A DNA stretch of 64,000 nucleotides from Pocillopora verrucosa (Eukaryota > Cnidaria > Anthozoa > Scleractinia > Pocilloporidae): assembly GCF_036669915.1 (NCBI RefSeq), contig NC_089320.1, positions 12,958,287 to 13,022,286 on the forward strand, read 5' to 3'. The notes beneath the pieces are model-generated. The model was not told where the DNA came from. It did no database searches and saw only the letters and a list, made by a program, of their open reading frames with translations. Position 1 is the stretch's first letter. Each line of letters starts with the position of its first letter. The position numbers were made by a program, and so were the translations under genes. This document shows positions 1 to 64,000 of this stretch, one piece after another.

Positions 1-40
1 ACTGAAATCGGAGTATCTCTTAATTGGGGATAGACCATAC

Positions 41-3000
41 CTTTCTCTGCATATTCAACGCAGTTAGCAGGTGATCCACCGCTTGTCTGTGAGCACTCAA
101 GTTTATACAGCTGATTCCTAAATTGTATCGGCACCGGATAAACCCCGGGCTGAGATTCAGCGCATGTCTGTATGCATCGACTGCTTCCTCGCTGCGCCCG
201 CCGTTCGCCAACGTGGCGCCTAATCTGTTCCATAGAAGAGCATCATTTGGCAGGGCGTGCAGTCCGGCCTGGAAACAATCGACTGCCTTGTCATACTCCC
301 CAGACAAGTTAAACAAAACGCCGAGACCGACCTGCGAAGGGAGAAGGGAGGAAAAAAAAATCAACTCACAAACTTAGAACAGCATTTAATGTAAGTCGCA
401 CGGTCGACAGGGTTGGATCGGTTTCTGAGAATCTACTCTCACATCATTAAAAGAGTGCAATTAAGAGTTACGTTAAGCTAGATGGAGGGCTTGAACTCAA
501 GGAAAACTGGGTCGAGTACACAGAAGCGAGGCTTACAGGTAAACTAGTGTACTTGTATGGTCTTGTATAGTTAGATGACACAAGTAAAAGACTTGGAAAG
601 AGTTGGAAAAATTTCTTCGCCTTTTAAAATTTTCTTTCACACGGAAAGTTTATCAGATCCAAACATATTGAACGGATACCAAAGCTTGCCTGTACGTTTG
701 CATCGATATCGTTCACTGGAGCCCTTTGTGCAGCTGTGATATACAAGTCTCTTATCTCATTGTACATCTCCGATGACATAATCGATGACGTCACTAACCG
801 CGACCGCGCACCGGTCTCTGATCCCGCGGGCTCATTAGCCACTAGGTCATTGTACCTGACGATGCAATAACAAAAAACAGTTATTGCCTGGAAATGTAAA
901 TTACTCGTGATAGAACATCACACGCAGATCATAAGCAGATTATTTGGTGCCAGATCCAGGAAAGGATGTCCAGCCTTTTCAAACGAACGTCACCACTTCA
1001 ATAATCACCCAACAACTCGGCGTTTCACCATTCAAGATAATCTTATTTTTAACAACTGCGTTGATAAAGTAAATCTGCCACCGAAAAGAGTTTCTTAAGC
1101 TGACCTTTCACGCGTAAGCCCTGAGTCAGAGCGAATAGGTTCCTCCATAATACCCTCTTCCGATGCAGCACCACAGCTTTTTATCATAGACTGAGTTGAT
1201 TTTCTTTACTCACCGTGGGTTAGCCTTTAACCAAGCTTTTAAGGTCCGACAGGCCTGCAAAATATATAATAATCGAAAAAGTTATTTAAAAAAAGCCTCT
1301 TCCGAGAGAAAAGCTTTGCACAGTAGAAGTCCTCAAAGACCACTTCGAGAGAAGATGATCATATCAAGCCAATCGTAAGGTACTCCGAGCACCTTTAATT
1401 GGACTCTGAGAGTAACCCGCCATTATGGTTTTTCTTTAGAGCAATTTCCAATTGAGTATCGAAAGTAATCCGGGTTTGCCTCGTTTTGGTATACTTTACT
1501 CTGCGACCGGTTAAGAAAACTCGCGCCACCATCTCAACTAATCAGATACAATACTAAAACCAGTCACGACTTGGTCGTAAATGGTTTTAGCTTTTTCCCG
1601 CGCTTTAGGCAGTTTAATTGTTTTTACTTTGAGTTCTCATTGGCTCAAAGGTATTTTCCTTTCTCCTAATTGGCCGTTACGATTTCTGTGGTGTTTCGCA
1701 ACACTCAATCGAAAAACACTCTGTTACACTCGGTAATTGGTCAGGAAAACTCCTGCTATCCTCTCAACCAATCAGATGCAAACTTAAAACCACTAGCAAC
1801 TTGGTCACTAGTATCCCCCGCTGTTCAAAGAGTTTGTTCTCTCTTAACACCGAAATCTCAGGATCACTGTGATATTTTACTCTGTTCTCTTTAACTGTTG
1901 CGATAACTTAAGTTTTAAATCTAATACACTCCATCAAAATGCGCCCCTATTTCAGGAAATCTTACCGTTCATAACATTACAACGCCGTCCCTTGAGTTCA
2001 TCAGGGCCATTTTCTAAGTCTAGTCATTCTTGGAAAAGTTGAAGCGAAATTGTTTGCGAGGACAAAAAACAAGGATTTCAACTTCAATAACGCAACACTT
2101 TATATTGTAAAACGCTTTGCAGAACGCACCTTGGGAAAACCTTAACCGTAATTTTTCGTCGAATAAGTTACGTAGTTACCTGTGATTGCATGGATTCATT
2201 GGTGTAACTTACTGCCAGAGCCATAAGCGCTGTCAAATTATCTGGCTGTGATTCGAGGCATCTACAAAGACAAAATGTATTATATTCACCTCGTGGTTTA
2301 GAAGGAATTTTCAATTTCATCCTGCATTACTGAGCTCTGTGATTAGTCCGGAATACTTACGTCACTTTCTAAACCAATAAATAAAGGTGATTGGTTTATC
2401 AATTGACAACCAATCGCAGCTACAGGTTTTCCCGCATTTGAGGTTGGTCAAACGTTTTTTTCCCGCACTTCATATCTGTTTTCACTCCCAGCACTTACTT
2501 ATTCAAAGCAATTATTGCTGCAATATCTTGCTCGTTTTCTGCTTGACTTGTTCCTAAATACTGCCACGCCTGCAAACAAGAGGGGAAATTTCAGTACACA
2601 GTATATACCAGGGGACAGCTTGAACCAAACTAGATCGGCACTATTCCTGGATTATAATGGTCAATTCTGCATTGGTGCAAAACGTGCCTTTAGCAGCTCC
2701 GCCAGCTTGACTTAAAATGGCACACTCAACAAAGGATGACCATTGATCTTCCGAGTCAGGTGCAACCTGCTTACGTTGATGGATATTTTTTGGGAGTTTC
2801 AGAGCAGGTTAAATTCAGTCTTCCGTGGAGGTCCTTCCTTGCACCTACGAACCTGTCTAAGAAGGGATCGCGGGCGCACCAAGCCACCCTGGAGACTGAG
2901 CCTACAATAGGCGGAGCCGCAAGATTAGAGCTTCGGGTTTACGCAGGCTAGGTTCTTCTCACAGTTCGATATATAATAAGTTTTACATTTCTAGGTAAAG

Positions 3001-6000
3001 AAAACATTCTTTTGTATCAACTTACCTCAGCATGTTCTGGTCTCTGCTTAACCTGAAATAGCATCAAAGTAACATCAACAATTCACTTCTTTAAATCCAG
3101 ATCGGTCACACAACCCTCTCTTGATAGACTACGTAACAGTCACGCAAATACGCTACTTGTATAAAGTCCGCAAAATTTATAAAGGACAAAAATGGTTCGT
3201 GACGCAAAAGTCTCTTCAGATGAAAAAGTCTCTCCAGTTATGGGTCCCGAAAGGGTGTATTTTGTTAGACGCGTTTACCGTCAAAATTGATATTGAAAAC
3301 CGAGATGCAAAATCACTTTGCTCAACGATTGGCCCAGAAAATCTACGTCAACTCTTCAACCAATCAGATGCAAAAGTCCCCTTAGTCAACTGTCCCGAAT
3401 TGCTGTATTGTATTTACCTGTTTACATTCACAATCGAGATGCAAGAAGAGAATAGTTCTTGATGTAGCTGTTTATATACTTAACCCTTTAACTCCCCGAG
3501 GTGATTAACATGAAACTTCTCCCTATAATATTCATACATTATCCAGCAAACAGGTGATGAGAGTACTCAAACGTATCCGTTAGAGGTTTTTATCCTGATC
3601 AAACACCACATTCTCATAACTAAATTGCAAGGAAATTTGTGGCAGCTAGAGGGGAGAATGAACAATCAGATCTTGGGAATTAAAGAGTTAAAAGAGTATC
3701 AAGAAGTTAACAACGGAAGTACCCATACCTCTGCTTCAAATAACAAAATAGCACTAATCAAGTCTCCTTCTTTAAGCTTTTTCAGTCCCTCCTCAAACGG
3801 GTTTGGATGATCTATGAGTGGATTATCTTCTTCGAAAGTATACTCCTGTAAAGACGTTTTACAAAGTGGCAAATATCAAAAACTGGTAACGAGTCTTTCC
3901 TGGTGATTATATAACACAACCTACCCAAACCTCCCCTCCTTTTTTTTTTTCGCTTCGCCGCTGCTAAGGCGTCTTTCACTATCGAACTCCGCTTTCCTAA
4001 ATGAACACCAAGTAGTGTAAAACTAACCTTGTTCACTGTAGCATCACTTTGACTGTACCAGGAATGAGCGTCTTCACCATCACGTCTGAAACAAAACGCA
4101 ACCAACACGAACAACATTATGGCTGAATAGTCACTGGATACCTATGGTGTATTCGCAGAATCTTTGAAACAACAACAAAACACCTGTCACTGAATCAAGC
4201 CATTTCTCTTCAAAACCCCTCTTAGAAATATTTATTGATAATCTCCTTTTGCATTTAGGAATTCAGAATGATCGCTCAAATGTTGTAACTCAAGGCTGTT
4301 GTATTGAGCGTATTTCGCTCAAGTGTCGTAAAATAAAAATCCAAGGTAATCAAAACGGCCATTAGAATAAAGATAGATATCACAAAGAGCCAATGAAAAC
4401 TCAAAGTAAGAACATAAAATGGCGTAAAGTGGGAGGGAACATGTCGTGATTGGATTTGGTTTCACAGCTGATTGCCAGTAAAGGTGGAAAGCAAGAGTTT
4501 ACTAGACACCATATATCCAGTGTGTCTGCTCGCTTCCAGTTTTTGTATATGTGTTTGTATTTTTGTATATTTTTGAACTGTAATTTTTCTTTTGACATTT
4601 TTTTCTCTCTTTTGCTTTGTCTTTTTTATTTTAACTATGTTCTATTAAAAATAGTCCACACATGGTTTCCAAGTGAGCTTCCTCGCCAGAAATAAAAAAA
4701 CTTGTACAGTGGTGTGTGCATGTTCTTAAATAAATGTTGTAAATGTTTGTAATTGTTTTCTGGCAAAATAAATCAGTCAATCACAAAAGCAAAAATTTCT
4801 TTCAAGTAAAGCGTTTTGATTAGGTCAGAGGAACTTTGCCTACTTCAACAGTTTGAAAACAAACCCAATCACAACTTGGTTCGCATGCTGGTGTCAGTTG
4901 CATGTTCAGCCTCGCCTTTTCATTGGTTCATTTTGTTGCTGGCATTGTACTAGTAGCAACTGACCAATGTAATTGTTTTGGTATGGTTGAGATTTTCAGT
5001 TCTGGATTGGAATTCATACATACTTTCAATTTAACACATAGATTCCATGTTACTGTGCAGCTGTTCAGTAATACATCATGGATGACACCAAAATGTGGTA
5101 AAACCAAGAAAAATGAAACATGAGGTGCAGCCTAGTGTCACTGATGTCCTTACCACATTTTGACATATTCTGTGATCTATACATGAACAGACCCACAGCA
5201 AAATAAAATGCAATTTTTCTATACATAAAGAGGCAAAAAGTTTTTAATGGTGACGTAATCTATGTGTCTTTTTTCCTATAGATCATGAGTAAGACCCAAT
5301 CAAAATAAATCTTTGTAGACACATCTTTAACTTACCTTATTAGGTCATCCCACTCTCCTTCCAAGCGATCCCAAAATTCCAAATTTGACTGCAAATAATC
5401 ATGTTTAATTATTCAGATCATCAGGTCTATAATCAGGTTTAATCTGTATAATCAACTGTTCTCTAAGATAACTTGCAGAGAGAGCAGAGCCATGCTCCTT
5501 TTGTGGAGTAATTTTAGCTTCATCAAAGAAAGGCCTTTAAAAAGATGGAAACCTTTAAACAGTCTTCATTCTGTCATCATGTAGTCATTATGGAAACAGT
5601 CCTATCATGTGACTAAATACCTTTTGTTCGTGGGCTGCAGATGTTAACTCTTTGATCCAATCATCAGCCTCAGTTGACCTAAATTTCTCATACTCATCCA
5701 CCCACTCTTCTGCAGCCTCAGTGTCTTCATTAACCTCCTGCCCAGTCTTTGTGTCAATTACCTGAAGAAAGCAATATGGCCAATCAAGATTAATGCTACA
5801 GATACCACCAGAGCCATCTCTAATCCCAGCTTGTGGGCAGACCCTCATTGTGAGCTCTGTGGTACAAGCATTTCCTCACCCACGCGAAAGTTTGAGGTGA
5901 GTCTGGGAGAAAGTTTGAGGTGAGTATATGACAAAGTTTGAAGTGAATCTGTGAGAAAGTTTGAGATGAGTATGCAACAAAGTTTGAGGTGAATCTGCAA

Positions 6001-9000
6001 AAAAGTTTGAGGCAAGTCCAAGACAAAGTTTGAGGTGAGTCTGCAAGAAAGTTTGAGGTGAGTCCATGAGAAAGTTTGAGGTGAGTCTGCAAGAAAGTTT
6101 GAGGTGAGTCTGAGAAAAAGTTTGAAGTGAGCTAGGTTGACACTCAAGGCCTAAACTCTTCATGCACCTGAAAGGCTTCCATGTTTCTGACAGTAACTAG
6201 TATTAAAATTCCCCTTGGATGGGACAATGTTGTATTGTAAATTACTGGTTACTCTTGAGGGAGTTGCTCAGGAAAAAAAAAACTATAGATAACACAGCAC
6301 AAGAAGCAAGGAGAAGTTTTAGGCTGAACTCAAAATATAACATATATATTTTTCTCTCAATCTCAAATAATGGAACCAATTCTTAAATCAAATAAAATTT
6401 CCACTCCTTGGTAAGATGATTGTAAAAATAGAGAAGTGTCATTGTCTAACAATTTGGAGTAAAAATGAATTTTCAACATGCCTGGTTATTTTCAATTGTG
6501 TATTCACCATCTCTAAGTTTCTTTACAAACTTCATAAACTGGAAAGAAAAGAAAGACCATTTAGGGAATTTACAAGATAGCATGGAGTTCAACATGAAAA
6601 TTCTCCTCACTATTGGCACTGAATTCATTTTCCATATTTTTAGAGAAATTTATGACCTAAGCTCATTGACAAAAATTTTCAAGTACAGATAACTGTATAA
6701 TATTATTGACATTTCCTTAAAGTAATATATCCTTTGCAGGTCAGGTAAAACTGATATTAATCAGAAAATTTCCACTTTAATTGACTCAAAAAATTAAATA
6801 TCCCTACAATCACTTCAAAACTATTAAAACTGATTAACCCTTTGACTCCTGAGAATGACTAGCATCTAATTTCTCCTCACAGCATCACCCCTGAGTCACA
6901 CATTTAAGTCATGAGAATAAAGGAAATGATCAGCAACTAAACACTGTAGCTCTTGATTGTTATACAAATTCTCCTTGCCACCACCTTAGGAAATGTATAG
7001 AGAACAGTATAGAGAATGTGCATACTGATGCTAGGTTGTAAAGGGTTAATAGCCCACAATTACCTTTGAGTTTGCAAACTTTGGATCCTCAGCATTTTCA
7101 AGCAGCTCCCCAGCTGTCTTGGATAGTTCAGCATTTTCACATTCTTGCTTGTATTCATTTACCCTTTAAAAAAATACAAATTAATAACACAAAAATTCTG
7201 GAAATATCAATAAAATAGTGTTTTAGTGTTTCCTTACCAGGAATGTGATGCATACCAAAATACAACAAACACCACCACAAATACAGGGCTTTGACTCTCA
7301 AGATTGAAACATCAATTTTTAACACCGTCTACCACACATATCTTACAATTTTGCCATTAGAATTTGGTGTTAAATCAAACAAAATCCACCAGTTGACATT
7401 TTAATTAATTTCTTCTCATCACCTTTCCATTTGAATGTGATGGGATATTGAATGGAGAGATTCCTTTCTAAAAACTCCTCGGTATAAAGGGTTCATGCAA
7501 TGCAATTTCTATGGCTTGTTTTCCAGAAGAAAACTAATTTATTACAATATTATTTTATGTGTATAACTCTACCAGCTTTTGTAATCATTTGTATACACCT
7601 TTGATAAATTAGGTGACTCATTTAAAAAACAAACTAAACTACACTAACCATGCTGCATCATCCAGGCCTTCGTGTCCCATGTCCCTACAAAGTAAAAAAA
7701 AATTAAAATCATGTTTAAACCTTAAACCTGTAAGTGTGATAAGCATCTTATTCCTCCCCACAATATCATCCCTGAATCAAGCATTAAGGTCACGAGAAAA
7801 AAGGAAATGATTGCAAAATCAAGAAGCTCTTGATTGTCAAACAAATTCTCCTTATAAGTACCTGAGGAAATGCATAGAGAACAGTATGAGGAACATCCAT
7901 GCTGATGTTAGGGTGTAAAGGGTTAATAAAGTTAAAATTATAACTTAAATAATTCTAAGAAATCCATTAATAAAACATTCAGTCACTCACCTAACATGCT
8001 CCAGGTACTCATCCGCCCATTTAGTTGGAAAATCCTGGACACCTGACCCATTCAAGAATGTCCAGTTAGTCTTACTAATAGTTTCAAAACCTTTTGGTTG
8101 GTATGTTATGTCTATGAACTAAAAAAGTAAAAGTAACATACCAGCTCTTGGTTGAAATCTTGTTTCATGTACATATTCTTTTGACCATTCTGAAAACAAG
8201 AGATATAATTGTTTGTGATTTGGAAAGCAAACTCCCTTTTAAGGAGACTTCATCTACCATGTAACTCAAGGCTGAGGTCCATTCACGACTTCACCCTTTG
8301 ACCCCTAAGAGTACCTACTGGTTGTTAGCATCTAGATGCTCCCTACAATATCACCCCTGAATCACACATTAAAGTCGCAAGAATAAAGGAAATGATCACC
8401 AACTAAAGAGGCTCTTGATTGTCAGACAAATTCTCCTGGTCAGCACCTTGGCAAATGTATCACAAACAGTGTAAAGAATATGCATGATGATGTTAGGGTG
8501 CAAATAGTCTAAGGAATACCACATCTTTTATTTTCAAGATTATGTATGAATTGCCTTCTTCATCTCACAAACAAAGCTTATACTTAGCCTTGTAATGACA
8601 ATTTGCACTTCAAGAGGTAAGTATAGCACTAGCTGCATAGTTATCCAAACAGTAAATTGACATTCATGTCTAAATTTTAAATACCTTCAGCTCGTTGCAC
8701 CTCAGATGACATGTATTCAGCAGCCCATTCACTTGATGCCAGATCAGCAATTCCAGGAGCTTGATGAGAAAGAAAAAATTAAGGGATATTGATTGATCCA
8801 ATATCAAATTCTCTGAACTAACACCATAAAAATTATATGGCAGAGAGTAAAGAAATTATTAAAAAGTTTTACAGAGATTAAACTGAACACTGTTCTTGAG
8901 CCAAGTGACCCACAAGGCACCATGTCTGTGGCATCAGGCAACTACAGTGTAGGAGCATTAATAGAAGGCCACCATCCTCCTTCCTCCATCACTCTAAGAT

Positions 9001-11433
9001 TTTATGAGGTTTCTTTGACAGTTTGATGGTACACATTTAAGCCAGGTAAAGCTGGAGCTGGGCACTAAGCATGTTTCCCAAAAACACAACAGAATGACCC
9101 AGCCAGGCCTTGAGTCAGGACTTCTCAAACAGAGTCCACTGCATTAATCATAGGACCACCACATCTCCCACATCACCTTTCAGGGCAAAACGCATCAGGC
9201 AATAACATCATCCCATAGTTGTTGGGAATATCTACAATCACACACAATTCCGACTGTATCCTTTCTTTCCCTGTATTCCCGTAACATTCTTCAATTATCT
9301 ATGGGTTCACTCTATTGCAATGCTCTAGCATCTTTCTAACATCTGCCACACTCAAACCATCCCTTATCTTAGGTACACATTTCATAATTACAATCCTGAC
9401 AGTTACTGTGTACAGGATTACAAGTTGTTTAACTATCAGTGATAATTAACATGACCATTAACACTATAGTATCAACTTCCCTAATGTTTTTATAATTAAT
9501 TCAATCTCATACAAATATAAACACAAAAGAAGACAGGATGTATTTGTTGCATCCACAATTATAGCAATTATTTCACAACAATAATAGACTTGAAGGGACA
9601 ATCAGTCCAAGATTGGACTCAGGACAAAGCAGTGGAAGACATACATTCTCATCACTGTACTATTCCTACTTCCCAAATCAGTAGTTACATGGTAAAAAAA
9701 AATTAATAATTAAAACTGAATTCACTTCACATCAAGACATCTTCATGTACCACTCAGGGCAAAAATCTGTAACTTTATATGAAACCTGCATTGTTCAAAT
9801 CAAATGATAGCTCAGCACCCACCTCTAACTGGAGTAAGATGCTGGTTTCTTTGTTCAATTTCTTTCATTTCATGTAGCAAATCACCCATACGAAAGGACT
9901 GGGGAGGAGCATGTGTTCGTGGATCACGAAGAAATTCTGACACCAACTAAAACAGGAATAGATAAGCCCAATGAATTAACCAACTTTTTAAGTGTGTTCA
10001 ATTCAGACACAAATGCCCTGATTAGACAACCATAGGTAGCTATTCATATCAATTAATCATACAATATTAGCCTTTCATTATTTCAAGTAACAAATTTAAA
10101 GAACTTTTGAAACCAAGGGTTAAAGACAAATACCTGGTCTTCTTGAGCCTCATGAAAAGCTCTTTCACCCTGTCAAGTTAAACATGTTTCCATTAATATT
10201 AAGGCACTCCTGAAGCAACTTAACTCAGCTTAGCTAAGCTGAAATAATAAAAGATTAATGAAATCCCCCCTTCAAAATAAAAAGAAATGACAAGATACAT
10301 AATGTCATTGTGACATAATAATAAAGTAACTCTTTTACACTTTAAATCCACAAAACTTTCAATTTTAAAGGCCCTGGGAGAACATACACATGCTTGCTTT
10401 GGGAAGTATTAGTATTATTTATCAATTTATCAATTATTATATATAAGTCAAATTAATTTGAGCTGTACATACTTTTTAAAAGTTGCTCTGAAAGAATAAA
10501 TGTGTAATTATCTGTTTCTTCCCTATATATTTTTTAAAGATTACTGTGCAAAACATTTTCATACCAGTTCCCTGGGAGGTCCAAACCTGTCTTGCACAAG
10601 ACCCTCCTGTTTGCAAGAATACAGTTAACAATATATTTTGAGTCACATAACACAATAAATTATAATCATTAACTGTATATAGAAATAAAAATTTCACAGA
10701 AACTCAGATCATAAATTCATACTATGAATGTGGGTTCTCAACATCTTAAAATATTAATTATGTCTCTATAGAATCATTACGAAATTACAACATAACAGGC
10801 AGATTTGTAACTGGAGACTATCAACAGTTACACTTCCAAATAATTGCCTTATGTTAACTGTTACACTTTCAAGACCCAATTAGCTATTTTCTCTTCAGAT
10901 TGCTACATATTTCCTTTAAAATAGACATGGCAATTGACTGATAAGGTTGTCTCTTATCACCTGTTTGTGAGACAATACATTGAAATCTCAAGAAGAAGTT
11001 ATATCAGTCACTTCTCAGTTTTAGCAGTTAGCCTTTAAAACCCCTGAGAGTGATTATCATCTAAACTCTCCCTACAATAATAACCCCTGAATCAAACATT
11101 ATGGTAACAAGAATAAAGGAAATGATCGCAAACTTAAGAAGCTCTTGATTGTTGCTCAAATTCTCCTCACTTTTATCATAGGAAATGTACAGAAAGAGGT
11201 ATAGAGAATATGCATGCTACCGTTATGGCGTAAGGGGTAAAGGGTCCAAAAAATTTTTAAGCAGCCCTTTCAAAGGAATGCACAAATTTTGGCATAGGAT
11301 AGCAGTTATGGTAGAAGGAAAGTAAGTGTTTGCTAACCTGATGAAATGACTGATCTTGTGTGAAGTGAGTCGCCAGTTTCATCAGAGGATTAGCACTTCC
11401 ACATTCCCCCTCAACTAAATCCCGCATTGCCAT
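41..11433 (-). CDS. PEX5: PEX5, peroxisomal PTS1 import receptor (3' end missing)
   Basis: Cytosolic receptor that carries PTS1 cargo to the peroxisomal docking complex. Coding exons in transcript order: 11433-11338, 10606-10565, 10169-10134, 9946-9823, 8759-8685, 8189-8142, 8042-7991, 7684-7649, 7163-7064, 5761-5621, 5388-5336, 4085-4028, 3845-3729, 3052-3026, 2569-2499, 2261-2180, 1254-1214, 855-690, 331-41. Together they give 552 codons in one continuous phase. The start [11 protein letters not shown] keeps the conserved Cys11, the family's ubiquitination site. The N-terminal half carries LVSEF and five WxxxY repeats (WAAEY, WSKEY, WADEY, WVNEY, WVDEY), the PEX13/PEX14-binding type. The C-terminal half is TPR, ending [19 protein letters not shown] through ALNMQRK. 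About 50 residues of the usual C terminus lie beyond base 1. An acceptor sits 9 nt before the ATG, so a non-coding 5' exon must lie upstream. The 855-690 exon ends in a GC donor. Identity is secure. Confidence 0.96.
1051..1137 (+). mobile_element. Foldback family D fragment
   Basis: Partial copy with AACAACTGCGTTGATAAAG and GTCAGAGCGAATAG. Lies in a PEX5 intron. Confidence 0.6.
1520..1850. repeat. CCAAT-type interspersed repeat, two tandem copies
   Basis: Two consecutive units with CTCAACCAATCAGATGCAAA and CTAAAACCAGTCACGACTTG-type blocks. Similar blocks recur at 2385, 4385, 4835, 19080, 23090 and 34820. Confidence 0.6.
3480..3692 (+). mobile_element. MITE subfamily B
   Basis: Same TTAACCCTTTAACTCC end as A but a different body: TATTCATACATTATCCAGCA, AACAGGTGATGAGA, GATCAAACACCA, CAGATCTTGGGAATTAAAG. 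PEX5 intron. Confidence 0.85.
4835..4990. repeat. CCAAT-type interspersed repeat
   Basis: AACCCAATCACAACTTGGTT and TTTTCATTGGTTCATT blocks match the unit at 1520. Another partial reverse copy lies at 4385-4480. Confidence 0.5.
5887..6139. repeat. Minisatellite, 11 units of 23 bp
   Basis: Eleven head-to-tail units based on AAAGTTTGAGGTGAGTCTG plus four variable bases, in the PEX5 intron before exon 5761-5621. Each unit reads close to AG|GTGAGT, a 5' splice-site consensus, on the strand opposite to PEX5. Because 23 is not a multiple of 3 and no unit has a minus-strand stop, all three minus frames stay open. Confidence 0.95.
6834..7049 (+). mobile_element. MITE subfamily A
   Basis: TTAACCCTTTGACTCCTGAG at one end and TGTAAAGGGTTAA at the other; inner blocks CTCTTGATTGTTATACAAAT and GAGAACAGTATAGAGAATG. 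Intron of PEX5. Confidence 0.9.
7713..7926 (+). mobile_element. MITE subfamily A
   Basis: Left end eroded; right end GTGTAAAGGGTTAA intact. Same inner blocks as the copy at 6834. Intron of PEX5. Confidence 0.85.
8291..8513 (+). mobile_element. MITE subfamily A
   Basis: Left end TCACCCTTTGACCCCTAAG; right end eroded after TGTTAGGGTGCAAA. Intron of PEX5. Confidence 0.8.
11028..11244 (+). mobile_element. MITE subfamily A
   Basis: Both ends diverged (GCCTTTAAAACCCC and GTAAGGGGTAAAGGG); inner AGAAGCTCTTGATTGTTG retained. First intron after the PEX5 start exon side. Confidence 0.75.
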
Positions 11434-12839
11434 TTTTAACTCTGTAACAAAACAAAAGTTATGTTAATTTGAAGAAAATAATACAATAGAGTAAGCTCAC
11501 ACTGTACAGTCAAGACATATGAACAGCTTTAAATACTTAAAAATGACTAAAGAACTGATTAGAAGACAGTTTCAGTCATCCCAAATCATTCCTTGAAGAG
11601 GTGGTTCAAATTTGTCATCACTGGAGATATGCCAATCTGAATCAGGTACAAAAGGTCTGGATAGAAGCAGATATGCAATGAATTTAAGAAAAACACTCAC
11701 CAGAACAAAGAGTGTGACATTGTGGAGAATTAAATGGATGTCTGAAAATGTGAGGGGCCTTAACATCTTAGATCACGCTTTCATAACTTTTCAACTTAAA
11801 ATCAAAGAAGCTACCCACATTTAATGGGAGAAACCTATACTTAATCACTTTACACACTTTAAATTCAACTTTGTACTTTGTAATATTCAGAACTGAAGAC
11901 GACAGAAGAATTGTCTAAACATGTTTTTTTTTTGGTGTTGTTCATTTTCTAAAAATCAGATACAAACTTTTTTTCTCCAGGCCAATGAGTGACCATCCCA
12001 ACACAAAAGTGGAACAGAGAAGATAGTAGTGCAACATTTCTTAAATGATTTAGTAATATATACATTATTTTTTCTTACATACAAACATCTAATTTGTACA
12101 TTGTCAGTACATGAATAAATTTCAATACAACTCAGAGCCATATAAACTTCTAGTAGGCTTATATATATGGTCTAACTTTTACCGGCGACCTTCGTACGTA
12201 AGCTACATGAAAAAAAAACTAACTGTTAAGATTATAGATCAACAGACTCACAAACTACAGAGGCAAAACTTTGTTATTCACAACACAACACCCAGAATGC
12301 CCACAATTCCTCGCTCTTCACAAAGTTTGAAAGCGCACCAATGAGTTGGACTTGTACTCTGGTATTCTGTTGTTTCTCTCAATAATATAACGGTTCCATT
12401 GACGAGTTTCACCAAACGGGCACGTACTACCTATATTAGCCGTACAGTGACGTCACTTTACCTTTAATGTAGCAATTTTTCAATTTCCTGATCACGTATT
12501 CACCGGTAGGTCCTTACAATCTGAAGGAGCAATCTTCTTAAAACTTGTAATCATTTGGACATTCTCAAATTAAAATAACTTGAGAAAGTTCACCATTCAT
12601 TTTTAGCCATGGCATCGTGCACTTTGCCACTCTCTCTTGTACATTTACGATCTTAGGTAATGAAACAGCATTCATGTTAGTCAGCGGATATTACTGAAGT
12701 TAGAAGGTTATTCGTGTAAGATCAGGGAAAACCTTGAGCCCCTAACGATATGCGTTTCCAAGGAAACAGTTCCAAGTGCATGATATTGCGTTTGTTTCAG
12801 GGAAAGAGGAACGTTTAAATTGAACAAGAGCTGAAAACT
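11434..12839. other. Divergent spacer between PEX5 and CYB5D1
   Basis: Must contain the non-coding first exon of PEX5, the CYB5D1 5' UTR and both promoters. The sequence becomes less AT-rich and gains CpG beyond about 12350. I cannot place the PEX5 leader exon. No other gene is seen. Confidence 0.5.
12448..12455. promoter_or_regulatory. CRE palindrome TGACGTCA in PEX5/CYB5D1 spacer
   Basis: Perfect CREB/ATF consensus in the divergent region, about 390 bp from the CYB5D1 start codon and about 1 kb from the PEX5 start codon. It is the clearest motif in this spacer. Confidence 0.4.
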
Positions 12840-15676
12840 ATGCCAGGAATCCCCTCAAAACGACCAAGGTATTACACACCAAACGAAGTTAGTATCCACA
12901 ATACGTTAAAAGATCTATGGGTATCGTTTTTGGGCAAAGTTTACGACCTTACTCCGATGTGCGAAAAACATGCAGGTACGTAACTTCCACAGCTGAGTTA
13001 TTTTAACGACTTCAAGTTATATACCATCACGGTGATAGATAAAACCCTTCAATTTTTTCTGCCTCTATGAAGCAATGAGAACTTCTAACTAGCATATAAA
13101 GCTGTTAAACGATCGATCAAGGAGCGAGTGTCCTGCGCACTGGTCAAGCTTTTATTTTACGTTGATGCGAAACATCTGAAGAAAATAGCATTGAAACGTA
13201 TTCATCTAAATGTCTATTCTTACGTAAATGCTTTGGACTTGACAATAATTGTCAATTGTTTTGTGTGATTGTTCGGGTTGGGAGGGCTCTGCAAAAAGTT
13301 TTTAAGTCAGTGACTGACTCAAGCATTTTTAAACTGAAACTCTAAGTCGATTGAAACTGAAACGGAAATCAACACTGGAGTCACATGAAGAGGGGTTTGA
13401 CAATCACATTTTAAAAGTCCCCTCGTGAAAACTTATTGATTACAATACACAATTGACAGTAAGAAGTGCAACTTTTCTTTTACAAAGCTCTGTAAATTTC
13501 TTGATATTTCAGGTGATGTTCTTCTGAAGCCCATCATCGAAGCAGCAGGAAAGGATATTACACACTGGTTTGATAAGAAAACAAAAGATGTAAGCTCGTG
13601 TGTTTTATGATATTTGTGTTGGCTTTGAGCCATTAGAAGTCACCCGATTCAAAGTAACGGTGTTTATAACCGAACAGTGATGAGATCGAAGAGACCACTG
13701 ATGATTTCTTCAACGTAACTGAACATTTTACAGACAGATTCCATTTTGTTGTGTCTACTCAAAAATAGACTGTATGTGATGATATCAAATTGTGGTAAAA
13801 ACAAAGAAAGTGGTACCTGGGCAGCAGAGGAGTGTGTTACTGGTGCTCATGGCACTATAAATTCTGTGTTTGAGCCAATTAGTGGCCTACCCAGCCAGAG
13901 CTTATCTCGGTTTTCTTAGCATGAAGCAACTGTAGAATCACTACTTCCTCCTGGATGGGATGTCAGTCCATTACAATATTACCCTCCAGAATTTCTTCGG
14001 CCTTCCTTGAATTCGACAATACCCAACTGTATACTCCCAGAGTGGAGAGAAGTGCTGTGAGAGTAAACTATTCAGCCTAACCATTTAAACCATAAGAGTG
14101 AACAGCATCTAGTTTCTCCTTACAATAATACTGCTGAATCATTCATTTAAGATCATGAGAATAAAGGAAATGATCACCAACTTAAGAAGCTCTTGATTGT
14201 TAAACAAATTTTCTTTGTCAGCACCTTGGGAAATGTGTAGATAACAGTATAGAGAATATACATATTGATGTCAGGGTTTAAAGGGTTAAACCATTGGACC
14301 ACTGTGTCTCTCTTCATGGTTCTGTGGTACTCTATCATTAACCTTACACAGCCAATGGGTAATACTCGATTTTTTCTCTATCCAAGATCCGAACTCACAT
14401 TGATCCTGTAACCAAGTGTAAATTCTATTACACACCAAGAGGAAGGTTCATTCACACTCCTCCACGATGTCCCCGCACAGACTGGGCAAATGACTTTGGA
14501 CGACCATGGTGGAAAGATGATTCTTACTGCATTGGTGTGCTTTCTGCACAAACAAGGAAAATCAGAATAATCAATACCCTTACTTCCCAAGAACAAACCA
14601 TTGAGGTTAGTGTCTGAATTCTTTCAGACTTTTGTATCCCAGGGAATTCTTGAGATAGTGTAGAAATGTACAGAATGATTTTTAAGATCTGGAAAACATA
14701 TGGAACTTTTAAACAAAGAATAAGTCTTGAACAAATCTAGGAAGAAGCATTGGTTTTTCCCAAGCTTTTAGATCATGACTTGTACAAATGCTGATTGGTA
14801 CACTGACAGACTGAATTTTACCATATTATTATCTAGACAAGTTGATCAAAACAAGTGGACCAAAACAAGGTTAATTTGTGGTTACATTGTATAATTGTTT
14901 TGAAATTGTTGTTGTCTGGATATAGCAATGTTTATACAGAGCTCTCAAGAAGATTTGTGAGCAAAGAGGGAGATTTTCAACCACATTGCTTTCAATTGTG
15001 ATGCATCACCTTCCTGAGGGAGGGGGGATGGCTTTCAACTGTGATGCATCACCTTCCAGTCAGGGGAAGGGGGAAAACTTCTCTGGGAAATTGTAGAAAA
15101 CAAAGGAGCTATGATGTGAATTCCTTTATTTGGAGCAAGAATTTCCACTGTTTAAAAGTGTTTGAAACAAGTACAAAGGGAACAAGGAGTAAATTATATT
15201 GAGAAAGATAATTGATTTCACAGGCACTTAAGTCAAGAAGAAATTTGCTTTCTCAAAATTAACATTTTAAATCAGAAACCCTAAATGCATAAGAAATAAT
15301 AGTTTCAGCATGAGAGCACAATACTAAATTTATTTGCATGAGGTTTGAGAGCTTAGTACATAACAAACATGCTCTTGATGTGATATTGAAAAAACTGTGG
15401 GTGAAGTCCAATTTTCTTCCCTAATCCTTTTCTTCTTCTCTAAAGGTTTGCTCTGAGGAGATACTAACTGAAATTCAAGACCGCTACTTGAAATATAATG
15501 CCCATGCTGCCAGCTATACATGGAAGTACAATGGAAGGAACTTGGATATGAATAAAACACTGGAAGAGAATGGAGTTGCTGATGAAAGTGAAGAATTCTA
15601 TAAACTGAGCATGAATGAGGAACTATTCCTACCAGCCTTACATCTGTATTTAAATGATGATTTGACAGAAGCTTAG
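12840..15676 (+). CDS. CYB5D1: Cytochrome b5 domain-containing protein 1 (CYB5D1-like)
   Basis: Four exons, 12840-12975, 13513-13589, 14387-14605 and 15446-15676, give 220 residues plus stop with consistent phases. The N-terminal part (about residues 11-75) matches a cytochrome b5-like fold: [25 protein letters not shown], then [18 protein letters not shown]. The middle contains [11 protein letters not shown] and [11 protein letters not shown], and the C terminus contains [17 protein letters not shown] and [12 protein letters not shown], all family hallmarks. Vertebrate CYB5D1 is linked to ciliary function; that role is transferred from family knowledge. Length is close to the vertebrate protein. 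The gene runs head-to-head with PEX5 and tail-to-tail with the TTC17-like gene. Confidence 0.95.
14078..14289 (+). mobile_element. MITE subfamily A
   Basis: Right end TTTAAAGGGTTAA; inner blocks typical. Lies in CYB5D1 intron 2. Confidence 0.85.
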
Positions 15677-15853
15677 TAAATTAATTTAAGGTTAACCCTC
15701 ATTTACTCCTTGTGTGCAGAGCTCCATAGAGTCTTCATCCAGGTTTTTGTGTTTGGGGAGAAAATGATTTGTGTTGCTGAAGTTAACAAAGTTCAAAACT
15801 TCTTCAAAGGTGTTTGTAGTACTTGTAAATAATTTGGAACTGAATATCTGTTA

Positions 15854-15859
15854 AATAAA
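15854..15859 (+). terminator. AATAAA poly(A) signal of CYB5D1
   Basis: A canonical hexamer lies 178 nt after the CYB5D1 stop codon, in AT-rich sequence. It is the first canonical signal in a suitable place. Confidence 0.6.
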
Positions 15860-17097
15860 GTGTAAATAGTTGATCTTGGGAGTGAAGGAGTGATACAGAA
15901 GGTATTTCATACTTAAGGCCAGTTCTCAGATAATCTGGGACATATATATTGTTTGCTTACTTTCCCCACAATTTTCTTGGTTAATTTTCTAGTGGAAATT
16001 GGAGTGTGACTGAAATACTTCACCCATTGAGGGTCAACAGTTTCTATCAGTTCCTTTGTTTCTTGACACTAAATTGTTTGGATTATCATATTTAAGATGT
16101 TGGCTGTAAAATTTGTAGGTCAATCTGAGCTGGGAAACAACATCACTATTCTACAAGTACAATTGGGTGGTGCCAGAATTACCTCTCTTCCACACCCAGA
16201 ATAGAGTGGTCTCACTCTTGTTCTGTTAATAACTTGAGTTCACAGCCCAAAAGGTAAATGCTAGAGTAGGATAGAGCAAGAATTTTTAAGAAGGCTTGTG
16301 GGAAGAAGGGAACATGTCAATATTTTATTTCATGTATCCTTTGAAACTCTTACTTTTTGCTCTCAAGTTACAAATTCTCCAGCATACCCTGTGAGATCAT
16401 TGTGCCCACATCTCTTTTCACCCACTCACTTAGTCCTTTTCTGAACTAACTGACCCTTGAGGTGACACAAGGGATCTCTACCCAACCTTCTCTACTGCTA
16501 CTTTCACACTGTCTCAAGGGTCAACACCCTGTCAGTTTTTTGCAAGGTTTCTTTTGGTCTTCTACAGTTTTTCCTCCCAAGGAATTTCAAGCATGGATTT
16601 TTCTAGTCCCCCCCTTACTTCATGTTTAATACAAAGACATTGAGTGAGACCACCAGCAGAATGACTACCTTCTAAGTTCATTCATGTGTGGGCCTATGTA
16701 CAGCATCCCTCATTCCCCTTGGAGAGAATAAAGTAGTTTGTACCTGATATTCCTGTGAGGAGACAGGAAAGCTTTACACAAGCCATCCTGAGTTGCTCTC
16801 ATCCTTATCATGTCTATAATGGCAAGAGAGTCAACTGTCTTCTCTGGATGTTAAGGGAGCTACATCAAAATTTGTGAGAGTTGAAAAATTTAGCCTACAA
16901 TGAAATTGTTATTTCATTCCTTATTGATTTTTTTCTTCTTTTGTTGTATTTCTCACATTTTCATTCTCTCTTTCCCCTCTAATGTTTGTCAACCAAAGCA
17001 AACTATTATTTCATAGTTTCCTTTCATAAGTGAAAAAGGCAATTTCCATGTAGCAATAAAATAAATCAACATTTTGTGACAAAACTAACATGGTGAC

Positions 17098-17314
17098 CAT
17101 TAAACTCCTTGAAGCGATGAACATCTAAATTCTCCCCATAATAGCCATACACTATCCTGCAAAGAAGTGATGAGAATACTAAGGCAGAAGTTGTTATCTT
17201 GATCTAACACCAAACTCTCAAAACTAATTAAAAAAGAAAAGTGTATCAGTTTGAGTGAAGAAAGGGGAGAAAGGGGAGAGAATAAACAATAAAATCTTAG
17301 GGATTAAAAATTTT
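17098..17314 (+). mobile_element. MITE subfamily B
   Basis: Body blocks CATACACTATCCTGCAAAG and GATCTAACACCAAACTCTC; ends eroded. Confidence 0.75.
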
Positions 17315-17408
17315 AAAAGTGGGACAGATAATTTTGAAATCAGACATGACTTTTTTATAAACTCAACCAACAAGATTCCCATGTTCCACACAGCTGTTGT
17401 GACATTCC

Positions 17409-17414
17409 TTTATT
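17409..17414 (-). terminator. Possible poly(A) signal of the TTC17-like gene
   Basis: TTTATT on the + strand reads AATAAA on the minus strand, about 225 nt past the stop codon of the TTC17-like gene. Position is plausible but unproven. Confidence 0.35.
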
Positions 17415-17638
17415 ATAAACAACTAATTTTCATACAAATATCAATTTTTTATAAAACAGCTTCAGTGACTCTGCCTTGCAGGGTCTAGGACCAGAGAAGT
17501 CAAACACTCACAAGGTTGTTTTCATCTGTCCAAATTCTTGAAAAACAAGGTTTGCATTTGCAAAGATGTATTTTAAAGACATCATATTATGCAAAAAAAA
17601 GTCTCAGAGTTCTTAAATAAACAGCTACAGCAAAATAC

Positions 17639-20600
17639 TCATGTGATTGGTCTCCTCCTAGGTCTTTTCCCATCAACCCAGAGCTGCATTCTGGTGTTTT
17701 TTATCCCACGGCCTTCACTTGTAAGTGTCATGAAGTAGACTGTTGCCAAGACGACAACCACAAGAAGGCCAATGATTAAGAATGTATATGCATTTGTAGT
17801 AGAAGTTGATGGTGATCCAATCTCCCTCAGATGTAGTTCTGCTAGCTCAAATGATGGGTTAAGGTCCAGCACATGTCTGAAGTGGATCCCAGCTTCTTCC
17901 AGGTCTCCATTTGCTCTGAGAATTTCACCAAGAGTAAAATGCTGAAGCCAGCAGTTATGTTCGGATGGTTGCATTTCTAGTGATCTTCGCGCAAGGATTG
18001 CAGCGTCCTGAATATAGTTCAAATTGAAAAGGACCTTGGCAAGATTTAAGAGGGCATCAGCATCATTTGGTGAAAAATACAATGCTTTTCTGAAACACTC
18101 TATAGAGTGGTATGTGCTTCCTCTAATTCTCCAGAAATTTCCAATGTGATTACAAACAACAACTGAATTAGGACTCTGCAGGAAAGCAAACAAAATAAAT
18201 GTAAAGAGAAATAACTACACTTCCATAAGAGCACAGGTGGTTTTTAAAAATATCTGTGATCATGCTGTGGAAATTAATTAGCAGTCATGAAGGGGGGGGG
18301 GGGGGGGTTAGTAGGGGGGAACCAGAAAGGGGTGAGATGAAAGTTCAAATAATAAAAAAGATGCAAGTTCAAGAGAGCTGGTGTCCCAGCTTTCTTGAAA
18401 CCTTCCATGACTTGTGTATTGATATTTTCTTGAATCTCTGATCTATTGACATTCCTTGCTAAAGAGAAAATCATAAAAATAAAGTTGTTAGAGGGTCAAA
18501 TCATAGATTTCCCTCTACTTCTTTGCAGAAATGTTTGTGTGAAAATTGCTGTTTTACACTTTAATGAGTAAGAGAAATTTAAGACTGATTTTTCTAGGTG
18601 GATTTTTATGAGAAAGAGTAATTTAAAATTACTTAGACAAATGTTCAAAGGAAAATAAACAAGTAAAAAGCAATTATAGAGATATTACAAGGAACAAGAA
18701 ACTACCTATGTAGGAAATATATTGGTATACTTTATGGCAGTCAAGCTGAGGAGTCATAGTCATTTCTGCCGTATAGAGAAGTTTTCAATTGAGTTCCAAA
18801 AAACAACAAATTAATTACAACTACCAATCAGAACAAGGGTTAACATTATCCTTCACCCTTTAAGTCCTAGGAGTGATTATCAACATATTAACCAGCAAAC
18901 AGGTAATGAAAATACTCAAACTCATCAGGAAGAAGTTTTTATCTTGATCTTGCACCAAATTCCCGTAACTAATTTACAAGGAATTGTGTAGCAGCAAGTG
19001 GAGAGAATTAATAATCAGGTATTGGGAGTTAAAGGGTTAAACAGTAGAACTCAAAGTAAAAATGGACAAAGTGCTTGGAGCACGGGAAAACACAAGTCAT
19101 CAAGTTGGGTTGGTTTTACTTTTAAATCTGATTGGTTGAGAGGGTGGCCTACAAAAAAGCAAAACCAAAGCAACACAGGATCATTTTCGATAGTCTATTA
19201 AAAATTGCTCTACACTACCAATGATAAGTTTGTCAATAGGATTCAAAGGGCCATATGGAATAAGCCATTTCTGTAAAACACTTTGCAACCATTTACTTAC
19301 TTCTTCAATAGCTCTTCTCAAGTTTGATTCTATAACACCTAAGTCGATGTCTTCCATATCATTCTTCTTAAATAGCATTGCTACATCAGGCTCCATAAAT
19401 GTTGGATGGTACTCTCGGTTAGCTATTCCTTCTAAGTGGTCATAAGATGTCTCATTAACTGAGGATCCACATGTTAACTGGGGTGCAGGAAATAATTCAA
19501 GGGATGTAGGACCTACTGCACCGACAACAGGACTGTGAATGAAAAAAAAATCAACAAACTGAACAATTATTAATTTCAAAAAGATTGTTGGTGAAGAGAA
19601 ATGTTATTCACTTGCTATAGAGGAAAGAAAGAATATCTGCTTTCCACCAAGAAACAAACTTCAGAAATCTCAGATTTCACAGGCACACACTCTAAACCTG
19701 AGCTTGAGAAAACTCATGATCAACCCTTTCAATCCCATGTAACTTCTCCTTACAGTAACCATACATTATCCAGCAAACAGGTAATGAGATCTCTCAAACC
19801 CATCAGGTTCAAGTTATTAACATGATCTAACACCAAATTCTTTTTACTGATTGACAAGGAAATGTTTAGCAGCTAAAGAGGAGAGTTTACAATCAGATGT
19901 TTGGACTAAAGGCAGATATGGCTCAGATATGGTCCAGATATGAAGTATTTCAAAAAACTAGAAGCCGAAATATTAGAAAATGAAATAACAGTCAAATAAT
20001 AAATCCCTTATTTGATGGCTTAACATAGAATACAAGCAGATATTTTGCTCATTGACCATATTTTTCCTTGCCCCTACAGGGCTCAGAAAATGCCAAGCAA
20101 CTTGCACAATATCCATGCATATAACTATAAATTTAGGTGTATGACTGAAGACTGAATCCTCACTGGTGCCTTAAAAGTTTTCTTTGTCTTTATGCAAAAA
20201 TTTAATGCTTGACATTGTTTGCTGAACAAAGATAATAATGAAAGAAATTCATACAACAAATTATTTGCTTATGATGGCAGCAACATTTAAGCAACACAAA
20301 TAAGTTTAAATATAATATTTGTGTTGTAACTTTGTATCATATGCAAACTTGACCGCCTCAAATAAATAACCCATAAGTACTGATAATACCCTCTCTGACC
20401 GACCTCATGCCCAGACAAAAATAACTCTTTTGTTTTGACTTCACAGCTGACTTATTCAGACTGAAAATCAGATTCAACTTTTCAAATTTTCTAAAAAAAG
20501 AAGACTGAAGACAAAACTGAGAGTTACATTGCCAAAATCAGTTCTGAACTTGTTTAAATATTAATATCAACTTCAAGTTGCCCACAAACTGTTGAAAGCT

Positions 20601-21883
20601 ACTCTAGCTATCAATTATTAATTATCACTTCCTATTTTCCACAACAGACTGCCAAACCATGAGATATCTTAATTAAAAAAACAAATATTACGCATGCTGA
20701 TGATAGGGAAAATAATTGTCAGTGTGCTGAATGAGGGTATCTTGATCTTCGGAGCTAACTTGAAAATTTTGGAGTCCCCTGTGGCTGTACCATACGCATA
20801 CGTTTAAAAAGTAATGTAAACAAGCTTATCAAAACTACTGCATGCGAGGGCAGGTGAAGAGGCCATTAAAAAAATTCTGATGACACGCAAAGGTATCGGT
20901 GATCGACGTCAAATAATATCGAAAAAACTGTCTCAATTTGGCTCATTCGCTTGAAAAATCGAATGAAGATGAATTTACAACAAAATTTTCCTAGTTTTTC
21001 CGACCAAATGTAGCTGCTTATCCACTAAAATAATAATTAAAAAAACTTCTCCGAAACACTGGTTTTTGCTAACATTTGTCAGACTGAGGTGAAACCTGTA
21101 AAACTGTATTGATTCATGCAAAACCAAGTAAGTATTTGATGCCTTTTTAAAGTCACCATCGGTTTCCAACCCACTCGATGATGGCTGGTTAATCCGTCGC
21201 CAACTAACACATAAACAAGTTCTCATAAAAATAATTCTGCAATCAAAGGAGTAAAAAATACCGAAAAATAATTTCTCTCCTAACAACCAGAGCGGGTTTA
21301 CAGTTCATTAGTACTTTGTACCGCGAAGACTTCAAATGCAAATTAAACACGTTGCCTCATTCGTGTTTATCTCGTGGCTTCAACTGAACGTCACAAACTT
21401 CAAAATCATAACTTCAGATTTAATTTAAAAATAATCCGCTTAACAGAAATAATTCTTGTAGCGAAAAAAATGGAAGAAAGTAACACGTGAAAAACAGGAG
21501 TAATCTTCGTGATCGGCCGTGTCCGTAATATGCGCTATGCATGGCCTTGCCGCACGTCAAAACAAACCAAGTTTACACTTGCCAATTAAAGGCTACTTTG
21601 GCCTACAATTTCACGGATACACTCACCTCAGTCCCTGAGATCTGCCCTTATTGCACTGGTCGCAGTTTGTTTTCCTACCGCTTCCCGTCTTAGGAGGGTT
21701 AGTTTTCGTTAGAATCAATAACACGGGGTCGGATTTCAGAATATCACCTTCACTGCTGGCCCGTACGACTCCATCTCGTTCGTTTAGAATCCAGTGTGTA
21801 GCCCCCATAGTATCTGAACTCCATAAACTGGCCGAGACAATGTACAGAGCCAGGTACGGGAAATACGGGTAATCCCCACTCAT
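17639..21883 (-). CDS. Short TTC17-like TPR protein with C-terminal membrane anchor
   Basis: Three exons, 21883-21627, 19532-19301 and 18175-17639, give 341 residues in consistent phase. Residues 5-23 look like a signal peptide, followed by GATHWILNERDGVVRA, which matches the N-terminal ATHW block of TTC17. The second exon has SYDHLEGIANRE and a stretch rich in acidic residues. The third has GNFWRIRGSTYHSIECFRKA and ALYFSPNDADALLNLAKVLF, the repeated TTC17 TPR module (FWR, ECxRxALxxSP, LxNLA). After the TPRs a hydrophobic segment, NAYTFLIIGLLVVVVLATVY, forms a transmembrane helix with a short basic tail. Human TTC17 is over 1,100 residues with several such modules and no comparable anchor as far as I recall. 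This is a one-module version with predicted lumenal or extracellular TPRs. The role is unknown. Confidence 0.82.
18291..18308 (+). repeat. Poly-G run
   Basis: About 16 consecutive G, followed by a further run of G after TTAGTA. Lies in the TTC17-like intron and is prone to sequencing error. Confidence 0.85.
18854..19040 (+). mobile_element. MITE subfamily B, internal deletion
   Basis: TCACCCTTTAAGTCCTAGG to GGGAGTTAAAGGGTTAA. TTC17-like intron. Confidence 0.8.
19080..19160 (-). repeat. CCAAT-type interspersed repeat, reversed
   Basis: CGGGAAAACACAAGTCATCA followed by TCTGATTGGTTGAGAGG, the reverse of the 1520 unit. Confidence 0.5.
19720..19914 (+). mobile_element. MITE subfamily B
   Basis: Begins TCAACCCTTTCAATCCCATG and retains CATACATTATCCAGCAAAC. 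TTC17-like intron 1. Confidence 0.78.
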
Positions 21884-22456
21884 CGCTGGGGTTGCAACAA
21901 GGGTGAATTATATTGAAAGTACAAAAGGATTATGGAACAACATACACACACACAAAATCGACTTTTGGTAACGCTCCCACTGAGCATGCCCTGTGAGTTC
22001 TATACTATAGCAAAATGAAGTGAGGTATCCCGGATTGAAAACAAAGAGCTCCTAGACGGGTTACTTTTAGTCGCTATGGGTAACACAGCGGTAAAATCGT
22101 CTATGATATTTTCTGGTTTCAGAGTACTCCATTTTTCTGGTAATTCTATGTCTGGTGTAATACGAATAATAAAAGAAGATAACATGGGGAATACTCAAAC
22201 TAACGCCTCAATTTTTTAAAACTTGTGACTAAACATCTAAAACGTGGGAACAACTTTAGTGCCTTTTTCCGGGGGGTAGGGGGAGTGGGGTAAAATTTAG
22301 AGTTTTTCCACACCTGGATAGATTTCCTAGGATATTGTTTTAGGAACAAAAGGGTTTATCATTTTCAATATTGCAAATTATCATCCCCACACATTGCGTC
22401 TCATGTGGGAGTCGTTTCTAGTCATTTCGCGATGCCATATAGTTACATATACTGAA

Positions 22457-22610
22457 TAGAGGGGGTAAGTTTCTTAAGAAACTGTAGTGCTGCGTCGGTG
22501 GGGAGTATGACTAGATAATTTGGTTTTATCAACTGAGTTGATAATGTAAATTGGCCACCGTAAGAGTTTCTAAGCTGACGTTTCGAGCGTTCGTCCTTCT
22601 TCAGAGCGAA
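22457..22610 (+). mobile_element. Foldback family D copy, one arm
   Basis: Starts GGGGGTAAGTTTCTTAAGAA and ends CTGACGTTTCGAGCGTTCGT then a CAGAGCGAA block; shares these with the copies at 47999 and 57485. Confidence 0.75.
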
Positions 22611-22611
22611 T

Positions 22612-22851
22612 GAGACAGTCAGCTAGAAAGACAAACCCACATACAGAGAGACGGACGGACAAAGGGACAGACAGGCAGGGAGACAGACAGACGGATAGGC
22701 ACTGCAGACAGTCAGACGAACAGATAGATAGCCAAAGAGACACACGGACGGACACAGACATAAGCAAGAAAACGAGCAGATATGCAGACCAGTAGAGAGA
22801 CCAGGGACAGACGGACGGACAGAGAGACAGACCAGCAAAATACAAGCAAGC
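22612..22851. repeat. GACA/GACG tetranucleotide satellite
   Basis: Degenerate run of GACA, GACG and related tetranucleotides. It produces several spurious Cys/Ser/Val-rich frames on the minus strand. Confidence 0.9.
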
Positions 22852-23089
22852 AACCATACAGAGTTAATCCAGTATCTTTCACTAATATGATAATAATAAC
22901 AATAATCGGGATCATTAATAGAGAAACTGAACTACACTTGCACACATACACATGGTCCTAAAATAGTCGGAGTGCGCACCTACCCGAGACGCTTAGTTAA
23001 CTTAGGTTTAGGGCTACGAAGTCAGAGATTACATCTCTTTGATTCTGCAAGACTTGAGATAGTCTTGAACTTTTGCACTACTTTTTAAT

Positions 23090-23335
23090 CAATTACAATC
23101 AAAACTAAAGCCAGTCGTGATTGGCTACTTGAGTTTTTATGTTCTATGAGCAGATTACACGTATTCATAACTTCGAGTTCACATTGGCTCTCGGCGATAA
23201 TTACCTTTTCTTTGATTGGCTGTTGCGATTGCTTTAGATGTACTTTACTGGGCCACGTGATTAGTTTTAAACTGACTCAACCCATCACATGCAAACTAAA
23301 ACCAAGCCCGACTTGATCACGCACTTCTCACTGAG
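23090..23335. repeat. CCAAT-type interspersed repeat
   Basis: AACTAAAGCCAGTCGTGATTG early and ACTAAAACCAAGCCCGACTT late, as in the double copy at 1520. Confidence 0.55.
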
Positions 23336-23481
23336 AATTCTCAATGCAAGGGTCTTCATTAAACTTTCATTCCCCACCATTGGCGATGATGAATATCTTT
23401 CGCTCTAGGTGTTGCACCCTGAGCACAAAACTTCACACAGATCCTCTCTGACAATTCTTCCTTTAGTTTATTCCACAAGGA

Positions 23482-23569
23482 AATAAATTCATTGTTGAAT
23501 TGTAACATCTAACTAAGTTACAACGCGTTGTAACTTAGTTAGATGTTACAATTCAACAATGAATTTATT
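23482..23569. repeat. Perfect 88-bp palindrome
   Basis: Two 44-nt arms meet with no spacer at CAACG|CGTTG. I checked every base and the arms are exact reverse complements. Flanking sequence does not continue the symmetry. Confidence 0.97.
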
Positions 23570-24092
23570 ACTTACTTACAATAATGGTTAGAAGTGGAAC
23601 CAGCCAGATACATGTATATTGATCAAGCCAATCAATGATAATTTATAGCCTCAATCTAGCAAATATCCAGTCTAGTAAATAAATATACCGGTATATCTAT
23701 AAATAATGTAAAATCTGCGTTAGTGTATTCAGTAGAAGGTAATGTGTCAGTTACATTTATTGCTAAACTCATTAAAACAGCGATGATGCTTTGACGTGTG
23801 AAAAGTGTTGCGATTGCCGCAAATGCGTCTAAGATTTAATGAATAAATAACCAACGTAAGCTAGTTCAAGTTAGTAATTGATGCAATAACGAGTTCTGTT
23901 AACATTTTAAAATTTTGTTAAGTGTAAAAAGATTCTGCGAGAGGAACACGACGCTGGTGATTACGACGGCTAGCACACAAGAGTAGTCCTGCGTGAGAGA
24001 GGAGCGTGTCTGCTCTCTCTTGCACGCGGCTCTTTCGGTCTTTCCGGGCTTTCATGCAGGCTAAGAAGTGAAACGACTTTAGAGTTTCTTCA

Positions 24093-27000
24093 TCATAGTT
24101 CCATAACAACGCCAACAGGATGAACGACGAAAGAAATTTCCAGGAAGAAATTTCCAAGGGCCTCTTCTAAGGTACTTCTGACCTGTATATGAGAGAAGAA
24201 ATAGTCATCAAATCAATGCGAAACTTGCTGGTTGAAGTACGTCTTTCCGTCATACACTTCTATACTTGATCTAAACACTTCTAAATAGTCTCCTTGGACC
24301 TTCATGTATCCTTGCGCAACGTTCCTTGCCACTGACGGTACGTTACGCAACATTTTTCGCACTATGTTTTGTCAAGCACAGCCTACCACCCACCTCAATT
24401 TGTCAGGTTACCCTGAAAATTTTGCAGGTATATTCACCCTTTAACCCCCAAGAATGATTTAAGCATCTGATTTCTCTAAACAGTATCACCAATAAATCAA
24501 ACATTAGGGTCACGAGAATATAGTAAATTATTACAAACTCAAGAAGCTCTTGACTGTTAGACAAATTCTCCTAACAAGTACTATAGGAAATGTATAAATA
24601 ACAGTATGGAGAACTTGCATGCTGATGTTAGGATGTAAAGGGTGAACATACTCAAACTTCTAGGGGGGATAAGAACCCAGACTTGTCCAACCAAAGAACA
24701 GCATGCTTACCATTATGCTACTACATTTCCTTTTACTCTCAAGTAGAATTTGCTCATCAAAATGGTGCCAAGCCTTACATTTGAGGCTTACCTTTAATGA
24801 GTGTTCAAAGTCACAGTACACCCACACCTCATCTTGCAATGTCTGTAAAAAGCCAAATGAATCTGAGTTCACTGCTTAGTAGTCTGTAGCAAGTTACCTA
24901 TCACAGTTCCACTATGTTTCCTAACAGTTCACAAGTAATCCATTTAAACTAATAATAGACAAGTAATCCATCTAAACTAATGATAGAAAAGCTGTTATGG
25001 TTGAAAGTCTTTCCCTAGATTACATGCCTTGTCTTAGTGTTATTACTGGCAATATCAGCACATTTCTCAACATACATAAGAATACTCCATGGTTAAATTC
25101 CTGACCTGAAGTTTTGCATTGCAGTAAGGAAGATGACCTTCTTGGATCAATGAGCATACTTTCTTCCAAAGTTGTTTTATTGTGAAATTCTCCTCTGTAT
25201 TGCAAAAAAGAACACCTCTATGATTAATCATACCTGACCCAAGCCTAATTCTAATGCGACAACCAATTTGAAGCTTCAACATCCCCCCCTCCCCCCTCAG
25301 CAATCCCCAAGGCATTTGAACTTTTGTAGATTGGTTTGTTCAAATTCCTGCTCCCCAGTGTGAAATTGTGTTCAAGTACCACACCCAAGTGCCAGATTTC
25401 ATCATCAATATTTTATAAAAGCAAAATCAGCGACAATGACTTTAAACAAATACTATACTATAGATAGACTATACTATAGATACTTCTATATAGTATACTA
25501 TACTATATATAAACTCTTCAAAGATACCAAGGCAATCACATGATAAGGACATAATTAGAATGAATGACTCTATTGACAAACTTAAACTGGTATATATAAA
25601 AGAAGGTAATTCATGTACCTTTTAAGGAACCTTTTTTGGCACAAACAATCCATTTTCCTCGTTGATGATAATCCAATCCATACTGTTGCTTCACTTGGAG
25701 AAGGTCTGTCTCCTTGAATTTTTCCAAAACAGTCTCTTTTTCTTTCCCTTTCCTGCAATTGATATGTGGAGGACTGACACACCACAACTTGACATAGGAA
25801 AGAAAAGAATAATTTAGCCAAAATTAACAAAAATTTCAAGTAACCCAAAATAATGATCTTTGTTTCTTAGTGAACATTGCCAATAAGTCTACAGATGTAT
25901 TAGATTAACATCCAGCTAAGTCCCAGGATCCATCTGGTAACTCACCCAATTGATGGTCATAACTTTCCTAGTAAATTAGGGAAGAGAATCTGACTCGAGT
26001 TGTTTGAAGGTTGGATAGCAATATCCACTGAATACAACACTTATCCACTGGATAGCCATTTATCCTTTGGATATTCCATTGAATAACTGGGCTTTGGTGT
26101 TATTTCAAGACAACACCCCCTTGCTGATAAGTTTGACTGTTCTCGTAATTTTTTCGCAAAATAATATTTGAATTGTGTGGATAAGAGTATAAACAGAAGA
26201 AGGTGAAAAGTAAGGGGATCACACAAGATAGCTTTTGTGTGTTTCTCTTTCTTTTCCAACACTTACTGATTTGGCTGAGGTATTTATAGGATTTAGAGCT
26301 TCCTCCAACAGTTTGCTCTTTCCACTTCCACATTTAGAACAATCTACACTACCACCCCTACTCCAGGGGCTATGGTGTTCTGCAGGATGATTGTTACATG
26401 TTCTGCTCACAATCTTCTCTTTGTCATCACCTTTCTTCAGCTGTGCTTTTTTTAAGCCTGATTTACCAGAATACACAGGTGAAAAGTCAAGTAAGTTGTC
26501 ACTTGTTGATAAGAAGTTTTGCCTTAAAACTGATGATTGGTTTGGTGTCAGTTCTGAAATCACTGTCAACTTTGGGGGAAGTACCTTGAAGCACAAACAG
26601 GTTAAGGTACTCTCATCTATAAAGAAAGGAACAAGAAGAAATATTAACCCATTAAACCCTAGGAGTGACCAGCATCTAATTTCTCTTAACAGCACTACTG
26701 CTGAATCATTCATCAAGAACTGTCATTTGATAACAATAAAGGAAATGACTGCCAACTTTATGAGCTTTGATTGTTAACTAAGTTCTCCTTGTCAGTACCA
26801 AAGGAAATGAATAGGGTAAAGTATAGAGAATACAGATACTGATGTTGGGCTGTAAAAGGTTAATGCAATAATGTCATTTCTGCAATAAACCTCTGTCTGT
26901 ATTCCCATTCCTGCATTTCCCTAAAAAAGAAAATCTCCATTACAGTAATAGTGTTGGTATCCATTTGGACTTGGTAGCACTTCATCATAATAATAATTAC

Positions 27001-28501
27001 CTAATTTGCATGTGTTTGAACAATTTTACAAATTTTCCACTTAGCAAAGAAATGTAGATTGTATGAGGTTTTCACTAACTCAGGGCAACATTTCAAAGGA
27101 GAAAAATTAATTACAAAATTTCCCTTTGTACTTTTTCTTATTAATTGAGCACCATTCTCTGATGAGGTCTTCTCTGGAAGCCCTAGAAATAAAAGTGGTA
27201 GGAGAGGGAGCTTTTTGCAGCTTTCACAGTATTATACTATGATTCCAAAGGATGGAAAAGCTGTAGTTTTATTAAATGCCATTTGGTAACTGAAAGAGCT
27301 ATTATATCACAATAATGGTTAAAATCTCAGAGAAATTCAAAAGAAACACAGAAGCCAAACAATAATTATCTCTTCTAATTTGTCTAACCTGCAACAACAT
27401 CGGCAGTATATTCTACGCAAAGTTCTTTATAAGTTCCCTATGGCACCCACAAGGAAGACTGATGAGTTAATAAGTCCTCAAATCGCCCAAAATGCCCTTC
27501 AAATTCACTCCAAAACACTTGTTTTAGGTTAGTAACATGACTGTCTTAAAAAAACTGTGGCAAGTAATTTAGAGTTAACAACTGAGTTGAAAACGTAAAT
27601 TGGCCACCATAAAGAGTTAAAAGGCTGACGTTTTGAGTGTTAGCCCTTTGTCAGAGTGATCACTCTGATGAAGGGCTAACACTCCAAATGTCAATACCCT
27701 TATTCATTTATAAAACTGTGTCCTGCAAAGCCCAAAAAAACAAGAAGTTAAAAGTCAAAAATGAGGGCAAGTGCTTAATCCCAGGAACCAAACACTAAGA
27801 AGCAGATGGTGTTTGGAACCTGTGATGAAGCAGAAACCCCATTTTTTGACATGTCTTCTCAAATGAAACCTTAGGAAATTGAACAGTGACACGTTTTCTC
27901 AAATCAAACAATGATTATTTATGCATTGTTACATTTTTCCATTCACTGAAAAAACACATTTGAATGCTACAACATTTTAGCTTTCATTTGATGAAAGTTT
28001 CATGCGGTTTCATCTGTTTTCCCCGTACGTAAACTGATCAATCTCAGTGGCATCAAAGTGTTTTATTTATTTAACGGTTAACGTTCCATACTTAAGACAC
28101 GACATAAAGTTTGAGTTCCTTTCGTCGTATTTGTTCGCGCTTCTTATTTCGCAAAACACTACCACAACTTAGCTTTCATTCGATGTAGTTGCCTCCGGTG
28201 GCGATTTAATTCTTTGTGGTGGCGATTTTTTTTGTGGTGAGTTTGTTGCGGTGGCCACTATTGACCGTAAACGATCAGGAGATGCAAGTGGTATGATTGG
28301 GCACAGCAAGAGCTTACACTTACCATACCATGGCTTAAATTCTCTGGAGGGAATATGCCTCAGTCTTTTATAATCACAAAAGCCTGACAGCAAATTTCTT
28401 GCAACATCATATGGATCTGGCAAGGAAGTCACATCAGCTGAAGAGCAAACACAGCTGCCCAAAACTGACTGATGTACTGCGATAACATCATTTGAGCCCA
28501 T
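24093..28501 (-). CDS. Unrecognised multi-exon gene, C-terminal part possibly DUF1917/C11orf68-like
   Basis: Proposed exons in transcript order: 28501-28324, 27437-27389, 27182-27132, 26920-26891, 26616-26267, 25787-25619, 25194-25106, 24842-24792, 24182-24093, about 350 residues ending in VGVVMEL. All junctions agree in phase except the first, where exon 1 ends in phase 1 and exon 2 is open only in phase 0. A small exon may be missing, or the splice is unusual. The N terminus (MGSNDVIAVHQSVLGSC) and the Ser/Lys-rich middle match nothing I know. The end holds YHQRGKWIVCAKKGSL, a helix with KQLWKKVCSLIQEGHLPY, then DEVWVYCDF. The GKW, W..V...EG.L, V.VYxxDF pattern resembles DUF1917 (C11orf68/Bles03). 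That resemblance is weak and function is unknown. Confidence 0.6.
24434..24646 (+). mobile_element. MITE subfamily A
   Basis: Ends TCACCCTTTAACCCC and GTAAAGGGTGA pair as inverted repeats. Intron of the unknown gene. Confidence 0.85.
25445..25514. repeat. CTATA-rich microsatellite with self-complementarity
   Basis: Repeats of ACTATACTATAGAT and TATAGTATAC type, AT-rich and able to fold on itself. Lies in an intron of the unknown gene. Confidence 0.7.
26000..26110. repeat. TTATCC/GGATA interspersed repeat
   Basis: Contains repeated TTATCCACTGGATAGC and TTTATCCTTTGGATATTC motifs. Lies in an intron of the unknown gene. Likely a transposon remnant. Confidence 0.5.
26644..26863 (+). mobile_element. 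MITE subfamily A
   Basis: Ends TTAACCCATTAAACCC and TGTAAAAGGTTAA. Intron of the unknown gene. Confidence 0.85.
27551..27700. mobile_element. Foldback family D copy
   Basis: Contains ACTGAGTTGAAAACGTAAATT and the inner inverted repeat GAGTGTTAGCCCTTTGTCAG around TGATCA, arms about 25 nt with two mismatches. Confidence 0.75.
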
Positions 28502-28713
28502 AGATAAGAAACCAGAGCCCCCTTAAAAGCATTAAAACAGATTTTCTGTCACCAAGACACCGCTTAGCTCGAGCATTTTGTTATAAACGATACGATTTCA
28601 AATTAGAACTCAAAACACCGCAGCCGCCATTTTTTCTATCGCTCCAGTCCTCCTTTGGGAAACGTTTCAATTTTGTACGGGGGGAAGTCTGGGCTGGTTG
28701 TTCTAATTTCAAC
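28502..28713. promoter_or_regulatory. Compact divergent promoter between unknown gene and NECAP
   Basis: Only 212 bp separate the start codon of the minus-strand unknown gene from the NECAP start codon on the plus strand. There is no room for separate promoters, so a shared bidirectional promoter is the simplest reading. No TATA box is evident; a YY1-type motif lies inside it. Confidence 0.65.
28623..28633. promoter_or_regulatory. YY1-type motif GCCGCCATTTT
   Basis: The sequence matches the GCCGCCATnTT consensus exactly and lies about 80 bp upstream of the NECAP start codon. YY1 sites are typical of TATA-less animal promoters near the transcription start. Binding here is inferred only. Confidence 0.45.
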
Positions 28714-31700
28714 ATGGAGGACTATGAAAGTGTTCTGTGTGTTAAGAATGAATGTTTTATTTACAAAATTCCTCCGAGAACAAGCAACCGAGGATACAGG
28801 TACTCAGATACGTTCCTTTAGCATGATTTTTTTGTCTCTGAACTTATCTGATCTTTACGCGTTCACGGGTTAACTGGAAAGAGCCATTTGGGAAAAATTC
28901 ATTTTTTTCTTCCTGTTTGGATATTTGACTATAGGGAATATCCAGAATCCAAATTGAAAGATAAATGAAAAATACTTGTTTTCCGAAAATCCGCGCTCAT
29001 AATTACAAATGCCTTTTATGTTTCTTGAAATGTTATGCGTAAATTATACAACTTCGATCAGTGTTATGTAGAAATAATATCAAATTACCAATTAGTGAAT
29101 ACGTAGCGTTCGCTCTAATTTATATTAGCATTAACTATGCTCACGCTGTCTTAAAATGTACTTCACTTTCACCTTAAATTGGCCTCAACTGATTAAATTT
29201 TAGGCTCATCTTGAAGGTTTTTAGGACAGCATTAACAACCATGAAAAAGTTGTCAATTATTGTGATCAAATTTTGGGCGTTAGTCTTCACCTTCTTCCTT
29301 CCGAGGTTGATGGAAGTCGATCTTTAAGTAGAGAACGTTGTTTTTATAAAGTAAATAAACTTAATGCCCCTCCCTAGGTGCATGAGAAAATCTTTACAGA
29401 AGGGATGGTTTTGAAAGTAATGTACAAAAAAAGAAAGGAAAAAAACATTGTCTATCATTAAGGGAGTCCCTGGATTATTAATTAAAAGCACAAGTAACCT
29501 TTGATAAACTAATAGATTTTCCTTTCCATCTGCCTTCTGCTTAATTAAGCATTAAAGTGCACTTTGTATTGGTTTACTGTCATAGTAATCTATACTGGAG
29601 GTTTGGAGAACACATGAAAAGTTTGTAAATCTAATTGGTAACCTATCATGGATTGACATCCCATCCAGGGGGAGAGGAAATACTCCTCTTTGCTTCCTGC
29701 TACCCACTCTGTGATAAGCTGTAGCAGCATGGGTCTCTTGGCTCAAACGTCAATTTCTTGCTTTCTCAGAGCTGCAGACTGGAAACTTGATCAGCCAGAT
29801 TGGACTGGAAGGTTAAGAGTCTGTGCAAAGGGAAAGGAGTGTTACATCAAGATTGAGGACAAGACAAGTGGTGAGTTGTATCAATTAAAGGTGACTTCTA
29901 GAATACATAATCAACATGTAAGAATGAGAAGGTTACCAGTCAGAGGGTGTGAGGTATAGAAGCTAAAAATTGTAAAACATCCTGGGCAAATAGAAAGGAA
30001 GGAGCAAGGTTTCAATTAGAAGCTGGTTACTGGCAGTCTACCATCACCTGTGAGCAAGTTCTTGTCTTTGAATTTCACCTTAGAGTCCTTTTTAGGGTAT
30101 GACTGCCTCTTTGCCCCTTAACCCTTTAACACCTAAGAGTGACTAGCATCTAATTTCTCCTAACAATTTAACCTCTGAATAAAACATTAATGTTACAAGA
30201 ATTGAGGAAATGATCACCAACTAAAGAAGCTGTGGATTATGAAACAAATTCTCCTTATCAGTAACCTAAGGAATGTATAGGGAACAGTATAGAGAATATG
30301 CATACTGATATTAGTCTGGAAAGGGTTAAGCAAGCATTTAAGGAAAAAGCTATTGAAATCCCTGGAAGAAGGCCAAGAACAGATCACTGTTGGCAACATT
30401 TACTTCGCATGTTGTTTCAATCAGTAAAGTTAGTTTTTCAAGAAAATATCCCACATCCCTTTAAATTCACAATTATATCAACTATAGAATGGGAACTTGA
30501 TTATAGAAAAATTGCTCAACCCAAAGGTTCTACTCCTGTTATTTTTGTGTTCAGGTGAACTCTTTGCTAAGTGTCCTGTAGATGATTACCCAGGGATTGC
30601 AGTGGAAGGTGTTCTAGATAGCAGCCGTTACTTTGTCTTGAAAATTGTGAATGATGGTGGTATGTGCTATTCAGTGTATTTTTATTTAGGAAGCATTTAG
30701 TAATAATCATAATGTTTTATTTCATGTTCACTTAATTAAGTTTAAACCTTTGAAAGCCCACTGAGCTAAATCTGCGGTATTTACAAACAAGTTAATCTTT
30801 TTTCATTTGGTACATTTCTCCTGACCAGTTCACCATTTAAACCCTCAGGGTGACCAGAATTTAATTTCTCCTCACAGTAATATCGCTGAATTATTTATTA
30901 AGATGTTGAGAATAAAGAAATGATCATCAGCCTAAGAAGCTTTGATTGTTAAACAAATTCTCCTTGTCAGAAACAAAGGAGATGTGTAGAGAACATTGTA
31001 GAGAATATGGTTAATGTCATTTAGCTGTCTGTCTATACATGCTTTCATTTGTTGATTCATTCATTCACAGCATTTGAGCAGAGTATTTTAATGGAAATAT
31101 TTTGGTTCTAATTGCAGGGCGTCATGCTTTTATTGGAATGGGTTTCACAGACAGAGGAGATAGCTTTGATTTTAATGTAGCATTGCAAGACCACTTCAAG
31201 TATGTTGATATGCAGATTGTTTTATCATGTGTGGAATTTTTTTCCAGTAATTTTTTTTTGTCATTGAAAATTCTTATCCACATGTTGATCTCAATTTGAG
31301 TTGGAGAAGGTGGGAAATAGCTGGGCAAGAAACATTTAAAAGTTGCTTACTTCTCAAAGACCACTAATGGCCTTACTATGCTCATTGTCACAACATGACC
31401 ATTATTGTATATTCAACCAAACCACACCAGCATATCACGCAAAAATTGAGAATTATACCATTAGTAAGGTTAATAGTTATGTGGTCATAATGTCTAAAAA
31501 CCTGATTATCTTTTTCTTTTGAGAAAAGTGAATATAATTTTCAGGATCACATCAATATTTACTTTTATGAAAAATTCATAGTATTTCTAAGTATTGATAT
31601 AAAAACCATTGAAAATACAAGGGAATACTATGGTACTGGTCTTACCTTAAGGTTATTTAAAATTAAAATGATAATTGATAAATACTTGTTATAGAAAATA

Positions 31701-34383
31701 TGGATTTTTACATGTACCGTTCTATCAAATTTAGATTGGAATTCCATATTTTTTGGATGACCTGTATTTTGTTTATATTTACTCTTGTGTCATACATAGA
31801 TGGTTGAAACAGAGTGAAAAACTTGCTGCAGAAGCTGAGCAACCTGATCTTACTCCAAAATTAGACTTGGGCTTCAAAGAAGGTCAAACAATTCACATTA
31901 ATCTTGGGGTGAGTTGGACTGTCTCTCGCAATTAAATACACTCAGAAATAAAGCTTAACCCTTTAACTACCAAGATCTGATCGTTAATTCTCCCATCTAG
32001 CTGCTACACACTTCCTTGTCAATCAGTTTCATGAATTTGGTCTTGAATCAAGATCACAATTTCTACCTGACAAGTTTGAATATTCTCAATTCCTGTTTGC
32101 TGAATAATGTATGGATATTATGCAGAAAAGTTACAGGTTTATCGCTAGGGATGCAATAAATGAAAGTCTACTACAGTAGGCCTCCAAGATATTCAATACA
32201 GTGTACATCATGTTCCAAGTGTACACATAGCAATGATACTTTCCCATTTCCTTGCTGCAGTCATAAAAATTAATTCAAAGCACTTTGTGCAACTTGTTCT
32301 GGGAAATAAATTTTGCAGTGGGGACCTATATTACAAGACAAGTTGTCCACATTGCATGCAAAAAATTGTTGTTGAGGTATTTCCTTATACTATGTAGCTG
32401 TAACTCATGACTGAATGTGTGTCTACTTAAAAAGCCCCAACCAGTAAGAAAATCTAAACAGAAAAAAAAAACATGGAAACCATTACTGCACCATCATGTT
32501 TTTGGTCAATCCTCATACTCTGAAGGTTTCATTTCAGACAAAGTTCCAATATTGATCACATCATATTGCTGGGCATTGCCTTTGCCCTTCTCTCAAGGGG
32601 ATACTGACATTGCATTACATTGTTTACGTCATTTTGCTTCCAACTTCGAGGAGATTAGTAGAATATTGGCACTGTGAGACAGAAAAACACAAAAGAGCAA
32701 TCATTATGATAAACAAGCAACAAGTAGGGCTAAGAATGGAGAGGGTAAAAACATGTTATGAAAGACAGTGTTTTTCAAGATGCCTCAACTGTGATGTAGC
32801 TCCTTTGTCATATTTCAAGAACATTCAATAAGTAAAATGTGATTTTAACTTTTCAGAATCGTGCACCTGGTGCAAGTGCAACAAGCCGTCCTAAGCCAGG
32901 TATGCCTGATTTGATACTAACAAATTAATGAACAATTTTTGGATAATTGTGAGTTTTGTGAGTGATATAATTTTATTGCTATAGAAATGTATGCAGGAAG
33001 GATTTGAAAATTCATATATTATTTAAAGAATAATTTTATATGATGTGACATCTTCAGATAAGTAATCTGTTGAAATGAGGTTTCATCCAGTTTCTGACAA
33101 ATGTAATACCCACCATACACAGTTTTTTTATTTAGTGTGATCAATCCATTTTCAGCATTTGAATAGATCTGTGACAACCATGGTTATGCTCAATACATGT
33201 GACTTTACTCATAGTCTGGAAAATTAAAGCATTAATGGTTTGGATAAAGTGTGGCAAAGTCTTGGATTTTGCTCACACCAATGCTTGTGGAGGAGGAATG
33301 TAGAAAGGGAAACGGTGGACTGAGGCTGGACATGGGGGTTACTTGACCTGCTGGTAACTGGCAGAAATTAATGGTGTTCTCTGCCGGAGGCCTTAGATGC
33401 ACAGACACACAAAGAGGACTAACTAACTAAATTAAATGCTTTTGATCTAGCCATAAGGCAACTTTGTCTTAATATAATTCAGAATTCACTTGCCTGACTA
33501 TGTTACACACCTGGAAGATCATGCAGCTTTATCTCTAAAAAATATGATTCATTCCTAACTAATTTTGGTTCATTTTCTTATAGCAGGAGGTGGATTTGGT
33601 GTCATCCCCCCTCCCCCTGGGGGTTTAGCTCCCAAGCTAGCACCACCCCCAGGGGCAGGGGCATCACCTGCATCTGGGAGGAGACCAAGTCCTAATTTTC
33701 AACCTCAGGCTCCCTTCCCTGACATGGGAAGTTTTGGTTCCATGTCAACAGTTCCACAACAAAGTCAACAACAGAGTACAACATCTGATTGGGGAGATTT
33801 TACTTCTGCATCTGGGTAAGTGAATTCTGGTTTAAAAACTGAGTACAGTGCACATGCTCATGCCTGAAAACTGCTGGCTAGCATGGGCATCAGGCCAAGC
33901 TAAATTGGATTAAGAGTTTCAGCTAGGGGTTTGGAGTGCTGATTCTAAAACTAGACAGGATTCTTGTTTATTGTAGTTTATTGCTTTCTTCAGCACCTCA
34001 TCAACTTTCTTGAGAGTATGTTAAAACTCATGTAGACCTCCTGGATGGTGAGAGGGATCTTAAGTGTCAGATGTTTTCCCGAATACGATGATTCAGGCTC
34101 GGTTTCACTATTTTTTACTTAAGTCACTGTTGTAATAGGGGGCTGGTGCCATGAGGCAGACCCCAAAAAAGGAGTCTTACAGTGTGCAGTAGACGGCCAG
34201 TTACCACCTTTCAAGTATTGATGGTGACTGATGACTTTGGCCATAAGGTGCTTGTTCTTTAGAGCTAAGTCTAAGCTAACCTGAATTCAATTTTGCCCCA
34301 TTACAGCCTCAAAGGGTCATCCATTGTTTTTCTTTTTGCATTCTTTTCATAGGAGTTCTGATTCTAGCTGGGTACAGTTCTAG
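28714..34383 (+). CDS. NECAP: NECAP, adaptin-ear-binding coat-associated protein
   Basis: Eight exons, 28714-28799, 29770-29870, 30555-30659, 31118-31199, 31800-31908, 32857-32899, 33584-33815 and 34353-34383, give 262 residues with every phase consistent. The N-terminal PHear domain (residues about 1-135) begins [19 protein letters not shown] and includes [38 protein letters not shown] and [15 protein letters not shown]. The C-terminal half is Pro/Gly/Gln-rich and disordered, with SDWGDF and a terminal WVQF, the tetrapeptide that binds the AP-2 alpha ear. It acts in clathrin-mediated endocytosis at the plasma membrane. Length is near the 275 residues of human NECAP1. Exon 7 starts at a TAGCAG tandem acceptor. 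A single gene stands for vertebrate NECAP1 and NECAP2. Confidence 0.96.
30118..30329 (+). mobile_element. MITE subfamily A
   Basis: Well preserved: TTAACCCTTTAACACCTAAG to GGAAAGGGTTAA. NECAP intron 2. Confidence 0.9.
30831..31016 (+). mobile_element. MITE subfamily A, 3'-eroded
   Basis: Starts CACCATTTAAACCCTCAG and fades after GAGAATATGGTTAATG. NECAP intron 3. Confidence 0.75.
31955..32131 (-). mobile_element. MITE subfamily B, reversed, partial
   Basis: TTAACCCTTTAACTACCAAG then AGCTGCTACACACTTCCTTG. NECAP intron 5. Confidence 0.75.
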
Positions 34384-34819
34384 AGATATTTCATATCAAT
34401 AGTCAAAGAGGAAAGTATTTTAATGAGACATTTTGCTCCGTCTACTTGTGTGCTTTCAAATTTACACAAATGTAACATAATGTAATGATTGCAGAATGTA
34501 AATTGTTAGAATTAGTTACAGTATTGTCATGAATGTGTTAGCAAAGAAGTGAAGCTTTAGACAAGGTGATGTAGAATTTAGTGTACAAGTAAACCGTTTA
34601 CCAAACATTGTTACATAATCTTGTCAGTGATAAAAAAGTGGAGGATTATTATTTACCTAGAAATTCAATCTTAGAATGAAATTCAGACATCATGGCAAGT
34701 TTCAAGATGGGTTTGCAATGTTACCAATTTTTCCTGTTACTGACAAGGTCGTGTGAGCAAGTTTTTCAAAATGAAATGATTGGTGAGAGGGCTGTTCAAC
34801 TGAGTGTCCTTGAACTTAT

Positions 34820-34970
34820 TACATCAGCCAATCAGAACAGCGGACAATATCCCAAAAAGCCAGTGAAAACTGAAAGGAGGTAACTGTTCCAAGCGCGGGA
34901 AAACGCGGACGACCAGGTCGCGATTGGTTTTAATTTTCTTTCTGATTGGTTGAGAGGCTAGGCTAAGTTT
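34820..34970 (-). repeat. CCAAT-type interspersed repeat, reversed
   Basis: GACCAGGTCGCGATTGGTTT then TTCTGATTGGTTGAGAGGC. Lies downstream of NECAP. Confidence 0.55.
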
Positions 34971-35398
34971 TTTAGAATAATCCCTGGGTGCAATAAGAGG
35001 AAACCTAATTGCGGGAATTCTTTCGACACTCAATTGGACATTGTCTGATGTAGACCAAATATTTCTCCGTCTTATGGGCATTATGGCACATAAGACAAAG
35101 AGGTGACATCTTAACGTGAAAAGTGAAAGAGTAGCCTTTTAATATGTCAGTCGTAACGGAAAAAGAAAACAATCTTATATTTGTTTTGCTTAAATATTTC
35201 CCTCTTGTTTTCCGGGTTTGTTACGCGTTACGTATAGTTAACGACCCGTCTAGCAAGGGTGAGGAAGGGGGTGAAATACTAGACAATAATGTGTAAACAG
35301 AACCGTCTCCAAAATGCAAAGGAACTAGACCCCCCCCCTTCAAGATAAGAGTATTTTTTCCCACTCTTAAAACACTGAAAACGCGTCAAGGTCGCTTT

Positions 35399-35571
35399 TT
35401 TAACTGAGGTGACACAAAAGAAGTTTCTCCTTACACTATCAATACACTTTCCAACGGAATGAGAGGCGATATTGTTTGAATAACACCAAATTCCTCTACT
35501 TAAAAGTATAAGAGATGTATGGGAGACAGTGCGGAGAATTGACAATTAGATCTGGGGAGTGAAATAGTTAA
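35399..35571 (+). mobile_element. MITE subfamily C
   Basis: Body with CTCCTTACACTATCAATACA and ends in GAGTGAAATAGTTAA. Confidence 0.7.
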
Positions 35572-35585
35572 GCAAAACAACCAAA

Positions 35586-36023
35586 CTATAAGCGACACAG
35601 AGTCGTTGTTTTAATGAAATTTATTTTTTCGCCATTATGTTTCATAATTACCGAAGCTCTCCATGAAATTTCAAGCAAAACCTGTTCTTTTCTCGGTCGT
35701 ACCAAATTCGCCTTAAACAGGTTTTGGAAGTAATTATTACTAAACGTACGCAGGTTTTCCGCTTTCTTATACTTTCGTCGATCATTTTTAGATGGTATAC
35801 ATTCTTTGAAGTGAAATGTTCTATGAGCTGTGAGTTCAACTTTTTTCGGAATAACTGATTTCAAAGTCTTGTATTTTAATTCATGGTATATATTGTTATT
35901 GTAGTTGGCTGCGATGGCCATCTTCTCGAATCGTTTGCGAAGGAAAATAGTTTGTTGACCTTGATGTTGTTTACTTAAGTAGAGCTTCAGACATTTTATT
36001 TTCCTGACTGTAGACATTTGCAT
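35586..36023 (-). CDS. Unplaced 145-codon ORF, Lys-rich
   Basis: The longest otherwise unexplained single frame in the spacer. It starts MQMSTVRKIKCLKLYLSKQ and is basic throughout, with no signal peptide, membrane segment or domain that I recognise. It lies between a MITE and another repeat. It may be a chance ORF, a fragment of an old element, or a small taxon-specific gene. Confidence 0.2.
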   Translation of the reverse strand: MQMSTVRKIKCLKLYLSKQHQGQQTIFLRKRFEKMAIAANYNNNIYHELKYKTLKSVIPKKVELTAHRTFHFKECIPSKNDRRKYKKAENLRTFSNNYFQNLFKANLVRPRKEQVLLEISWRASVIMKHNGEKINFIKTTTLCRL

Positions 36024-36089
36024 TAGAACATGGCTATTGTATTAAGGATGTAAGGCAAGGAACATTCTTTCCGTATGCAGTTCTGTCAA

Positions 36090-36427
36090 TTCAGAGGCGG
36101 CGGAGCGCTTTGAATTGTGGAGGGAGGGAGCACATCCCTTATACTAGGCCAAGTACATACCCTCACTCAAATTTTCTAAACACATTTTTAATGTCTGACT
36201 CTTGAACACAGGCCGGAGCTGTTCAAATGAAATTTAATTTCGCCAGGCAACGATACTGATGAAGCGATTGAAAAGATTACAAGATCCGAATTTCATGCTG
36301 CGCTGGCAAAATCGTCGGCACTGAAACTTGATTTGGGGGGGGGGGGGGGGAGGGAGCATAGCCCCCTAAATTTTGCCCAAGAGGGACTGCAGCCCCCTGT
36401 CCTCCTGCTCCGCCGCCTATGTTAGTG
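36090..36427. mobile_element. MITE-like element with GGCGGCGGAGC inverted ends
   Basis: AGGCGGCGGAGCG at the left and GCTCCGCCGCCTATG at the right are inverted copies about 13 bp long. Internal poly-G run near 36338. No coding capacity. Confidence 0.65.
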
Positions 36428-36658
36428 TATCGTAGAATGTAAAGCAAGAAAGGGTCTTTTCATACGTAGTTCTGTTAATTATGTAATGTCAACGTATGCT
36501 ATAGTTTACAAAGTCAGTTCAAATAATAATAACCCAATTGTTCAGTATAAAGTAAATACCATTTCAACGCTCTCTTGTGGTTTTATTAGGATTCAACTGG
36601 ATAATTTCTAACATCCTCCTTCATCAAATGAGTGAACTGTTTTCATACCCAAGCATAT

Positions 36659-36711
36659 TTAACCCTTAAAGTCCAAAGAGTGATAAGCACTTAATTTCTC
36701 CTCAAAGTGTG
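36659..36711 (+). mobile_element. MITE subfamily A fragment
   Basis: Only the left 50 bp, TTAACCCTTAAAGTCCAAAG onward to TTTCTCCTC. Confidence 0.65.
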
Positions 36712-37049
36712 CTTCACCGCTTTCGTGATGTTGATCGAAGAAATGTTTTCAGTCTTGGGGCAGGGAAACACAATCCAAGAAATGCACTTGTTGCCAAATT
36801 TACCGACAGTAGACGCTTGCTTATTGAAAAATTTTCGTTCAACAGCATTTTCCCAGGCGAGTGTTTGCCTTTAACTACAAGGAAGACAAAATAAGAAATA
36901 ATCTTCCTGAAAAAGCTTTTTCAAAATTGTTATTGCTCCTCATCAGTCTAAAATACTTTTATAAACAGGCTATTCGTTGTATCGCCATACCAGAACGAAT
37001 AGATGGAGAGACTAACACTCCATCCTCCCCTCTAGATCTCCTGACACTG

Positions 37050-37315
37050 TCTATAAGGGACCGGTCATTTTTTATGGCGGGAGGGGGGTGGGGGTGAAGA
37101 ATATGCTTTCCAGGGGGAGGTGGGATGGCGCTTAGTCATCGCCAACAGATTACGAAGGGGACTATGGAAAATTGACTACTGATGAAAGGGGGAAGGGGTT
37201 CGTAAGAATATTACAGAGCCCTACGAGGGGATTAGGCAAAATTTTTGTGACGCAATTAACCAAAACTCTTCGATCTGCCCCACTCCCCCTCCAGCCGATT
37301 TATAGTGTCGGGTCT
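37050..37315. mobile_element. G-rich MITE-like element
   Basis: Left CTATAAGGGACCGGTCATTT and right GATTTATAGTGTCGGGTCTC are imperfect inverted ends flanking G-rich and C-rich blocks. Confidence 0.5.
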
Positions 37316-39754
37316 CTAATTTGATCCTCTTGTAAGGTAAGGCTTGCCAATCAACAGGTAAAAATTGAAAGACAAGTTGATTAGAAATAATGAAAGAATA
37401 TATTTCCTCCGAGTTATTTGGTTAAAAAGGTTTGTAAGGTGATCTCTGCAATTTTATAATTACACTATATTTGTTTTATTTTAAGCTCTACGAATATCCT
37501 CGAACCCGTCGCTTCCTGTACAGATCTCCGCATCGATTCAAATTAAAAATTATTTAATGCACTTAGTAAGAAAATATAGAGACGATAAATCTCTCTTTGA
37601 AGTTCTTTGTCTTGAAACTAATCAAAGTACCGCGTTCTATATGGCAACGCACAAAAATTTGAATGCTTTAAAGAGTATTCCATTTTTGCCAACGTGAGAA
37701 ATCTCGATAATCGTTAGAAATTAATGTCTTAATAACTAAATCGAAAAACCGCCGCCAAATATTGAGTTGGTAATTTTTATGATCGTATTTTGAGATCTGA
37801 AACGTGACAAATCAGGAACTAGTGTTTTCTTTTGCGTTTTCGTCAATCCCTAAAAATAAACTTTCCTACTGATCTTGCTTAGCGGCATGTCTTTAATCTA
37901 ACCGGCTGACTTTCTATAAAGCACAAAAAAGGGAAAAGAAATCGCTCACCCACATGAAATTCAGTGACGATCGCATGGTTGTTCAGCTCATATACTTCAG
38001 GATAGGACTGTTTATAAGTAGAGGCATTGTTTTGATATTTCACTTTGTCTTGTTTTGGTTTATTTTCTGCCATTTTTCTTCGTCTTGCATCATAATCGAG
38101 TATTGCATGAACTACATATAATTATGTCGCTCTTGCCCCGGCTGGAAACTTGTTCTAATAGGGAAAGCACATTTATACAGTCAAATTCATTAACCTTCAC
38201 TGAGCTATCATTTGGCAAACCGCAAAAGCAACTATTTATCTTCGCTTGTCACTCTATGCAAACTCTCCATGTCAAAAGGTGTAGTAATTTGCAATAAATA
38301 GAGCGGCTAAAGAAAAGAAAAGAACACCGCTTATAGAGAAAAGGAGAGACCGAAAACGTCAATAACTAACTACAATGCAAACTTAAATTATGCAACATTA
38401 AGGCTCTATCGTTTCGGCTGTTGGGTGCGATAGTTGCAAACTGATTTTTATTATTTTTTCGCAGCGGGCGAGGGAATATTTGGGTAAGAATTGTTAATTG
38501 TTTATTGTGATGTTTCGGCCGTGTGCTAAAGATGTCAGAGCCGCCGCGTGCGAACCGACAAACGTGACCTCAGCAAGGCAGTTGTTGAAAACTCTGTCCC
38601 TCCTTGCTCAGCCGGAAGCGATTGCTTTGAATTTAGATTAAATTAGTATGTTGCAATCTGCTGTCTTTTTTCTATTTATTCTCTAAAAGGGCAAATAAGC
38701 AATTTGGAAAAACCGTCATCTGCGCAGAAAGCCTGTTGTATATCTTAGTTTGTTCGGCCTTGACTTGTGTAAAACACGCGATGGTCATCTACTGAAACTC
38801 AAAAGGGATTTTCAGTTTGTGAAACGGTTTGTAGAAACAAATAAGACTTATTTAGAAATCTTTTGTCTTTAAATTTTGACGCTAATTGCGGTAACGCTTT
38901 TTCTTTCCGCATCACATATACTTCCAGAAAGTGAAACCAAGGCGGGTGGTTTCGGCAATGCTTATTACAAGTAATAACTTTTGGCTTGAAGCGCCCGCCG
39001 CTTTCATTGAATCGGCGTAAATGAACTCTTTTCGGCACGACCCGATTGGCGTGTTTGCCTTCTCAAAGTTCGGTGGAAACGTGGAAAATAAACAACTGAC
39101 CCCTGTCGGAGGTCGAGATTCACGTCTTCAGGACTTCGCGGGCTTGTTTGTACAAATGGACTACTCAACTGGTTAGTGCGGCACAACTCTTTCAAGTTGA
39201 AGAGCGTTGGACAAGGGACACCCTGTTTTTAGATAATTGAATGCGGGGAAAAGTTTTCGCGCAGTTTTATTTGCGCAAGAAAAGTCAAGGTCGTGAAAGA
39301 GAAAAGAAAACAATTCCCTTTCTTTTAAACGAAGGCAAGCCTAGACCGGTTGCTGGTTACAGAGACAAATTGTCGCCACCTCGTTAAAACTGCACGGGAA
39401 TTCACGGGGAATCTTGTGTCTCCAGTGTGTTACTGAGCGTGTGGATCGTTTTCCAATTGTTTCACATTTTCAATTGTTGATTGAAATTCGAGGGCTTAGG
39501 TGTAATTCTGACGATGGCCTGACTCTATCCGGCTCTGACCAACACAAGAGCATCACCGAAGAAAAAAAATTCTCGACTGAAAGTAACTCTTCAACGTGGA
39601 GACGGTAAAGCCATAGATTGAGACATAGATTTTCCCTACAAGATTTTCACTTTCACTTCTGCACCGTTAATCGCCTTAAACGCCCTTTATGATTCAAAAC
39701 CGGAAAGGTATTAGAGTATTTAAACTGTGGTAAGGATATACGACCGCATGAAGA

Positions 39755-40159
39755 ATGGAAAGAAGGGAAATAAATCCTCTTATTACGCACGCGACAGTCG
39801 CGAGAAATAATTTTTCAAGGACGACTCATCAGCAACTGCGCAGTACTTTGCAGTTTAACAGCAACCCTGAAGAGAACATACATTACGTTGCACAAAACCT
39901 TGCATGGATTGGAGATCAAATGGAGATGCGGATAACATCGGCACAAACAAGGCATACACCAAGAACAATTGGGAGATGTTTAGCTGCAGCGGGAGATAAG
40001 ATAAACTGGAGGTACAATCCTTTAGCTCGAAGACATAAGACTTTCTTACGGCTCCTCTGGAGAAGCTTTTCTGAACAAGACGACAAGGGATTTGCTTTCG
40101 TAGGAGTTCTGCTTCAAGCAGTCTACCTGGCTATCCATGAGGTTTCGCTAAACTTGTAA
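39755..40159 (+). CDS. Candidate BCL-2-family protein with two BH3-like motifs
   Basis: Single open frame of 134 codons; the ATG has A at -3 and G at +4, and an in-frame stop lies 6 nt upstream. Residues 45-60, VAQNLAWIGDQMEMRI, fit a BH3 helix of the BIM/BID/BMF type (L at position 2, then IGD and M). Residues 72-87, IGRCLAAAGDKINWRY, fit a second BH3 and resemble the BAK BH3. Residues 94-105 are amphipathic (HKTFLRLLWRSF). Residues 113-130 are hydrophobic (FAFVGVLLQAVYLAIHEV) and resemble the BAK segment after BH3, around BH1. No BH2, BH4 or clear tail anchor is seen. If real, it would act in mitochondrial apoptosis control, as activator or sensitiser. Additional 5' or 3' exons are possible. 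No transcript evidence is available to me. Confidence 0.6.
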   Translation: MERREINPLITHATVARNNFSRTTHQQLRSTLQFNSNPEENIHYVAQNLAWIGDQMEMRITSAQTRHTPRTIGRCLAAAGDKINWRYNPLARRHKTFLRLLWRSFSEQDDKGFAFVGVLLQAVYLAIHEVSLNL

Positions 40160-42660
40160 ATTCTTTGTTCGATAATGGTTTGATTCAAAGCGCGTGTTGA
40201 CATACGCCAAAACTTGGTCTGCTACAATATTTAATATAAGTTATGTAATACGAGCAGTATTTTATGTTTTACTATGAACCATTGTTACAGTTGCATTGTT
40301 GCGTTATTCAGTCGCTGAATATCTTATTGTTTTTGTATATAACATAACTTTGAATTTGTACATAGGCACACATGATCGTATCGTATTTTGATGATCGATA
40401 TCGTATTTTGATGTTTCAGAAAATGGCTTCGCTATGTATATTGCAACGAAATTAACAATAACGATACGATATAAACATTAATTGTTGTGTATTTATTTAG
40501 AATTACTCGTGCTAACATCGTGTTCGCACGAGTTTTAAAAACTCGTAATATTCAACAGCTATTTATCCGAACGCTTAACAATAGCGAAAACATTTGCTTT
40601 GCGATTATGATGAGATGAGGTGTTTGAACGTGTGCACAAAGCACAGTAAATTTACGATTATCCTCTTGTCTTCGTATAGATTCTCAAGAAACTATAATCA
40701 CTCGACAACTTGCATTTTGGAAATTATTTAATTGACGAGAACTGACCATAAATTAGCGCATATTTCAACTTTGTCAGCTATGCGGAAAACTTTTTATCTT
40801 AGACACAACACAACACAACAGCACTGCTTGAGAGGTTCAAAATTTATAACCAAGTTCAATTTTCTCGCAAGAGTCTAAATTATTTCATTTTCGTTTGTCT
40901 CGTATTAAGAAGTTCCTCATAATGGACAAAAACGCTTTGGAATTACTTAGTCAAAACTACAGTAAGGATGTTGTAGAAAAGTAGGCATCGCATAAATTAA
41001 AATAGCATGCTGTGAAATAGAGACAAACTTGTTATTTCTAGCTACCCAAGCTAGTGAAAATAACAAATAAGTTATTTATTTCATCATTTCACCGCCTAAC
41101 ACTTGCGAGTGTGGTTTAGTTATGATTTTCACCACAAATACACCAATGCAATCATTTCTTACACTATCGTCCTGGTTCAATTTGCTTGTTATGGGCGACA
41201 CAGCTGGTATTGACTCTTAAGATATACTGAAACTATTATATTGCCTCGACCAAAATTTCTGATTAATTTCCAATTAAGGTGTGCCAAGAAGACGTAGCTT
41301 GTAATCGCAAACGAATGTGTGCACGTAAGAAACGTCGAAATATTGCTAAGAAAACAAAGCCAAAGTAACATTTGCCCTTTTTAAGAGCTGCGTCTATCAT
41401 AAACTAGCCGCTCAGGCAGCTATGCAAATACCAAGTCAGGCAATACACGATTGCTAAGAGACTAATCACGCAAGGTTTTTTCCCCTCCCGTTTTTTGCTA
41501 TTTTTATATAACTTTGTACGATCACAAAATGAAGACAAACAAGGAAAGATCTCTCAATATAAGATCAGGTCTTACATTTTTTCTTCAACGGCAAGACATG
41601 ATGAATGAGAACTTTGCGTGCTAACGATGAGAAATAAGGAAGTGTTTTGACCAGCTGTCACCCAAACTCGTTTAGAGGAGACGCAATTGCAAAGAAAATT
41701 AAACTGAAACAGCTGGAATCATTTTAAAGTCAGTTGGCGAGATGTACATCAGTTGAGGCAGCGTTCAGTATTTCATCTTTGTCGGCGTGAAGTCTGGGAA
41801 GGGGTGTGCGATCGAGAGAACGCGTCTCTCCAATGTATCAAAGGTCGCAATGTGGTCCAACTTCCAAGAAAGACGTTCTTCCTTCTCTCACAAGCGTGAG
41901 ACAAAGAACGAAAACATATTCGGTCCTTAACTAGGACTCGGACTCCAGATCTTCGTTATTGTGCTCTGATGCCCTGCCAATAAACTACAAAGTACTCACA
42001 TAATTAGCATTTCAGGAGTTCATGTCAATGCTGTATAGAAAGATTCTGAAAGCGTTCAAAAGCTATTTCACACTTTTTGATGTATGTAGATTTCCATCTC
42101 TCGTGTTAGGTCACCATGTTCAGTGCAATTCGTTGATTATTTTTTGTCTAATTCTTTTTCTTCTGCATTTTCGTCCATCTCGGTCAATCCATTGCTAGGA
42201 CATGCTCGAGAGGAATGGCGGGGAAGAAATTTTACCCTTTAGCGCTCATGTCACGTGACTCGTAACAAAGACTGACCGCAGCGAAATGTAGAAATGAATA
42301 TGGAGGAAAGGTCTATTTTGAAGTGCAAGTCCCTGCTGTTAACAACTGTGATGTGGAATCTGCTCTAAGTGAATAAGAACTTCTAAAGGCCACTCGTTGC
42401 AATTCAAAAAGCCAATGAACTTAACACCGTGGGTAAAATGTTGAGTAGACTTATTGGAAAAGTGAGCGGGACTGTGCATATTCTGCAATGTAATTCGCAG
42501 CTTTACTAAGCCAAGGAGAAGGCCCTCGTTATCGGCCTTGCAGGAAGCAGGTCTCTCCAACTGCAGAAGGATTTGAGACGAGTCAAGGATATTTTTGCCG
42601 GAGGTCTGGTTCTACTTTTCAGTGTTAGGCCCCTGGCAGATCTCTCGCCGATCGATCTTA

Positions 42661-42769
42661 TCAATCTCGAGCCCAGGGTCATTTTGGCTCCTTGTTAGTG
42701 GTATGGCCGTCATTATTTGGCGACCATACCTCTGACAAGGTGCCAAAATGACCCTGGGCTCGAAATTGA
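42661..42769. repeat. Long hairpin with 46-nt arms and 17-nt loop
   Basis: Left arm 42661-42706 pairs with 42724-42769 with four mismatches. The central part of each arm holds the shared block GAGCCCAGGGTCATTTTGG. The geometry (long stem, small loop, few bulges) would suit a small-RNA precursor if transcribed. Confidence 0.9.
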
Positions 42770-43560
42770 GGTCTTATACTTCCCAGCGGGCAATGAAACG
42801 TAAATAACGAGGGCATGCTTGCATGCTATCGATGCTCGTTTGTGTCCCGAAATAGCTCCTGTGTCGGGGTTGCTTATATAAATGAAGATCACCGACACCG
42901 GAGGGAGAACTAGCCTCTATTAACAATTCTTGTTTGTGCAGCAGGTTCGTCCTCGTCAAGAAGACGTCGTAACTTAACTGAGAGACCCTCAGTAATGGGC
43001 TATACAGATATTGCATGATTGTAAGTTCCGCAATATGGTCTTGAACACGCCTTGAGAGGCATCTTCACTTTAGTCGTAAGAGTTAAGTTGTAGCCTTCGT
43101 GTCAGGCCGTTTAGGCCATTTCTTCTGAAACTGAAATCGTCAAGACTGACAACAAAAGTGTACATATCATGCGTTGAGTAAGCAAGCAAGCTGAGAAGTG
43201 TTGCGACTATCAAAACTCTTACGACTGATGCTAGTTTAGAACGCTTTGATCCTCGATCATAATCTATCAATCCCATGATTAGTCCAGTTGCTATATTCCT
43301 CCTTTCTCTCCCTGTTTATGGGCTCAACCCAGGAGGCCAAAAAGGTAACCCCCTTGAAAGGCCCATATAAGAATTCAAGGACAGGATAATCAAGCCACGG
43401 CTTCGGATTGTTTAAGTAAAACTCGGAACTGTCGGCTGATATTTCAGTTCTTAAACTCTAAGTTCAACGAGAGTCTCTCTATAAAATTCGATGCAAAATT
43501 TTACACAGGATAGGATTTGATATTGTTCTGGAAAAATGCTCTTTCGTAGTGATGTATATC

Positions 43561-43642
43561 GTTATAAGACGCACGGGTTTTTACGAGAAAAGCCTGGTCC
43601 CTCATGGAAAATTGATGCCAAACTCGGGGTGCGTCTTACAGC
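43561..43642. mobile_element. 82-bp inverted-repeat element
   Basis: Ends GTTATAAGACGCACGGGTTT and AAACTCGGGGTGCGTCTTAC form inverted repeats around a 40-bp core. Confidence 0.65.
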
Positions 43643-44173
43643 CAAGTATTTTGGTGAGACTGATTTTACCCACTTAACTCAAGATAGTACTCAAAATAAT
43701 GACTGTTGGTAACAGATTTTCTTAAATTAATTCCGCCTTAGTAAGAATCTAGAATGACGTAATCATTTTCAAACGCTGGGAACATTTGAAGGAAAGCCAA
43801 GTGAAATGATGTGTGCTCCTTTTTCATTTAACAAATTTTTTTCATTGTCTCCTATCCCTTACCTCTATTCCATTGCCGACGTTGTCGAAAGAATTACGAA
43901 CTTTTAAGTCCGCGACACGCGTTTTTGTTTCTTCATTGCGCGGGATCAAAATGGGCAATCCCTTCTGGGGCTTATCTTGCCTTCTCTGGTAGCCAATCAG
44001 CACATAGGATTCGCTTCATCTTGCTAACGGGCACTATCAGCTATACAATAAGAGGTAAAATAAACTTTTAAAAAGGGCAATACATTCTCGTTTTTGAAAA
44101 ATGTTTAAGAGCGGGGCTCTTAAAGAACAAAAGGATTTTATAATACTTATTTTTCACTGTAAGGCCGTGTGTG

Positions 44174-44245
44174 TCCCATATGGTCTAGTGGTTAGGATCC
44201 GGCGCTCTCACCGCCGTGGCCCGGGTTCGATTCCCGGTGTGGGAA
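44174..44245 (+). tRNA. tRNA-Glu (CTC)
   Basis: 72 nt. The acceptor stem pairs TCCCATA with TGTGGGA (one T-G wobble) and the discriminator base is A. The D arm has TGGTCTAGTGG (A box). The anticodon stem CGGCG/CGCCG holds the loop CTCTCAC with anticodon CTC. The T arm has GGTTCGATTCC (B box). A run of T follows within about 15 nt, suitable for Pol III termination. There is no intron, and 3' CCA is not encoded, as expected for a nuclear gene. Confidence 0.97.
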
Positions 44246-45627
44246 CATATCTATTTTCTTTTTCGCCTCATAAAATTTCTCGGACCATTGTTTATTCTTC
44301 TAAAATCTTTTCTTTTAATAATTTTTAAATTTTTGTTTGCACTACTTCGTCGGTAGCCTCGTCGAAGGCGTTTTTTCTAGAAACACTTCTCGCGTGTATA
44401 TTTTTAGATTCTTGCTGCCCGCCAATTTCAGCATTTTTTTCTACTTCACGAGTGCATTACATTTCTGTTTTTAGAGTGATGTATACGTGAGCCTCCCATC
44501 AAATTTTAACGCGAAGAAATAATCTGGTTAATTCAGTGGCATAGCTGGTTCAGTCAACATACGTGGGTGCGCCTATCGCGCGCGATAACCGCGACTTTCG
44601 AGTTTCAAAAATATTTCAAACAAACTTGCTCATATTTTGAATGTTGATTATAGCAAAGTTCTCGGCGCACGTCTAAGGCAATTGAGTTAAAGATTAAGAG
44701 GCTTAGAGTTCTAAAGTTCATGCGATTAGGAGAAGGTAGGTTTGGAAGTTGGAAACCTTTTCCCTCCTGAAAAACACCTTCTTCTTTCAAAAGCTTTGAT
44801 GGGGCATTGCCTCTCTAAGAGTGGACTAAGAAAAAAAAATACGACCATCTGGTCTCATCAAATTACCTTGGAGACAGAGGGAGAGAAAATGAAAACAGGG
44901 CTCGGACAACAAAACAATAAACTTGGTAATTCACCTAAAATTATCTAAAATTTAATACAATCGACTTCCGGTGAATATTCCCCAACTTTAAGCCAAGGTA
45001 AAGGACATTCAGAAGTTCCTAGCAAGATATTGTTTCCATAGAAACATTCAAACTACATAACAAACTGAAACTAACGCATTCAAACCCGCCAAGGTTTAAG
45101 GACTCGTTGATCGCACGACTGACTTACCATTCTTAGTGTGGGAGAAGGTCAAAGTTTGAATCATTGCTCTCGAAACTCTCACGCCCAAAGATGACGTCAG
45201 CTGGCATTAAGTGAATATGACTTGGATAAATACTTGAAATGATTTATGCTGTTTGAAATAGGGTATCATGTGCATGTGTACTCCACAAGGAGTTTTATCC
45301 ATGGATGGGCCTAGTAGAAAGACAGTTATACAAAGAAATAAATTCTTGCATGAGAGATCAGGAAAGGCATATTGGAAGAGTACTTTATTTAAACTTCTTG
45401 TAAAGGGTTAAAGAAAAAAAAATCCTGCTAAAGAAAATTGCATTTAATATATCTCTGCAATATACCTTTTTCTTGAGGGCGTTAACAGCTTGCAAAACAA
45501 CGTCGGTTAAGAATTCTATGTATCAACATGTCTGTGATATGGCGCGTATGATATACTGGCACAAGTAATCATTGCTGCTCTAGAATTTTGGGAAAAGGCA
45601 TTTGTGCTTTGACCAACCCTTAAAATT

Positions 45628-45635
45628 TATATAAA
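45628..45635 (+). promoter_or_regulatory. TATA-like box upstream of FOXJ gene
   Basis: TATATAAA lies 170 bp before the proposed FOXJ start codon, just upstream of a CRE palindrome. Spacing would place transcription start near 45660. Confidence 0.35.
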
Positions 45636-45688
45636 TGAAGGCATACGTAATAGACGAGATATGTTTCACGCCACTAAGGGTCATCTTT

Positions 45689-45696
45689 TGACGTCA
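45689..45696. promoter_or_regulatory. CRE palindrome TGACGTCA upstream of FOXJ gene
   Basis: Perfect CREB/ATF consensus followed 5 bp later by a TGACG half site. It lies in the likely 5' UTR or proximal promoter of the forkhead gene. Confidence 0.4.
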
Positions 45697-45804
45697 CTGA
45701 TGACGTTTCTTCGAGCTCCACACATAGTAGGAGACATGCGTGGTGGGTTTTTTTGCTCCACCACCCCCTGCAACGTTACGGTTGGCAAGAACGCCATTGC
45801 AATC

Positions 45805-52298
<6,494 letters not shown>

Positions 52299-54920
52299 GT
52301 CTGTATACAGGTAGCAGGGTAGCAACTGTGATATTTGTAATTATTATTGGGAGGGAAGGACAGAAGATGAAGCAAAGTTCAGGAATGGAAAGCATTCATT
52401 GACATAACATGTTTTTTAGAGTATGTACACTAGTAGTTTAAAGTAAAAATTATTTAAATATGAAAGGTGAAATGGCTTTTAAACATACCTTAGAGATGTA
52501 GGGGTGGGGGGGGGAGGTAAACTTCACCATCTAGACAAACCCAACCCCCCCCTTGAGAAGTGTGGTTTCCTTTTTATCCAGGACTCCTACAAAATTATTT
52601 ATTTTGACTTGGATGAAAAGGAACATTACCATTCTCATTGAGGAAGTGCTCAAATTTATTATAGTGTGAGTATTCTCTGTGATTGTATTGGACCAATTAG
52701 TAATATGCAAGTATTTGAATTATACTCAAAGTTTGTTCCTGTAAATCCAACAAAAAAATCCTATTCCCTCTCAAAGTTTTGGATGCAAGGTCCAGGGGCC
52801 TGTAGCAAACTTCTTCAATGTCTACGATGATGATAATAACTTTATGGACGAGCCCTCTCCCACTTACAACTTCTAGGTTTACAATTATGAAAAAAGTATC
52901 GAGTATCACCAAGAAACTGTGGTGAATGATAATGATGAATCATGACCAGCTAATGTTGTGACGTTTTCTCTAAGAGAAGAATTTACCTTCAATTTGAAGG
53001 TATGCTGTTTGACATGCATCAAACTTCTTTTGATGACTGTGTCACAATAGTAAGAATGAATGACTGGTTATAGCAGTTTTTTTTATTTTTAGCCGTGACA
53101 AGAAATGGGTTTTACATGTACCTGCTTGTAGTATCATCCTCAAGACACCTCATAGAAGTAAAGGTGTTATTCTATTTACCGACAATCTCTTGGCCCACTC
53201 AACTGCTTGTTGATTTTTATTTTGTTGCAGACTGGGTGCATTGTTCAATGAGGGCTCTGAAAAAATATTTTTAGGGGTTGCTGTCCCAAAATTATCCTTA
53301 ATTGAGCCATATACATATGCCAGGGACCCATGCTGGGTATTTTAAGGTGCATTTTTTGAGATTTGCTCTTGTGTTCTTACCACATAGTTTTAGTTGCAAG
53401 TCAATGTGAACAGTATCCTCCAAATAGAATCTTTAAATTGTGAATATTAAAACAGAAGATGTCTTTTGCTAGTTTTTAATTCAGTTTTGGTAGGACTTAA
53501 CCTTTGTAACAAGACTGCCATGCTCAGGTAACTTTGGCAGTGAAAAACCAATCATGTTGCACCCAAATAACTTAGAAAGTTAGAAAGGGCATTGACTGTT
53601 TCAAGTGTCAGAAGGTAAAAATACTTCATTTCAGGTCTGTAGTGTGATTGGTTCCACATTGTCATTAGGTGTATGTGGTGATCTCATGTACATTTAACAA
53701 TAGTATTGAAGGTGCAGTTGGAATTTAGTCTCCATGGTGACTTCAGATCAAAAGCCAGATTTGTATATGCAATTGCATACAGTGCGGAACACACTAGGTG
53801 ACAAGTCCCTGAGATGGGTATCTCTGTTAAATGGTTTTGTGCATACTTCTTCCAAATCATGCAACTATGACTCCTATTATTACAATGATTATCAGAAGAA
53901 TTCCTGTTAGAATTTGTGCAATGCATAGCAGCTACAAAGCCCCGTCACAGACCAAAATCTCTAAGTCACTGCAATGTCCCCGCAATGTGTTACAGCAGCT
54001 TCCTGCTCACCTTTGGTAACTAATTATAGATAGCTGACCCTCACAATCATACCCTTATCACACACAATGAAACCAAGCATGTTTATCATGTGCAATAGTT
54101 TAGAATTTGAGAATTAACACTCTTTGTAGATAGATTGCCAAATATTCATGGCAAAGTCAGTAATGGGGGTATGCAATTAAAAAGCTGCCCCCAAGAGTCA
54201 TGGAAACCATTTTTAGGGTCTAGCCATGTGTAAGAACAACTTTCCTTGTGATATTGTTTCTCCCAGCCAGAGGAATGTAAAGCATAATGCTTAGTGTGTT
54301 CCAGCTTTGATGTATAATTAAAAAAGGGGAAAATTTCACTGGAGAGTTAGCGGTCACCCAGAGCCTTCTTTCAAGCACTTTGTCAAAGGACCTGTGTCCT
54401 CAATGGCAGTGGAAAATTACAATCACCAGACTTGTTAACTGCACAGGAAACTGTTAGAAACCCTGAAATGATCACAATATTTAGATGACAATTTCTTTTC
54501 CTACCAATTACTTTTTTTTTTTTTAAGGTGGTTGCCATCTAGGATAAAGGTCCATTTTAAATACAGGTTAAATTAACAGTTTCCCCCTCTCTTTCCTATC
54601 TGAGGGGCTATGATGAAACAATACAAAAGTATTAATAATATATTACAGCATGTGTTGTAACTAGGACTTACCTGATAAGTTTAATATTGAAAATTGATCA
54701 ACCTGTAGTCCATAAAGAGGTAGACTAGTGTTTTGTGATGTTTATATTATTTTGTACATACATGCACATTTTTTCATATTTTTATCCATATTTCTTACCT
54801 TTGCATAAATATGGCTTAGGTTTCCATCATAATGTGGTGAGGTGTAAAATTATTAAACACACAAGGAACAAAATTAGACTGTGTGGTTCAATTGGTCAAC
54901 TCAGTTGGAAAAGTATAATG

Positions 54921-55122
54921 AGCCCTTTCACTCCCAAGATCTCATTGGTAATTCTCCTTACTGTCTGCAATACAATTCCTATGATGTTGGTTTGGAGAAT
55001 TTGGTATTTGATCAACTAACAATCCCTAAATGACATTTTACTTTATTCTCACCACTTGTCCGCTCTATGCTGTATTGATACTATATAGAGAAATTCTGTC
55101 TTGGTCACTCATGGGAGTGGGA
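54921..55122 (-). mobile_element. MITE subfamily C, reversed
   Basis: Reverse copy: CCCTTTCACTCCCAAGATC to CTTGGTCACTCATGGGAG. Confidence 0.78.
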
Positions 55123-55320
55123 TGGGTGGCTGAGAGTAAAGCCTTGTTTACACTTGCTATTTAATAGCCTAAGGCCATCGTCATCAAATAAAAATCAGTG
55201 TTCAGTTGTTCAGATAATGCCATCCAACAGATAAATTGACATTCATGGGATATTTTTAACAAAATGCCTTGGGCTATCCTCTGACTTGTGATTTGTCTGT
55301 GAGATGGTGTTATCCACTAT

Positions 55321-55510
55321 TTTATCAATAAAGGGCAAAATTACTGAGCGCTGATTGGTTGAGAGAGAGGGCATTTTTAGTAATCAAGAGAGGGCATGAT
55401 TACCTGTTAATGATTGGCTAATCCGTTGCATTGCTAATCCTTGCTTCCCAGATAAAAATAGACTGCGCACGTGATTTTCCTTCGTATAAATTTTGCCCTT
55501 TATTGATAAA
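55321..55510. mobile_element. 190-bp element with 22-bp perfect terminal inverted repeats
   Basis: Ends start TTTATCAATAAAGGGCAAAA and are exact inverted copies over 22 bp. There is no coding capacity, so it is a MITE-like element. It directly abuts the palindrome at 55514. Confidence 0.75.
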
Positions 55511-55513
55511 CAA

Positions 55514-55633
55514 GTAATCCCATGAGACCTCGTACTATTAAGGATTAATTGCACTTGAGTTTTCAAAATTTTGGAAAATTTTGAAAACTCTAGTGCAATT
55601 AATCCTTAATAGTACTTGGCCTCATGTGATTAC
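55514..55633. repeat. Near-perfect palindrome, 59-nt arms
   Basis: Arms 55514-55572 and 55575-55633 are reverse complements with five mismatches, separated by GG. Probably the foldback end of a mobile element. Confidence 0.9.
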
Positions 55634-56349
55634 CTATACTAACCAAGCAGGGCCAGTTTTTCAGTATGCATGATTAATGTCTTGTATGTTGCACAATTGG
55701 TAGAGCACTGCACCAGTTTTATGGAGGTCATGGGTCCAAATCTTGTACAAGCCTGAATTTTTTTTCTGGCTTCATTTTCACTATTGCTTAAGTGGTGTTC
55801 ATTACTGCAAAGAGTGCTTCCAAATTCCATTGATACTTTTATGTTACATATCTGCATGCTCATGTTATTACTAATGAAAGTCAACCTTGTTCTGTCACTT
55901 ATTTGTTACATCCTTATGTGCCCATAGGAGCCATAATAATGATAATAATGCCATTATGTTGCTTTGTCAGCATAATCTCACTTCAAATGTATCAAAAATA
56001 TGACCTTCCTTTGTCTCCAGATGATGGAAGTTAACATTGTGCACATTATTAGTCTGGTGATTAACTGAAGTGAAACTAGAAATAATATCCCTGTGGTGTT
56101 GTTGTTGGGGGTGACTTGATTTTTTTTCTTGAGTTTAGTTTTTGCTCCACTGAAAAAGGTATTAATTTGGGAAAGGAGAACAGGTTCACTTCTAGAAAAT
56201 CAACTGTTTACCGAGCCTGGTGCTTGTGAAATAAGGCAAAAGACTTTGAGGAGAGCATATGAGTACGTTTGTATAAGGATTCTTTTTTTGCCAGCCCCTA
56301 CCAGATGCCCTCTTTAGAACCCTTTGTGCATGATAATGTTTATCTCAGG

Positions 56350-56566
56350 CCTAAACTTTCTAACGCGTAAGAGTAACTGGGACCTAATTTCTCCTTACAA
56401 CATATCACTGCTGAATCAAACACAAAGGTCATTGGAGGAATGAAAATGATTGCAAACATTTAGAAGCCAGTGATTGTCAAACAAACTCTTGTTGGCAATA
56501 CAATAGGGAATGTATAAAGAGCAGTATGGAGAATTTACATATTCATGCCAGGGTGTCAACAGTTAA
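56350..56566 (+). mobile_element. MITE subfamily A, diverged
   Basis: Contains GAGTAACTGGGACCTAATT and ends GGGTGTCAACAGTTAA. Confidence 0.7.
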
Positions 56567-56824
56567 CGTCCCTTCAAATGACATACAAACTCTCATTGTA
56601 AGACTGCTAGATTTTGATAGTCAGAGATATTTTCACAACTTAATATCACCTCAAACCCCTAATTTGAATAATAAACAGTTCTATTAGAAAACTTGCCAAG
56701 AACAGGAAAATGAGTGCTCTTACTACATTTTTGTAAGATAAAATTCAATGCACTTGGAGGAGAGAGTTTCACAAAGAAGTTATACTTTGTCTGGAGTTCA
56801 GTAGAATAATTCCACCACAAAAGC

Positions 56825-57026
56825 TTAACCCTTTACAGCCCAACATCAGTATGCATATTCTCCATATGGTGCTCTGTTCATTTTGTAAGGTGCTCACAAG
56901 GAGAATTTGTGTAACAATCAAGAGCTTCTTTGGTTGGATGATCATTTCCTTTATTAGTGTGACATTTATGTGTGATATTGTAAGGAGAAATAAGATGCTT
57001 GTCACTCTTACAGGTCTCAAGGTTAA
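56825..57026 (-). mobile_element. MITE subfamily A, reversed
   Basis: TTAACCCTTTACAGCCCAAC to CTCAAGGTTAA. It ends about 155 bp short of the DDOST stop codon, near its poly(A) signal. Confidence 0.85.
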
Positions 57027-57120
57027 AAACCTTCCCAGGGAAGAGGGGTGGGATATGGACATGTTCTGAAACAGCAGTGGGGCAATTAAAGAGTTCTAAA
57101 TTGGGTAACAAGTTACAGAT

Positions 57121-57126
57121 TTTATT
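57121..57126 (-). terminator. Poly(A) signal of DDOST
   Basis: TTTATT on the + strand is AATAAA on the minus strand, 55 nt past the DDOST stop codon. This implies a very short 3' UTR. Confidence 0.65.
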
Positions 57127-57180
57127 GACTTAAAAAAAAATCTACAAATGGTGATGAATCCAAGCTTAAGAAGGGCCTGG

Positions 57181-57483
57181 TTAGTCTGCCTTGCTCTTTA
57201 CTTCATCTCGATGATGTAGGAATACCAGGCTAAAGATAAACAACCCCAAAATCATAGAAAAGGCACTGGCATAGTAAGGGTATGCAGATGGAATGAACCG
57301 CTCATACTGAGTGTGTTCTCTGGGACGCACAGAAACCTGAAAAAAACCCAGAAAAACTTGAAATTAACCTTTCATCAAAGATACTGTTTGCCTTTTATGC
57401 TTAAGAGGGCATAAGTTAAATTTTCAAGTAACAGGTGTACAAAAAAATACTAAAGGCAGCCAGGAAACCCATTACAAACCAAT

Positions 57484-57520
<37 letters not shown>

Positions 57521-60500
57521 TCAGTGGGTGGGTAGAACAGGTAATTTGGTGTTGACAACCGAGTTGAAAACATAAATTGACCACCATAAAGAGTTAGAAG
57601 GCTGATGTTTTGAGCATTTGCCCTTCAGCTATTGCTTTGATGAAGGGCTAACGCTCGAAATGTCAGCCTTTAACTCTTTACAGTGGCCAATTTATGTTTT
57701 CAACTCAGCTGTTAACATCAAATTACCCATTATGAACCACACCTTTTCTACATGATGGGCTTTCTTGAGAAAACACTATAATGTTATCACAGTTCAGAGG
57801 TGGAATAGTGACAAATCAATGGCACAAGAGCAAGCATCACAAACAAGTCACTTATCACAGCAGGCATTTTAATAGCTGAGGTTAAATTGGTTCAATTTGG
57901 CCTTTGAAATGTGTAAGCCTCTTGGATGGCACACCTTCTAAATCCTGTAAGGCACTACTGGTGTAGATTAGATTTTTTTGAAGTGACAAAGGGTATTGTT
58001 ATGACCCATAGATGATAGTCAGTTAGTGGCAATTGTCTTGGGTAGACAAGGGCTAGTGCTTGAAGGTGATGGAACTGGAATAACTGCAGTAACAAAAGTG
58101 CCGAGTTCTTCTGGAAATTAGCTTGTCTCTCTTAGAAAAAACAATTCAGTGCAGAAAAAGGAACATATGCTATGATCACCTCTTTCAGTATTGTTACAAT
58201 CAGGTGGTCATAGTAACAAGGGAAGACAATGGTAGTTGTTGAACTAATTCCAACTGTAAACTTGCAGTAGAAATAGCCACTTCCACTTAACAAAATGTGC
58301 CACAAAAAAAGCTTGACCCTTTAACTCCTGTGAGTGACCAAGACTGAATTTCTCTTTACTATATCTATACAATATCATGCAGACAAGTGATAAGAATAAA
58401 GGAAACTATCAATCAATTGATCTGATACCAAATTCTCCAAACTAACATAATGTGAATCATTTGGCAGACAGTTAGGAGAATTACCAATTAGATCTTGGGA
58501 GTTTAAGGGTTAAGTGCCCGAAGAGTTATATGCCAAAATGGTACAAACTAACAATTCAAACAACAATAAAACAAAAGAATACATGTCAATACCTGAGTTT
58601 TGCTGTGGAGGTAAGTGTAACCCACACGGTTATATTCCACCTTAAACTGGAACACCCCATACACATCAGGCAGTTTGAACTTTGCAACAAAGAGGCCATC
58701 TGTAACCATAAAAGAAACATCATGACTGAGGTTAAAAAAAAAAGCTGCATGTACATGTACTTTAATTAAATAGCTCATTGATACTAAAACAGTATTTAAA
58801 TTGTTTGCTTCCCCCATTTTAAACTGCTGTTTCACTTAAAAGAAAACATTAGGGGGAAAACACAAGGCCTTCGCTTTTTTTTACCATACACCAGAGTGTT
58901 TGAAAGTTGCAACAAACTCTTCATAATACAAACAGGCCTTTGTTATTGATTATATTATATTATAAATTATGTTTAAGATTGTGACTAGAATACCATTTGA
59001 CTTGTTGAGTGTTGTCCTCACAAATGGATCAATCCTGAAGAACTCCAATTGCACATCAGTCCCTTGGAATGATTCCCACTTTCCATCAACCAGCTCCTCA
59101 ATTCTGATGCTGTAAACCTGGAAAGATGAAAAAGAAGAAAAACATGTAAGTAAAACATTTTTGGTTTGAACAACATTTGATATAAAAAAAAAAAAAAAAA
59201 AACACTAGAGCCGTAAGACTCCCTGAGTTTCCCTGTGAGAAGCACTAGCTCCTTCAGAGGAGCTCAAGAACCCCTGTCCAAACCACATCCATTGAACACA
59301 GTAACAGTGTTCTCCAGATAATTCTTAGTTGCCAGCCATAAAAAAGACTTAGCTGGCAAAGGCTACTCTTTTTTTCCCCAGACCAGGACAAGTACGTTCA
59401 TACCCAAAATGTCGGCAGCCAGTGCCTCTAGGGAACCCTGTAGCACATTACTTGAGATGCAAAGACAACTAATTACCACATCCTCTTCAATGGTGTAGGC
59501 AGCTGGAGGTGATGCTTCTCCTGCACGATGATGTTTCACTTCTCCCACACGAAGGACACCATTCTCCTTGAAAACCCATTCACTCAGAGCAATGGCCAGA
59601 TCTTGGTTTCCAGATTTAGCATACCTGTGATCAAAATAATACAATCAGACAATACATGTAAATTATTGACTGCAGAGGGAAATAGAAGCATTTGTAGTAA
59701 AAGTGCATGTAGCAAAAAATGTGCACAACAAAGGCAAGCTCTAGTGGTGTTGGCCACTTGCTTTGTGCCTTGACTCAACTGTGTGAAACTCTTATAATTT
59801 GTTTATGTCAAATTTGGAATCCTTGCCATTGAAATAAATGATAGGGTTCCATACTGAATTTATAAAAAAAAAATTATTAAAATCACATACTGTTTGGAAC
59901 CAGCTTTGGAACTCTGCACAGGCTTGTTGAAATATCTGTGGAAAAATTATGAATACATTGTCTAAATGTGCCTTAATTTTTTCATGTCCAGCTTGCAGTT
60001 GATGTACATGTTCATTATTTTGTATCCAACCCAAGTCTCATGACTCTTATGAAATTCAAATCAACCTGATCAATAAAAATAATAATAATAATAGTAGTAA
60101 ATGAAAGGCGAAACTTTATTCACAACTCAGTCAGAATATTTACAGATGGATATAAAACGAAAACAAATAGTGCTTTATGTACAAATTTATATTAACTCCA
60201 AAGAATTTGCATAGCTAAAGCAAAATAAGAGTTCACTGGTAAAATTATCAACATAAAAAGCAACAATTTAGAATTCAATCTTTTAAATACTTGTGATTGA
60301 TAAATAGTCTAAAAATCAATGTTTCCAAAGAAAATAGAGAAAAGAAGAAAGAACATAAAAGAATGCAAGTCTAAAATTCAGTGGACATGGCAGCAAGCCA
60401 TGGACATGACCATAAGAATAATAATAATGTAATATTAATAATAAACATAATCATCCTCATTGTCATTACAATGAATTAGTGGTTTGAACTTGGGAGTTCT

Positions 60501-63500
60501 CTATAACTCATAGACATTAGTCCAACAATGCAATTTGCGATTTTGTTTAAATTTTTCTTGGTTTATGATGAAAAAATAAGAAGGAACTGTCCATTTCCTG
60601 GTGGGTCAGTTGAGTATAGCAGTGTTATATCATAGCAGATTTAATTAATATTTACACTTGGGCACTGAAAGATGTGTACCTTGAGTCCTGAAGTCTTTCA
60701 AGTACAGTGTTTGTGTTATGTATAAAATTTTTCTTCTCTAATGCAAAATAAACTTGCATGACATTTCATGAATTTCCTTCAGCAGAAGCTTTCTCAACCA
60801 AAGCTTTAATAACAAGTTTACATACAGTAGGAAACATTTACAAAATAATCAACTGTAAACATGGTAACATACTCGTCACTGAAGAAATCCAATGAACCTG
60901 AAAACACAACCCTGGCATTGTTCCTGGCTTGAAGACCAGCAATCAACAAAGTGCTCTTGCCAACAGCATGTGGATACTGAAAATACAAACATGTCTTTAA
61001 TTAAGTTGATCAGTAAACCTTAGAAAGAAGTTTAAAACAACCCTACTCAATATGGAAATGCTGAAGATGTCTGACCAAAAATAATTCAGACTCATCTCCT
61101 TTGTATGCCCTTTCTCCAAAATAACAAGATCTTTGAAGTGTGCTTTCCACATTTACTCTGGTTGTCCAATTCGACAAGTACCTTTATGGTCATTTTTTCT
61201 TATCCAAATGGAAAAGTTACCCCTTCCAGACAATCTGGCCATCCAAGTCACAGAAAAGTGGGTAGAAGTTAACCCTTTAGACCCTGAGAGTGACTGGCAT
61301 CTTATCTCTCCTTACCCTATCCCCCCTGAATCAAGCACGAAAGTCATGGGAATAGAGGAGATGATCACCAACTCTTGATTGTTAAACAAATTCTCCCTGT
61401 CAGCCTCTTTGGAAATGTATGGAGAACAGTATGGAGAATATGCATACTGATGTTAGGGTGTAAAGGGCTAAAGTACAAACCAAGTGGCCTGCACTAGGAA
61501 AGCTTATCTCAGCTTCTGCAGCATGACTGATATTGATCCCCATAAATTGAGAGCAACTGCATCTCAGGCCACTCTCAAGTATTTCCTACAAATTTGTCAA
61601 AAGTTTACCAGTACTCATTAACATTCCCACATGGGGTCTGTGAGGTATTGCATCACTTTCCCAAGAAAATAACACAGTACCCCCAGTCAAGGTTAGAAGA
61701 CTTTACCTCAGATATCTTGACATCAGGGTAGTATGAATAAGCAGTAGAAGATGCTGTCAAGACCTCCATTACAAGGGGATTGTCAGGATCAGCAGTCATT
61801 CTGTCAAAAGGAAAAACAAAATGAAGTTTGCATACAGCACTTGCTTCTCAAACAGAAATTATTACATGCATATTTCTCTTTCAGACAATAAAAAGATACA
61901 AAATGCTATGGTAGGAGTTACAAAAAGACTTCAACTCAGATGTCTTTTTTCTGTAAACTTTAACCCCTTAACTCCCAGAGGTGATTGACATGTAAATCCT
62001 CCCTAATATATTACAGTAAATAGGTAACAAGAATACTGAAACTCTCCAGGAAGAAGTAGATATCTTATCCAACACTACATTCTTGTAACAGATTTGCAGG
62101 AAACTGTGTAGCAGCTAAAGGGGAGAAAAAAAAAAGGGGAGAATCCAAATCAGATCTTGGCAGAGATAACTCTACTTACCCAACTCCTTTAAATAATGAG
62201 GGGTTTGTCACTGAGTGTCCTGTAACAGTGCTAGCCTTGATGACATTTGAAGGGTCGGCAACAATTAGAGTATGCTAGAAATACGATTACAAAAAGACAG
62301 TCACAAAGGTATTGCACTTCATACAAGATACTCAAACATTGATTTTTGGTTCCTGTAAGCTGAGGAACACTTTTCATGCTGGTTGCAGGCCAAACAGAGA
62401 AGTATTCATGATGGTAATAGGACCACGTGGAGTCCAATTTGGTCTGTAATCTTATGAGTGATTGACAAAATTGGACAACTGCAAAGCCGGAGTCCAATTT
62501 GTTAACCATGAGTAAAATTACAGAAAGAATTGGATGACATGAAGTCCTGTTACCTAATCACAACTATGACAAAATTTGAGAAGGAAACTAGATACGAGTT
62601 TTACGTTTTCATAAGAAAAACAACATTTAACTTGGTGAAATGCCAGAAAACAGCCTGCCCACATGATGTGTTCTGTCCACTCACACAGGCATGACATGTT
62701 AACTTTCCCTTTAACTGTCCTATTACACAGCCCAGTTACAAGCATGATGCATATACTGTCCTATTAGTGCTCAAATCGGGCTGGTGATAACCAGTCACAT
62801 TCAAGAATTTTGTTATAGTTTCGATCAATAAGGTTATTTCTTCTTGCTTTCTGTTGATTGTCATCTGAGCAACCTGGAATTACTAATTTAAAATGGGAAT
62901 GAAGGGAAGAAATAGAAAATATTATTGGAAGGAATGATTGTCAGGGAAGTACACCGAAGAGGTAGAGCAGATGAAAACAGGTGAAACTTAAGTTGCTCTT
63001 GGTTTTTTCAGTAATCTTCCTCTTTTCTAGATCTTCTCAGTTTATTTTGTGACTCTTTATTCACACTGTGCTTAAGGACACAACAGCTACTTAAAATCCT
63101 ACATTTCTTTGCCAGTCTCACCGATGAAAGATCACAAAATGCCTCTGAAAAAAGGAGGATGGCTGACCAATCTTTAATCTAATAGATTTCTCCTCACAGT
63201 GTTATCATTCAATTAAACATTAAGGTCGACAGAATACAGGAAATAATTGTCAACTAGAGAACTTCTTGATGGTCAAACAAATTCTCCTTGTCAGTGACAC
63301 TGAAAAGATGAATGTTTAGTATAGTGTAGAGAATATTCATACTGATCTTAGGGAGTAAAGGATTCAATATTTAAGTGCAGTTTAATGATCCTCATTATCC
63401 AGCAAAAATTGACAGTAACTACTTAAAAGGGATAGAAAAATACCTGATCCAAATCAGAAACATCATGGTTGATGTGATCAATAACAGAAGTTTTCTCTTC

Positions 63501-63753
63501 ATCAAATTCCACTCCACATTCACTTCCAAGTTCACGAATGGGATCACCTGCAATAATTAACAAAAGGAATGACATTAGAGTTCTCATGCTTGTATAAGTA
63601 CTAGGATAAACAAAAAAACTTAAAGAAGTATGCAAACTTGGTACAAAGGGTGAACAGCTCACTTACCAATTGCAGAATTTGTTGCCACAAGAACATTTCC
63701 TCCTCCATCAATAAAGTCAGTGATTGCTCTGACATTCAGTGAACCACCAAATT
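57181..63753 (-). CDS. DDOST: DDOST (OST48), oligosaccharyltransferase 48 kDa subunit, 5' end missing
   Basis: Exons in transcript order: 63753-63667, 63547-63444, 62274-62180, 61800-61707, 60976-60873, 59935-59891, 59624-59477, 59117-58994, 58699-58593, 57336-57181, all in consistent phase. Non-catalytic subunit of the ER membrane complex that transfers N-glycans to nascent proteins. Diagnostic segments in order: [106 protein letters not shown], and [20 protein letters not shown] before a single transmembrane helix ([13 protein letters not shown]) and a short cytosolic tail rich in Lys (DEVKSKAD). The signal peptide and first part of the protein lie beyond base 64000. Identity is secure. One exon is only 45 nt. 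Confidence 0.97.
57485..57727. mobile_element. Foldback element, family D, long-arm copy
   Basis: Arms of about 88 nt run inward from GGTAATTTG-type ends through GAGTTGAAAACATAAATTG and GCCCTTCA. It opens with GGGGGTAAGTTTCTAAAGAA, the family signature. Lies in the last DDOST intron. Confidence 0.8.
58313..58513 (+). mobile_element. MITE subfamily C
   Basis: TTGACCCTTTAACTCCTGTG to GGGAGTTTAAGGGTTAA. DDOST intron, 80 bp from an exon. Confidence 0.85.
61269..61471 (+). mobile_element. MITE subfamily A
   Basis: TTAACCCTTTAGACCCTGAG to TGTAAAGGGCTAA. DDOST intron. Confidence 0.88.
61960..62160 (+). mobile_element. MITE subfamily B
   Basis: TTAACCCCTTAACTCCCAG to CAGATCTTGG. It ends about 20 bp from a DDOST exon. 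Confidence 0.78.
63178..63366 (+). mobile_element. MITE subfamily A, diverged
   Basis: Keeps TTTCTCCTCACAGTGTTATC and GTCAAACAAATTCTCCTTGTC; both ends eroded. DDOST intron. Confidence 0.7.
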
Positions 63754-64000
63754 CTGAATTGAATGACAGGGCAAGATAGACATAAATTCCAAAATGGAGC
63801 AAAAAATTTTTAATTATTCTATCTGTAAAAATTATTCTGGTAATATAGTCCTAATGAACCTGTATCAAAAAAGCACAAAGGCATTAATGGAAGGCTGTGG
63901 ATCCTAGATTTCTTTTCCTCAAAAGTCAATTCTAAAATTGGTTTATTTTCTATTGTTTTTTTAGCCATTATCTCAGGGGGAAACATAGGAAAACATAAAA

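Follow-up and report, generated by a model that had tools for sequence, protein, structure and literature searches.

The stretch of DNA analysed here, hereafter the window, comprises 64,000 nucleotides of the coral Pocillopora verrucosa and lies on contig C9 of the assembly that was searched (353 Mb in 52 contigs). At positions 39755-40159 of its plus strand it holds an uninterrupted ORF of 405 bp, which encodes 134 amino acids followed by a stop; its ATG is flanked by A at -3 and by G at +4. An in-frame stop stands upstream of this ATG with a single codon in between, and an upstream ORF of 20 codons, which starts at 39748 in another frame, overlaps its beginning. The encoded protein combines a BID-like BH3 motif with the core VAQNLAWIGDQM (motif 1: residues 45-56, 39887-39922(+)), a BAK-like BH3 motif with the core IGRCLAAAGDKI (motif 2: residues 72-83, 39968-40003(+)), the two 12-residue cores being separated by a spacer of 15 residues, and a C-terminal hydrophobic segment (residues 112-134, 40088-40156(+)), recognized by hydropathy and a low-confidence helix, which is a possible membrane-binding tail. 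The first-pass annotation of this DNA was correct in the ORF, in its coordinates and in both motif strings.

Synteny anchors are available on both sides: downstream, a Forkhead-domain gene at 45613-46197(+) (Pfam Forkhead, 65.9 bits), to which, by reading only, further exons at 50417-50755 and 51618-52295 might belong (Pfam has no match there), and upstream, open frames with TPR repeats at 23-373(-) and 17642-18214(-). A tRNA-Glu (CTC) is predicted at 44174-44246(+), in the interval that separates the forkhead gene from the BH3 ORF. By eye, strings like NPL.P.SD.HLIS that are common to the frames at 26391-26774(+) and 61085-61375(+) and to locus L033 perhaps mark an interspersed repeat, and overlapping frames at 5823-6196(-), in which strings such as HLKLS and LTSNF recur, may represent a short tandem repeat. 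Mobile or repeated DNA at the BH3 ORF itself was considered and rejected, as blastn of positions 39000-41500 (E 1e-3) returned no match in the rest of the window or in 200 kb of genome DNA. A prokaryote promoter scan, which is uninformative for animal DNA, found nothing.

Both motifs display the four hydrophobic positions of a BH3, with Leu at the second, and its conserved Asp. A loose BH3 pattern, run over open segments of at least 25 aa on both strands of the window, gives five matches, three of them with GD, and two of these three are the motifs of the ORF. Scored with a 12-column profile derived from 22 human BH3s (Table 1 of PMC9171138), motif 1 reaches 16.3 bits and motif 2 reaches 21.0 bits. 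OAS1, BCL2L10, caspase-8, clusterin, INK4C, HEBP2, ITPR1, MOAP1, HERC1, TPT1 and ATG12 were kept out of the profile by choice, as was BCLXS, which duplicates BCLXL. When each of the 22 known BH3s is scored with itself left out, the values range from -0.0 to 26.2 bits with 13 of the 22 below 16.3, and both motifs fall inside this range. The best score outside the ORF is 8.3 bits among 666 window segments of at least 40 aa, and elsewhere in the genome, over 200 kb taken from 20 stretches, the top-scoring 12-mer has 12.7 bits. For an estimate over a larger space we simulated 990 Mb of DNA in 3-kb pieces with an order-2 Markov model of the window and obtained 492 single matches of at least 16.3 bits, 16 of at least 20.9 bits and 10 same-frame pairs of at least 10 bits, with not one same-frame pair of at least 16.3 bits; by extrapolation, chance would supply about 0.001 such pairs per 353-Mb genome. 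Because no such pair arose in the 990 Mb simulated, the presence of two good BH3s in one frame is not a matter of chance, and chance motifs were rejected on this simulation together with the 200 kb of real DNA. Pattern, profile and simulation thus bear out the pair of BH3 patterns first picked out by inspection. A recent duplication of one BH3 into two was likewise rejected: the motifs resemble each other weakly (z 2.2; 203 of 5000 shuffles as good) and their DNA has no common repeat of at least 16 nt. An old duplication behind the two is possible.

The codon usage of the ORF is coding-like to a modest degree. With log-odds trained on 895 codons from six exons of the window, three of them Pfam-supported, the ORF scores 0.044 per codon; the 207 other window ORFs of at least 60 codons average -0.129 (sd 0.098), and 10 of them are as high. 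An accidentally open stretch, either non-coding or a pseudogene, would be in keeping with the seven frames of the window that extend for at least 135 codons from stop to stop and with the outcome of the genome search, in which a relative was found neither for the whole protein in the 353 Mb nor for the second half of the ORF. Nonetheless, paired good BH3s in one frame are not expected by chance and the codon bias exceeds that of 197 of the 207 ORFs, and we regard this reading as very unlikely, with a recently dead gene as one possible form of it. The viral and prokaryote collections, from which animals are absent by design, contributed 5 and 36 stretches with the short pattern, respectively, none of them a relative.

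The extent of the gene is a distinct question, since the ORF might be one exon of a longer gene in which a donor removes the stop or an upstream exon gives the start. Two predicted splice sites, scored with the generic weights of the analysis, speak for this. A weak donor, CTT/GTAAAT at 40155 (score 3.9), overlaps the stop of the ORF, and a better one, GTG/GTAAGG at 39729 (score 8.6), would close a possible alternative first exon at 39689-39729(+) that has an in-frame ATG and could join in-frame acceptors at 39819 or 39861. The latter arrangement, however, would swap only the N-terminal 22 or 36 residues and would leave both BH3s as they are. Downstream of 40155 there is nothing recognizable either by a BH2 pattern or by Pfam Bcl-2 on C9: the BH2 pattern occurs on the ORF strand of the window only at 15011 and 37071, both upstream of the ORF, and the genome search with the Bcl-2 model (PF00452), whose counts are lower bounds, lists no place on C9. 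A missing BH2 exon downstream was rejected on these two results. A gene that extends beyond the ORF is therefore unlikely in our estimation, and it would be compatible with the interpretation favoured below if the start alone changes. In the 1.8 kb 3' of the ORF, AATAAA is absent and variant poly-A signals alone are present.

Motif 1 has the clearer kin. Against all PDB sequences, the whole ORF has five matches, of which three are BH3s (BID twice and BAK), with E from 0.087 to 0.93. Motif 1 alone has eight: six to BID, one to PXT1, which we take to be a BH3-only protein, and one unrelated; the best has E 0.0062, and the closest sequence is, from our reading of the entry, mouse BID. Among Pfam families, a search with all 134 residues, as had been suggested for BH3 and BCL-2 domains alike, gives BID (PF06393) at 18.8 bits and E 0.0012, below the curated cut-off of 25, and no match to Bcl-2, which is silent on the pieces of the ORF as well. 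The BID match spans the BH3 stretch of the model and stops at residue 62, leaving the remaining model uncovered. Motif 1 by itself finds BID and, weakly, BIK (E 0.15), and an unrelated weak match of the ORF is to Ig_5 (E 0.1); no Pfam family is found by motif 2 alone or by the tail alone. The BID side of the BID/BIM likeness ascribed to motif 1 in the first-pass annotation is in this way sustained by the PDB and, beneath the cut-off, by Pfam, while the ORF differs from BID in falling below that cut-off and in having a second BH3. For motif 2, the second half of the ORF has six PDB matches, two of which are BAK BH3 peptides with E 1.5-1.6, and four unrelated sequences rank above them. Searches that were not tuned to BH3s agree with a BH3 identity, and this agreement is strong on motif 1 but weak on motif 2.

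The likeness of motif 2 to BAK is better seen within the same genome. The Bcl-2 model locates at least 12 places, at least 11 of them above the cut-off, on contigs C1, C4, C8 and C11. This repertoire points to an animal genome, none of 14 control genomes having been matched, and its loci are possible targets of the ORF protein. One of them, L026 (C1:30941096-30941395(-)), would be BAK, judging by our reading of its BH3, NWGR and GGW segments. When residues 66-92, which take in motif 2 and its flank, are compared with 12 Bcl-2 loci, L026 is the closest (score 43, z 5.4, 0 of 1000 shuffles as good) and L031 second (4 of 1000), with RHTPRTIGRCLAAAGDKINWRY of the ORF aligning with QHVP-VIGRRLGEIGDEIDAKY of L026. 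The BAK resemblance claimed for motif 2 accordingly stands on this alignment, the PDB offering weak BAK matches. Motif 1 is weakly similar to the same loci (best L026, 19 of 1000). The affinity of motif 2 to the BH3 of BAK may be due to shared ancestry, or the two may have converged because they fit the same groove.

The similarity ends with the flank of motif 2. Residues 88-134 have no significant likeness to any of the 12 loci (best z 1.1, with L026 outside the best four), and when the tail is added to motif 2 the match to L026 weakens to z 3.7 and 5 of 1000 shuffles. The tail is indeed hydrophobic, with a top mean Kyte-Doolittle value of 1.68 over 19 residues (114-132), and that much of the "BAK-like hydrophobic segment" described earlier survives; its BAK-like part does not, and neither does the proposal that a segment resembling BAK around BH1 follows motif 2. 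A tail equivalent to BH1-alpha5 of BAK was rejected, being without significance in the locus alignments, the PDB and Pfam, and homologs of the tail were found neither in Pfam nor among the 12 Bcl-2 loci, nor in the short ORF L039 considered below, nor in the genome search. Since the hydrophobic tail holds E and H, a full transmembrane anchor is uncertain. AlphaFold, run on the single sequence, gives a mean pLDDT of 47.4. As regards disorder, which in BH3-only proteins prevails outside the BH3, this model has 70 of the 134 residues below 50 and none at 70 or above. Its low-confidence helices lie at residues 38-61, 69-82, 89-107 and 110-133, the first two covering both BH3s, as BH3 helices should, at a confidence too low to bear weight.

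These observations bear on whether the protein is what is left of a BAK, in which alpha2 (with the second BH3) to alpha5 were kept in shortened form, alpha6-9 with BH2 and the anchor were lost and a second BH3 was gained. For such a relic one may cite the alignment of motif 2 and its flank with L026, which none of 1000 shuffles of residues 66-92 equals, a semi-global alignment that places TF...R.F...G under the stretch before and at BH1, and the last two predicted helices (89-107 and 110-133). Yet the tail reaches z 1.1 at best and dilutes the match when added, Pfam Bcl-2 is silent, and about 13 residues between the BH3 and the aligned TF would have to be missing too. BAK possesses BH1, BH2 and a C-terminal anchor in a Bcl-2 fold, none of which was detected in the ORF. 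The tail is without detectable Bcl-2 signal and no BH1-BH2 exon was found near; both speak against a cut-down BAK, and a relic of this kind is decidedly unlikely. BH3-only proteins are set apart by the lack of a Bcl-2 fold, and no such fold was detected alongside the motifs, either on the ORF by Pfam or, in a search whose counts are lower bounds, on C9; an unseen spliced exon might, strictly speaking, still exist. Of the two interpretations originally offered, then, the two-headed BH3 protein is supported, whereas a BAK derivative deprived of BH2 and the anchor has not been borne out.

The same annotation started from the premise that BH3 proteins have one such helix, which is wrong. Mouse Noxa is a small protein with a C-terminal tail past its second motif. 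Mouse Noxa (PMAIP1) has two BH3 motifs, the second with Glu at the first position (PMC2871139), and ITPR1 and nesprin-2 are likewise on record with two. Compared by published layout alone, the ORF is like mouse Noxa in its two BH3s, its small size and the tail after the second motif; it differs in that its heads are BID-like and BAK-like and both hydrophobic at the first position, where the second motif of Noxa has Glu.

We favour, with a probability of roughly 0.7, a BH3-only death ligand in which two unlike BH3 helices are followed by a hydrophobic tail and which works like two-headed mouse Noxa. We infer that the protein is expressed, binds Bcl-2-type proteins, is targeted to a membrane and acts in a pro-death capacity. 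The hydrophobic tail would take it to the outer mitochondrial membrane, where each of the two BH3s would, as known BH3-only proteins suggest, fold into the groove of a Bcl-2-type partner. Partners of the BID-like head would be pro-survival proteins, perhaps along with BAK, and the BAK-like head might mimic the BH3 of BAK and displace BAK from the pro-survival proteins that hold it. Two unlike heads could broaden the range of targets, which is the effect of the A and B motifs of mouse Noxa; alternatively, they could grip two Bcl-2 proteins together. A tentative extension, which we think doubtful, is that the heads are of separate origin, one in common with the single-BH3 ligands of this animal and one with its BAK, in a protein that triggers BAK and also strips the pro-survival proteins off it. 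If true, activator and sensitizer would be fused here in an animal of an early branch, and this would have happened independently of the two-headed Noxa of the mouse. The BH3 pair also offers a direct way to decide whether two-headed ligands recur as a design or are peculiar to the mouse.

Among cnidarians, four BH3-only proteins of Hydra (HyBH3-only 1-4) are on record (PMC10192318). A paper of 2014 reports that no BH3-only protein was identified in Acropora digitifera and draws attention to how small and divergent the domain is (PMC4083563). A 2022 survey lists cnidarian BH3-only candidates, with Acropora, Nematostella and Clytia among the species, and describes them as intronless in the legend of its Fig. 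5 (PMC8998228). This agrees with the uninterrupted frame of our ORF, a likeness by description and not by sequence, and the ORF could already be among those candidates. Because cnidarian BH3-only proteins and two-BH3 proteins are both on record, its kind is already known. Neither a two-BH3 cnidarian protein nor this gene turned up in a search of full-text literature with few subscription papers; the pairing of a BID-like with a BAK-like head in a single small protein is, as far as we have seen, new.

When the BID model is run over all 353 Mb of the genome, three places are listed, all below the cut-off. Our ORF is the weakest of them (15.3 bits, E 2.0); a place on C4 is a 736-codon frame (18.8 bits) in which the BH3 pattern finds nothing, and the match to a place on C11 (21.9 bits) crosses four stops. 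The last led to L039 (C11:4121499-4121741(-)), an ORF of 81 aa that carries the BH3 SVANKLAIIGDEL and ends in a hydrophobic stretch, and this has two relatives among short single-BH3 ORFs, L041 (C11:4125086-4125316(+), 48% identical) and L040 (C11:4131319-4131558(+), 50% identical). The three lie within about 10 kb and about 19 kb from the Bcl-2 gene L023 (C11:4102206). Between L039 and L040, SVANKLAIIGDEL is unchanged, and point estimates of dN/dS are 0.32/0.95 = 0.34 (NG86) and 0.35/0.72 = 0.49 (YN00); L040 and L041 are nearly identical (dN 0.027, dS 0), with one change within the BH3. All three are likely BH3-only genes to judge by their sequences. Given the two nearby relatives of L039, the unchanged BH3 in L040 and these dN/dS values, it is probable that short single-BH3 genes form a group in this genome.

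These C11 ORFs parallel ours in having a short frame, a central BH3 of the type E.I..VA..LA.IGD and a hydrophobic C-terminus, and depart from it in having one BH3 and, in L039, 81 aa. Against the L039 protein, motif 1 is matched by 2 of 5000 shuffles and motif 2, somewhat weaker, by 9 of 5000, whereas the tail and N-terminus of the ORF have no likeness to it (4851 and 3403 of 5000 shuffles as good, respectively). Such BH3-BH3 matches reflect the common motif and are by themselves no proof of common descent. BH3-only proteins of corals are hard to find, and the two-headed gene together with the group of three single-headed ORFs provides concrete entry points to the way in which cell death is decided in corals, a matter of relevance to stress and bleaching.

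The Bcl-2 search also brought up a locus of separate interest, L034 (C4:27684114-27684362(-)), at which a frame of 223 aa joins a death effector domain (Pfam DED, 51.6 bits, cut-off 35.9) to a Bcl-2-like stretch that, at 20.1 bits, lies below the cut-off of 31.4; such a fusion of DED and Bcl-2 would tie the extrinsic to the intrinsic death pathway within a single protein.
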